Below are positions 1 to 64,000 of a DNA stretch of 64,000 nucleotides, piece by piece. The DNA comes from Siphonodentalium dalli. Lineage: Eukaryota; Mollusca; Scaphopoda; Gadilida; Siphonodentaliidae. Position 1 is the stretch's first letter. Every line of letters begins with the position of its first letter. Position numbers and translations under genes: made by a program. The stretch is from NCBI GenBank assembly GCA_032622095.1, contig CP136069.1, positions 83,784,958 to 83,848,957 of the forward strand. The letters are read 5' to 3'. Below the pieces are notes generated by a model, which worked only from the letters and a program-made list of their open reading frames with translations, was not told where the DNA came from and searched no databases.

Positions 1-23
1 ATAGCGAAAACGACGCTATTTAT

Positions 24-300
24 ATAGACACTGCGTAAAACGAACGCTCTTTATATATCAACGCTATTAACCCCGAAGTGCCGATTGCAGTGATTTTGAT
101 GATTGAGAAGGGAGAAACGGTGCTCTGAGGTTCTCCAAAACGCGACCACGGCGGTGTCCGTGGGATTTTACACTTATATACGAAATTTGAGCTCGATGGG
201 TGCAGCCGTTTTCGATTCTATAAAGTACACACATATATATATACAGAAGTCTCAAAATATATAGTACTAGCAGGTTAGCCCGCCACTGGCGGCATTCGTC
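24..300 (+). repeat. Local repeat core, copy A
   Basis: First of three copies of a roughly 250-bp core (others at about 1425-1680 and 2640-2885). Shared landmarks are CGCTCTTTATATATCAACGC near the start, a stretch reading GGGATTTTACACTTATATAC, and a CACATATATATATAC run followed by AGTCTCAAA. The copies differ by several percent. I do not recognise the family; open reading frames across it are not shared between copies. Confidence 0.6.
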
Positions 301-344
301 CCATGGCTTTGTTCGAAAAAGCAATTGCAACAGGTTCCGAGACA

Positions 345-510
345 CTTGTGCTGCATTTGTTTAATTATATTTTTAGTTATTTTTGTTTTTTATTTTTTAA
401 TATGAATTTAATGTTTTTAAAATTTAATATATTTGTTTTCTGAATTGTTTTTTTATTTTTTATTTTTTTAATTTTAAATTGTTTTAATTAATTTTTTTGT
501 TTCTGGCGGA
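345..510. other. AT-rich, T-tract spacer
   Basis: Almost pure T/A sequence with long T runs on the plus strand, separating copies of the local repeat. No gene signal seen. Confidence 0.6.
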
Positions 511-512
511 AA

Positions 513-846
513 AATTTACCCGTAGAAATCCCCCCTTCCTAGGAACGACAGACAACGCTCGAGCGATAACATTGCATTGAATTGAAAACAAACGCTTCCC
601 GTCGTAAAATGTCTCTGCATAATATTTCGAGCGACAGGCTACATACTCCCATCATACAGATAAGTAGATAGCGAAACGAAATTTACCCATAGAAATCCCC
701 CCTCCTAGGAACGACAGACAACGCTCGAGCGATAACATTGCATTGAATTGAAAACAAACGCTTCCCGTCGTGAAATGTCTCTGCATAATATTTCGAGCGA
801 CAGGCTACAGACTCCCGTCATACAGATAAGTAGATAGCGAAAACGA
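513..846. repeat. Two-copy direct tandem repeat, ~167-bp unit
   Basis: Units 513-679 and 680-846 match nearly base for base. Each runs from AAATTTACCC through CCTAGGAACGACAGACAACG to CAGATAAGTAGATAGCGAAA. Rearranged fragments of the same unit recur at about 2070-2375. Confidence 0.8.
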
Positions 847-1420
847 CGCTCTTTATAGTCATTCACGGCTTGGGTCAACATGCATTTTTTAATGAGTTAA
901 TTCTGTCTTTTTAATCAAGAGGGTATGCCAACGATGTCGTTGTTGTTGGCATTCAGGGCTTGGTGGCCACCCGAAAATTCTTGCCCGAAGATTCTCACAT
1001 TGCCGTAAAGAGAAAATTAGCATTAGTAATTTGAACTAATTATTTTCTCGCCAACAATGTCGTTGTTGTTGGTTTTCACGGCTTGGGAGTGACACCCCAC
1101 ATTTACGAGATGGTCAAAGGAGAAGGCAGTGGAAGTCCCGTCAGATTCAGGGACGTATCGCACTGCCTCGTAAATTTACTAAATTTTATTAGCCATATAG
1201 CTGCGTCAGTTAGCACGAATCGAGGGGTGTAAGTTTAGAGCTTGTTTATGTGAATGTATTGAAAATAGCCATAACAAGAAATGTATATATGAGAAAATGT
1301 AAATTCTATATTTTGCGAGGTATTAGCAAGTTTTGGCTCAACGGGTTTAGCAGTTTGAAGTGAATATGGATATAAAAATATACATATACAGATATAAAAA
1401 AATGTAGAGTTACTCCTCTT
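847..1420. other. Unassigned intergenic sequence with short repeats
   Basis: No gene seen. Two near-identical motifs containing TGTCGTTGTTGTTGG lie at about 933-955 and 1056-1075, and a TTCACGGCTTGGG-type motif occurs three times (about 861, 956, 1075), so this too is repeat-derived. Confidence 0.5.
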
Positions 1421-1424
1421 GGAT

Positions 1425-1680
1425 CGCGAGCGAATATCAACCCGATTAACCCCCTGCCGTGTTTGCGGTGATTTTATTGATTGGGAGTGGAGAATGGGTG
1501 ATCAGAGCTTGTCCAAAATGCGACGTCGGCGATCCCTGTGGCTTTTTACCCTTATATACGAAGTTTGAGCTCGATCCGACCAGTCGTTTTCGATTCCATG
1601 AAGTACCCACATATATACACACATACATATATATATACGGAAGTCTCAAATTATATAGGAGACTAGCAGGTTAGCCCGCC
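1425..1680 (+). repeat. Local repeat core, copy B
   Basis: Second copy of the ~250-bp core seen at 24-300. It retains the CACATATATACACACATAC run and the GGTTAGCCCGCCACCGGCGG 3' end. The reading frames here are incidental: copies A and C do not keep them. Confidence 0.55.
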
Positions 1681-1689
1681 ACCGGCGGC

Positions 1690-2050
1690 GTTTGTCCGAA
1701 ACATGACATTTTAATATTATTTTAATGTTTTTTAAATGTAATATATTTTTTTTCCGAAACATAACAGAAACATGACATTTTTTTAATTATTTTGTTTTTA
1801 TTTAAATTTTTTTTTAATTTTAACATGACATTTTAATATTATTTTAATGTTTTTTAAATGTAATATATTTGTTTTCTGAATTTGTTCCGAAACATAACAG
1901 AAAGATGACATTTTTTTAATTATTTTGTTTTTATTTATATATTTTTTAAATTTTAATATTAATTTAATGTTTTTTTAATTTAATTTATGTCTTTTTTAAA
2001 TTTTTTAATATTTAATTGTTTTTTATAATTTAATTGTTTTTTTTATTGAG
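1690..2050. other. AT-rich spacer with internal direct repeats
   Basis: Strongly T/A-rich. The motif CCGAAACATAACAGAAA and the block ATGACATTTTAATATTATTT each recur, so the spacer is internally duplicated. No gene signal. Confidence 0.55.
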
Positions 2051-2069
2051 TTAATTCATGGTACCCGTC

Positions 2070-2375
2070 CTAAACATTTCGAGCGATAACGTTTTGTTGA
2101 ATCCCGTCGTGAAATCTCTCTGCATAATATTTCGAGCGAGTCAATGAAATCCCCCTTCCTAGGAACGACTTTCAATGAGTTAATTTGTTGAATTGTAAAC
2201 ATGTCCCCCGTTCCTAGGAACGACAGGCAATCTCTCTGCATAATATTTCGAGCTTTTTCGAGCGATAACGTTCACGCTTGATGTCGAATCCGGAAAAAAA
2301 AACGCTTCTCTCTCTGCATAATATTTCGAGCGATAACATTGCATTGAATTGCCCATCATACAGATAAGTAGATAG
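2070..2375. repeat. Scrambled fragments of the 167-bp tandem unit
   Basis: Fragments such as CTCTGCATAATATTTCGAGC (four occurrences) and TCCTAGGAACGAC are interspersed in shuffled order, suggesting repeated recombination among the units at 513-846. Confidence 0.55.
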
Positions 2376-2639
2376 CGAAAACGACGCTCTTTATATAGAC
2401 ACTGTGGAAAACTAACGCTCTTTATATATCAACGCTATTAAATCCGTAGTGCCGATTGCGATACGAAATTGTGAGTGTTGGTTTGTAAGCCCTGACCTAA
2501 GTGTCATACATACTATAACAATGATGTTGTAAGAGTATGGCATCCAATAAATCTCCCCGCATAGGAAATGCACTCAATTTCCCCGTATAACTCTGCAGAT
2601 GCTAATAACGTTGAATGGGAAACAGACGCTCTTTATAGC

Positions 2640-2885
2640 GATGCGTCAAAAACAAACGCTCTTTAACTATCAACGCGATTAACCGCCGCCGTGCCTTTGC
2701 GGTGATTTGGGAGTGGATAAAGGGTGCTCTGAGCTTCTCGAAAACGCTACCACGGCCGTGTCGGTGGGATTTTACACTTACATACGAAATTTGAGCTCAA
2801 TATGTACACGCGTTTTGGATTCTATGAAGTACCCACACACACACATATATATATACGGAGTTCTCAAAATATATAGTATAGATAG
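2640..2885 (+). repeat. Local repeat core, copy C
   Basis: Third copy of the core at 24-300, with CGCTCTTTAACTATCAACGC at its start and a CACACACACATATATATATA run near its end. Confidence 0.6.
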
Positions 2886-2984
2886 ATAATCATATTTTGT
2901 GGCATTGATTGTTATTAAAACTGTATATCAAGTCACTATAAAAAAAAATAATTGGTGACTCAAATATTAAGTGGGCCTTTAAGA
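2885..2984. mobile_element. Fragment of TTAA-flanked element (AAGTGGGCC family)
   Basis: Ends in TATTAAGTGGGCCTTTAA, the terminal repeat of the complete element at 38312-38755. The body (AGTTTTAATAACAATC type on the other strand, then AAGTCACTA) is also shared. Confidence 0.55.
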
Positions 2985-3088
2985 TAGGAAAATGTTTTAA
3001 ATGGTTGAGAACACCTTTTGGGCAATGACACCCCCCAAATGTAGCTTCATCATTGTGAGAATAGTTGTTTGGAATGTGTTGGAGCAGT

Positions 3089-3316
3089 TTAACCATTCCA
3101 TGACTGAAGTATTCTGAAATTTTATGAAAACCCTGTGTCAGTGCATTCTCTTATATACGGGAGTCTCCCATAGGGAGCCTTGCATATATAAGAGAATACA
3201 TTGACTTACAAGGTCAAGGTAAATATTGTTACGCCAATGCATTCTCTTACATATGCTAGGCTTCCAATGGGATATTTAATGCTGCACCAGCGCATCTCCG
3301 ATCATGAAAGGGATAA
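3089..3316. mobile_element. piggyBac-like MITE, foldback type
   Basis: Left end TTTAACCATTCCATGACTG and right end ATCATGAAAGGGATAAC are degenerate inverted repeats of the form TTAACCCTTTCATGA. Inside are paired palindromes around TCTCTTATATA that recur in the copies at 20364, 26188, 40434 and 59219. TTAA flanks and CCCT termini are typical of piggyBac-derived MITEs; the assignment is inference. Confidence 0.65.
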
Positions 3317-3329
3317 CATTTGCACAGTC

Positions 3330-5090
3330 AGGCAGGAAGTGAGATGTGTAAAAAGATTTCTAGATTTTTATTTCCATTATAACGATTTTGGAATAAAATC
3401 AAAATATATAATTTGTATCAAAAATACTAACATAACTTATATGGAATTCTATTGAATTTGATCAATAATAACAGATGAATATTGATACCTTGCTCCTTGG
3501 GTAACAGTACATGGTTTTGAGAGTAGTGGGAGGGATGAACAATATGAAATTAAGTCTGGGGAAATATAACTGCTGGTGTAGGCAATTTTTATATAAATTT
3601 TTTTCAGATTGAGTGCAGGCAAACTGTGCGTTTGCCTATGGGGAACAAAGCCTGATTTCTCTATCTAGATTTTGCAATCTGAAATTGGAAGACAGAATTT
3701 TTTTTCTCCTATTTCCAATATTTCTTAGTACTAGCATAGCTCTATCAGGATAGAAGATTGTTAATTACTGACATTTGCTTGGTCATGGTTCCCTTTTGGG
3801 ATGAAAATGGTAAAGTTTGGTCAAATAGTTAAAATTGGGTGGATTGTGAATGCAAAGGTCAGACAGTTGTGTCTATTTGTTCAAACAAACCACAAAGTAC
3901 AGATGGTTGTTACCTCTGATCATATCTGACTAAAATAAACAAATGATTCATGAGGCTACTCAACAAGAAAATAGTTCAGTATATATTTGAAGTACAGTAC
4001 ATGTACTTCCAGTTTGGTGAACATTGTGTGCTGCTACCCTGACACTTATTGTAATATATATATATATATATATATATTTATTACATGATCCTACCCTTAT
4101 TCCATTCAATAAACCCATTCTATAAATTGTGATATTAAACGTTCTTTTAATAATAGGAAATAGAGCCCGGTGACCATTGACTTCTGGTTTGTCATCTGTT
4201 TAAGTATGTTTTGCCGAGGTTTTGGATCATGTGATAAATAGAATCTACAACACGTCTCCAGTTTATAGTGGAATTTACAAAACTCGCTAAAGTGATGTGA
4301 AACACTCCGGTAGGGTGATAAAATAGAAATGGAGAATATTATGGCTCAAACTAGTTATTTTTTACGAATATTAACCCAAATTGACAACACACACCGTCAT
4401 TCTTATATATTAATTAAATGCAATGACTCTAGATGGCGAAATTTATCGCCGATTGTTGCGTCCCGAATCGAGATGTAAATATTCACAATAGAGCATAGTT
4501 CAGACGATGTTTTCCATGGAGTGGAATGGTCAATTTCTTTGAAATTTTCAGTGATGTTAGAATAATGATACATTCCCCAGGTTGGCATAGTGTCTGAGTA
4601 CTAACTTATAAGTTTATCGCACCCGAACAAGTCTATAATATGTCTTTAAGTAAATTAGGTCTGGACCGAGTAAATTCCGTTATAAACTTGGGACGAGTTG
4701 TAGATCCTCTATATATTTATTTCATACATATATTCAATATCTAGTACACACCTAAAATATTACATTACATTAGTCAGAAATCTTCCAATTGACATTCACT
4801 ATTTTGCAAATAGTGGTCCCTCCTAGAGCAATCAGTCAAGCAACAGCTGTAGATGAGAAGACCAAACCAAACAAGAGATGGGTTGTCGCCCGTTGAATAT
4901 ATACCCCCAAGTTGCATAGTCTAGTGTGGCCATACCCTAAGTAAAAATTTATATCAATGGATTTAAAAAGCTATGAAATCCTTAAACCAAACTTCTTTGA
5001 GGTCAAATAACCTAAAGCTGAGATGAACTTGGCGTGGATGGATGAAAAATCAACATTTTCACATGAACAAAGAGAAATATCTCTGGAATG
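3330..5090. other. Intergenic, no gene seen
   Basis: AT-rich unique-looking sequence. Apart from the TA run, no splice-bounded coding segment, RNA gene or clear repeat was recognised. Confidence 0.4.
4053..4080. repeat. (TA)n microsatellite
   Basis: Run of about 12 TA dinucleotides within AT-rich sequence. Confidence 0.9.
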
Positions 5091-5096
5091 AAAAAT

Positions 5097-5268
5097 ACGG
5101 GAACTTCAATCTGATCATATGTATCCCATAGCAGTTGAAGTCTAAGCAGAATGAGGTTCCCAGAGTGTGAATTTGGTGATGCTAGCCCATCGTACAGGTT
5201 AACGTCACTACATTCACCTTCTGGGGACCTACTTCTGCAAATGAGACACACTATTTGCAGGCTTGATG
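5097..5268. mobile_element. hAT-like MITE, right-half fragment
   Basis: Matches the right half of the complete MITE at 5530-6037: a GGGAACTTCAATCTGATCAT lead-in, then a palindrome of GCAGAATGAGGT type around GATGCTAGCC, ending at GCAGGCTTG. The left end is missing. Confidence 0.65.
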
Positions 5269-5529
5269 GAAAAATGTGATCAACATAATTAGACACTTCT
5301 ATCACAGTCCTGATATCCAACAACCAATGGCTGAAATATCTGCTCAGAAGAAAAATCAACATTTCCAGATGAACAAAGAGGAATAACAGCAACTCTTGAA
5401 CATAAAATGTGAGCAACATCATTGGATCAGATCTCGTGATGGCCAAAATCCGTACCAAATATTATTGAGATCCGATAACCCATGGCTGAGATATCTGCTC
5501 TAATGGACTGATTGAGAACCCGACACATG

Positions 5530-6037
5530 CAAGCCTTGAAATAGTGTGTATCATTTGCAGAATGAGGTCCCCAGAGGGTGAATTTAGTGACACTACCCCG
5601 CACAGCGGATTAGTGTCACCAAATTCGCCCTCTGGGGACCTCATTCTGTTTAGGTCTTATCTTTTGGGATGTATCTATAGTCTCAAATTAACATTATTTT
5701 AGTTACTTTTACTGTTGAGATCGATAACTCATAGGCCTCACCTTCGGGGAAGTATCTATAGTCTCAAATTAACATTGTTTTTAGTTACTTTTTCCCTTCT
5801 GGGAAGTTTCTATATCCTCTAATTTGTAGAAGATAAAATGCATAATCAAGGTGACTAATAGATGAACATCACCAACTTCAACTGGGAACTTCAATCTGAT
5901 CCTAGGTCTCTCACAGCAGTTGAGGCCTTAGCAGAATGAGGTTCCCAGAGGGTGAATTCGGTGATGCTAGCCTACCATTAAATTCACCCTCTGGGGACCT
6001 CATTCTGCAAATGCCATACACACTATTTCAAGGCATG
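5530..6037. mobile_element. hAT-like MITE, complete copy with near-perfect 8-bp TSD
   Basis: Termini CAAGCCTTGAAATAGTGTG and CACTATTTCAAGGCATG are inverted repeats. Flanks are GACACATG (5522-5529) and GATACATG (6038-6045), 7 of 8 matching. The element holds two internal palindromes based on GCAGAATGAGGTCCCCAGAG, one at each end, joined by a unique spacer. It has no coding capacity. An 8-bp duplication is characteristic of hAT superfamily insertion. Confidence 0.75.
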
Positions 6038-6353
6038 GATACATGTAACTGTCAAAAGGAGGTGTTCGGACAGTTATGTGGCTAGTCACCCAATCACAGA
6101 CCTGTCAGTTTCTCCTATTCCATTGTCCTAGTTGCTGTATACAAGTATTTGAGTTTCAATCAGCTACTTCTGCTAGAATTCCTACATGTTCTGATTCCAT
6201 AATCTGAAATTTTATCACTATAATCTACTTGATAGCCACATAAAATTTGGTCAACTACTTGATATCCACATAAATTTTGTCGACACATAATTTTTTTAGC
6301 CACATAACTCAATAGCCACATATCTCCCAACTGTTCGTGCATCCGTCCGCTCA

Positions 6354-6690
6354 TATATCTCAACCATGGGTTATCTGATATCGACTAAATTTGGTATGCG
6401 GGTTTGGCATCATGAGGGCTTTCAAAAGAGGGTTCATTGATGTTGTTCACATTTTCCGTTCAAGAGTTATCCCTCTTTGTTTATCTGAAAATGTTGGATT
6501 ACTGTCCGTCTGCTCTGAAATCTCAACAATGGGTTATCGGATCTCAATGAAATTTGGTATGCAGGTTTAGCATCATGAGGGCTTTCAAAAGGGGGTTCAT
6601 TGCATGACATTTGTTCTCATTTTCCGTTCAAGAGTTATCGCTCTTTCTTTATCTGAAAATGTTGGATTTCCATCCATCGTTAGAATTGTG
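6354..6690. repeat. Tandem repeat, ~165-bp unit, two copies
   Basis: Units begin near 6354 and 6519 at CTCAACCATGGGTTATC and CTCAACAATGGGTTATC and share GGTTTAGCATCATGAGGGC and TTTCCGTTCAAGAGTTATC. The unit length and style match the pearl-like core repeats elsewhere in the window. Confidence 0.7.
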
Positions 6691-7872
6691 GAGTAATTTG
6701 TTCGTTTAGAACCTTTTTTTTCTTCACAATTTGGTTTCTGACCTGCTGATATTTCAATTGTCACCATGGGAGTATCCCAGCACCCGTGATGCAACCTCTT
6801 GTTTGGTTCAGTTATTTATATACATGAAGAAAATGACAAGTACTCATTTTGACGTGAGACATCTTGTCGCCATTTTTGAGCAAATAATGAAGTAGGATCT
6901 CAGGCTGGAAGGTAGCATCAAGTTAATACATGATGTGCCCATCGATTAACTAATATTACTGGCAATGCTTTTGAGTTAGTTTCATTTGTATTATTTGTGT
7001 TATTTAAGCAGCTAGGCCATATCATGTATGTTTTATTGATGGGGGAAAGACTATGCAGAGCATTAATGGCAAAGTATTCCTCTGCACACAGAAACCAACC
7101 AACCCCCAGTAAGCAACAGATAAACTTGACCAGTTACACAAATCAGTATAACCTCCCTTTGCATAGATTACAAATCTGTACTTATCGGAAATAAAATCAG
7201 GTCATCATTATCATTGGAAGGCTTTATGCACTGTGCACCTTCCAACTGAGCCGTCATTTAAGTTTGAAATAGATTAGGAAAAAAAAAAAAACCTCTTTGT
7301 TTCCCATACCCTGCCAGACTGAGATTTTCTTGCCTGCCTCAATTTTTTTTTTCAATTTTCTCCAGAAGGCTAGTCTATAGTTACCTGTGAATATTTATCG
7401 TTTTCCCCAATCCCAAAAGCAAATATAAGTTGGTTATTAAGCTCAGTTGTAGGTAGAGATCTTACTGCAGAGTGAATGGATTCAAGGGAAACATGTTTTT
7501 ATCCAATGCTTCAGCTGAATGCTTGGCTCATTTCCAATACATGCGGATCAACCATATCCCATGGGACTGTGACTACACCATTATATCGCTTACAGCTGAA
7601 AGGTGTTTTAAAAAGATTTGCCTATGTTATGGGAAACAGAGAAGTTTTTTGTTTTGGCCTTAGGAATGTTTTCTATCATTGATTTGAAAATGTTTCTTGC
7701 CCCTGACGCATTTTAAATACACATGTAAATGAGTTCATCTGACACAGGCTGCAATAACAATAAAGTTTATCAGATTGTCAGATCATTGAGATAAGAGAAT
7801 AATTCCTGGCTATGAAAAGTATAAAATAAAAAGTTAAATATAATATCAGCAAGCACAGGCAAAACAAATGCA

Positions 7873-8089
7873 TACAGTAATGCTCTAAGCAATCGACTTC
7901 TTAACCACAGCAGAATTATGGGTAACTTTTCAGGATTTAGTCGAAAATATGGCTTGTTGCCATTCATCGGAAAGCTCTCCCCGAGAGCTTTCCGATGAAT
8001 GGCAACAAGCCATATTTCTGACTAAATCCTGAAAAGTTACCCATAATTCTGCTGTGGTTAAGAAGTCGATTACTTAGAGCATTACTGTA
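7873..8089. mobile_element. Foldback MITE with TA flanks (family F)
   Basis: A nearly perfect hairpin. The left arm runs from TACAGTAATGCTCTAAGC, the centre is AGCTCTCCCCGAGAGCT, and the right arm ends at GCATTACTGTA. Arms of about 105 bp are inverted copies. TA on both sides suggests TA target choice as in Tc1/mariner-type elements. Non-coding. Confidence 0.85.
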
Positions 8090-8103
8090 TTAATAAATAG
8101 AAT

Positions 8104-8535
8104 CAAGCCTGAATTTAGCGTAATTTAGTCTCACATTTGCGGAGAATGGTCCCCAGAGGGTGAATTTCGTGATGCTACCCCTCATAGTGGGTTAGCACCA
8201 CCAAATTCACCCTCTGGGGACCTCATTCTGCTTCAGCTTCATCTTCTGAGAAGTATCTATGGTCTCAAATTAAAATTGTTTTTTGTTACTATTTCCCTTC
8301 TGTTCAGTGTCTATATCGCCTAATTTGCAGAAGATAAATTGCATAATCAGGTGACTAATGGGAACATCACCAACATCAACTGGGGAACTTCAATCTGATC
8401 ATAGGTCTACCATAGCTGTTGAGGCCTAAGCAGAATGAGGTCCCCAGAGGGTGGATTTGGTGATGCTAGCCCAATATGCAGGATGGCGTCACTAAATTCA
8501 CCCTCTGTGGAACTCATTCTGCAAATTCAGGCTTG
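8104..8535. mobile_element. hAT-like MITE with exact 8-bp TSD
   Basis: Termini CAAGCCTGAATTT and AAATTCAGGCTTG are perfect inverted repeats, flanked by AATAGAAT at 8096-8103 and 8536-8543. It has the same internal two-palindrome layout as 5530-6037. Its left TSD lies only 6 bp from the foldback MITE at 7873-8089. Confidence 0.85.
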
Positions 8536-8808
8536 AATAGAATGAAAATGATAAAACCTATGAAGTAATGTCTTAAAGATGTATCTATGAACCCTATTTT
8601 AATTTCCCATTATCATAGTAGAGTATAAAATAACATGCTTTGAACAAGAAGTTCCGTGGTTTATCAAGCAATAACTGCAGCCTCCACTTCATCATACAAA
8701 TTGATGAACCATATACGTCACTTCAAGCCAATCATGTGTACCCGCTCACTGCGTGTTGTTTTGAGACTGTGTTGGAATTGGAACAATGTGTTACTTAAAA
8801 ACATATAA

Positions 8809-8951
8809 AGGAATGACTGGAAGATCAATTGGGGGTCATTGGTTTTACCGGCAGAGTAATTAAACAAAGTTCGTCTGAATCCTGAACACTTTGTTTAATT
8901 ATTCTGCCGGTCAAAATATAATGACCCCAATCGATCTTTCAGTTATTTCTT
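8809..8951. mobile_element. Foldback element, ~70-bp arms
   Basis: Left arm AAGATCAATTGGGG...ACCGGCAGAGTAATTAAAC is inverted at TTTAATTATTCTGCCGGT...CCCCAATCGATCTTTC with almost no spacer. A strong hairpin is expected in RNA from either strand. Non-coding. Confidence 0.75.
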
Positions 8952-9164
8952 ATGAATACACAGCAGGTCTAGTTGGTTTAAAAAAAATTTCTTCAGAGGA
9001 ACAAAGCAAATAAAAGGTCACTTACCAAAATGTCCCCCCAAAGAAGTTGGCAGGTTTGAAGGATTTATAGGTTTCAGATCACTATACTACAAACTGTAGG
9101 AGGAATTGATTACACCAATATGATATAAAGTGCATATTCACTAAATATGTTGCACATCTTCAAT

Positions 9165-9660
9165 GTGTCGAGAAAGGGTCAATAACTCTAAAATAAAAAA
9201 CATAAAATATTTCTATGTTGAAAAATGGCAATAACTCTGCCAAAATGACCCAGGTCTGAACTCTGCACACCTGTGATTTTGACATCTGTGCAAAGTTTAA
9301 AAAAAATTTACTGGAAAATGACGGAATACAGACTCAGACAAAAGATGTGTCCCAGGATGTACAATTCTATGTCGAAAAAGAGCAATAACTCTGCCAAAAT
9401 GAGTCTGACTGAACTCAAAATCGCAGGTGCAGGTTCCCATGATGGTTGACATCTGTGCCAAGTTTAAAAAAAATTTACTGTAAAATGACGAATACAGGCT
9501 CGGACATAGGTGCGTTCCAGGATGTATGATTTTATGTCGAAAAAGGTCAATAACTCTGCCAATATGAGTCCGACCGAACTATGCCAATTTATTTTTAAAA
9601 AGTGACAGAATACAGACAAGATGTGTCCCAGGATGTACGTTTCTATGTCGAAAAAGGGCA
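9165..9660. repeat. Pearl-like core tandem repeat, ~160-bp unit
   Basis: The motif GCAATAACTCTGCCAAAATGA recurs at about 9228, 9384 and, degenerate, 9547, each followed by GACATCTGTGCCAAGTTTAA and GTCCCAGGATGTA. The array lacks a clear GGAC microsatellite here. Confidence 0.7.
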
Positions 9661-10869
9661 GTGAGTAATAACACCATTATAATCAGTTATAATCAGTAAA
9701 ATATTCTTTAAATATCCTGTTGTTACATATGCATACTGCTATATGACAGAGAAGTCACTTATCCCTGGGATATAAATAGGGAGAAGTGGCACATCTTAGG
9801 GAGAATATGTCTCCCAATTCGCCCTCTAGGCTAGTCCCTGGTACTGACATGATTAAATTAGATTTTGTATGTATGATTGTGTATGTATGATTGTGTATAC
9901 TGTAATCTGAAAAAAAATACATCTTTAATTATTTAATCATTAGTGAATGTTTGAATCAAACAATTGATATTATGACCTAGTCACACTTTGCAAATTTGTT
10001 CGTATTGCTAAAAGAAATGACAAACCAAGCTGCTATGTAAAAGCCACACATGCAGAGCATTAATGGCAAAGTATTCCTCTGCACACAGAAACCAACCAAC
10101 CCCCAGTAAGCAACAGATAAACTTGACCAGTTACACAAATCAGTATAACCTCCCTTTGCATAGATTACAAATCTGTACTTATCGGAAATAAAATCAGGTC
10201 ATCATTATCATTGGAAGGCTTTATGCACTGTGCACCTTCCAACTGAGCCGTCATTTAAGTTTGAAATAGATTAGGAAAAAAAAAAAAACCTCTTTGTTTC
10301 CCATACCCTGCCAGACTGAGATTTTCTTGCCTGCCTCAATTTTTTTTTTCAATTTTCTCCAGAAGGCTAGTCTATAGTTACCTGTGAATATTTATCGTTT
10401 TCCCCAATCCCAAAAGCAAATATAAGTTGGTTATTAAGCTCAGTTGTAGGTAGAGATCTTACTGCAGAGTGAATGGATTCAAGGGAAACATGTTTTTATC
10501 CAATGCTTCAGCTGAATGCTTGGCTCATTTCCAATACATGCGGATCAACCATATCCCATGGGACTGTGACTACACCATTATATCGCTTACAGCTGAAAGG
10601 TGTTTTAAAAAGATTTGCCTATGTTATGGGAAACAGAGAAGTTTTTTGTTTTGGCCTTAGGAATGTTTTCTATCATTGATTTGAAAATGTTTCTTGCCCC
10701 TGACGCATTTTAAATACACATGTAAATGAGTTCATCTGACACAGGCTGCAATAACAATAAAGTTTATCAGATTGTCAGATCATTGAGATAAGAGAATAAT
10801 TCCTGGCTATGAAAAGTATAAAATAAAAAGTTAAATATAATATCAGCAAGCACAGGCAAAACAAATGCA

Positions 10870-11086
10870 TACAGTAATGCTCTAAGCAATCGACTTCTTA
10901 ACCACAGCAGAATTATGGGTAACTTTTCAGGATTTAGTCGAAAATATGGCTTGTTGCCATTCATCGGAAAGCTCTCCCCGAGAGCTTTCCGATGAATGGC
11001 AACAAGCCATATTTCTGACTAAATCCTGAAAAGTTACCCATAATTCTGCTGTGGTTAAGAAGTCGATTACTTAGAGCATTACTGTA
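10870..11086. mobile_element. Foldback MITE family F, duplicated copy
   Basis: Copy of 7873-8089 carried by the 2997-bp duplication. Confidence 0.85.
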
Positions 11087-11100
11087 TTAATAAATAGAAT

Positions 11101-11532
11101 CAAGCCTGAATTTAGCGTAATTTAGTCTCACATTTGCGGAGAATGGTCCCCAGAGGGTGAATTTCGTGATGCTACCCCTCATAGTGTGTTAGCATCACCA
11201 AATTCACCCTCTGGGGACCTCATTCTGCTTCAGCTTCATCTTCTGAGAAGTATCTATGGTCTCAAATTAAAATTGTTTTTTGTTACTATTTCCCTTCTGT
11301 TCAGTGTCTATATCGCCTAATTTGCAGAAGATAAATTGCATAATCAGGTGACTAATGGGAACATCACCAACATCAACTGGGGAACTTCAATCTGATCATA
11401 GGTCTACCATAGCTGTTGAGGCCTAAGCAGAATGAGGTCCCCAGAGGGTGGATTTGGTGATGCTAGCCCAATATGCAGGATGGCGTCACTAAATTCACCC
11501 TCTGTGGAACTCATTCTGCAAATTCAGGCTTG
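11101..11532. mobile_element. hAT-like MITE, duplicated copy
   Basis: Copy of 8104-8535 carried by the duplication, differing at a few sites near 11186-11193. It keeps the AATAGAAT flanks. Confidence 0.85.
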
Positions 11533-11805
11533 AATAGAATGAAAATGATAAAACCTATGAAGTAATGTCTTAAAGATGTATCTATGAACCCTATTTTAAT
11601 TTCCCATTATCATAGTAGAGTATAAAATAACATGCTTTGAACAAGAAGTTCCGTGGTTTATCAAGCAATAACTGCAGCCTCCACTTCATCATACAAATTG
11701 ATGAACCATATACGTCACTTCAAGCCAATCATGTGTACCCGCTCACTGCGTGTTGTTTTGAGACTGTGTTGGAATTGGAACAATGTGTTACTTAAAAACA
11801 TATAA

Positions 11806-11948
11806 AGGAATGACTGGAAGATCAATTGGGGGTCATTGGTTTTACCGGCAGAGTAATTAAACAAAGTTCGTCTGAATCCTGAACACTTTGTTTAATTATT
11901 CTGCCGGTCAAAATATAATGACCCCAATCGATCTTTCAGTTATTTCTT
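11806..11948. mobile_element. Foldback element, duplicated copy
   Basis: Copy of 8809-8951 carried by the duplication. Confidence 0.75.
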
Positions 11949-12161
11949 ATGAATACACAGCAGGTCTAGTTGGTTTAAAAAAAATTTCTTCAGAGGAACA
12001 AAGCAAATAAAAGGTCACTTACCAAAATGTCCCCCCAAAGAAGTTGGCAGGTTTGAAGGATTTATAGGTTTCAGATCACTATACTACAAACTGTAGGAGG
12101 AATTGATTACACCAATATGATATAAAGTGCATATTCACTAAATATGTTGCACATCTTCAAT

Positions 12162-12657
12162 GTGTCGAGAAAGGGTCAATAACTCTAAAATAAAAAACAT
12201 AAAATATTTCTATGTTGAAAAATGGCAATAACTCTGCCAAAATGACCCAGGTCTGAACTCTGCACACCTGTGATTTTGACATCTGTGTAAAGTTTAAAAA
12301 AAATTTACTGGAAAATGACGGAATACAGACTCAGACAAAAGATGTGTCCCAGGATGTACAATTCTATGTCGAAAAAGAGCAATAACTCTGCCAAAATGAG
12401 TCTGACTGAACTCAAAATCGCAGGTGCAGGTTCCCATGATGGTTGACATCTGTGCCAAGTTTAAAAAAAATTTACTGTAAAATGACGAATACAGGCTCGG
12501 ACATAGGTGCGTTCCAGGATGTATGATTTTATGTCGAAAAAGGTCAATAACTCTGCCAATATGAGTCCGACCGAACTATGCCAATTTATTTTTAAAAAGT
12601 GACAGAATACAGACAAGATGTGTCCCAGGATGTACGTTTCTATGTCGAAAAAGGGCA
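12162..12657. repeat. Pearl-like core tandem repeat, duplicated copy
   Basis: Copy of 9165-9660 carried by the duplication. One substitution is visible (CTGTGTAAAG for CTGTGCAAAG near 12287). Confidence 0.7.
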
Positions 12658-13404
12658 GTGAGTAATAACACCATTATAATCAGTTATAATCAGTAAAATA
12701 TTCTTTAAATATCCTGTTGTTACATATGCATACTGCTATATGACAGAGAAGTCACTTATCCCTGGGATATAAATAGGGAGAAGTGGCACATCTTAGGGAG
12801 AATATGTCTCCCAATTCGCCCTCTAGGCTAGTCCCTGGTACTGACATGATTAAATTAGATTTTGTATGTATGATTGTGTATGTATGATTGTGTATACTGT
12901 AATCTGAAAAAAAATACATCTTTAATTATTTAATCATTAGTGAATGTTTGAATCAAACAATTGATATTATGACCTAGTCACACTTTGCAAATTTGTTCGT
13001 ATTGCTAAAAGAAATGACAAACCAAGCTGCTATGTAAAAGCCACACAAAGTAATCAAACATTTATTTCACTAATTTATATTCTTTTAAAGATAGTCTATC
13101 TCTTCCTCAGCACATTTTATATAGTTTCTGGGGTATAAAATAATTAATATGAATCAACGACACCTGTCCAAAAATGCTTCTATCAATTAATATTGATTTA
13201 TTTAGATTTTTTTCCGGTATAATACATACAACCTATAATCTTAATGGCTTATTAAATGGCAACCAATTGTTTTACAGTATTCCGGGAATTGACAACTTAT
13301 AATATAGTAAATTATTTAATAATAACAAAACAGTGTTTCAATATTAAGTGCTTTTGGAACATGCATGAACAATTGTCATGGGTCAAATAGCAAGAGTATA
13401 TTAC

Positions 13405-13647
13405 TTAACCTTTTCTTTACTGAATGGACACTCAGTTACAAATGTCTATATTGGAATGGTCTATTATTCATTTGGAGGGGTTGTGTCATATAAGCAGACA
13501 ACAAACAGGCAAACAAATAACACAGGTGCAGAAGGATTCCTATTTGTTGGTGGGAAATGTTCAGATGTTAAGTTCAACAAATGGCCAATGGCATAGATTT
13601 CTTATGGGAACTATTCATCAATGAGTATTCAGTTAAGAAAGGGTTAA
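13405..13647. mobile_element. piggyBac-like MITE with TTAA flanks (family P1)
   Basis: TTAACCTTTTCTTTACTGAA at the left is inverted at TTCAGTTAAGAAAGGGTTAA on the right. TTAA occurs on both sides (13405-13408 and 13644-13647). It is related to 54068-54326, in the opposite orientation. The reading frames inside are incidental. Confidence 0.75.
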
Positions 13648-14014
13648 GTATTGAAAGATGATTTTGCCATACACTGGGTGACAAAGCCAGTTGATTTTCA
13701 GACAGAGCAACTGGCTTTATAACCTAATGAGAGTCCAGAAATCGTCATTCAATCTGACTAAATACTCGCTGATATAGGCTCCTGCGAACATTCAAGATCG
13801 ATTTGATGTGATTTAACATAAAAGTATTAGATTCGAAATGATTGCCAAGATTTGAGAATTTTTTCTGACTGTACCATCACAGGTAACTCCTGTGACTTTC
13901 TCCAATATATTAAAGAAAATGGCCTTAATGAATTGCCATTATCATCTTGAAATAACAACACATGCACTATTTAGTAAGGTAAACACATGAGTAAACAATA
14001 TAGAGTTGTCCTGC

Positions 14015-14230
14015 CAAGCCTTGAAATAGGGTGTCTGTCATTTGCAGAATGAGGTCCCCAGAGGGTGAATTTAGTGATGCTACCCCGCATAGCGGGCTAG
14101 CATCACCAAATTACCCTCTGGGGACCTCATTTATTTGGTGATGCTAGCCCGCTATGCGGGGGTAGCATCACTAAATTCACCCTCTGGGGACCTCATTCTG
14201 CAAATGACAGACACACTATTTCAAGGCTTG
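14015..14230. mobile_element. Short hAT-like MITE with exact 8-bp TSD
   Basis: Termini CAAGCCTTGAAATAGGGTG and CACACTATTTCAAGGCTTG; TSD TGTCCTGC at 14007-14014 and 14231-14238. It consists of little more than the two palindromes joined back to back, a deletion form of the ~430-510 bp element. Confidence 0.85.
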
Positions 14231-14337
14231 TGTCCTGCCTGGTCTGATTTTCAATTTACGTTCTTCATCTGTTATCTTGTTCTGTTTTTATATTTGTCAC
14301 TGCGCAGATCGTGGCATGACGTAAATTAGAAAGTTAC

Positions 14338-15538
14338 AGGCTGCAATCGATACAATCCGGTTCCACTTTTGATGTCTGGTTCGGCATTATATCATCCGGT
14401 TCGATAGCACAAAATTCGCTGTTTTCGAATGTCTTGTTCTCTTTCTCAAGAATGGTCAAGTTACTAAATATGATTTTTTGAACATCAGTTAGAATGGTTT
14501 TTCATCATAAGAACACACCAACAATGATCATGTTGCCAGACAATTTAGTAATGGTATTAAAGGGGTACTGTACGCCATTTTCAATTTATTCCCAGTAATA
14601 ACAACAATCTAATATCGATAATATATAGAACAAGAGCATCGCTAGGGCATGGCAAAATATGCCCATTTGCCATTTCGAATTGTACTACCGCGAAATAAAA
14701 TAATAAATTGAGCTTACACAGAATATCTGATATACCCCTAATTTCAATATAATATTTGATATAATTTATGGAGCCATCAATTAAATTAAGGATTTCCGTG
14801 TACAAGACGTAATCAAATTAATTTAAAGATAGTGGAATAGGCAACGTGTGACACACATGATCTTGTAAAATTATGTTCGTATGGGGCGTAAACTCAAGCG
14901 ACTCACTGACTAGTGACTATACAGTAACTTAAGAGTATATGGGACTCGTGGGCATATAATATAACATTTATTTGATACATTTGCTGGAAAACTGTACAAA
15001 AATTACTCGACAATGACGGTTTGTATTTTCGCATTCCGGCTAATCTGCCATCCGTAACATTACTTCGTACTCAACAGACTTTCAATTAATGGAAATATGG
15101 TTACCTTATTCAACGACTCTGAGACTATAGAAACAAAATTGTAAAAATTGATGTCTCAAATTCAATTATGTGACTTAATTGCTCGAGTCATGCATATAAA
15201 TCCTATAAATATTGTGGCGTGGTAAGGTATATTACATATATCCGTAGTTTTCACCATAAAGGCTAGAAAATTCATTTGTTTTCAATATTGTTTACATTGA
15301 GAAGGGATCGCACATTTTGTGCAGTTTTATTCATATTCTTCGCCTCATTTTTTAACAAATGGGAATTACACATATCGCATGATTAACGTAGTTAACTGAT
15401 AAGTTTAATACTATCATATAGATACCAACACTTAACTAGTAATCAACAGAAAACCAACTCACCACTTCAAATTTTCTGACTACAAAACGCCGAACCAGAT
15501 ATCGAAAACGGAACAGGATTGTATCGATTGCAGCCTGT
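14338..15538. mobile_element. DNA transposon with ~58-bp TIRs and 7-9 bp TSD
   Basis: Left AGGCTGCAATCGATACAATC is inverted at GATTGTATCGATTGCAGCCT, and similarity continues inward through TCTGGTTCGGC. GAAAGTTAC flanks both sides (14329-14337, 15539-15547). The 1.2-kb interior is AT-rich with no transposase; a TTAAAGGGGTACTGTACGCC motif at about 14557 suggests a nested fragment of the family seen at 53737. Long TIRs with a ~9-bp duplication would suit a non-autonomous MULE. Confidence 0.7.
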
Positions 15539-15784
15539 GAAAGTTACTTCCTTCTAGTCAGATTTCAGTTATCAATTCAATTTTCTTGTCTAATAAGTCA
15601 AAGGGTATGATGATAATTTAATCATGTTTCTTATATTTGACTGCAAGTCTGCAACAAAAAGATTGAATTTGATTTGCTGTAAAATCTGATGCTATAATTT
15701 AACTTATTACATGTATCTGAACACTCCCTCGAAATGACTACAGAAATCCTATGTCTTCTACACTTGTATTATCAAGATACCAGT

Positions 15785-15868
15785 GACCACTCCACATGAA
15801 TAATAGACCATTCCGATGTATACTTTTAGAACTGAATGGGAGAATCCATTCAATGACAAAAGGGTTAA
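15785..15868. mobile_element. piggyBac-like MITE family P1, right-end fragment
   Basis: GAATAATAGACCATTCCGAT...GAATGGGAGAATCCATTC...AAAAGGGTTAA matches the right third of 54068-54326. Confidence 0.65.
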
Positions 15869-16084
15869 TGGAACACTGTATTCATCGATATAACTTGTCT
15901 CCCACTAATTAAAAGAGATTCATTTCATTTTCCACAAAGACATTAAAGAGACAGTCAATAACGTTGGGGAAATAAGGCCTGTTTTTTTTGTCCCCAACAC
16001 GGATCACACTATCTCTGCCTGGCTCGACAATGGGGCTTCTCTAGTGCTGGATTTGAATTGAGTTAGAATTCTAGTATGGTACCA

Positions 16085-16231
16085 TTATACATTGAGTTTC
16101 CTGAATGTTCCTGGGAGACAGTCCATTGCATCTTGTTTGTTTTTACTTGATTCAGGTACAATGTTTATGAGACCATACTTCTGCTCTTCTTCAAACTCTT
16201 TCTCACACGCAAGAATAGTGTCCATCCAGTC
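16085..16231 (-). CDS. TTPAL-like gene, terminal coding exon 7
   Basis: Acceptor TACTTCACAG|GACTGG, 48 codons then TAA. Codes DWMDTILACEKEFEEEQKYG and a 28-residue tail ending FRKLNV. The tail beyond the CRAL-TRIO fold is not conserved in the family, as expected. Confidence 0.88.
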   Translation of the reverse strand, partial: DWMDTILACEKEFEEEQKYGLINIVPESSKNKQDAMDCLPGTFRKLNV

Positions 16232-19200
16232 CTGTGAAGTAAGGTGCCAGATTATAACATTGTATTTATAACAATCATTAGATGGTGTGTGAACTCCAAG
16301 ATAAAAAAAACCTCATGCATCATGCACGGCTTATTTTCCTCATGAAAAACATACTTGAAACAATATTTTACACATATTATATCAATGATATCATTAAAAC
16401 CAACACACAGAGCAGCCAAATTTAATGTAGCATGTTAGAGGTACTCAATCCGATCAGATGGTCCTCATATCATCAAGATACAACAACAACATTTCTTCAA
16501 AATACACTTTAGTTATCAGAATTGATTAATTGCAACAAAATAATGATAATCACTGTCAATAATGGTATCAAATTTCCCAAAACGTGTTATTTATCAACAT
16601 TTTGTTCCAACGAAATATGGCCACATTACACTTAAGTAATACAAAATTTGGATGCAATACCACTTTATTTTATAGTTATCCATCTTCATCTGCAATTTTG
16701 TCTGAGTCTGTCTGTTTAACAATCTCAAGCATTAACAAACTTCAAAAATCGATATCTGATAACTCTTGAGTTTTGATGTGTGGTTCATCGACTCGAATCA
16801 AATATTGTTTACCCCGAAGCCAAAGAAATAGTAATTTAGGAGTGTTAATTCGGATAATGCATCTTTAATGAAAAGCTGCATAGTGCGAATTACAATAAAA
16901 AACTAGTGGGCTAGGATCACCAAATTCACCCTCTGGGGGACCTCATTCTGCAAATAACAGACACCTTAAACTCAAGGATTCAACGAGTCCGAATCAGGCT
17001 CACAACAGGGACCAGCCTAGAGCTGGTTTTCATGGTGAAGTGACTTCACAGAAATAAGACAAAGTGGACATTGTCGACAAAGTCGATCACTATGGTTGTT
17101 GCTACACACAACAAAGAAAGAAGTGAAATGTAAATTAAAATTATAATTTGAATGGCTGAGATATGAATTCATTGGAAAATAACTGTAACTAGAGGTGGGG
17201 ACTAAGGATTAAAATCTCCAGAGGGAGAAGTCACTTCTCCGTGTTTTCAACCCCTAGCTTGGGCTCTGCTCTGGATATAAGCTATTTTGAATACAGATTG
17301 AATGTATACATGTATTACCTTATTTGAGTATGCAGGAAGTTCTCCTCCATAGTCACTTGGCAAGTTTTTCTTGTCAATAAATTCATGCAGTCCTTCCACA
17401 TTATACCCATGGAAATTCAGCTGAAATATGGTGCAAATAAGAAATATGACATTTTTGGTTTTCAATCTAAGTTAATTTTATAATACTCCACCAAATAAGA
17501 AGATAATGTTCAGCGAAAAGACAAAAATAACAAGAGGTTTATATAATAGGAAGGAATTGATAAACAAACCCGATTCTACAAGACTGTATTAAATACAGTA
17601 ATGCCATAAATAATTGACTCCTTAACCACAGAAGAATTATGGGTAATTTTTCAGGATTTAGTCGAAAATATGGCTTGTTGCCATTCACCGAAAAGCTCTC
17701 AAGGGCATTACTGTAGGAAATATTGCAATGTTCATGATTCATCTTAAACTCTACTCAAACATAGAATAAATAAAAGGTCAGCCGACCACAGTGTCCCCCG
17801 AAAACGTGGCAAGTCGACGCCGCTTTATTAAAGAAATTAAAAAAAATGTTGAAATGTTCTAAGTCGGAAGGGTTAATAATTCCGTAAAGAAATATTTTTT
17901 CCATCATCTATATACATGTTGCACATCTCCATTATGTGGGTAACAATACTCTGAAGTTTCAAATATCTACGATCAAAACTGTAGGAGGAGTTGATTACAC
18001 CATGAAGGTACCCTCATACAGAAAATTATAAAAAATGTTTTTCAAAGTCGAAAGGCCCATAACTCTGGGAAAAATCATTGGATCAAACTCAAATTCGAAC
18101 TTGACCTGTATTTTGATATGAATGACCCACAAAAAAACAGGATTTCCAATTAAACAATCCAAACTTGAGTTATCACCCGGAAACCAAAGAAAAAACAAGA
18201 AAATTGAATTTTCTAAGTCGAAAAAAGTCCATAACTCTAGGAAAAATCTTCGGATCACACTCAAATTCGAACTCAACCTGTATCTTGATATGACTGATCG
18301 ACATAAAAACAGTATTTGCAATTAAATGATCAAAACTTGAAATAACATCCGGAAACCGAAAAAGTGAGAAATTTTCTAAGTAAAAAAACAGTTGAAAAAA
18401 GGGAAATAACTCCATAAAAGAACATCGGATCAAACCCAGAATTGCAGAGAACCTGTGTTCATGGTTGAGACACCTACGTACCAAGTTTCAATCAAATCGG
18501 ATGATCATTATTGGAGTTATAGCTCGGGACGGACTGACAGACAGATGCATGGACGGACGGACGCGGCTGATTACAATAGTCCCCCAAAAATAACTTTTCG
18601 GGGGACAATAAGTGGGCATCACAAATATAAATTATTCTCTGACAGGCTATTGTACTTTCGCCACAATGCACTTTCAGGTTTTACCTTTTGTGATATACAT
18701 CAATCTACAGATTGAATGTTTGTCATGTCTGATTCAGTGAGCTATGCATTTGTGGCAGCACAGTTTTAAGAAAACTTAAAACTTAGAATTAGGCCATGCA
18801 AATTGTTTTGATATGATTCAGAATCTTTCCTCTGACTTGAATCAATTCAGAATTGACTGTCCTGATTCAAATTTAACAAGCAGTCGCAAGACGACGGTAT
18901 CTCCCACCGAATTGTGCAGTTGGGGAAGTGCATTCTCAATAATGTTTGCATTCTCAGTATGCGCTAAACAAGAGGTGGGATTTTGTCAAAAAGCCTGGCT
19001 TGCGAACTCATTTTAGGTACTGACATTTGTGGAAACTAGCCATGTGACGTTGTCTATTTGCACCAAAAATAATAAACCAAGTCCAATAACTCTGCTGAAA
19101 ATATCTGGCCAGACCTGGTTTGCGAACTCGTTCTAGATACTGGTCATGTGAACTCATATACCAAAAATCTTTTAAATCCGTTAACATTTGTGGAAATGAG

Positions 19201-22200
19201 CCCTGTGACGTCATCCATTTGCACACAAAAAAATACACAAAGTCCAATAAGTCCGTTTAAAATATCCGGCCGGACCTGGTTTGCGAACTCGTTCTAGATA
19301 CTGGTCAAGTGAACTCATATACCAAATATCTTTGAAATCCGTTGAGATTTGTGGAAATGAGCCCTGTGACGTCGTCTATTTGCTATTTGGTAAATTCGAC
19401 AAAAATAATAAACAAAGTCCAATAACTCTGGTAAAAATATCCGGCCAGAACTGGCTTGCGATTTCATTCTAGGTAATGGTCAGGTGAACACATATACCAA
19501 ATATCTTTGAAATCCGTTAACATTTGTGGAAATGAGCCCTGTGACGTCGTCTATTTGCTATTTGGTAAATTCAACAAAAATAAAAAACAAAGTCCAATAA
19601 CTCTGGTAAAAATATCTGGCCAGACCTGGCTTGCGAAATTATTCTAGGTAATGGTCAGGTGAACTCATATACCATAAATCTTTGAAATCCATTTACATTT
19701 GTTCAAGTTATGACTCTTACAAATTCGGGACGGACGGACGGTACGACGGACAGATGGACGGACGGACGGCTCGACGGAACCCATTACTATATCCCCCGCA
19801 AATTTTAAATTTGGCGGGGGATAATAAAATTGTTGCCATCAAGTGCTTTCCTATGACGCTATGTACAGACTCAATGAACAGACTTCTGATACTAAGGTAA
19901 GGGAGTGACAGCACACACAGGTAACAAATGATCTATAAATAGACCACCCAATATCTGAAAGAATGACTAAGTCCACTGCAGTGATCGAGTAATTGTAGTC
20001 ACATGGAAATTACATATAACTGATTACGGCAGTTTCAGTATATGGTAGGAGGCTGACAAGGTTTTTCGAATGTGAAAGTTTGGAGGCACATATAAATTCA
20101 TTGCTCATTGCAATCACATCTGTCAGTAATGATCTGAATGAATATACTGTTCCATACCAAGCAACTGACCAACAACACAGTGTCTAAATGATAATCTACT
20201 CACCCTAGATACTAATTTCTCCTTCATAAATGGCTTAACGATGCTAAAAACAACATCAAAGAACATAGGCTCATTAAGATAATGGATTCCCTTGAATCTT
20301 CCAGGAAAACAGTCCTGAAAATAAAAAAATTCATGAAGATAAAAGATGGTACTGTTGTCCCTCCTAACCCTTTCATGATGGGAGCTGCGCTGGTGCAGCA
20401 TTAAATATCCTGTGCCAGTGCATTCTCTTATATATGAGTCTCCCATAGGGAGCCTCACATATATAAGAGAATGCACTAGCTTACAAGGTCAAGATAAATA
20501 TTGTTAGGCCAATGTATTCTCTTATATATGCGAGACTCACACATATAAAAGAATGCATTGGTACAGGTTTTTCGCAAAATTTCAGGAAACTCCAGTCATG
20601 AAAGAGTTAAATACATCCAAGGCAATAATCTTAAAAGAAAATAGAGTGTAGCAACAAGTGGAAGTGATAACAACATCAGTGTTGGAAATTGCAACATTCA
20701 ATTATGAGAGTGTCCTATTCTTTGTTCTAATTCAGCAGCAGACACAAAAATTGACATGCCACTCACGATGTAGTCTGCATGTTCCTGAATAGTTGTGTAG
20801 TCATGGAGTCATTTAATTCAATTACTTTTGGACCCCACACCTGCCAGAAAATTGTCTTCGGCTAATTTTTTTACACTGGCCATTTTTTAATTTGTTTGGA
20901 CTTTTTTTTTATATTTTAGCCAAATTGAAAAACCAAAATATATCATGATTGAGAAAACTGAAATCAAAAATAATTTTAAAATATTGAAAGGAAGAGAAAT
21001 ATGAAAGTGTCAATGATACTGTAACTCAGGAACTTATTTTTTGGCTGAGAAATGAATAGAGTGAGAAAGAAGAAGGAAAGTAAACTAGAGGTCACCTAGG
21101 GGTGAACTGTAGGGGTGAACCAAAGGATTTAGTCATAGAAAGAGTATATTCAAAGATGGCCCCCGGCGGCCATGTTTTTTAACGAATTTTGGTCAAAATA
21201 GGAGGCTCCCAACTAGACGTCACCCATGTTTTTCATCGAAAATTGAGGCTGTGCCGATGGATTCAAATTTGAAACAATATGACTGCTGGTGGCCATGTTT
21301 TTCAACAAATTTTTGTCAAGATACGAGACTCCCATCTAGAGGTCACCCTGAAGATATATATTAAGTTTGGTGACGATCAGATGAGAGATGTGGCATGTAG
21401 GGTGTGCCGAAAGATTTAGTCATACAAAGATTAAATTCCAAGATGACCGCTAGTGGCCATGTTTTTCAGAAATTTTCGGTCGAAATATGAGAATTCCCAT
21501 CTATAGGTCACCCTGAAGCTACCTATGAAATTTGGTGAAGATTGGATGAGGAATGCGGCCTGTAGGGTGGCCGAAGGAAATTGTTGACGGATGTCCGGTT
21601 GGACGCACGGACGACAGACGCCAACCCATGGCAATAGCTAAAACTTTACTTCGTAATGTTGATTGTTGAGCTTAACCCTTTCAGTGCCAGGGACCGATCT
21701 CATCGGCCCTAATTTACGGTCTGTAAAATCGGCCCTAAAAAAAGAAAAGAAAAAAAAATTGTTTGTTTTTTAGATTTTTTTTTTTTTGGGGTTGAATTTT
21801 GTTTGGGTATGCTTAAGCATTGATGCTTAAGCATGCTATAGCGAATTTAAAAACAAACGGGATAAAAACTTAGGGGCATGTTACAACTCAAAACTATCAC
21901 CAAGTATTCATAGTAATAATTTTGATGCCCATGAAAAACGTAAGATTCCTTGGCACTAAACCTACAAAATAAGTCTGTTAAAGAGTATAAGAAAAAATTA
22001 TTAAAATTGTAAAAAATTGTAAAACATAATAACAAATGATGAAAAATTGTTAGGCCAATGCATTCTCTTATATATGCGAGGCGACCTATGGTCGACTCGC
22101 ATATATAAGAGAATGCATTGGCACAGGGTATATGGGTTGATACAAAAATCAGACCTGGCACTGAAAGGGCCACTTCATTTTCGAGTTACCGATTATTTTT

Positions 22201-25200
22201 TTTAGAGTGACTTGATATACAGTTTTAATAACAATCTATGCCATAAAATATGATCAAAATACTATAATTCATCACTATTTGAAACATCTGTGTCTCAGAA
22301 GATGCCCACAGAGAAATAGACAAGACAGTCAATGACTGTGGGGTCGCTCACCAGACTGCAAAGACTGATAAGACTGGGACTGTGGAGACCAAAACAGTCA
22401 GCACTTTTCATAATCACTTTAAAAGAAGTAGATTTAAACAGGATATGTGGCTAGAGAGACTGTAAGTATGTAGATTGGTGAAAATCCACCTTGAAATTGC
22501 CAACTGTACACTACTGATCACCCCCCATTTAAAAACAAATCTGAATTGCAGTCAAGGAAGAACATTCCATTCTATATAAGCCAAATAGTTCTTGCAAAAC
22601 ATATTTTAAGAATTACTATGCAGTGAAATAGTTAAGTCTCTGGCTCTGCCCTTATTTGACTTTGTGATCCCATTTTCACAAATCTGATAAGGATAAGATT
22701 TAAGTTCCCCAGTTGAAGTTGGTGATATTCACCCATTGGGCACCTCATTTATGAATTTTATCTTCTGCAAGTTAGGGGATATAGAAACTTCCTAGAAGGG
22801 AAATTTAACTAACAACAATGTAAATTTGATACTGTAGATACTTCCCAGAAGATGAGGCCTAAGCAGAATGAGGTCTCCAGAAGGTGAATTTGGTTATGCT
22901 AGCCCGCTGTGTGGGATAGCATCACAAAAAGCGTGTATGTTCCTACATTGTGCATGCCTGGCCTCAAGCAACACAATGTATTATACAATCAAGCCTTGAA
23001 ATAGTGTGAAAGTGTGTCAGTCATTTGCAGAATGAGGTCCCCAGAGGGTGAATTTAGTGATGCTATCCCGCACAGCGGGCTAGCATCACTAAATTCACCC
23101 TCTGGGGACCTCATTCTGCTAGGGCCCCCAACTGCTATGGCAGACCTAGGATAAGATTGAAGTTCCCCAGTTGAAGTTGGTGATGTTCACCCATTGGGCA
23201 CCTCAATTAGGAATTTATCTTCTGCAAATTAGGGGATATAGAAACTTCCTAGAAGGGAAATGTAACTAACAACAATGTTAATTTGATACTATAGATACTT
23301 CCCAGAAGATGAGGCCTAAGCAGAATGAGGTCTCCAGAGGGTGAATTTGGTGATGCTAGGCCGCTGTGTGGGATAGCATCACTAAATTCACCCTCTGGGG
23401 ACCTCATTCTGCAAATGACATTAGTCCTGATATGAACAATACATGAGAGATTGGGAATTAATGACATCTAGCAAATCTGCAGGAATGTTTATAAACATAT
23501 CAAGATTGACATGATTGTGTCGGCATACCCAGCATATATACAGTTACAGCCAAAGTAAATGCTTCTTATTAATGATTCTGTCAAGAATTTGAGTAAATTT
23601 TATTTTTGAGACCAGGCCAGGGTGGCAGAAGCAGTGCACTTGAATGAAGGGCCAGGGGCCACAACCTACAGAAATGTAATGGCATTAGTTTTTCAATTAT
23701 CAAAAAATGTTAAACAATATATATATATATTAAATTGACCATGGAGTTAAATACACTTTTTTTTTTTTTTTTTTAAATATTCTAATAAAAAAAAACAATT
23801 CCACAGTTTTTTTTAAATATTCTTTTATTTTTTAATATATCATTTCTTTTCTATTCTTTTCTTTTTTGGTTAAAGAGTTTAATCTGAATTTTTTTTTTCT
23901 GAGTTATGTCCCTGGCCCCACCCACATTTGACCCAGTGACCTCATTTGAACAAATCTGAACCCCAGTCAACCAATGATCCTTCATACCAAATATGAACCC
24001 ATTTGGCCTGATGGTATTCGAGAAGAAGATGTTTAAAAGAATTACTATGGAGGGAAAGAGTTATGGCCCTGGTTTCTCAACTAACCAACCTGGTGACCTC
24101 ATTTGAACAAATCTGGATGTGAGTCACCTAGGGAACATCCACACCAAATATGAACCCATTAGGCCTTATGGTTCTGGAAAAGAAGTCGTTATAAGAATTA
24201 CTATGAAGGAATAGAGTTGTGGCCCTGCTTTCGCAACTATTTGACCCAGTGACCTCATTTGAACAAATCTGAATGAGAGTCACCTAGGGAACATCCACAC
24301 CAAATATGAACCAATTCGGTCCAATGGAACTTTAGAAGAAGATGTTCAAAGAATTGTTGACGGACGGATGGACGGATGGACGGATGGACGGAAGGACGGA
24401 TGGACGGACGAGGAATGCAACAGAATTCAAATGTTTTCAATGCAAGGGGAAGAACTCTATCTTTAATATAGTGTTATTCCCCCTGCATTGAAAATAATAC
24501 TGATTTTTTACTTCAATCTTGATGACAAAACGCGTTGGCAACTCAACAAAAACAGTTTATTACACCGGATAAGTTGATAATACAATGTTTTGGAGCTTCC
24601 TCTTTCAAATGGTATATAATATGGCATATATTTTATATAATGTAATCTGGGGGTTCGAAAATTAAGTGGGCCTTTAAAATGATCCGGCTGTAGGGTATGC
24701 CGATGGATTCAAATTTAAAATCCAAGATAGCTGCTGCCGGCCATGTCTTTCATCAAAACTTTTTTTATAGCTCCCATCTATAGGTCATCCTGAAGCTACA
24801 TATGAAGTTTGGTGAAGATCGGATGAGGGATGTGGCCTGTAGGGCATGCCGAATGAAATTGATGATGGATGGATAGATGGACGACAGATCAAACTTTACT
24901 TGTGCACACCCAAAAACAATATAACTGAAAAATTTTGAACTAAGAAAATTGACACTTCACAAATGCACCAATGAGATTGGCAAATCAGTAAAATACCGGT
25001 AGGTCTAGTATGCTGTACCAACATAAATGTGCACAGACTTACTTATTGTATGGTGTGATGTTACAGTGTAATCATAAAACAGTAAGACTAAGAAAAAATG
25101 CTGTCATATAGCAGCTAATAATCATTGTTTTGATAAGTAAGCTTCGCAGTGGTAAATTGCCTCCGTAGGCTTGAAACTTTTTGGCCAAAGAATAATGTAA

Positions 25201-28200
25201 TTTTTATGCCATTTCAGGCCATTTACGAAAATAATCTGGTCATTGTCCAAGTGACAGTGTGAACCCTGATTATCTAAACATCCCCAAAGAGCATTTCATA
25301 TCAGCAATTTTAGTGCCTGAGCTGACTAGTTGACCTCTAAATGAGCCTAGTAGGATATGTTGACTGTGTGTGAAATAAACAAAAAGTCGCACATGTGTGT
25401 TAGTTGCTGACTATTTATAGAATGTTATCCTATGTATCAGATGAGTTCGAAAAAGTAAAAGATTCATTTTGATTAATTTTTCTCAGCCTATAAACAGTTA
25501 TACACATACCTGCAAAAGACTTGTTAACCGCTTTGCAAAGAATGGAGATATGTTTCTTGCATGAGCCCAACCCATATCCTTAAGATCGTTAATGAGTACT
25601 ATGCCATTGATTTGTGTTTCTTCTTCCTACAAATGAAGATGACTAGTAACAGAAATGTTTTGGCGATGTTCGACTTATAATTTTTTTTATATTGTGACAG
25701 TGTAAATTCTTTAGTAACTTATTAATATTGCATATAAGGCTATCAATTAAAGGTATATTTAAAAATAATTTCATTTATTAATAGACAACACCACAGATAC
25801 GATGTGCAGATGGTGAAAGAAGGGCAGACATCGTGCGATTCACCAGTGCCAAATTAGATGCCTGATGACCTTCAAAACTAGATTGCTAATTCAGTCTTCA
25901 AACAGTGAGACATCTCCCCTAATAAGAGTACCAGTGGTCATCAAGAGACATGTACAAGGTTCTCAAGGGTTTGACAATGTATCGTCAAACACAAACAGTT
26001 GGTTGTAGGTGCCTAGAGTAATTGCTTTAACTAATAACTACTAGGCCATATCACAATGGTATCAGACTTATTGGAGGATAAAAGAACCCACAGAGTTCAC
26101 CTTTGCAATGAAACTACACCAAAGCAGGTAGGAACCAATGACCCCCTCCCCCAGTACCCGGATAGGTATTAACCTTCCATGGACAATAACCCTTTCGTGA
26201 GAGAGTTGTGCTGGTGTAGTATTAAAAATCCTGTGACAGTGCATTCTCTTGTATATGTGAATCTCCCATAAGGAGCCTCACATATATAAGAGAATGTACT
26301 GGCTTTACAAGGTCAACCTATTTATTGTTAGGCCAATGTATTCTCTTATATATGCGATGGCCCCATATGGGAGACTCAAATATATAAGAGAATAGGGTTT
26401 CCACAAAATTTCAGTCATGGAAGAGTTAAACACCAATCCCAGCCTGTTAGGACTCAAATTAGCTTCATATTAGCTTTCCGATGAATGGCAACAAGCCATA
26501 TTTCCGACTAAATCCTGAAACATTACCCATAATTCTGCTATGGTTAAGGAGACGATTATTTAGAGCATTACTGTATGACTTATAATATTCATACCTGAAT
26601 AATTTTTGACAGGGTGATATAGTTAGTCTTGAAAATTTCATCCAGCGTGTACCTGTCAGTTTTCCATTTACCTAAAAAATATAAAAAAAAAATTATTGGA
26701 CTTGATAAGACTTTTTAAGCAAATTATTCACCTTTAAATTATAATAGTATATCATATCCATATAGACCATGTCACTTGTGACGTGGCATGTCCAGTCATC
26801 ATAAATAAATTACTTACATAAAAGACTTGTAGACTAGTAATGATGTCAAAACAACATTGTACTGATGTACCTTGATTTATATTCAAATGAAGAAATCAAG
26901 AATTCCATTATGTGACTTTTGTCACCAGCATTGACAGACAATATATAGACAATTTCACCAAAACCAAAAAAAAGTTTTGAGTTCATGACTGTTTGTTGTT
27001 AGTGAAAATATTATATGGGTAGTGTAGAATAAATGACTGTGAAAAATACTTGATTCCATATTATTATTACATTGAATGCCATGGACAAAATTGGTGCATA
27101 TTTCTGCCCAGCATAATGAATGGAATCATTTCTAGGTATAATCAAACACTTGCATCATACCAAGTCTGAGGATCATGACCTTCCGTCCGAGTTTATCTCT
27201 GTGTGGAAGGACACCTGTGACTCCATCCTCCAGGACCATCTTGACTGTGGAAGGCTTCAGATTTGAAAACACTGTTGGGTTCTCCATCTTCATCCTATAG
27301 TTTGCTAGTAGCATGCTGTATGCTCTGTCATAGTCAAATTTCTTGGCACGAAGATAGCGCAACAGGAAAGCATCATCTGTTCTTACTTTCAGAGCTTGGG
27401 ACAAAAAATACAAAGAAAATTTTTATATTGTTATAAATTTATTCTCCTGTTTTCCCTCCCAATTTGTTTTGGAGGTCACAACAAATTTTGTATTGGGGAC
27501 CAGTGTTCACGTTGGGTCGAAAAAATCTTTTGGCCAAAAATCTTTTGGCCAAAGTAAATCCTCATTTACTGGTCTCATAATTAATGAATATATTTGTTTT
27601 ATTTGACATCAAACATTCTGTATCACCTAATCAATTAGCAGATTATCATACTAAAAAATTGATTCTCATGATGCTCCCATTACAAAATCGACTTGGGTCT
27701 TTGAATTAGATTTATGATAGTGGGGTAAAAAAAAATTTAAAAAAATCCCATTTTGGAGAAAGAAAATAGCCATTGACCAATTTGGCCTATGACAGCGACA
27801 GCGTGAACCCTGTTGGGGACATGGCAAGATAAGTTAGTAATAAGCTGACAATTAGTGGAATATAAAATTTATTTTCACTGAATTAGCCATGCCAATGATG
27901 CCATGCCTCATCAAGCTTGGGAACAATAAACCATGTTGCTTTCAATTGATGACCTATGAAAGTATAGTTTTTCAGCAACATGAGGCATGAATGAAAGATT
28001 TCTATTTTGGCTGAAAACATCATACATACTTCAATCATCATCATACTTCATGCTCAGAATAATAATTACACAACTTGGTGTTTGAAGAGAAATATACCCT
28101 TGTTTTTCTCAACCATGTCTCGCAACGCCTGTATGTCTCTTTGTCGCCATTCTGGTTTTTCCTTCAGCTCTTCCTCTGCTTTCTTCACTAGTTCTGGAGG

Positions 28201-28248
28201 CAGGTTGCATTCATATGGCTTATCGTTGTTATTATTAGATGCTGCCAT
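16085..28248 (-). CDS. CRAL-TRIO (SEC14-type) lipid-transfer protein, TTPAL-like; full gene, 7 coding exons
   Basis: Predicted 312-residue soluble carrier of a small hydrophobic ligand. The family (TTPA, TTPAL, RLBP1, clavesin) shuttles tocopherol, retinoids or phosphoinositides between membranes. Exons in transcript order: 28248-28098, 27394-27161, 26671-26595, 25626-25510, 20314-20204, 17420-17319, 16231-16085; every junction is GT/AG and the phases close to a TAA at 16087-16085. The CRAL-TRIO N helix bundle covers about residues 18-75 (LPPELVKKAEEEL, then RTDDAFLLRYLRAKKFDYDRA). The lipid-binding fold covers about 95-258 ([38 protein letters not shown]). Basic residues lie where TTPA contacts phosphoinositides (EKLVSR before the NFHG motif). 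There is no signal peptide or membrane segment, so it is probably cytosolic. The start is set by an in-frame TGA eight codons upstream. It resembles vertebrate TTPAL most, but the ligand is not predictable. Confidence 0.92.
16906..16965. mobile_element. hAT-like MITE fragment
   Basis: CCAAATTCACCCTCTGGGGG and CCTCATTCTGCAAAT are the right-end palindrome arm only. It lies in the last intron of the TTPAL-like gene. Confidence 0.6.
17319..17420 (-). CDS. TTPAL-like gene, coding exon 6
   Basis: Acceptor CATATTTCAG|CTGAAT, donor AATAAG|GTAATAC, 34 codons. Codes LNFHGYNVEGLHEFI and LPSDYGGELPAY, the family's HG-N-x-x-x-L and E/D-YGG motifs. Confidence 0.93.
17594..17715. mobile_element. Foldback MITE family F, deletion form
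   Basis: The left arm is complete from TACAGTAATGCCATAAATAA to GAAAAGCTCTC. Nearly all of the right arm is deleted, leaving only AGGGCATTACTGTA. It sits in intron 5 of the TTPAL-like gene. Confidence 0.75.
17765..18612. mobile_element. Pearl-like element with core repeats, GGAC tract and hairpin
   Basis: About four degenerate ~170-bp cores carry AAGTCGAAA..CCATAACTCT. A GGAC-type tract at 18533-18566 and an inverted repeat GTCCCCCAAAAA/CGGGGGACAA (about 18579-18609) close the element. CCCCCGAAAA near 17796 may be the opposite terminus. Its open reading frames are products of the repeat. Confidence 0.65.
19030..19825. mobile_element. Pearl-like element, four ~162-176 bp cores
   Basis: AAAGTCCAATAACTCTG-type starts occur at about 19078, 19240, 19414 and 19590, each followed by CTGGCTTGCGAACTC and GAGCCCTGTGACGTCGTC. 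A GGAC tract spans 19727-19785. The hairpin TATCCCCCGCAAATTT/AAATTTGGCGGGGGATA closes it at 19790-19824. Confidence 0.75.
20204..20314 (-). CDS. TTPAL-like gene, coding exon 5
   Basis: Acceptor TATTTTCAG|GACTG, donor TCTAGG|GTGAGT, 37 codons. Codes DCFPGRFKGIHYLNEP and SIVKPFMKEK. It is exactly the same length (111 bp) as exon 3 of the clavesin-like gene. Confidence 0.94.
20364..20610. mobile_element. piggyBac-like foldback MITE
   Basis: Left CTAACCCTTTCATGATGGGA and right AGTCATGAAAGAGTTAA. Between them lie two palindromes built on GCATTCTCTTATATATG. Inserted about 50 bp upstream of exon 5 in the TTPAL-like transcript. Confidence 0.7.
21090..21660. repeat. Tandem repeat, pearl-like (CCATGTTTTTC family)
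   Basis: Three ~160-bp units contain GGCCATGTTTTTCA and AGAGGTCACCCTGAAG. The end has GGACGCACGGACGACAGACG (21602-21621), the degenerate ACGG tract. Confidence 0.6.
21672..22170. mobile_element. piggyBac-like element with nested palindrome
   Basis: Left TTAACCCTTTCAGTGCCAGG is inverted at CCTGGCACTGAAAGGGCCAC. The right TTAA is lost, apparently by fusion with the AAGTGGGCC-family fragment that starts there. A palindrome on CCAATGCATTCTCTTATATA lies inside at 22050-22131. Confidence 0.65.
22169..22310. mobile_element. Fragment of AAGTGGGCC family
   Basis: GGCCACTTCATTTTCG, AGTTTTAATAACAATCTATG and ACATCTGTGTCTCAGAAGAT match 38312-38470. Confidence 0.6.
22697..22928. mobile_element. hAT-like MITE, right-half fragment
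   Basis: Spacer sequence (TCCCCAGTTGAAGTTGGTGA) and the right palindrome of the family are present; the terminus is missing. Confidence 0.6.
22990..23425. mobile_element. hAT-like MITE, nearly complete
   Basis: Starts CAAGCCTTGAAATAGTGTG and contains both palindromes and the spacer. The right terminus after CTGCAAATGACA is truncated, so no TSD can be confirmed. Confidence 0.7.
23700..23885. other. AT-rich low-complexity tract
   Basis: A (TA)n run followed by poly-T/poly-A blocks. No gene signal. It adjoins a pearl-like array; the same pairing occurs at 61020-61210 and 62170-62300, so the tract may be part of that element. Confidence 0.5.
23886..24430. mobile_element. Pearl-like element (CTGGCCCC family)
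   Basis: Three ~170-bp cores carry GAGTTATGTCCCTGG-type starts, GACCTCATTTGAACAAATCT and CATACCAAATATGAACCCAT. A GGAC/GGAT tract runs 24358-24410. The same family occurs at 61205, 62290 and 62840. Confidence 0.7.
24431..24677. mobile_element. Fragment of AAGTGGGCC family, right part
   Basis: Contains the inner palindrome ATTCCCCCTGCATTGAAAAT and ends AAAATTAAGTGGGCCTTTAA. Confidence 0.65.
24685..24900. repeat. Pearl-like core fragment (CCATGTTTTTC family)
   Basis: One unit plus GATGGATGGATAGATGGACG, related to 21090-21660. Confidence 0.55.
25510..25626 (-). CDS. TTPAL-like gene, coding exon 4
   Basis: Acceptor CATTTGTAG|GAAG, donor TTGCAG|GTATGTG, phases 0/0, 39 codons. Codes [15 protein letters not shown], the conserved strand ahead of the lipid cavity, and ends LTSLLQ. 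Confidence 0.92.
26188..26429. mobile_element. piggyBac-like foldback MITE
   Basis: Left ATAACCCTTTCGTGAGAGA, right CAGTCATGGAAGAGTTAA; internal CATTCTCTTATATATG palindromes as at 20364. It lies in intron 3 of the TTPAL-like gene. Confidence 0.65.
26472..26575. mobile_element. Foldback MITE family F, solo right arm
   Basis: Runs from AGCTTTCCGATGAATGGC to GCATTACTGTA with no left arm. It sits just downstream (in transcript sense) of exon 3, ending about 20 bp from the donor. Confidence 0.7.
26595..26671 (-). CDS. TTPAL-like gene, coding exon 3
   Basis: A 77-bp exon, acceptor TTTTTTAG|GTAAATGG, donor ATTCAG|GTATGA. Codes GKWKTDRYTLDEIF...LSKIIQ, matching the family's KW-x-P/T-x-xYT segment. 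Confidence 0.88.
27161..27394 (-). CDS. TTPAL-like gene, coding exon 2
   Basis: Acceptor TGTCCCAAG|CTCTG, donor CTTG|GTATGA. Codes residues 51-128 and part of 129, including RTDDAFLLRYLRAKKF and LPHRDKLGRKVMILRL. Reading through the donor meets a stop within 11 codons, which supports the splice. Confidence 0.92.
28098..28248 (-). CDS. TTPAL-like gene, coding exon 1
   Basis: Codes residues 1-50 plus the first base of codon 51, starting MAASNNNNDKPYEC and ending EKNK. Donor G|GTATAT, phase 1. A possible 3' splice site (TATTCTCAG|GTTGAAG, exon from about 28283) suggests that the 5' UTR is split. Confidence 0.88.
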
Positions 28249-28436
28249 GTCAAAGTGTATCAAGAAAGTGGAGGTTCTTCAACCTGAGAATACATAATGA
28301 ATTTATGGACATTGCATAGGTTTCCACTATTCTTAATCAAGATTCTGATATAGGTAACAATTGAAAATGTTAATGATTGTACCAAATAGTATGCTTGTTA
28401 TTCCTTCTGCAAAGTTGTTGCACCTGCAACTACATG

Positions 28437-28568
28437 TATGTAGTCCAAGTCTTCTCATACTAAAACCAGCTAAGATATTGGTATGGCGAGATGCTGGATT
28501 TTAAATACCAGCATCTCCATCCCAATATCTTAGCTGGTTTTAGTACGAGAAGACTTGGACTACATGTA
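28437..28568. mobile_element. Foldback sequence upstream of TTPAL-like start
   Basis: Arms TAGTCCAAGTCTTCTCATAC and GTACGAGAAGACTTGGACTA, extended by CTAAAACCAGCTAAGATATT. The loop is about 30 bp and the element starts ~190 bp upstream of the ATG. It is either a small MITE or a hairpin in the 5' UTR or promoter. Confidence 0.65.
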
Positions 28569-28599
28569 TGTGATCACTGAGGCATATTTTAGTAGCTAG

Positions 28600-29340
28600 C
28601 ACTTTTGACAGAAATTTTCTGCAAGACGGCAACATACATAATACTATTCAAACTTTTATTACTTCAGTTTTTTGTTTCATGTTTTGAAACTTGACACATA
28701 TACCGGTATTAACAATATAGAGAACCTGTTAACCTGGTTTGTGAAGTTCATTGCACCAAATTTAGCAGATTGACTTCTTTTTTCAACTTTGAAATATGTA
28801 GATATGGTTATAATATTTGTAGCTCGCTAGCCCATGTGTAATGTGGGGGTATCCATAGTCCCATTGGGACAGCCACAACTCTAGTTGTCAACGGAAGTTT
28901 TAAACTCAACTATAACTGGCAAAGAGGTCTATTGTTGGAAGAAACAAATGGGCATGAGCTGCCAGTCCGCTCTAAATTAATTTACTTCAATGACAATCAA
29001 GCACAAAATATACAAATATTCTGAACTGAAAAATATAATAATTTGAAATGTTATGGATATGATCTGTTCATGAAAGGAGTACCAGTGATCTGATGGTTAT
29101 TTAAATGCGCACACATATTCATGTTAAAAATGGGCAGGGTGAAAAGATAGGCCTACAAATTTTGTTTATGAAATTATGATCTATCCCCTTACTTTTTCAG
29201 TAAGAAAATCTCCAAATGAAAACCTGTGAATATTTTGTAATCAGCAAATTCTTTGTAATAACTCAGGCCTAAAACATATGCTTGTTTCCACTAGCAGAGC
29301 CCAAAAATAGGGTTGGGCCGTTAGCAATTTAATTTTTTTT
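28600..29340. other. Upstream intergenic sequence of TTPAL-like gene
   Basis: AT-rich with no recognised repeat or exon. By position it should hold the minus-strand promoter, but no convincing TATA or initiator element could be assigned. Confidence 0.35.
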
Positions 29341-29369
29341 TATTTATCTACCAGCTGTTTAAACGAGCA

Positions 29370-29455
29370 GTATCTGGAGAAGTCGGCCCCGTGTGAAATT
29401 GGCCCCATACGAAGATGGCCCCATGCGAAGACGGCCCCAGAGAAGTCGGCCCCAT
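29370..29455 (+). repeat. Left TIR of MULE 1, five iterons
   Basis: Five consecutive units of the form AAGTCGGCCCC plus ~5 bases, spaced 15-16 bp, preceded by GTATCTGGAG. The same array occurs inverted at the other end and at both ends of element 2. Confidence 0.85.
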
Positions 29456-29511
29456 TAATCCTGGATCCCGTCCTCACAAAGTAAAGATAAGAAGATAAGA
29501 AGAGAGCCCAT

Positions 29512-30556
29512 GCCGCGGCTAAAGACAATATCTTCAAACGTGCAACAGTCGTAGTAGAATATGTTATGTCCGAAGATGTCGATCTAGATCTGCCATCCAA
29601 CAGCAGACCAAATCCAGCGAATCTTGTAAGAAGTACCAACTATCACCGACAGAAATATTGCCCTCCAGAGTAAAACAAAGATGGCGTCAACTTTGACATA
29701 GCAACTGATTTCCTTCCAGACGGTTTCCTCCGCAGTGACATAAAAATAGATGAGGCACGCCACACAATCTTCACCACCAACGAGCAACTGAGATTACTGT
29801 CGACAGCCAAAGACATCTACTGTGATGCCACATTCAAAGTCGCCAGAGAGCACTTCGCACAACTGTTCAGCATCCATGGGTTTATTGGCAACAAAGATGA
29901 CATGACTACTAAGCAGATACTTTTCCTCTATGCACTGATGTCCCGACACAGAACAAAGGACTACGTCGCCATCTCTGAACATAGTAAAGAGCTTACACCT
30001 TCAGTGACATCGACAAAATAACTGTGGTGAGGATCCAAGATTCCGGCCTGGTGACAGCACACTACAAATCTGGCCCTATCAACGACTTTTTTCAATTTCA
30101 TCTTCGCATTGCCATACATACCACTCAAACACATCAACCCTGCATTCAAGAAAATAGAGAGTTTTGCGATAGCCCAAGTAGAGCCGGTAGTGAAATATAT
30201 ATGAGACTACTGGTTGTCCAGCATCATGGTGCACCTTCATGATGTCGATCAGAACAAACGATGACACAGAAGGGTGGCATCACAGACTGAACAGAAAAGC
30301 CGGCAGTGCAAACTTGCCTTTCTATGTGCTCTTGTCACTTCTGCATTCCGAGGCGAAGTTAATCCCCCTGCAGCAACAACTAGTGAGAGAGAAGAAGCTA
30401 CGAAGAATCCAACGGAGCCAAACCATACACGTGCAAGGTCAAATTTTCAACCTCTGGAAGCTGTATAGAGATTTGACCACAAACCAGTTACTCTGAAGGA
30501 TCACAGAGATTTCAGCACCCATCACTGACAATGACAGTGACAGCGATGACGTTTGA
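29512..30556 (+). pseudogene. MULE-type transposase relic (FLYWCH-associated class)
   Basis: Reads as AAAKDNIFKRA...RPNPANLVRSTNYHRQKY, a TAA at 29671, then DGVNFDIATDFLPDGFLR, TNEQLRLLSTA and YCDATFKVAREHFAQLFSIHG, with a further TAA at 30019. After frame changes come LPYIPLKHINPAFKKI and the conserved TNDDTEGWHHRLN/NLPFYVLLSLL block. It ends in an acidic tail (SDSDDV, stop at 30554-30556). The first part of the RNase-H-like DDE region is present, the central part (DFERAIW to FHWGQAV of element 2) is missing, and several stops and frameshifts interrupt it. It cannot encode an active enzyme as written. Confidence 0.8.
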
Positions 30557-30822
30557 ATTTATTGTTATCTTTTATCATTTATTATTTTGTCATTATTATT
30601 ATCAGTTTCATATTTCATATAGTAAAACAAGGGGTATGCATCTAAGATGCTATGTCGAGTTTATTGGCAGTCAAAAAAAACTTGGCAATAAGGCCCACAC
30701 AAGGCCCAACTAGAGATGGGCTTGTCCCAAAAGGGACTAAGTAATACTCCCCGTATTCAAAATGTTATTTGAGTGAAGTAGCCATTACCATATATTGGGC
30801 ACTGAAATTATGTCAACAGGTA

Positions 30823-30936
30823 TCCCTAACCCTGAACCCCTTAACCCTAACCCCTAACCCTAATCATAACTCCACAAAAAAAAGTCAACAGGTATCCCTA
30901 ACCCTAAACCCCCTAACCCTAACCCCTAACCCTAAT
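30823..30936. repeat. Telomere-like CCCTAA motifs, first pair
   Basis: Two short blocks (30823-30863 and 30897-30936) of degenerate CCCTAACCCTAA text, each preceded by CAACAGGTAT and followed by TCATAA(A/C)TCCACAAAA. Embedded in the 355-bp repeat. Confidence 0.8.
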
Positions 30937-31174
30937 CATAAATCCACAAAAAAAGTCAGACAGACATCATAATCGCAGGTGCACAGGTTCCCATGGTACT
31001 AAATATCAGTGCCAAGATTAAAAAACATTGACCTAAAAATGTAGAAATAAAAGCTCGGACAAACTAGAGATGGGCTTGTCCCAGATGGGACTAAGTGATA
31101 CCCCCCTATTCAAAATGTTATTTGAGTGAAGTAGCCATTACCATATATTGGGCTCTGAAATTATGTCAACAGGT

Positions 31175-31274
31175 ATCCCTAACCCTGAACCCTAACCCCT
31201 AACCCTAATCATAACTCCACAAAAAAAAGTCAACAGGTATCCCTAACCCTAAACCCCCTAACCCTAACCCTAAT
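31175..31274. repeat. Telomere-like CCCTAA motifs, second pair
   Basis: Blocks at 31175-31209 and 31241-31274, duplicated with the 355-bp unit and slightly shorter than the first pair. Confidence 0.8.
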
Positions 31275-33135
31275 CATAAATCCACAAAAAAAGTCAGACA
31301 GACATCATAATTGCAGGTGCACAGGTTCCCCTGGTACTAAATATCAGTGCCAAGATTAAAAAACATGGACCTAAAAATGTAGAAATAAAAGCTCGGACAA
31401 AATTATGCATGTTGCAAAAAAATTTATAAGTCGAAAAAGGGAGATAACTCCACCAAAAAATGTCGGACAGATGTCATAATCGCAGGTGCACAGGTTCCCA
31501 TGGTACTAAATATCTGTGCCAAGTTTAACAAAAATTGACCTAAAAATGTAGGAATAAAAGCTCGGACAAAATTATACATGTTGTGAAAATTTTCTAAGTC
31601 GAAAAAGGGGGGATAACTCTTCCAAATAAAGTCCGACAGACGTCATAATCGCAGGTTCCCATGGTGGTTATTGTCTGTGCCAAGTTTCACAGAAAATGAT
31701 CAAAAAACGACTGAGAAAAACTCCGGACAAATTTGTGTCCACAGACGGACAGATGGTACGATGGACAGACGGATGGACAGACGGACAAGCTAATACCAGT
31801 ATACCCCCCCCACAACTCGTTGCGGGGGAGTATAATTATGCATGTTGCAAAAACAATTATAAGTCGAAAAAGGGAGATAACTCCACCAAAAAATGTCGGA
31901 CAGACTTCATAATCGCAGGTGCACAGGTTCCCATGGTACTAAATATCTGTGCCAAGATTTTAAAAAATTGACCTAAAAATGTAGGAATAAAAGCTCTGAC
32001 AAAATTATACATGTTGTGAAAATTTTCTAAGTAAAAAAATGGGGGATAACTCCTCCAAAAAAAGTCCGACAGACGTCATAAACGCAGGTGCACAGGTTCC
32101 CATGGTGGTTGATGTCTGTGCCAAGTTTTACGGAAATTGATAAAAAAACGACTGAGAAAAACTCCGGACAAATTTGTGTCCACGGAACGACGGACGGACG
32201 GACAAGCTGATACCAGTATACCCCCCCCCCCCCACAACTCGTTGCGGGGGGTATAAAAAGTCGGACAAACCTGGTTTTCGAACTCGTCTGAGATATTATT
32301 GCAATAGAATTATATACCAAATATAAATTGAATGATTGGTTAGTACCTCATAGAGTTATCGCGCTAACGGTGATAAAATTGCAAAAAATTGACAAACTAA
32401 GGCCCATAACTCCGGTGAAAAAATTGGGACAAACCTGGTTTTCGAACTCATCCAAGATATTGTTGCAAGAGACTCATATATCAAATATGGTTTGAATCAG
32501 TTAATATTTGATTCAGTTATCACGCTAACGGTGAAAAAAATGCTAAAAATAGACAAACTAAGGTCCATAACTCCGGGGAAAAAATTCGGACAAACCTGGT
32601 TTTCGAACTCGTCCGAGATATTGTTGCAAGAGACTCATAAATCAAATATGGTTGTAATCAGTTAATATTTGATTGAGTTATCGTGCTAACAGGTGATAAA
32701 ATTGCAAAAAAGTCATCAAAGATGGATAACTCTTGTCAACTAAGGCCCATAACTCCGGGGGAAAAATTCGGACAAACCTGGTTTTCGAACTCGTCCGAGA
32801 TATTGCTACAAGAGACTCATATATCAAATATGGTTGTAATCAGTTAATATTTTATTGAGTTATCACACTAACAGGTGATAAAATTGCTAAAAAGTAATCA
32901 AAGATGGATAACTCTTGTCAAAAAGTTCCGACGTGACCCATTTTCTACAGGCAGTAAATAGTCATTGGGAGCAACTCACATACCAAAATGTTTTTGAATC
33001 CGTTCACAAATGTCAAAGTTATAAGGCATTCTTTAGGTCCGCCCGCCTGCCAACTGTCCCTCGTCAAACCATAAGTCGAGTTTTTGAAAAACTCAACTAA
33101 CAAAGAATGATTTTAAACAGTGGTTCTGTTATGTA

Positions 33136-33219
33136 TGGGGCCGACTTCTCTGGGGTCGTCTTCGCGTGAGGCCGTCTTCGTATGGGGCCGACTGCGCAGG
33201 GCCGACTTTTTCTGTATTC
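33136..33219 (-). repeat. Right TIR of MULE 1, five degenerate iterons
   Basis: Inverted counterpart of 29370-29455 with more substitutions (for example AAGACGACCCC for AAGTCGGCCCC). Confidence 0.8.
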
Positions 33220-33741
33220 GAATGAATAATTACTGTATCCTGTAGTACCTCCAGTCAATAAGTGTACTATCACCCCACTATTATATGGGAAAAGAGTATA
33301 AACATATTCAATGGAGTATTTCCAATATCTACCTTCATTTTCAACACATTCGGTCATGGTCTGGTATGCATCAGTCTATGAGATGTACCGTCTTTGTAAA
33401 TGGGAAGGGTGGGGGTCATTCTGAACTTCTCGATCCTTGGTTTACCAAATGGTTTTAAGCGAAAATGAATGACGAAGTTCATAAATTCCAGATTTTGTAC
33501 CATATTTTTATGTCTGTAAACCTGACCAGTCTAATTAACAGAGCTATATATCGCTCTGAATGTTCCGAATCAAGTCAAATTGACTAGTTTGAAGAGGCAA
33601 TAAATTGGAGTTGTCCCATTTTTGGAAAGGACGGTCGGGTTAGTGAATTTTTTTTTTATAGCCTCATATAAGCTCATATAGCTTTATTTGAACAATATGT
33701 CTGCACAAGCCAGACAGATTTGGTTTCATATTTACAGGCTT

Positions 33742-34729
33742 TTAAGGAGGAGATAAAGTGACTAATTCTGAATGGGCATTTCCATGCAAATCTCCGCATC
33801 AAAAGTTAGAGTTGCAAATATTTCTGGGTGCATGTGACTAAATTTGTGCGGTATCGAAAACAATACATGTAATTCATTTGGCGGGTCGGCTTTCAATTTG
33901 TTCCATTAGAAGGTTTGTGTATTTATTTTTTAATTTTATATTGATTTTTCAAATGTAGGTAAAATATGTTGTAATTCCAGAAAAAAATTCTCAAAAAATT
34001 AATTTATAGCAAAAATTTACAATTTACCAAGCCCACCTGCCAGCTAAAAGCTTTGCCTGTCTAAAAATATGTTTGATTTAGTTCTCAGAGAACTGCTTCA
34101 TATATAGATCATGCCATGAATCTCTACACTGGCTAACACCCATAGAGATCATATTCCACCAGTACAAAACCTTGGAACTGTTTGATGTTTTGACAGCTAG
34201 GGAACCTTATAAAGTCGACAAAATAATGCGGGGAATATATTTCTTAGTTATTACCTGTTCCTTGATAATGCACTTCACTGTAGGTGAAGGTCCCAACTCA
34301 AAATTTCACGATTTATGTGGATCTGTCAGCAATTTTGCTTTGAGTGCTTACATTTATGGCATTTCTCCTGGATAATTAATTCAATGTTTATTCGATATCG
34401 GCTCACAAAAGTCACAGAAAAGCATGCAATTTTGAGTTGGGACATTCGCCTACAGTGAAGTACATTATTAAGGAACAGATAATAAGTTTTAATAACTAAG
34501 AAATATTTATTCCCCGCGTTATTGTTTTGACTAAAAAAATTGATAAGGCTCCCTAGCTGACATCAAAACTTCAAAAAGTTCCAAGATTTTGTAGTCTGAT
34601 GACATAATATGATCTCTACGGGCGTTAGCCAGTGTAGAGATTCATGGCATGATCTACTTCATATATAACTTTTGCTGTGGATATTTGAATGGAAATCCAA
34701 AATGATCGCTTAATTGACCTCCCCCTTAA
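33742..34729. mobile_element. Long foldback element with TTAA flanks
   Basis: Outer arms TTAAGGAGGAGATAAAG (left) and, read from the right, TTAAGGGGGAGGTCAATTAA. Inner arms of ~200 bp (ATCATGCCATGAATCTCTAC and its inverse) meet around 34330-34400. The left arm carries an extra ~290 bp (33809-34095) absent from the right. Non-coding. Confidence 0.75.
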
Positions 34730-34734
34730 TAATT

Positions 34735-36040
34735 TGCTGTTAACTTCAATGTCACTACAATTATACTGTCAAAAGTCATATGTACTAACAATTTAAGATG
34801 AAATCTTCCCCTGAATTTATGGCCATTAACATAACACCATGCAACATGACACCAGCCTTCAGATTTCATTTATGATCATTATACAATACCTGCTAGTGTG
34901 ACATCTACTAGTATTCAGCACATATACATGCAGATAAATATAAGCTATATACATTAGGCCATATGCCAATTGCTCTTGCCTAATTTTGCTAAGACCTACC
35001 GCTTATTAGAATCTTGCACACAGTTCTTTTTATACTAAAAAAGTGATAAGACAGGATGCTAAAATCAAGACCACTTCATGCACTACCTGACAAATGTGTA
35101 GGCCTACCTATATACTGCATATGCACCAGTAAAGTAAATCATTGAATTAGAATAATGAATGGCATTGGTGGAGAATGACATTCTAAATAACACTCATATA
35201 TTTTAGTATAATAAAGCAACCTAATACCATAAATTAACTTCAACGAATAGTGTTATGGTCTATGCACACGCACTCGAGATCAAGATAGAGATATTTGCTT
35301 TCATTTTATGTGGACCATGACGTTCTATTTATTGTCGTGAAGAAACAGGTGCCCGTTGGACTCGAATAGCGGACGAAATGAGTTGGAACAGGGGTACCGT
35401 ACTAATAAATATTTCGCGTAACCAACACAAACGTGTTTGTTGAATTGATAATAAAAATATAGCGTACGTAAAGTGTTACTAAATAAAATATATATCTATT
35501 CAAGTAAAATTATTCTCTACTGACTAGCTTATTTCTATTATATATAAATTCAGAATAATACTTGCTAAGTTAGTAATAACTAAATCAGCTGTTGTTTTGG
35601 GTTTTTTTTTGGTTAACGCGAAATAATATTGTTCGGCTGACTCGATGCGGTGAATCGAATACACCACTGATAATCGATAATAAATTTCGCAAGCATATAA
35701 CCATCAAAATCAACGATTTAACTTTTGTATAATTTGAATATACGGGTTTATTAACAAAATTCTGAAAGAATACCGTAAGAAGCCATCGTCTAATGACAGT
35801 CAACAAGACAGCAATTGTTGAATTAAAAAAAAGAAGAATGTCTTACTTTCCAATTTCGCGCTAGCAGTTTTGCAATGACTGATAGTGATATTGATATTGA
35901 TAATTAAGCCTAGCATTAAAAGAAAAATCCACATATTCCACTGTTCACATCAACGCTAATGCAGACGAAGTGCGATGGTTCCTTTGAGGATATCGGTATA
36001 GACATTGGTGAAGATTCTAAAAGTTCCAATGGTAGGTTTA
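34735..36040. other. Intergenic, nothing recognised
   Basis: AT-rich sequence between the foldback element and MULE 2. No exon-like frame, RNA gene or family repeat was identified. Confidence 0.4.
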
Positions 36041-36057
36041 TAAAGGGTCTTAGTTAC

Positions 36058-36150
36058 GAATACAGGAGAAGTCGGCCCCGCGCGAAGTCGGCCCCATACG
36101 AAGACGGCCCCGCGCGAAGTCGGCACCAGAGAAGTCGGCCCCATTTATAA
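36058..36150. repeat. 3' TIR of MULE 2, five iterons
   Basis: Begins GAATACAGGAGAAGTCGG and repeats AAGTCGGCCCC-type units five times at 15-16 bp spacing, ending at CCCCATTTATAACAG. Confidence 0.85.
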
Positions 36151-36278
36151 CAGAACTATTGTTTAAAATCAATCTTTATTTATTTTATGAAATATGAAAC
36201 TGATAATATAGTGACAATATAACAATAACAAATACAGTTAACAATTCAAACAATGTCGTCGTCGCTATCGCTCTCGAA

Positions 36279-36737
36279 CTACACGGCTTGGCCCCAGTGG
36301 AAGTTGCATCCGTGGATGTTGATATCAGGGTAGACAGTTGTAGCAGCTTTCCATATAGCTCTTTCGAAATCCACAGTCATTTTTTCGAATGTCGCTGAAG
36401 GTGCAAGCTGCTCTTTAACATGTTTAAAGATGGCGAGGTAGTCCTTCGTTCTGCATCGGGACATCAGTGCATACAGGAGAGGTATCTGCTTAACATCCGT
36501 CTCATCATCGTTGCCAATAAACCCATGGATGCTGAACAGTTGCGCGAAGGGCTCTCTGACGACTTTGAACATGGCATCACAGTAGATATCATTGGCTGTC
36601 GATAGTAATCTCAGTTGTTCGTTGGTGGCAAAGATTATGTGGCGTGCCCCGTCTATTTTGATGTCACTGCGGAGGAAACCATCTGGAAGGAAGTCAGTGG
36701 CTATGTCGAAGTTACTCCCATGAAGCTCATATATCAC
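36279..36737 (-). pseudogene. MULE transposase fragment (DDE/RNase-H-like core)
   Basis: An open frame of 152 residues: NFDIATDFLPDGFLRSDIKI, TNEQLRLLSTANDIYCDAMF, EPFAQLFSIHGF, MTVDFERAIWKA and ending NIHGCNFHWGQAV. These are landmarks of the MULE transposase core: D in the YCDAMF strand, D in MTVDFE, and the C-x-FHW segment before the third acidic residue, which is lacking. The frame stops at TAG directly after QAV, then continues FESDSDDD, the acidic tail also seen at the end of the element 1 relic, so ~300 residues are deleted. It is cleaner than the copy in element 1, with no internal stop. As a truncated protein it lacks the full catalytic triad. Confidence 0.8.
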
Positions 36738-36897
36738 AGATTGACATTATTTTTACATATATTATAGAGGCGAAATTACACTATATACAAGATTTAAGTA
36801 TATTCTCATATATACTTGAGAAAATATTGAAAAATGAATGTTCGTATACTTGAGAAAAAATGGAAAGTTTTATCAAAATTAAAATTTTAAATCACTT

Positions 36898-36978
36898 ACC
36901 TGTGTTACATATTTGATGAGTCCAGCGAGAACATCTGTCGCATTCTATGGACTCTTGTCGATCTCTGACAAGAGATTT
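36898..36978 (-). pseudogene. PHD-like zinc-finger remnant with splice donor, in MULE 2
   Basis: Reads KSLVRDRQESIECDRCSRW then THQICNTG, a C-x2-C-x4-H-x2-C pattern like the zinc fingers fused to some animal MULE proteins. A perfect donor ACACAG|GTAAGTG directly follows, and a stop comes two codons into the intron. A TGA lies immediately upstream in frame. Whether it was once an exon of the transposase transcript is inference. Confidence 0.5.
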
Positions 36979-37365
36979 TCAATAAACGCAGTCAACAGGC
37001 ATTGTGCGCTGAATTGAGGAATGTATGAAAATCGGATAGCTGGGCTTACCTTAATATATACGTCTATAAATCCGAAGTGAGAATAATGAGCTAATGGCTT
37101 CGTTCGCTAAGCAGCAATCAACAGTACTTAGCGGTTTCTTTCATTGTCTGTCGGCAACCATCATTGTTTTTATAACTGAGCCGCTGTCAGTGACTGTCCA
37201 TAAGTGAAGTTAATTTTGTTATTACAGCTAAGAAAACACTGCAGACTTCACAATTAGCCTACACAAACACGACACTAAATCAATCAAATTAAGTTGGGGA
37301 CCTCATAATTAGCCTAAATAAACACTATATCAATAAAATTAAGCCGATTTAATCCCTTCTAATTA

Positions 37366-37451
37366 ATGGGGCCGACTTCTCTGGGGCCGACTTCGTGCGG
37401 GGCCGTCTTCGTATGGGGCCGACTTCGCGTGGGGCCGACTTCTCCAGATAC
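37366..37451. repeat. 5' TIR of MULE 2, five iterons
   Basis: On the minus strand it begins GTATCTGGAGAAGTCGG, the same end type as the left end of element 1, so both transposases face away from this terminus. Confidence 0.85.
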
Positions 37452-37506
37452 CTTAGTTACTCTTACCACAAGTCTAGCTACTAAGCTGGGCTACTAGTGA
37501 TGTGGG

Positions 37507-37600
37507 AACGGGAAGATTCGGTCGCGGGAAGATTCGGCTCGGTATTTTTCGGTCGAGGGAAGATTCGGCTGAGAAGATTCGGCTGGGAAGATTCGGCCAG
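37507..37600 (+). repeat. Tandem iterons GGGAAGATTCGG
   Basis: Five ~15-20 bp units of GAAGATTCGG(C/T) type directly beside MULE 2. They are not identical to the MULE iterons but have the same spacing and style (AAGATTCGG versus AAGTCGGCC). Confidence 0.7.
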
Positions 37601-37854
37601 TCTATTAATCTGGTTAATTAGTGCAGGGATTGTGGCTTGTTGGCAGCTTGGTCTTTGTATTATTGAAAGAACATTTAGTTGTAACAATAACAACTAATTG
37701 ACGCTAATGTGGGATCATTTACAAGGGTCTTGATTAACTCAGTTGTAGTAATAACATACTTTATTAGACGAATAATATAATACAAATTATGAAACATATT
37801 TACAGAAGCTAATAGACGGCCTAACGGAGAATACATACAGTAGCTATATATATA

Positions 37855-38240
37855 TAATCCATCACCATTTGAAACATTTTTGTCTCAGAAGATGACCATA
37901 GAGAAATAGAAAACAGCTGAAATCATAAAAAGATTACCCCCGTTTTGGCCCAACAGAATTCAGACTAAAAATGTATTTTCAATGGAAGGGGAATAGCACT
38001 ACCTTTAAAATATAGAGTTATTCCCCCTCCATTGAAAATAATACACTCTGCACAACAAAACCAGACGAAACTTAAACATAAAACATGTCGGTAACTCAAC
38101 AAAAACAACATGTTCACAGTTTATTACACCTGATAAGTTGATAATACAATGTTTTGGAGCTTCCTCTTTTAAATGGTATATAATATGGCATATATTTTAT
38201 ATATGTGATTTGAAGGTTCGAAAATTAAGTAGGCATTTAA
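37855..38240. mobile_element. AAGTGGGCC-family element, left-truncated
   Basis: Matches 38400-38755 of the complete copy, including an inner palindrome on AATGGAAGGGGAATA, and ends at AATTAAGTAGGCATTTAA. Confidence 0.65.
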
Positions 38241-38247
38241 GTTGGCT

Positions 38248-39488
38248 TTAACTTGTTTAGTGCCGGAACCCTATAGTGTATCATTCCAGGGTGCCAACTT
38301 TAGATTAAGTATTAAGGCCCACTTAATTTTCGTGCACTGATTATTATTTTTGTAGTGACTTGATAACAGTTTTAATAACAATCTATGCTATAAAATATGA
38401 TTAAAATACTATAATTCATCACCATTTGAAACATCTGTGTCTCAGAAGATGCCCATGGAGAAATATAAAACAGCTGTAATCATAGAATGATTCTCACCCT
38501 TTTGGCTCCCAGAATGCAACAGAATTCAAACTAAAGATGAATTTTCAATGGAAGGGGAATAACTCTATCTTTAAGATATAAGTTATTCCCCTCCATTGAA
38601 AATAATATACTTTTTACAACAATCTTGATGACAAAAACATGTTGTTAACTCAACAAAAACAACATGTTCACAGTTTATTACACCGGATAAGTTGATAACA
38701 CAATGTTTTGGAGCTTCCTTTTTCAAATGGGTTCAAAAATTAAGTGGGCCTTTAAATAGGTAGATTGTACCATATAACCACCCTCAAATCGCAAAACTGG
38801 GCATGTATCAGCTTCGATCAATAACATGCCATAAATGCACTACGACATAACTCGTAGTCGGCACAGAGCAACGCCATCTCATGGTATTATTATGAGTTAT
38901 CTTGTCCTACACTTTGCCACGTTTTTCTCATGAGTACTTCATCAGATAATCATGTTTGATATTGAAAATAGTAAACATGTGCTGATTTGACCTTTTGGAG
39001 TAGCCTCCACTAGTTCTGGCTATGACATAACTGGTTGTCACAGCCAGGTAATATCGTATCCCTCATTCCAGGTTTAGATGGGGGCACTGGATGCCGACTA
39101 CGAGTTATCTCGTACCTAAATTTTGACAAATACAATCTTACATGTGTGATCATGCTACTTCAAAATTGATGTCTAGTATTCAAACACACAAACTAACATG
39201 TTATTCTGGAGTGCAGAATGTTAGGGTCTTTGTGGTCTTTAACCCTTATCATAAAATGCCAATTCAGACAGCACAGCAGAGTTTGGCCCAATGCAGTGGG
39301 ATCATCACATCATATATATATTTGAGCTACCTAATATGGTTGAAATCATGTTTACGTGGGGAACTCAATTTCTTAAATTTCTACAGCAGAACATCTAGAC
39401 CCCCATATAAAGTATGAGACAACTCATAGTGGCATCCTGGAATATAGTGTAGTACGAGATAACTCGTAGCTAGCACTCAATGTGTTAA
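38248..39488. mobile_element. TTAA-flanked element hosting a nested element
   Basis: Ends TTAACTTGTTTAGTGCC and, from the right, TTAACACATTGAGTGCTAG. The motif TACGAGTTATCTCGTA occurs several times inside in both orientations (about 38846-38860, 39098-39114, 39452-39468). The element at 38312-38755 is inserted within its left part. Confidence 0.65.
38312..38755. mobile_element. AAGTGGGCC-family element, complete
   Basis: Inverted ends TTAAGGCCCACTTAATTTT and AAAATTAAGTGGGCCTTTAA with TTAA on each side. The internal palindrome TGAATTTTCAATGGAAGGGG/CCCCTCCATTGAAAATAATA surrounds 38560. Non-coding; fragments are scattered through the window. Confidence 0.75.
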
Positions 39489-39489
39489 A

Positions 39490-40250
39490 CAATTATAAAG
39501 GGATAAAGATTTCCAATCAACTCTAATCAACTGCCACATATCATAAATAAAATGGATAATAAAACACTGATTACACTCATCAACAACTCCACTAATCCAC
39601 CCTCATTAGAGGGACTTTTCTAGGGACTTGCTGCATTTCTAGGGACTTGCTGCATTTAGGTGAACCCGGAAAAACAACAAGGTCCAAACAGGGAACAAAT
39701 TGGTAAATTTGAGCAATTGGTGTCATTTGACGCAGGAGATTTAATAGAACAGAATGAAAAAAAATTCCAAAAATCCATTTCGGGGAAACTTTGTTATCCA
39801 AGATGGCATCCAACATGGGTCATGGTTGTCTATATAATATACAGTATCACATCAGTTCTCGAATAATATTATGTCAATATGCAATATATTGTGGCACCAG
39901 CATTACACAGTTATACCAGTTTGTGTAAAATTAGAAAACAGGAGTGAATTGTGTGACATGGACAGAAAATAATACAATCGAAGCCATGAAATGGGTGTCA
40001 AAATGGCCACAACCCCAAGTTTTTTGTGTAACAAAAAACAGAAGAGTGAACGTAAATCAATATAAAAAGAGTTTAAATATTGATTTAAATTATAATTTAT
40101 ATAATAAATATAACATTTAGAAGGACTGTGTAAGTTATTATCAAACAACCAAATTAATATTTAACTAGATAAATAGATGTACTCTCAGATTTACTCTAGC
40201 TTTAGTGTTTCTCCAATCAGAGCCTTATTCAGAGACAGGGTGATCATATT
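39490..40250. other. Upstream region of clavesin-like gene
   Basis: No repeat family or coding exon recognised. It should contain the plus-strand promoter and 5' UTR; an AATCAG|AGCC acceptor-like site near 40219 could mark a 5' UTR exon. Not demonstrable from sequence alone. Confidence 0.35.
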
Positions 40251-40280
40251 CGATGACCACTATTTCAAGGTAAACAGAGC

Positions 40281-40413
40281 ATGGCTGCTTACGGTTGGGG
40301 ACTTTCTGAAGAACTCACAAAGAAGGCCAGAGATGAGCTTCATGAAATCCCAGAGAAAAGACAACAGGATATGGACGCTGTCAGAGAACTTCTTGTCACC
40401 AGGCCAGATATCA
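40281..40413 (+). CDS. Clavesin-like gene, coding exon 1
   Basis: Residues 1-44 and the first base of codon 45, from [16 protein letters not shown] to VTRPDI. Donor ATCA|GTAAGT, phase 1, the same phase and place as intron 1 of the TTPAL-like gene. Confidence 0.9.
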
Positions 40414-43400
40414 GTAAGTGTTTAGGCCACTATTTAACCCTTTAATGATGGGGGCTGTGCTGGTGCAGCATTAAAGACCCTATGCCAGTGCATTCTCTTA
40501 TATATGCGAGTCTCCCATAGGGAGCCTCACATATATAAGAGAATGCACTGGCTTACAATGTCAAGGTAAATATTGTTATGCCAATGTATTCTCTTATATA
40601 TGCGAGGCTCCCATTTCGTAATTTATCTGTGTTATTTCGGACAATTGAAAATGCCAGGTATTATTGAATATCGTTTTTGTTTTACAGTTTAATTTACAAC
40701 TGAGGGGTTACCAATCCTTGATCGCGTATCAAAGAGATTCCGACAATATGAGTACTACTAATATGTTGCAAACAGTCGGCAGTTCAATTGATGATGCGAC
40801 ATGGTTACTCTTCGGGTTATTGTATATTCTACATATTTGCGACACTGCAGCTTTGAACTTATGGCGATGTCGTTGTATATTTCTACAAGAAAGGCGGCAC
40901 TACTACATGTAGTACGTCTTTGAAATGTGCCGACTGTCATCGTGTTCAATGAACTGAATGTACTCGCCCTTGACAAAAAATATGGCTGCCAGCAGCCATC
41001 TGGAATTTTAAAATTCAATCCATTAGCATGGGCTACAGGCCAGAGTGTTTGTCTGATCTTCATAAAATTTGTCGAGCATGTTAAATTTGACATGTAGATG
41101 GGAACGAGTCATTTTGGGGTCATTCTGCCATAAAACATGGCCGCTGGCAGCCATCTTGGATTTTACTCTTTGCATGACTAAATCCTTGTCATCGTATTCA
41201 ATGAACTGAATGCACTCGCCCTTGACAAAAAAATATGGCTGCCAGCAGCCATCTGGAATTTCAAAATTCAATCCATTAGCATGGGCTACAGGCCAGAGTG
41301 TTTGTCGAATCATCATGAAATTTGTCATGGATGTTAACACTGAAATGTAGATGGGAACGAGTCATTTTGGGGCCAGCTGCCATCTTGGATTTCAAAATTA
41401 AATTCATCATTCCATTTATTGTTCATCAATAAAATTTAACTTCTTTGCAAAAGTTGAGCTACATTGTCATGGACACATTCATTATCTTACTTCATTAATT
41501 TTTCCAAAACTATGACTTTCTGTCCATCCACACATATATCTCAGCCATAGGTTAGTATTGTAGCAGTTTGACCAATAATCCAAAGTAGGGTAGGTCTGGT
41601 ACCCTTGACACAACACGTTATTGTCATATAATAATAATAATCAATGTATATATATATAGCATATTTCACAGTAAATTAGTTTCAGTGCTCTTTATATGAG
41701 TTTTACCCTGGTCGTTGATTATATGTCCTCACTTACGAGGAAGCAATCCAAGAGTGAATGTTTGCATCAGGTTTAGTATAATAATAATATCGACTCCCAA
41801 CCGGGTACTCGGTTAGCAGGCGAGTCACCCGTGACAACTGTAGTACTGAGATCGCTTGCCAAAGGTAACCAACACAGTGTTTGACGTTCAACCACCGAGA
41901 GCGGAATTTGAATGCATGACACCTTCGCACCATGATGAGTCAAGTACAATTCCTCTTGACCACCACACCACAAATATTATTCTACAGTTATGTCCAAAAT
42001 AATGGATCCCTAAACCTCAGCAGAATTATGGGAATTTTTTAAAGAATTTAGTCGGAAATATGGCTTGCTGACATTCATCGGAAAGCTCATGGTGAGAGCT
42101 TTCCGATGAATGGCAACAAAGCCATATTTCTGACTAAATCCTGAAAAATTTCCCATAATTCTCCTGTGGTTAAAGGGTCTTATACTTCGGGCATTACTGT
42201 AGTTATGAAAGAAAATCCTTATTGCAGCTTTCCTCCGAACTGATGATCCATTCATGATGCGCTTCCTGAGAGCCAGAAAATTTCATCTGTTTGAAGCATT
42301 TAAACTTCTGACGAGATATTTTGAGTTCAGACAAGATAACTTCCAGCTCTTCAGGAACTTCAATGCTTCCGAACAAGGGATTAAAGAGGCGCTTCTTGAT
42401 GGTCTTCCTGGTGTGCTTCCAAATACGGACCATTTCGGCAGGTACCTCCTTCTTCTTCCAACTGCAAACTGGGATAATTCACGTTATGGCTTGGATGCTA
42501 TTTATAGAGCACTCTTGTTGACGCTAGAGAAATTGATTGATGACGAGGAGACACAAATTAATGGGATTGTTGTTATCGTCGACTGGAGCCAATTCAGCTT
42601 TAAACAGTCAACATGGCTGAGTCCCAAAGTTCTTAAACTGATGATTGAAGGTCTTCAGGTAAAACATTATCCATGATATTTATAAAAAAAAATGCTGTAT
42701 CTCTTCCGGGCCACAATTATAACAACATAATTTTTTAAAACCCCATTTCAAGATTATAAATAGTTGTTTTGTAAATAAGATACAGTTAAAACTGAAGATT
42801 GTGTATATTATTTGTCTATATTAGGCAAATAAGGTGGTTTATTTCTCACGTAGCCAAATAATTCGTTGTGAATTATCATTTAGTTGAAATTAAATTTGAC
42901 TTGCTTGAGAGTACTAACAAGATACAGTTATCCCTCTGGTAAGCCATGAACGTTTCTTTGAGATTGCCTGATCAACGTATCTGCTCTAAAATTACCCTGT
43001 AAAACTGTCCCGAAAGGTTGTAAGTATTATACAACTGAATTAATTAATAAAAAAAATTGAAATATAATCAATATTAATTGGTAGAAGCATTTCCAGACAG
43101 GTGTCTTCTATTTATATTTATTATTTTATACCCCGGAAACTATATAAAACATGTTAGGAAGATACACTATCTCTAAAGAGTACAGGACACTTTGTAACAT
43201 ACCACTGATAGTTCTTGAATAGCAATATTCTGATATCTATTGTTATAATAAAAGATTTGTAGGGATTTGAAGATTCCTACAAATGAGTGGATAGAAACAG
43301 ACATTTCAAATGTTTTTTTTCTGAACTGAATGGGAGAATTCATGCTGGTATGAATGGTTTTAAACAATTTTGTTTTATTCCAGCGCTTGAAGGCCCACTT

Positions 43401-46400
43401 AATTTTCGAACCCTCAGATCACATATATAAAATATATGCCATATTATATACCATTTGAAATAGGAAGCTCCAAAACATTGTATTATCAACTTATTTGATG
43501 CTATAAACTGTGAACATGTTGTCTTTATTGAAAAATGACATCTGTTCTATGCTAAAGTTTCTACATAAAGTGTATTATTTTTAATGGAAGGGTAATAACT
43601 CTATATATTTAGATATAGAGTTATTCTCCTTCCATTGAAAATAAACTATAGTTTGAATTCTGATGCATTCTGGGAGCCATAACGGGGGAAATGATTTTAT
43701 AATTTCAGCTCTACGAACGATGCAAACGACATGGTAATTATCATGACAATGAGTTTATGACTCGAGTCAAAAACTCATTTTCATTATAATTACCATGTTG
43801 CATAGTGTATTATTATCAATATTTTTGCCGAATACCTCAGTTTTAATAATTTTTAGAAGCCCTTTTTGAAAAAAAGTCGTATTATGTTATCAGTCTGTCT
43901 GTCCGTCCGTCTGTCCGTCTGTCTGTCTGTCCGTTAACATTTTTGGTTTCCGATCGATAACTCCAGTTTGGATTATTTGATCTGAACCAAAGTTGGTATG
44001 TGTATTTCCCAGCTAAAGATACAGGCCAAGTTCGAATATGGGTTCCGTCCAATTATTTTTACATGAGTTACGGCCCTTTTTCGACTTAGAATTTGACCGT
44101 CTGTTAACATTTTTGGTTTCCGACCGATAACTCCAGTTTGGATTATTTGATATGAACCAAAGTTTGTATGTGTATTTCCCAGCTAAAGATACAGGCCAAG
44201 TTCGAATATGGGTTCCGTCCAGTTATTTTTACATGAGTTACGGCCCTTTTTCGACTTAGAATTTGACCAATTTCATAACATTTTGGTTTCCGACTGATAA
44301 CTCCAGTTTTGATTATTTGATCTGAACCATAGTTTGTATGTGTATTTCCCAGCTAAAGATACAGGCCAAGTTCGAATATGGGTTCCGTCCAATTATTTTT
44401 ACATGAGTTACAGCCCTTTTTCAACTTAGAATTTGACCAATTTCATAACATTTTGGTTTCCGACTGATAACTCCAGTTTTGATTATTTGAGCTGAACCAA
44501 AGCTGGTATGTGTATTTCCCAGCTAAAACTACAGGCCATGTTTGAATATAGGTTCTGTCTAATTATTTTTACATGAGTTATGGCCATTTTTCGACTTAGA
44601 ATTTGACCATATTTTGGCATTGAAATTAGGGGTATATCAGATTTTCTTCAAATGTAAGCTCAAATTATTATCTTATTTTGCAATAGTACAATTCGAAATG
44701 GCTAAAGGGCGTATTTTGCCACGCCCTAGCGATGCTCTTGTTGTTTTATATGGACATGGACATTGTCAGGCATAACCAGTTGGCCAGTTTTCTAGATTGC
44801 CTAATGAAGTTTCATTATCAGATTTTGATTTATAACCAAAACTGACCAAGTCACCTGGCAAATTTAGGACTGACATAAACATTGGATGTGTGTCATATTG
44901 GATGAAAATGTTTTTGCATAAAAAAAATCCAAATAATATTTTGTTATGTGTATTTTTTCAGGATTGTTTCCCCATTAGGTTTGGTGCTATCCATTTCATT
45001 AATCAACCTTGGTACATTGAGGCAATTTTCAAGCTTCTGAGGCCATTTCTGAAAGAGAAAAACAGAAACAAGGTGAGTTGGTCCTGCATGATTAATCGTT
45101 TTGTCGAATTAATAATAGTTATTAATGCTTGAAGTTGTCAACAGTTTTCCATACTCACTCATATTTGTCTGCCGACCCAATGGGTTCGGAGGACTATTAT
45201 AATCAGCACGTACGTGCATCCGAGGTTTCCGGATGATAACTTTAGTTAGAGTGAACCAAATTAAATTAAATTTGGTATGTGGGTTTACTAGCAGAAAAGA
45301 CAGGTCAAGTTTGAATTCTGGTTCCGTCCGCCAATTTTCACCAGAGTTATGCCCCTTTTTTGTTCAACTTAGAATTTGACCAATTTCATAACATTTTGGT
45401 TTCCGACCGATAACTCAAGTTTTGATTATTTGATCTGAACCAAAGTTGGTATGTGTATTTCCCAGCTAAAGATACAGGCCAAGTTCAAATATGGGTTCCG
45501 TCCAATTATTTTTACATGAGTTACGGCCCTTTTTCGACTTAGAATTTGACCGTCTGTTAATTCGACTTAGAATTTGACTGTCTGTTAACATTTTTGGTTT
45601 CCGACCGATAACTCCAGTTTGGATTATTTGATCTAAACCAAAGTTGGTATGTGTCTTTCTCCCAGCAAAACACAGGTCAAGTTCGAATTTTCTCCAGAGT
45701 TATGTCCCTTTTTGACTTAGAATTTTTGCCAATTTGAGGTTTAGTAAATGTGTACTGAATGAAATTAAATTTGGTATATAGGTTTACTAGCACTAAAGAC
45801 CGGTTTTTATGCGCAAACAACGGTCGTATCAAGCCGACGCTTAGAGGCGGACATGAGGTCTACCGACCTTTTATTAAATTTATACATTATTATTTTTCTA
45901 TGAAGTTGTGAAAATCCCAGTGTATGAATTCAAAACTGACGAGAACATTTCCCTATACAATCTCCTAGCTGATGGTGCCGGTATATAAATTTTTAATCCC
46001 TCAAGTCTTCTTTGAAGTAGATTTCAATATCATTAAAAATATATTCATCTTTGATGTAGTCGTCATAGCAAATTATTTCAGGATGAAACTATCTCTTAAG
46101 CATATTTTAGTGTAATAGAATATTACAGAGTGATCAGGGCATAAGTTTTTACCACTCACATCCGCATCTCTCCCACTATTTTCAATCATGCCCCAGGATA
46201 GAGTCTTGAAGATGTGCTTTCATGTCATACCAGGTAACTATAACTCAAATTTGCAGTCACCTGTTCACCTGCAAATGGCTTTTATGAAGAAATATTTTTC
46301 ATTTTTGAAAGATTGATTTTTCTATCTTGTTTTTCCTAATTATACTTACTTCACAAGAACAGCTATTTTGTCATATTATTTTTTGTTCAGTTTTAATTTT

Positions 46401-49400
46401 GCACACTGAATCGGCGAATGAATGATTGTTCATCATCATCATCATCATCATCAATTTATTAGGAACGATCAATTCAGCTTTTAGTTCCCATAATTACATA
46501 CCAAATAATTAACTTTTTGTTTTAACGTCACAATGTGTTTCAAATAATGGGTCGGCATTGAGTTTAGTACTCAACTAACGGAATTGTTTGTTTTTGTACT
46601 GTTCTCGTCGTTTCCGAAGTTCTTTTCTAAGTTCATATTGTTCATTCAGTTCCTTTTTTGAACAATCTTTGTTGAAATACACCTTATGGTGTCTGTCGAC
46701 AGTAGTTTCTTCTCGGTTCAACTGAATTGCCCTTTTGCTGACCTGATCTCTGTGTGTTGTCATTTAATGTTATTTTCACCAGTCTATATTTGTGTTCTGG
46801 TAGGTAAATGATTCTTTCAAATGTGATGATATTGTTCAGGCTATTTACGTTTCTTATCATGTTTTCTGTTTCTATTATGTCTTCTTCCTCAGTTGGTTTT
46901 GGGGTATATTTACAGCTATTATGTTATTATTCTTGTCTTCGGTTTTGGTCTTCTTCCGGGTCAGGTCGTTGAAGTTTTGATTGATGTTCTCTTCTAGTTT
47001 TCTCTGCATTTCTTTCGCTCTTCTTCTTTTAATTTTATTATCCATTTTTCTGTTCAAGGCATCAAGGCACGCTCCATAACCTATTGTCTAATTTCGTTAT
47101 ACGGCTCTGCAAATATGATATGGTGGTTTCAAGTTTATACATCCTAACGCTAACCTCTGTTGTGTACTTCTCTAACTTTGCTTTGGATTTTTTGTTGAAA
47201 GATTCAAACCAGATGTCAATTATTTTGATATATTTTTCTTCATATCTTCTTGTTTAATCACATTTAAATACTAGTGAGGTAGTTGACTATAACCTGGAGA
47301 ATAAAAAATGCCATAACTTTCAATTAGTTATAAATATAACAATCAAATGATTTTCAAGGGCGTTATGGTTTATTTTTATATCCTTTACCCCATTCTCCTC
47401 CCTTCTGATTGGCTTATGGTGCATCACATGTGTGGTCGCAAATCACTTATTACCCTCGAGGGTAACATTTTGAAGAATGACCGCCACTCCCGACCTGGCA
47501 GCCAATGGGTGACATTCCAGGTCTCAAGCAGACGACAAATCCCTGTGTTTCACTCAATTGCAGGCGACAACTGTATTATTACCACTTCAGAGGGCATTCC
47601 TAGTACAAAAACATAGTTTTGCTAGTATATTAAATCCCTGTAATTTTTAAGAAGTCAGCTGATTTCTGCAGGCGTTAATGAAAATTATTTTCATTAACGC
47701 CTGCTGCCTCCTTCCGGTTGAGGAATTGTGGGAAAATTGCTTTATTTTTATACGCCCGTTATAGTATTGGTCTGTCCGTCCGTCCGGGCGTCCGTTAACC
47801 TGGTTTCCGGATGATAACTTTAGTTAGAGTGAACCAAATTTAATAAAATTTGGTATGTGGGTTTATTAGCCGAAAAGTAAGTTCAAGTTCGAATTTGGGT
47901 TCCGCCCGACAATTTTCACCGGAGTTATGCCCCTTATTTGACGTTTTTTTACTTGAAATTTGTTGTCCGGATGATAGCTTTAGTATAGTTTATCGGAATT
48001 AATCCAAATTTGGTATATTACTTTCTCCCACCAAAACACAGGTCAAGTTCGAACTTGGGTTTTGTCCGACCATTTTTGGCAGAGTTATGCCCCTTTTTCG
48101 ACTCAGAAAATTCAGTTTTTCTTATGTTTTTTGGTTTCCGGATGATAACTCGATTTTGTAATGTTTATACGCAAAACCCGTTTTTTTGTGGCTTACATAT
48201 ATCGAAATACAGCTCAATTCCGAATTTTGTTTTAATCCGATAATTTTTGCGAGAGTTATGGCCCCTTTTTTTACGTAATTTGACTTAGAAAATCCCTGAA
48301 ATTTGTTGTCCGGATGATAACTTTAGTTAGAGTGAACCGATTTCAATCAAATTTGGTATGTGGGTTTATTAGGAGAAAAGACAGATCAAGTTCGAATTTG
48401 GGTTCCGTCCGCCAATTTTCCCCAGAGAGGGGGTATTTTGCACGCCCAGCGTAGCTCTTGTTTTATTTAATGTCAACTCAACTTGACAAACTTTCATCAA
48501 TTTAGTTATGTTTTATGAAATAAAAACACAAAATTGAATTGTATTGATCGATTTTACATGTAGGTGAGTATAACTTATTCTCTTTGTAATAAATGGCAAT
48601 GTTTATCGGTTTAGGTAACTATTTTCGTTGTAAATAATAAGGTTGATCAGCTGACCGATCACGTGATTCTGCTTGTAAATAAACAGATGACACGCTGAAT
48701 AATACGTCAATATAAATTCAAAATGTCTTAATCAAGCGAATTGGATGAGTTTAAAACCACAATTTCAGAATTTAATGGAAAGATCATTGAATTGAAAAAA
48801 TGTTGTTATTTATATTTTCCCCACAAAGCCCACATTTGATATTGCATGAGAGTAGCAGTAGCTCTTGATGTAAGTGATAATAATAGTAATAACATCATTT
48901 TGTCATGTGTCATGGTTTATTAACGGCCCTCTAGGAATGATTTACAGCCCTCGGGCCTATTAGCGGCCCACGACTGCATCTCGAGCCGCTAATAGGCCCT
49001 CGGGCTGTTAATCATTCCTGGAGGGCCGTTAATAAACCATAACGCCCTACAAAATGATGTTATTGTTATATTATTTCCACCTATAAGGGCATTCTCTAGA
49101 ATATTAATGACGTTTTATCCTGCGATAAAATCCCATAACACTAACTAAATTACGTGAATATGTAAGTTCATTATGGCCCTAGGGCGCTAATGGGATATGC
49201 TCGTCGTTAGCACGAGATGGCCCGACACGTCACGTGACCAAACTGTCGATGACTTTTTCGGAATTTTTTATTCTAATAAAGCTTTTTAATGAAGAAATAC
49301 CCGATTGCCATGTATTACATAGAACACATACCTAACTAAATGGTATCCTAAGGTAAACACAGGTATACATTATTTCAATTTAAGCATTATTACGCGAGTT

Positions 49401-51219
49401 ATTTGGTCTCAGATGCCGGTGATATTTTGCCTAATTTCGATGTATTTTGGTCACATGATTTTTGTTTTGATCACGTGATAATTGTTTGCACACACCCAAC
49501 CCAGACGATCCATGCGAATTTATGTAAATTAAAAAAATATCTTATTATATATTTTGATTAAATTGTGTTAATTCGGAGATGTTGTGAAATATTTGTTGTC
49601 GGGGTACGACACTTACATAATGATAGTGTGTGGAAATAATAGTAATAACATGATTTTTCGGGCATTATGGTTTCTTAACGGCCCTCCCGGAATGATTAAC
49701 AGCCCTCGTGCCTATTAGCGGCCCTCGACTTCGTCTCGGGCCGCTTATAGGCCCTCTGGCTGTTAATCATTCCTATCGGGCCGTTAAGAAACCATAATGC
49801 CCTCAAAAATCATGTTATTGTTATATTAACAGCCCAACAGGAGTGATTAACAGCCTGAAGGCCTTTAACTCGAGGGCCGGTGGTAGACGCTCAGGCTTAT
49901 AATAAGGAAAATATGAACTAACATGAGCTCGTTCTTGTTGGATGGTAATTATGGTAATTATATGTATGTCTACATACAGCTACATGTTACATATATTATA
50001 TCTGTTATGTTCAGTATATATTTTCAAAATAAATTTTTCTGTATTTGAATAACGCAAACATGTTTTAATATGGGCTTTTTCAAAAATAGATTGATTGACT
50101 GATATGTGCCTTATTGCATCTTATTTGGTTCTGTCAATTTAGATATTCTAATTTTTGCAGATTTCTTCAATTTAGACATTTCATTTTTACAGATACACAT
50201 GCATGGTATTAACCTAACAACCTTGCATCAACACATTCACAAAGAAGTGCTTCCAGCAGAACTTGGAGGTCATGACCCTCCATACAACAATCAGTATTGG
50301 TCGTCTCAGCTCATTGGTGATGAAAGCTTTAGTTTCGGTGATAAACAAATATACTGGCCTGAGCTATGTCAAATGAGGTGAGCGTAAACAGGTAACATGA
50401 AGGGTAGGTCAAGTAAGCTAAAGTCAATTTCCAATTTCTGAGACCCGTGTGCATGGACCAATAACCCCACAAGAGCAACCTTTTTATTCGCGTTAATATG
50501 TTTTGGAAAATTTTAATCGATACAAAATACTTCTGTACATTTTTTATTCAAACAAGAGCGGAAGTGATACCTAATCAGACAAGTTTACTGGTCAGATTTC
50601 TGTTTCATTACTGTAATGGGTAACTATGGTCAAATGTGTTAGAAACTTGAAGAATGGCAACTGCTATCTCAGTCAAAAATGTGTCATGATACTTGATTGG
50701 GTGATTTAAATGTGTCTTGATACTTGATTGGTGATTAAATGTGTCTTGATACTTGATTGGTGATTAAATGTGTCTTGATACTTGATTGGGTGATTTAAAT
50801 GTGTCAGTGATACTTGATTGGGTGATTACAGTAATGCCCTAAATAATCGACTCCTTAACCGCAGCAGAATTATGGATAATTTTTCAGGATTTAGTCGGAA
50901 AATATGGATTGTTGCCATTCATCTGAAAGCTCTCACTGTTGAGGCCTAAGCAGAATGAGGTTTTTAGAAGTTGAATTTGGTGATGCTAGCTCACCATGTG
51001 GGATAGTGTCACTAAATTCACCCTCTGGGGACCTCATTCTGCAAATGAGAGACACAATTTGCAGGCTTGTTAATGAAACATTTTGATACGAATTATACAA
51101 TTCTTGTTTTTTCTTCCAGGAGATCTGAAACTTTCCCTGTTGACAAATTTACATCTGAACAGATGGCTGTTCAAAAAGACCGAGCTCATCTAGATGAAGA
51201 ATTCTTTTTGATAGAATAA
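40281..51219 (+). CDS. CRAL-TRIO lipid-transfer protein, clavesin-like; full gene, 5 coding exons
   Basis: Predicted 319-residue cytosolic lipid-transfer protein. Exons: 40281-40413, 42228-42658, 44962-45072, 50193-50377, 51120-51219; all junctions GT/AG, phases 1-0-0-2, stop TAA at 51217-51219. An in-frame TGA at 40254 fixes the start. The CRAL-TRIO N region covers about residues 8-85 ([42 protein letters not shown]). The lipid-binding fold covers about 105-258 ([82 protein letters not shown]). ANWDxSRY and DWSxFxFKQ match vertebrate clavesins, which bind PtdIns(3,5)P2 on late endosomes; basic KEKNRNK precedes the HMHG motif. The C-terminus is shorter than clavesin's, and the specific ligand is inference. 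Confidence 0.93.
40434..40616. mobile_element. piggyBac-like foldback MITE, right-truncated
   Basis: TTAACCCTTTAATGATGGGG at the left, the GCATTCTCTTATATATGCGA palindromes inside, and an abrupt end in CCCATTTCGT. It begins 20 bp inside intron 1 of the clavesin-like gene. Confidence 0.7.
40960..41400. repeat. Two ~245-bp repeats, pearl-like (ATGGCTGCCAGCAGCC family)
   Basis: ATATGGCTGCCAGCAGCCAT occurs at about 40979 and 41234, each followed by AATTCAATCCATTAGCATGG. Related to 60000-60770 on the other strand. Confidence 0.65.
41770..41975 (-). mobile_element. tRNA-derived SINE-like element
   Basis: On the minus strand a GTGGTGTGGTGGTCAAGAGG head (A-box-like) is followed ~45 bp later by GCATTCAAATTCCGC (B-box-like). 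Then come a non-tRNA body and a TATTATTATTATAC tail at about 41780. The spacing fits a Pol III split promoter. It lies in intron 1 of the clavesin-like gene, antisense to it. Confidence 0.55.
41983..42201. mobile_element. Foldback MITE family F next to exon 2
   Basis: Left TACAGTTATGTCCAAAATAA, centre AGCTCATGGTGAGAGCT, right GGGCATTACTGTA. More diverged than other copies. It ends 26 bp before the first base of exon 2, so its right end occupies the usual branch-point zone. Confidence 0.8.
42228..42658 (+). CDS. Clavesin-like gene, coding exon 2
   Basis: Acceptor TTATTGCAG|CTTTCC, donor CTTCAG|GTAAAA. At 431 bp this one exon covers what exons 2-4 (428 bp together) encode in the TTPAL-like gene. 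The acceptor lies only 26 bp after a foldback MITE. Confidence 0.95.
43384..43685. mobile_element. AAGTGGGCC-family fragment, inverted
   Basis: Starts GAAGGCCCACTTAATTTTCG and contains TTATATACCATTTGAAATAG and the palindrome around ATTTTTAATGGAAGGGTAAT. Confidence 0.65.
43705..43810. mobile_element. Foldback fragment related to 53737-54071
   Basis: Arms CATGGTAATTATCATGACAA and its inverse TCATTATAATTACCATG around GACTCGAGTC; the same hairpin centre occurs at 53862-53966. Confidence 0.65.
43880..44650 (-). mobile_element. Pearl-like element, four ~175-bp cores, inverted
   Basis: TGTCCGTCCGTC tract at 43895-43934, then cores starting TTTTGGTTTCCGACCGATAA at about 43940, 44108, 44284 and 44452, each with GATACAGGCCAAGTTCGAAT. 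It is the reverse orientation of the GGAC-ended arrays. In intron 2 of the clavesin-like gene. Confidence 0.75.
44962..45072 (+). CDS. Clavesin-like gene, coding exon 3
   Basis: Acceptor TTTTTTCAG|GATTG, donor AACAAG|GTGAGT, 37 codons. Codes [20 protein letters not shown] and [13 protein letters not shown]. Same length and phase as exon 5 of the TTPAL-like gene. Confidence 0.95.
45150..45800 (-). mobile_element. Pearl-like array, inverted
   Basis: GCCGACCCAATGGGTTCGGA inverted motif at 45172-45193, then cores with GTTTCCGGATGATAACTTTA and CCGACCGATAACTC. In intron 3 of the clavesin-like gene. Confidence 0.65.
45800..46420. other. Intronic sequence, nothing recognised
   Basis: Part of the 5.1-kb intron 3. 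AT-rich, no family repeat or exon seen. Confidence 0.4.
46431..46454. repeat. (CAT)n microsatellite
   Basis: About eight CAT/ATC trinucleotides in a row. Confidence 0.9.
46575..47060 (-). pseudogene. LINE ORF1-like fragment, frameshifted
   Basis: On the minus strand: coiled-coil-like [20 protein letters not shown], then (next frame) [20 protein letters not shown] and [13 protein letters not shown] -1 shift near 46757 gives [30 protein letters not shown] and [15 protein letters not shown], ending at TAG. The order RPLKV-type strand, RDQV-x-KRA, then VYFNKD followed by a basic ELRxELRxRR helix is that of ORF1 nucleic-acid-binding proteins of non-LTR retrotransposons. No reverse transcriptase follows. 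It sits antisense in intron 3 of the clavesin-like gene. Confidence 0.6.
47640..47710. mobile_element. Short hairpin fragment
   Basis: GCAGGCGTTAATGAAAATTA is followed directly by its inverse AATTTTCATTAACGCCTGC-type arm. Probably a remnant of a foldback element whose edges I could not define. Confidence 0.55.
47755..48450 (-). mobile_element. Pearl-like element, inverted
   Basis: TCTGTCCGTCCGTCCGGGCG at 47770-47790, then four cores with TTCCGGATGATAACTTTAGT and GGTCAAGTTCGAA; ends near GGGGGTATTTTGCACGCCCA. Confidence 0.7.
48880..49067. mobile_element. Foldback element G, copy 1
   Basis: Arms AATAACATCATTTTGT...TTTATTAACGGCCCTC...GGGCCTATTAGCGGCCC and inverse, with centre GACTGCATCTCGAG. 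GC-rich against an AT-rich background. In intron 3 of the clavesin-like gene. Confidence 0.75.
49641..49826. mobile_element. Foldback element G, copy 2
   Basis: Same architecture as 48880-49067 (AATAACATGATTTTTCGGGC, TTCTTAACGGCCCTC, centre GACTTCGTCTCGGG). A third, partial arm (AACAGCCCAACAGGAGTGAT, then GGCCTTTAACTCGAGGGCCG) follows at 49827-49885. Confidence 0.75.
50193..50377 (+). CDS. Clavesin-like gene, coding exon 4
   Basis: Acceptor CATTTTTACAG|ATACAC, donor AATGAG|GTGAGC. Codes [31 protein letters not shown] and a [15 protein letters not shown] segment similar in position to the TWARTLL region of clavesins. Confidence 0.94.
50681..50827. repeat. Minisatellite, ~29-33 bp unit, about five copies
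   Basis: AATGTGTCTTGATACTTGAT followed by TGG(G)TGATT repeats five times with small length changes. It ends at the TA of a foldback MITE, in intron 4 of the clavesin-like gene. Confidence 0.85.
50827..50936. mobile_element. Foldback MITE family F, solo left arm
   Basis: Runs from TACAGTAATGCCCTAAATAA to AAAGCTCTCAC, then switches without a gap into hAT-like MITE sequence. Confidence 0.75.
50937..51068. mobile_element. hAT-like MITE, right-half fragment
   Basis: TGTTGAGGCCTAAGCAGAAT through the right palindrome to AATTTGCAGGCTTG. The left half is missing. It lies ~50 bp before exon 5 of the clavesin-like gene. Confidence 0.75.
51120..51219 (+). CDS. Clavesin-like gene, terminal coding exon 5
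   Basis: Acceptor TTCTTCCAG|GAGATC, completes codon 287 and codes [15 protein letters not shown] to DEEFFLIE, then TAA. This acidic tail has no counterpart I recognise. The acceptor is well formed and the frame is maintained, so the exon is likely real. Confidence 0.82.
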
Positions 51220-51307
51220 CTTGAGCTGTTTGACACCTTCCCGGTGATAACAGTGGTGAAACGAGAAAATATTGTGTACTGATAACTGTGTGATTCAAAC
51301 GATGACA

Positions 51308-51520
51308 TACAGTAATGCCCTAAATAATCGACTCCGTAACCACAGCAGAATTATGGGTAACTTTTCAGGATTTAGTCGGAAATATGGCTTGTTACCATTC
51401 ATCGGAAAGCTCTGTGAGAGCTTTCCGATGAATGGCAACAAGCATATTTCCGACTAAATCCTGAAAAGTTACCCATAATTCTGCTGTGTTAAGGAGTTGA
51501 TTATTTAGGGCATTGCTGTA
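51308..51520. mobile_element. Foldback MITE family F in presumed 3' UTR
   Basis: TACAGTAATGCCCTAAATAA...AGCTCTGTGAGAGCT...GGCATTGCTGTA, starting 89 bp after the clavesin-like stop codon. Any ordinary-length 3' UTR would include a ~100-bp hairpin. Confidence 0.8.
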
Positions 51521-52090
51521 CATAATTTGTGCAATATAATCATGAGATTGACATGCAACATGTCCAATGTATTATCTGTATGTGATTAATGCATTGATGT
51601 AACCATTTATTATATTTATACTATCAGTATTTTTTACTGAAATACCACTATAGTTCTCAATACTTTTCTGTTTGGTGGGATTTGTCGACTAACCAAATGG
51701 CTAATATAGTCAAACACAGTTTTAAATGCCATTATTCGATATTTATATTTCAAACCACTAGTGTTTTAGGACTGTAATTTACTAAAGTATTGTCTGTATA
51801 ATGTATGTCAGTCATTCATTATTGAGAAAACAAAAGTTTGAAATATTTTTTGTTTTCTCTGCCATGATTCTTTAATGATGTGAGTCATATTATTGTTATA
51901 CAATACAAGTTCAAAATTCACACACCTAAAAAGGTCAATTTGATTGATTATTTAATCTATCATTATTCATATTATAACGACAGTGGAGTAATCTAATTCT
52001 CCACGTCATGTCTCATTCAGACTGATTGTATGATCCATGGTCTCACATTTTAAACTTAATGTGGAGACTCAGATCACTTCACTGTGGTGA

Positions 52091-52340
52091 CAATTTAATA
52101 TATTAATGTTTTCATCCAATGCATTTGTATTTATCATTGTTTTTGTCAAGATATCACGATTGTTTCGCAATGTTTTCTGACGGCCCGGACCTTGGTAGTA
52201 TCGTGTCACGATTGTATACCACCATCCTCCAAATCAGAATGTGGCTTCTTGGCCTAACCAGATAGTATATGAACCAATGCCAGTCAAAGTGTCATTTTCA
52301 CTTAGGACTGTGATTTAATCAATGATATATTCTACAAAGT
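52091..52340. repeat. Direct repeat, copy 1 (offset ~611 bp)
   Basis: TTAATATATTAATGTTTTCA to AGTGTCATTTTCACTTAGGA, including GGCCCGGACCTTGGTAGTAT. Matches 52702-52960 at roughly 90% by eye. Confidence 0.8.
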
Positions 52341-52701
52341 GTCCAATTGTGCAATGGAAATTAGACCCGGCCCAAGCTGATGTGGTGGTCGACTGCCTCA
52401 TTGGCATGCACCCCAGAAATAAAGAAGAAAATATTAGATTGCACTCACGAATGCTTTTGAAAATGTGTTGGTCCGAGAAATTGGCTTTACTTGGCCTGAA
52501 CAGACAGTTTTAAAATGCTAGGATTAACCAGTTTTGTGTTTGTGCTTTAAGTAAATATCCATAGGCAAATAGAGCTGATACCAAGGTATCAGTACCATAT
52601 TTACATTACTGCTCTCATAATGGGATCAGTACTTAATTCTCGGAACTGGGTGACTCGCTCTGGGCAGCAACAACCAACAGTTAACTTCATTTGTGTCACG
52701 A

Positions 52702-52960
52702 CTTAATATATTAATGTTTCATCCAATGCATTTGTATTTATCATTGTTTTCATCAAAATATCACAATTTTGTTTCGCAATGTTTTCTGATGGCCCGGACC
52801 TTGGTAGTATCATGTTACGATTTTATACCACCATCCTCCGAATCAGAATGTGGCTTATTGGCCTAACCAGATAGTCTATGAATCAATGCCAGTCAAGTGT
52901 CATTACTCAATCTTTATATTTTAATTTAGGACTGTTATTTAGTCTGATATTCTACGAAGT
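52702..52960. repeat. Direct repeat, copy 2
   Basis: Same sequence as 52091-52340 with scattered substitutions and an inserted CTCAATCTTTATATTTTA-like stretch near the end. Confidence 0.8.
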
Positions 52961-53014
52961 GTCCAATTGTCACTCATTATTGATATTGAAAAATATTATT
53001 TACATTATTACAGA

Positions 53015-53488
53015 CAAGCCTGAGTTTAGTGTGCCTGTCATTTGCAGCATGAGGTCCCCAGAGGGTGAATTTAGTGATGCTATCCCGTATAGATGGCTAG
53101 CATCACCAAACTCACCCTCTGGGGACCTCATTCTGCATGGCCTCATCTGTTATGGGAGACATAGACTCAGATTGAAGTTCCCAAATTGTGAATATTGTGA
53201 TGTACACCCATTGGGAACCTTGATTATGCAATGTGTCCTCTACCAATTTGGGGATATAGTGATACTAAACTAAAAAAGAAATAGAATCTATGTGAAGAAG
53301 TTTCTATAGAAATTTGATATTAAAGAAACTTTCGAGAGAAGATGAGGCCTAAGCAGAATGAGGTCCCCAGATGGTGAATTTAGTGATGCTAGCCGGCTAT
53401 GCAGGATAGCGTCACTAAATTCACCCTCTGGGGACCTCATTCTGCAAATGACCGGCACACTAAACAGTTTAGTCTAAACTCAGGCCTG
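53015..53488. mobile_element. hAT-like MITE with exact 8-bp TSD
   Basis: Termini CAAGCCTGAGTTTAGTGTG and AAACTCAGGCCTG; TSD ATTACAGA at 53007-53014 and 53489-53496. Both internal palindromes and the spacer are present. Confidence 0.85.
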
Positions 53489-53736
53489 ATTACAGAGTAT
53501 CTTCCATTTGATGATGTCATTAGTAACATTCTGTAATTAACTCCTTAACACCTACTAGTAGTCACATGACTTGGACGTGTCTGTTGAATACCTGTGATGT
53601 TGCCCCTGCGAACACCTAGTTTACGGATAACGTCAAAATGATAGTTAATGAATGTCTATAAAAGTTTCTATAATCTTATCTGTCTGAAATGGTCGTCTGA
53701 GCAAGAAATAAATAGATTTAATATAGAAAACATTAC

Positions 53737-54071
53737 TTAAAGGGCTACTGTACACTAAATTAGGCCATTAATGGGACCATCTCCTTTTATACACAACAGA
53801 ATATATGCAACAAATGAATTAATTTGAGCCATGGATTAGTGCAAATACACTCATGTGCTCTATGAATGATGCAAACATCGTGGTAATTATAATGAAAATG
53901 AATTTATGACTCCAGACATAAATTCATTTTCATTTTATTACCATGTTGTTTGTATTGTTCATACGGTAGGTAAATGGGTGTATTTTGCACTAACCCATGG
54001 CTCAAATTTATTCATTTGTTGCATATTCTGTTGAGTAAAATGGCCGGATTTAGTGTACAGTGCCCCTTTAA
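53737..54071. mobile_element. Long foldback element with TTAA flanks (family P3)
   Basis: TTAAAGGGCTACTGTACACT is inverted at AGTGTACAGTGCCCCTTTAA, and arms of ~150 bp extend to a centre around GACTCCAGACATAAA. Its right TTAA is also the left TTAA of the next element. Confidence 0.8.
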
Positions 54072-54326
54072 CCCTTTCTATACTAAATACTCATTGATGA
54101 GTAGTTCCCTTAGGAAATGTTCAGATAATAAGTTGAACAAACGACCATGTGTTGAACTTATTATCTGAACATTTCCCACCAGTGAATATGGATCCTTTTA
54201 TATTATCTTTTTGTCAGTCTGCATCTGCTTTTATAACGGAATCATCCCTCTGAATGAATAATAGACCAATACAATGTATACTTTTATAACTGAATGGGAG
54301 CATCCATTTAGAATAGAAAGGGTTAA
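54068..54326. mobile_element. piggyBac-like MITE, complete (family P1)
   Basis: TTAACCCTTTCTATACTAAA and TTTAGAATAGAAAGGGTTAA are inverted ends with TTAA on both sides. The inner palindrome GAAATGTTCAGATAATAAGT is inverted at ACTTATTATCTGAACATTTC. Confidence 0.85.
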
Positions 54327-54534
54327 ATTATAATGAGGCATTAAAGTGATGTATTAGGCATCAAAACTTAAGTAAATATCATGTGTGTTATCAACAATAT
54401 AGCCAATTTATTGCACCAGGTTAAGTATCAAAACGCAGGAAAAGCCAGGTAAAAAAATTTCAGCTGAGAACTGAACCGTGAATGCCTGTGTTTCGTAATT
54501 GCCCCACTTATGCACTACACAACTTCCTCCAAAT

Positions 54535-54751
54535 TACAGGAATGCCCCAAGTATTCGACTCCTTAAACACAGCAGAATTATGGGTAACTTTTCAGGATTT
54601 AGTCGGAAATATGGCTTGTTGCCATTCATCGGAAAGCTCTCCCTGAGAGCTTTCCGATGAATGGCAACAAGCCATATTTCCAACTAAATCCTGAAAAGTT
54701 ACTCATAATTCTGCTGTGTTTAAGGAGTCGATTACTTAGGGCATTACTGTA
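54535..54751. mobile_element. Foldback MITE family F, complete
   Basis: TACAGGAATGCCCCAAGTAT...AGCTCTCCCTGAGAGCT...GGGCATTACTGTA, near-perfect arms of ~105 bp. Confidence 0.85.
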
Positions 54752-54974
54752 AGTTTATTTGTGAAAAAACGTGGTTACATGCGACTGGTTTAAGAATTTG
54801 ACATGATTTTTTAACTAAAATATTTGGGAATTTATATATATGTTAAAACATTTATATATTCGGCAAAACACATGACATAGGATGGCAACGTCAAATTATG
54901 TCACTTGGTGTTCAGCGGCATTAGGTGTTAAATGTTAGAGATGAGGAGAATCATGCAAGCAAATTTACTGATGC

Positions 54975-55402
54975 CAAGTCTGAGTTCAGTGTGCCTGTCA
55001 TTTGCAGAATGAGGTCCACAGAGGGTGAATTTAGTGATGTTATCCCGCATAGCAGGCTAGCATCACTAAATTCACCCTCTGGGGACCTCATTCTGCTTAG
55101 GCCTCATCTTCTCTGGAAATGTTCTTTAATATCAAATTCTATAGAAACTTCTTTACATATCTTCTATTTCTTTTTTAGTTTAGTTGGCAGATGACACGTT
55201 TCATAGTCGAGGTTCCCAATGGGTGTACATCACAAAATTCACCATTTGGGAACTTCAATCTAAGTCTATGTCTCCCATAGAATATGAGACAAAGCAGAAT
55301 GAGGTCCCCAGAGGGTGAATTTAGTGATCCTAGCCCACTGTGCGGGATAGTGTCACTAAATTCACCATTCTGCAAATGAAAGGCACGTTAAACTCTGGCT
55401 TG
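54975..55402. mobile_element. hAT-like MITE with 7/8 TSD
   Basis: Termini CAAGTCTGAGTTCAGTGTG and AAACTCTGGCTTG; flanks ACTGATGC (54967-54974) and AGTGATGC (55403-55410). Part of the right palindrome is deleted. Confidence 0.8.
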
Positions 55403-55410
55403 AGTGATGC

Positions 55411-56570
55411 TGAATCTCGAAAGCCCCCAGCTTGCTTTGTTAAAGATGTATTCAGGGCTACTGTTTCTTTTGATATAATCCAGTCTTCAACATAAAAATT
55501 CTCTTCAGTTCAATGTTTGAAGACTGACCAAAGTTCTGCTGTGTAGAATGAAGACATGAATCTCGTTGTTACCTGTTGGTTTATATTTACACTTTGTTAT
55601 ACTATCAATGTGCTTCTATACAGGTTGTATTGTTTGTTTTACACATGTATAATTTAATCAATTCACAGAAGACTGTACAGAAATTGGTTGTCGCTTAATT
55701 ATAAGTTGATAAACTTAAAGGTACTCAATCCGATCAGAAGCTCCTAAATATCTATTTCTTTGGCCTCGGGGGGTATAAAATATTTGATTTGAGTCTAGGA
55801 ACCCACCAGTCAAAGCTATGAGTGATTAGATATCGATGTTTGAATTTTACTATTTCTATTGTTTGTGGACCAGAAGCACGTTGTCAAATGGACGAAGATG
55901 CGGATGAAGATGGATAACTCTAAAATCAAGTGGTTATGACCTGATTAATGATGTTTGTTGACAAATTACTGACAGTTTTGTTTACGTAACAATAGTTTCA
56001 ACACTCAAACTTTTGTGATTGGAGAGCTGTCGGTAATTATTAAAAGGACAAAGTTTATCTAATTCTCCATGTTCTTCTTGGTAGTTAATGTTTTTGCAGA
56101 CTTCTATAGTTTTTGCATTTACCAACTGCGAATGCCTTGGGTCCCTTTGAAAAACACCAGCATGTTACAAGCTAGTCATTGCGTTTGTTTTTGTCCGCCA
56201 TACTACATTTACCCACCTTGTCATTATCAGATCAGGAACATCCTGAATTAGAGTTGAATATGGCGATTGCAAATCACAAGTTTGATAAAAGATGCATAAC
56301 CCAAATAGTGCACAAATATATTTGGAAAGTATTGTCACATGGTTCAGAGCTACTTTTTTTCTGTTTATATAATGAAATCGCTTGAGAATATAAGGATCCG
56401 TGCTATTTTTTCATGACATACAATGGGGTATATGGTCATTCATTTGATCTGAAGATGAACTGACAGTTGTGGGGACGTATAAATTTCATTTGGAGAGGCA
56501 GATTGTCATTTTGAATATTCATGCCCAACTTGTTGCAAGAATAACTTTATCTGGAGCCTGTCCATTTTTG
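55411..56570. other. Intergenic, no gene seen
   Basis: AT-rich. The short reading frames at about 56069-56385 overlap one another, have no splice context and no family features. Confidence 0.4.
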
Positions 56571-57900
56571 TCCCCCGAAAAAAATAATTTGGGGGACTAT
56601 TAAAATAGCTGGTGTCCGTCCGTCCGTCCGGAAATGGTTTCCGGATGATAACTTTAGTTTCGGTTATTAGATCAAAAGCAAATTTAATAGGTGAGTTTAT
56701 CAGACCAAAATACAGGTCAAGTTCGAATATGGGTTTGCTCCGCTCAGTTTTGCGAGAGTTATGGCCCTTTTTGTCCGCCGACCCAACGGGTTCGGAGGAC
56801 TATTATAATCAGCACGTCTGTCCGTCCGTCCGAGGTTTCTGGATGATAACTTTAGTTAGAGTGAACCAAATTAAATTAAATGTGGGTTTACTAGCAGAAA
56901 AGACAGGTCAAGTTAAAAAATTTTGACTTAGAAAACCCCTGAAAGTTTGTTTCCGGATGATAACTTTAGTAGAGTTAATCGGATTCAAACCAAATTTGGT
57001 ATATTACTTTTTCCCAGCAAAACACAGGTCAAGTTCGAACTTGGGTTCTGCCCGCCCATTTTTGGCAGAGTTATGCCCCTTTTTCGACATAGAAAATTCA
57101 GTTTTTCTTGATTTTGGATTGTTTATATGCAAAACCCGTTTTTTTGTGGATTGCTTATATCAAAATACAGATCAAGTTAGAATTTCGGTTTAATCCCATA
57201 ATTTTTGCGAGAGTTATGGCCCTTTTTTGTCCGCCGACCCGACATATAAAACCCCAAAAGTTGGTTTCCGACCGATAACTCCAGTTTGGATTATTTGATC
57301 TGAACCAAATTTGGTATGTGTCTTTCTCCCATCAAAACACAGGTTAAGTTCGAATTCAGGTTCCGCCCGCCAATTTTCACCAGAGTTATGTCCCTTTTTT
57401 ACTTAGAATATTTGCCAATTTGAGGTTTCCGGATGATAACTTTAGTAAATGTGTACTGAATGAAATTAAATTTGGTATGTAGGTTTACTAGCACTAAAAA
57501 CAGGTTTTTATGCGCAAACAACGGTCGTATCAAGCCGACATTTACTTAGAATCTTGTAATTTTCTGGTTTCCGGATGATAACTTCAGTTTGTGTGATGAT
57601 ATCTGAACCAAATTTGGTATGTGAGTTTATCAGCCCTATGTACAGGTCAAGTTCGAATAATGGTATGCTCCGCCCATTTTTCCGAGAGTTGTGGCCCTTT
57701 TTCGACTTGTTTTACTTAGAAAATTTCTCACTTTTTCGGTTTCCGGATGATATCTCAAGTTTGGATCCTTTAATTGCAAATACCGTTTTTATGTGGATCA
57801 GTCATATCAAGATACAGGTCAAGTTCGAATTTGATCCGATGATTTTTCTCAGAGTTATGGGCTTTTCGACTTAGAAAATTAAATTTTTCTTGTAATTTTC
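56571..57900 (-). mobile_element. Pearl-like elements, inverted, at least two joined
   Basis: A hairpin GTCCCCCGAAAAAAA/TTTGGGGGACTA at 56570-56600 is followed by a GTCCGTCCGTCCG tract. A second start at 56778 (CCGACCCAACGGGTTCGGAG, then GTCCGTCCGTCCG) is followed by cores bearing TTTCCGGATGATAACTTTAG and CAGGTCAAGTTCGAA to about 57900. The hairpin-then-tract order is the mirror of 19727-19824. Confidence 0.75.
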
Positions 57901-58790
57901 TTCATTTTGTGCCAATTTGAGGTTATATTTTGACTTTAAAGAATTTTTTAAAGATTTGGTTATTTGTATGCATGTCAGTAATGAGACAATGCACAAGTGT
58001 CTTATCCATATAGTATACTTCTACAAAGCCTCCGCTCCAAATGAAGCCACCGGTTTGGGGGACACTGTGGCCGAGCGGTCTTTTATTCTCATTAATGTGG
58101 ACACTTCACTGTAGCTATTCATCAAGCTGTGCCAATAGTTTTTGCAAAATCGTAGAAAATCTGAGTTTTTCATAACCATATTCAACAATAATAGTTCTAT
58201 TACTAGTATAGTTTTAATTCAGGATATGCCAAACCTGATTATTACACACATTTAGTCATATATTTGGAAGTAAACGAATGTCTCATTTACAATCTTTATA
58301 CATTATGTTTCAATACTTTGTTTTCTGTTTACAAGTTTTGTTCTATCATAATCAAACTTTTCTTAGCATGATTTATGTGCCAATTGTTTAGTAAATTAAA
58401 TATAATATATTCCAAACTGTGTTTTCTTCCTTTACCTATATTTGGGATCATTAATATGGATTTTGGTTTACTTATAGCTTTCAGTCATGGAAGTACAGGG
58501 TCAGATATTCCCTTTTGCCACATTTGTTTGCCATAAAGAATTTTAATGAAAGTGTCAATGACACTACACTGTAGCTCGACCTGAGGGGATATTAGTCAAT
58601 GGTGCGATAAGGAATGTGGAAAGTTGAAATGTTTAAGATATACTGGATGTTAACCCAGAGAGCCACGGTGTATGGCATCAAACAAATGAAAAATCACCCC
58701 TGGTCAAGTGGTCCTGCTGAATTGCTATGATGCTGGTAGGGCAAACTGATGCCACTAGAAAAAAAGTACCGTTATTTGTTCTAAAGATGT
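57901..58790. other. Intergenic, no gene seen
   Basis: AT-rich. Contains an isolated A-box-like sequence (see rejected items) and no other recognised feature. Confidence 0.4.
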
Positions 58791-58792
58791 TA

Positions 58793-59053
58793 TTTTCGCG
58801 GTGTTTGGCTAATCCGAGCGATTTGAGAAAAAAACTGTGTATGAAACATTTAAGAATATATATATTTTTAAAATATATAATGCCTGCGCTGGTGTTTCTA
58901 AAACGACCTGAATAACCATCTTGATTATAGTCTATTTTCAACAACTCATACAACCAGTATTAAAAATATTTCGCAATAAATATGTTTTTGAATGTTTGAT
59001 ATGCATAATGGCTTTTCCTGTATTTGATCAGATTATCGGAACACCGCGAAAAA
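58793..59053. mobile_element. Small element with ~25-bp TIRs
   Basis: ATTTTCGCGGTGTTTGGCTA is inverted at GATTATCGGAACACCGCGAA, about 260 bp apart. Interior AT-rich; no clear duplication of flanks. Confidence 0.6.
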
Positions 59054-59218
59054 GACAAATTAAAAAAATATAATGGTATGTTTTGTTAACAGCATCAGTA
59101 TATCCTAACAGCATCATAGCAAAAAAAAAATAGGAATAGGAAGCAGGACTACATTAAAGATGATGTATCTCTTCCGGGCCACAAATATTAACATAATTTG
59201 AAGACTACAAATAGCTTT

Positions 59219-59420
59219 TTAAACCCTTCATGACTGGAGCTTCCTGAAATGTTGCAAAAACCCTGTGCCAATGCATTCTCTTATATAATACATTGGCCTA
59301 ACAATATTTACCATGACATTGTAAGCCAGTGCAATCTCTTATATATGTGAGGCTGTGGGAGACTCGCATTTATATGAGAATGCACTGGCACAAGCGCAAC
59401 TCCTGTTATGAAAGGGTTAA
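59219..59420. mobile_element. piggyBac-like foldback MITE with TTAA flanks
   Basis: TTAAACCCTTCATGACTGGA and TCCTGTTATGAAAGGGTTAA; internal CATTCTCTTATATA palindromes. TTAA at both ends. Confidence 0.75.
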
Positions 59421-59724
59421 CAAAACTGAAGATTGGGTACACAATCTGTCTATAAATGAATAATAAAGTGGTTCATTTCTGATGCAATCAAGTGTTTGCA
59501 GCAAAATAAATCTCTGAATCAAAATAACATTTACCTTGATGGAGGGTGCTAACAAGATTGAGTTCTCCCTCTTACTACACTCCAAACATTTCCACGAGAT
59601 CACCTGATATGCATGTTCTAAACAAGAGCATCGCTGGTGCGTGGCAAAATAAGCCCTTTTAGCCATTTCGAATTGTACTGCTGCAAAATAATATAACAAT
59701 TTGAGCTTATAAAGAATATCTGGT

Positions 59725-59875
59725 ATACCCCTACTTTCAATGCCAAAATGTGGTCAAATTCTAAGTCGAAAAAGGGCCATAACTCATGTGAAAATAATTG
59801 GAAAGAATCTATATTCGAACTTGGCCTGTACTTTTAGCTGGGAAACACACACATGAGCATTGGTTCAGATCAAAT
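59725..59875. repeat. Pearl-like core fragment
   Basis: TCAAATTCTAAGTCGAAAAA and ATTCGAACTTGGCCTGTACT match single cores of 43880-44650 in the opposite orientation. Confidence 0.6.
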
Positions 59876-59979
59876 GAAAGTGTCAGTGACACTGTAGCTC
59901 AACTTGGAGCGATTAGGAATGCGGAAAGTTGAAAGGTCTAAGTAATACTAGATTATCAACATGAAGAGATATATAAAGT

Positions 59980-60780
59980 AAAGTCCAAGATGGTTGCTGA
60001 TGGTTATGTTTTCCAATGAAATTCAAAAACATTTGATAGCTTCCATCTAGTAGATCAATTTCAAGATTAATATGAAGTTTGGTGATGATCGGATGAGGGA
60101 AGTGGACTGTAGGGTGTGCCAAAAGATTTATTCATGCAGAGTAAAATCCAAGATGGCTGCCAGTGGACATGTTTTATGGCCGAATGACCCCCAAACTGAC
60201 TCGTTCCCATCTACATGTCAATGTCAACAGCCATGACAAATTTCATAATGATCCGACCAAAGGTACGACATGTAGCCTGTGCCAAAGGATTTAGTCATGC
60301 AGAGTAAAATCCAAGATGGCTGCTGGCGGCCATGTTTTTTGCCAAATGACCTGTTCCCATCTACATGTCACTATTAACATCCATGACAAATTTCATGATG
60401 ATCTGACCAAAGGTACGACCTGTTGCCCATGCCAAAGGATTTAATCATGCAAAGAGTAAATTCCAAGATGGCTGCTGGTGGCCATGTTTCTTGGCCGAAC
60501 GACCCCAAAATCTACATCTCAATATTAACATCCATGACAAATTTCATGATGATCAGACAAACAGTATGGCCTGTAGCCCGTGCTAATGGATTGAATTTTG
60601 AAATCCAAGATGGCCGCAGGTGGCCATGTTTTTGGCCGAACGACCCCAAAATGACTCGTTCCCATCTACATTTCAATATTAACTTCCATGACAAATTTCA
60701 TAATGATCCGACCAAAGGTACGACCTGTAGCCCGTGCTAAAGGAAATTGTTGACGAATCATGCACGCACGCACACTTTAC
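59980..60780. repeat. Pearl-like tandem array (CCAAGATGGCTGC family)
   Basis: CCAAGATGGCTGC-type starts occur at about 60149, 60310, 60463 and 60604, each with CCCATCTACAT and CCATGACAAATTTCAT. Units are ~145-165 bp. The end has GTTGACGAATCATGCACGCACGCAC, a decayed microsatellite. Confidence 0.7.
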
Positions 60781-61019
60781 AAAGTAAAGTTGAGCTAATA
60801 ATCAAAAGTGGAGTTATCGGTCGGAAACCAAAAATGTTGAAGGACGGTCAAATTCTAAGTCGAAAAAGGGTCGTAACTCATGTAAGAATAATGGGATGGA
60901 ACCCATTTACTATGGTATGGGTAAACATAACAAGACAGTCAATGACTGTAGGGTCGCTCACCAGACTGTAAAGACGGAGAAGACTGGGACTCTGAAGACT
61001 ACAATAGGCAGTACGTTGT

Positions 61020-61210
61020 TATAACAAAATTAGTCTTTCAAAATTTAAATTTAAAATTAAAAAAATAGTTTTATTTAAAAAAAAAAATTTTATCAATAAG
61101 TAAAACCTAAGTTTTTTTTAACCTCATTGAAAATTATCTATTTTTTGTTGTTAAATGAAGCAAGGAGTTAAATCTAAAAAATTAAATCTAAATTGTTTTA
61201 TGTTTTTTTA
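61020..61210. other. AT-rich low-complexity tract
   Basis: A/T runs on both strands, immediately ahead of the CTGGCTCC pearl-like family, as at 23700 and 62170. Confidence 0.5.
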
Positions 61211-61550
61211 AAGATATTGACCCTGGCTCCGCCCATGTTTGCCCAGTGATCCCATGTTAACAGATCTGAACCCCAGAAAACCAAGGACCCTCCATGCCAA
61301 ATATAAGCTTAATGGTTCTTGACAAGAAGTTGTTTTAAGACTTACTCTGGAGGAAAAGAGTTATGGCCCTGGCTTTGTAAAGTTCTATTTGACTTGGTGA
61401 CCTCATTTTAGTCATCTAGGCAACATCCACACCAAATATGAACCCATTCAGTCTTATGGGTCTGGAGAAGATGTTTAAACCATTTTTGATGGAAGGACGG
61501 ATGATGGCCGATGAGCTCCACAGGAGATTATGCCTCAGGTGAGCTTAAAA
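61205..61550. mobile_element. Pearl-like element (CTGGCTCC family)
   Basis: Two cores with CCAGTGATCCCATGTTAACA and TTATGGCCCTGGCTT, then GATGGAAGGACGGATGATGG and GCTCCACAGGAGATTATGCC with TCAGGTGAGCT. The last part matches the ends at 62766 and 63332. Confidence 0.65.
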
Positions 61551-62169
61551 CTATAATCACGGAACCGATATATTAGTACCAAACTTGAACTCACCAACTC
61601 AAATAGTTTGTCCTATGGAGGGGGTTAAAGTTTTTGGAGTGAGTGGCTAATTCTTAAACTTGTCTCAATCAACAAATGGTGGTCACACAAACTACAGAAC
61701 CATTCATAGGGTAGAAATTAATTCACTGAAAGGAAGTGTTAAAACTGTATAAACAACATATTTTCACTGACCCACCACTTAGTAGAGACCAAATGCTCCT
61801 GGGAATACATTTGACATTCAATTTCAAAACTAATTACCAAAACAAAACACTGGCTGGAGAGAGCTGTGTGTGCTTGACCCGATTGTTGATACAACTGTCA
61901 GATTTGACATGTGGATAATTATCAACAGAGCAGACTGGTATTTTAACTGTAAGAGATCATATCCTAGCATATACACAGGGTGTAATGCATTGTGACTGTG
62001 AAAGATATTTAAAACATGTGTTTGATAACAGGGATGCTGGAAGCACCAATGACCTGTTAGATGGTGGTTTATTTTTTATTGCAATAAGGCATCAGACTGC
62101 TGTCAAATTTTGCCAAGAATATTTCTATCTGAAGAATATGGATGAGGGTGAGAGGGTTCTTTAATATTT

Positions 62170-62295
62170 GTGTCTTTAATAATTAACTTAAAAAAAAAAA
62201 ATATTATTGAAATAAATAAAAAAAAAATTCAATTTAAATTTTTTTTTTTTAATTGATCTGATTGATCAAGGAGTTCAATAAAAAAAAAATTGTTA
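62170..62295. other. AT-rich low-complexity tract
   Basis: A-runs and T-runs adjoining the next pearl-like element. Confidence 0.5.
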
Positions 62296-62800
62296 TGAGT
62301 TATGTCCCTGGCTCCACCCACATTTGACCCAGTGACCTCATTTGAACAAATCTGAACCCATTCCACCCGATGGTACAAGAGAAGAAATCGTTTTAAGAAA
62401 TACTATGGAGGGAAAGAGTTATGTCCCTGGCTCCGCCCCTATTTAACCCAGTGACCCCATTTGAACAAATCTGAATCTGTCATGTAGGGACCCTCTATAC
62501 CAATCTAAGCTAAATAGGCCCAATGGTTTTTGAGAAGAAAGTGTTTTAAGAATTACCATGGAGGGAAAGAGTTATGGCCCTGGTTTCGCAACTATCTGAC
62601 TTGGAGACCTCATTTTAACAAATCTGATTAACAGTTACCTAGGGAACATCCACAAACAATATGAACCCATTCAGTCCAATGGAACTTTAGAAGAAGATGT
62701 TCAAAGAATTGTTGACGGACAGATGGACGGATGGACGGTACGACGGACGGACGAGTAGTGATGACTATAGCTCCACCGGAGACTTCGTCTCAGGTGAGCT
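62290..62800. mobile_element. Pearl-like element (CTGGCTCC family)
   Basis: Three cores (GAGTTATGTCCCTGGCTC, GACCTCATTTGAACAAATC), a GGAC tract at 62714-62752, then CTATAGCTCCACCGGAGAC/TCGTCTCAGGTGAGCT. CTCCACCGGAG is a small palindrome and may be the terminal hairpin. Confidence 0.75.
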
Positions 62801-62837
62801 AAAAATCAAAGGTCAAAATGCAAAAATGTTAATTTTT

Positions 62838-63370
62838 TTTAGAGTTATGTCCCTGGCTCAGCCCCTATTTGACCCAGTGACCCCATTTGAACAAATCTGA
62901 ACCCCAGTCGCCCAAGGTCTCTCTGTACCAAATATAAGCTAAATCGGCCAAATATTTTTTTAGAAGAAGTCATTGTAAGAATTACTACGAGTTATGGCCC
63001 TGGTTTCTCAACTAATTAACCGGGTGACCTTATTTGAACAAATCTGAACACCAGTCACCCCAAGGACCCAGTCACCCAAGGACCCTCCATACCAAAAAAA
63101 TTGGCCCAATGGTACTGAACAAGAAGTAGTTGTAAGAATTACTATGGAGGAATAGAGTTATGGCCCTGGCTTCGCAACTATTTGACCCAGTGACCTCATT
63201 TGAACAAATCTGAATGAGAGTCACCTAGGGAACATCCACACCAAATATGAACCAATTCGGTCTTCCGGTTTCAGAGGAGAAGATGTTCAAAGAATTGTTG
63301 ACGGACGGACGGTACGACGAGGAGTGATGACTATAGCTCCACCGGAGAATTCGTCTCAGGTGAGCTAAAA
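62838..63370. mobile_element. Pearl-like element (CTGGCTCC family)
   Basis: Three cores as above, a shorter GGACGGACGG tract at 63300-63320, and the same GCTCCACCGGAGAATTCGTC and CAGGTGAGCT end. It directly abuts a different core family at 63371. Confidence 0.75.
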
Positions 63371-63530
63371 AGGGCAGTAACTCAGGTAAAAATAATTGGA
63401 CGGAACCCATATTCGAACTTGGCCTGTATTTTTAGCTGGGAAATATACATACAATTCGGTTCAGATCAAATAATCCAAACTTGAGTTATCGCTCGGAAAC
63501 CAAAACTGTTAATGGACAGACAGACAGACT
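63371..63530. repeat. Pearl-like core with CAGA tract
   Basis: One AACTTGGCCTGTATTTTTAG core followed by GGACAGACAGACAGACTG (63514-63531). Confidence 0.6.
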
Positions 63531-63534
63531 GTTT

Positions 63535-64000
63535 ACATAATACAACCTTTTTTCAAAATGGTGTAATAAAAAACTTCTTTTACGGTCCTGGTAGAAGGTA
63601 CTCAATTTTAACAAAATCAATTTTAGTTGATACAAGCTTTTCCAGACAGGTGTCCTTGATTGATATCTATTATTTTATACCACAGATTTTATATAAAACT
63701 TACTGCGAAGAGAAATAAACTATCGATAAAGAAAGTTTGAACTCCCAATGGTTGAGGAGAAAGAATAGACATAATAATGTTTTGTGTAGATTTACTAATG
63801 AATGATTTTTAACATTCTAAAATAATTTCACCTCTTACATGATAAATCACATCAGTTTGTACAAAGTGCATAAATACAAAATTGGGTCTGTGTCAGTCAG
63901 CAACTCAGTAAGAAATATTAACCAACTTTGTATATCACAAGAGCTCAAAATGTATTCAAGAGAATATCCTTAGTGAAACAACAATGTATTCAAGATAATA
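63535..64000. other. Intergenic, nothing recognised
   Basis: AT-rich. A CCAGACAGGTGTC..TTATTTTATACC block at 63640-63690 also occurs near 43095-43135 and, inverted, near 13125-13180, so it is a minor repeat of unknown type. Confidence 0.4.

Follow-up and report, generated by a model that had tools for sequence, protein, structure and literature searches.

Two probable members, both decayed, of a Phantom/Muta-type Mutator-like transposon family with five-iteron ends

What are the arrays of short, evenly spaced repeats at positions 29370-37451 of a 64,000-nt stretch of Siphonodentalium dalli DNA (the window, throughout), and do they belong to the ends of transposons? The arrays lie at the ends of two related, mutually inverted elements, E1 (29370-33219) and E2 (36058-37451), and the 2.8 kb separating E1 from E2 is part of neither. 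With a probability of roughly 85%, E1 and E2 are non-autonomous, decayed copies of one family of animal Mutator-like DNA transposons (MULEs) of the Phantom/Muta type. A reading of 29370-37451 as a single element was rejected, since the ends pair into two elements and the polarity is consistent in each. The terminal inverted repeats (TIRs) and their flanks are as follows, A and B denoting ends with the outer motif GTATCT and GAATACA, respectively.

29361..29369, + strand: left flank of E1, AAACGAGCA, candidate decayed 9-bp target duplication (5/9)
29370..29459, + strand: A-end TIR of E1, GTATCTGGA and five iterons spaced 16-16-16-15
33132..33219, - strand: B-end TIR of E1, GAATACAGAA and five iterons spaced 14-16-16-15
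33220..33228, + strand: right flank of E1, GAATGAATA, candidate decayed duplication (5/9)
36049..36057, + strand: left target duplication of E2, CTTAGTTAC (9/9)
36058..36148, + strand: B-end TIR of E2, GAATACAGGA and five iterons spaced 16-16-16-15
37362..37451, - strand: A-end TIR of E2, GTATCTGGA and five iterons spaced 16-16-16-15
37452..37460, + strand: right target duplication of E2, CTTAGTTAC (9/9)

The A end of E1 is on the left and its transposase remnant is on the + strand, while the A end of E2 is on the right and its transposase is on the - strand. Both elements are therefore read from A (GTATCT) to B (GAATACA), giving one transposase polarity in 2/2 elements.

Each TIR (4/4 ends) is approximately 90 bp long and consists of five 12-bp units with the consensus GAAGTCGGCCCC, separated by spacers of 3-4 bp. 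The original prediction of five units in all four TIRs was confirmed, with 20/20 units at most two substitutions from AAGTCGGCCCC; its spacing of 15-16 bp holds at three ends but not at the B end of E1, where one step is 14 bp. Allowing up to one mismatch to AAGTCGGCCCC, all 16 matches in the window are within the four ends (chance expectation 0.28), and allowing up to two there are 25, comprising the 20 units in the ends and 5 isolated, scattered matches. Arrays with at least three units at 14-16-bp spacing occur four times in the window versus zero times in 40 simulated windows (first-order Markov). A literature string match for AAGTCGGCCCC led to a paper that, judged by its title, is about neuroendocrine tumours.

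Tandem repeats in transposon ends can grow into satellites, as described for Tetris (PMC4079207), and the Tm1 elements are reported to have one to nine units, in numbers that are unequal between the two ends (PMC3169594). Both observations would be consistent with iterons that are an independent short satellite, or a product of slippage, that came to lie in the ends without contributing to transposition. This is very unlikely for E1 and E2, given that five units are present at 4/4 ends with nearly constant spacing, that rank-specific variants of the units are common to E1 and E2, and that no array of the AAGTCGGCCCC unit was found outside the four ends within the 64-kb window. A window-wide satellite was rejected outright, as matches outside the ends are scattered singles at up to two mismatches. 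The original prediction had named iterons occurring mostly without transposase or target duplication, as a satellite, as the observation that would speak against it, and this pattern was not found inside the 64-kb window. Across ends, identity is 91.4% between same-rank units versus 88.3% between units of different rank (47 of 5000 order permutations were as high), and the 4-bp spacers of units 1-3 have the same trend (74% versus 49%). Since same-rank units are more alike across ends, the array appears to have been inherited as a block, for which these four related ends provide modest evidence.

The outer motif, GTATCT or GAATACA, is followed by GGA (replaced by GAA at the B end of E1) and then by the iterons. 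It had been proposed that the two ends differ only in their outermost bases. A difference in the outer motifs was indeed seen (GTATCT-GGA versus GAATACA-GGA), yet other differences exist as well: the B end is 1 bp longer than the A end outside the iterons, and the sequence directly inside the iterons is ATAACAGAAC at B ends versus ATTAAT at A ends. The A ends of E1 and E2 are identical at 80/90 positions, their B ends are 87% identical over 123 bp, and the A and B ends of E2 are 93% identical to each other.

E2 has the perfect 9-bp target duplication that was originally noted, CTTAGTTAC matching at 9/9 positions on both sides, within the 8-11 bp by which MULE insertions are recognized. The flanks of E1, AAACGAGCA and GAATGAATA, contain no intact duplication; they match at 5/9 positions, and 4/4 mismatches are transitions. 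Among 400,000 random 9-mer pairs, at least 5/9 positions match in 6.7%, and in 0.12% all remaining mismatches are transitions as well, a comparison chosen post hoc, once the letters had been seen. Since transitions also account for 9/10 differences between the A end of E1 and that of E2, a decayed 9-bp duplication at E1 is plausible, although suggestive only.

Parts of a transposase gene are preserved in both elements.

29491..30556, + strand: transposase remnant of E1 with stops and frameshifts, assigned by identity to E2 and by position
29491-29670, + strand: linker of E1, assigned by position
29674-30018, + strand: MULE core of E1, assigned by identity to E2
30055-30493, + strand: C-terminal pieces of E1, assigned by position
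to about 30556, + strand: acidic tail of E1, the end of the remnant
36282..36746, - strand: transposase fragment of E2, MULE DDE core (PF10551), 155 codons between stops

The E2 fragment includes the first D, the second D, and the CxxH motif, and matches PF10551 with 31.9 bits (cut-off 27.6, E 1.8e-7), which supports the assignment to MULEs made in the original prediction. The E1 core scores 13.6 bits, below the cut-off of 27.6. The two transposases are 78% identical over 113 amino acids, and at the nucleotide level 86.6% over 343 bp and 76% over a 99-bp tail. The similarity of E1 to E2 stops at 30027, short of the second D. The C-terminal pieces of E1 have no counterpart in E2, and E1 in turn lacks a match to the stretch of E2 between the A-end TIR and the MULE core; the E1 linker and C-terminal pieces have no Pfam match above the cut-off. 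The Phantom/Muta family is characterized by an N-terminal zinc finger of the FLYWCH (or SWIM) type. No FLYWCH domain was matched in the 9 distinct element pieces scanned, which cover part of the reading frames and include one on the opposite strand. The N-terminal part of the gene appears to be missing from both copies, and neither E1 nor E2 is autonomous. Since the zinc-finger region was found in neither copy, the presumed reader of the iterons was not seen. E2 is best explained as the product of an internal deletion, and E1 has lost the 5' part of the coding region and the second catalytic D, in addition to acquiring its stops and frameshifts.

Relatives of the 155-residue fragment were sought in collections that do not represent the right hosts. 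Pattern matching returned 3 stretches from IMG/VR and 20 from GTDB genomes, none of which was confirmed, and none among phages. A pair of iterons had 0 matches in IMG/VR and matched three stretches in GTDB genomes (L001, L002, and L003), all judged to be due to chance. By eye, L001 and L003 are GC-rich bacterial DNA with a period of 15 bp that probably encodes lysine-rich sequence, and L002 is a repeat of 13-14 bp flanked by two apparent bacterial genes.

The proposal that no described MULE has ends of this layout was contradicted by the literature, since Muta1 and Muta5 of Aedes (PMC5225508) and Tm1 of Meloidogyne (PMC3169594) are described with it. Muta1 has a 145-bp TIR with a 10-bp terminal motif and nine 12-bp repeats separated by 3-4-bp spacers, Muta5 combines a motif of 8 bp with nine repeats of 15 bp, and short (9-15 bp) subterminal tandem repeats are reported in 10/12 Aedes MULE families with long TIRs (PMC5225508). 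The two Muta elements resemble E1 and E2 in this combination of a terminal motif with short tandem repeats and in their 8-9-bp duplications, but differ in having nine units in TIRs of 145-151 bp, compared to five in approximately 90 bp, and the terminal motif of Muta1 is described as an imperfect palindrome. The spacing of the catalytic residues, D214/D283/H307 in the active element Muta1 (PMC5225508), is the same as in E2 (D1-D2 69 and D2-H 24 residues, D-69-D-24-H), as compared by residue numbers with E2 residues picked by eye. In contrast, a FLYWCH finger is predicted in 13/14 Aedes families (PMC5225508) and was not found in the scanned pieces of E1 and E2.

Tm1, a Mutator/Foldback element, is described with unequal 7-bp end motifs (A1/A2), GGA, and 13-15-bp tandem repeats, like the ends of E1 and E2, and also resembles them in its duplications of 8-10 bp, mostly 9 bp (45/53 complete elements), and in its MULE-domain, Phantom-type transposase (PMC3169594). 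It differs in that its repeats number from one to nine, are most often 14 bp, and vary in count between ends, and in that many Tm1 copies have an additional purine-rich motif D (PMC3169594). The Muta1/Tm1-like plan, in which short subterminal tandem repeats come after a terminal motif, is present at 4/4 ends of E1 and E2. In sea-urchin TU elements, tandem repeats of ~15 bp make up the outer domain of the TIR, and the duplications are 8 bp long. Foldback-type elements such as FB, Tetris, and Galileo are similar in having long TIRs with internal repeats; however, their TIRs are much longer, the Tetris repeats are ~220 bp, and Galileo belongs to the P superfamily and has a THAP domain. Most foldbacks have been assigned to Mutator in an account that also mentions sea-urchin foldbacks (PMC4079207). 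Muta has been grouped with Phantom (group 20; PMC6446971), and membership of the E1/E2 family in Phantom is likely, based on a comparison of gross features as described in PMC6446971, PMC3169594, and PMC3688188. With its very regular ends of five iterons, the family is a further case of a layout known from mosquitoes and nematodes, which suggests that repeated end sites are common among animal MULEs.

The iterons are probably binding sites for the transposase, which makes this part of the original prediction a reasonable one. An N-terminal zinc-finger domain would bind each iteron, and the MULE DDE domain would act at the outer motif, with cut-and-paste transposition generating the 9-bp target duplications that are intact at E2. 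Several protomers on a regular array could make binding to a short site both tighter and more specific and could help to bring the two ends together, such that individually weak sites would sum to a specific, cooperative end complex. By arithmetic, a repeat of 15.75 bp corresponds to 1.5 helical turns (10.5 bp per turn), and adjacent units would thus lie on opposite faces of the DNA. For the THAP domain of Galileo, footprinting gave one site and more were identified by its sequence in the TIR tandem repeats; the authors of that work called a role of Foldback and Phantom repeats as binding sites untested. A strict need for five units is argued against by Tm1, with its one to nine units (PMC3169594), and by natural Muta1 derivatives, which vary in unit number, and Muta5, which has the same layout, failed to transpose in yeast (both PMC5225508).

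The ends are 58-64% GC with 6-12 CpG per ~90 bp, compared to 36% GC for the window, and promoters are known to reside in the TIRs of MuDR (PMC3310237). The iterons might thus be mainly promoter, host-factor, or silencing sites instead of transposase sites. We regard this as unlikely, since the 3' (B) end has the array to the same extent although it needs no transposase promoter, and the near-identical geometry of the array at both ends is better explained by end recognition.

A different relationship, to Rehavkus, is raised by two further features.

30632..33092 (approximate), no strand: tandem-repeat block in E1, periods mostly 160-340 bp (Tandem Repeats Finder)
36895..36978, - strand: exon-like piece of E2 with half a PHD finger (PF00628)

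Rehavkus elements are described with a PHD finger, a MULE-like DDE transposase, a TIR of 26-400 bp, a 9-bp duplication, and a minisatellite before the 3' TIR (PMC6446971). Compared by this description only, the E1/E2 family shares the TIR length and the 9-bp duplication (intact at E2), and possible counterparts of the other features are the half PHD finger in E2 and, in E1, a tandem-repeat block just inside the 3' (B) end; minisatellites near the corresponding place have been reported for both Rehavkus and aphid Phantom elements (PMC6446971). However, the block is absent from E2, and 10 of its 15 matches outside E1 are in arrays at 9284-9577 and 12281-12574 (71-77% identity), the remaining 5 being short (near 48063-48112 and 57047-57098). 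Given its absence from E2 and the related arrays outside the MULEs, the block is most likely a separate insertion, probably received by E1 at a later time near its B end. As a proven part of the family it was rejected because of the related arrays elsewhere in the window, leaving the minisatellite of Rehavkus without a demonstrated equivalent in the E1/E2 family. The PHD match has a marginal score and spans positions 9-28 of the 47 in the profile. A Rehavkus-like identity is therefore improbable, and the Phantom/Muta type remains the preferred reading. Arrays with periods of 156-175 bp are also present at 9279-9580, 18039-18357, 19064-19702, 21275-21575, 23926-24355, and 43935-44609, of which the one at 9279-9580, together with its copy at 12276-12577, is related to the E1 block and the one at 19064-19702 shares a 14-bp motif with that block. 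A head-to-tail duplication of 2998 bp with 99.9% identity (7053-10050 and 10050-13047) spans 7053-13047 and is either a recent tandem duplication or an assembly artefact.

The half-finger itself, CDRCSRWTHQIC at 36907-36942, lies on the same strand of E2 as the transposase, in an open piece of 28 residues. This piece, picked by eye, matches PF00628 with 24.2 bits (cut-off 24.0, E 3.4e-5), and a donor-like GTAAGT (36899-36894) overlaps its end. The motif C-x2-C-x(2-4)-W-x-H-x2-C occurs once in the six frames of the window and in none of 40 simulated windows. A search of solved structures with the piece gave PHD-type chains as the best matches, all weak (best E 0.0058). The evidence thus consists of half a domain in one decayed copy. 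Gene models with MULE, PHD-like, and FLYWCH-like parts exist in marine invertebrates. A survey of MULEs uses 'PHD' twice in its main text, tying it only to Rehavkus (PMC6446971). It is a tentative and rather doubtful possibility that the intact ancestor had iteron TIRs and a transposase of the Phantom/Muta type to which a PHD finger that reads histones was fused. Such an ancestor would bridge Rehavkus, with its PHD finger, and Phantom, with its iteron ends, and could steer insertion via chromatin marks while using the repeated sites to recognize its ends. A real PHD exon would raise the questions of chromatin-guided insertion and of the relationship between Rehavkus and Phantom.

Several other features were observed in the window, in which no Rfam families and no tRNAs were detected. 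A second iteron array (37501-37598) begins 41 bp past the right duplication of E2 and has five GAAGATTCGGC-type units with starts 16, 31, 14, and 14 bp apart, the 31-bp gap containing a decayed unit. The GAAGATTCGGC 12-mer alone is not rare (5 matches at up to two mismatches, 2.24 expected, and as many in 6/100 shuffles); the array is distinguished by the clustering of its units, which resemble the first iteron weakly. No mirror-image partner was found in the window, and the array may represent either an orphan end or a single terminus of a related family of MULEs. Between the two MULEs, an interrupted long inverted repeat at 33778-34696, with arms that are 82-96% complementary (e.g., 34105-34155 and 34606-34656), is a probable unrelated foldback or MITE. 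An open piece at 42209-42673 matches CRAL_TRIO and CRAL_TRIO_N above the cut-off, as would fit animal DNA, and is likely an exon of a host gene.
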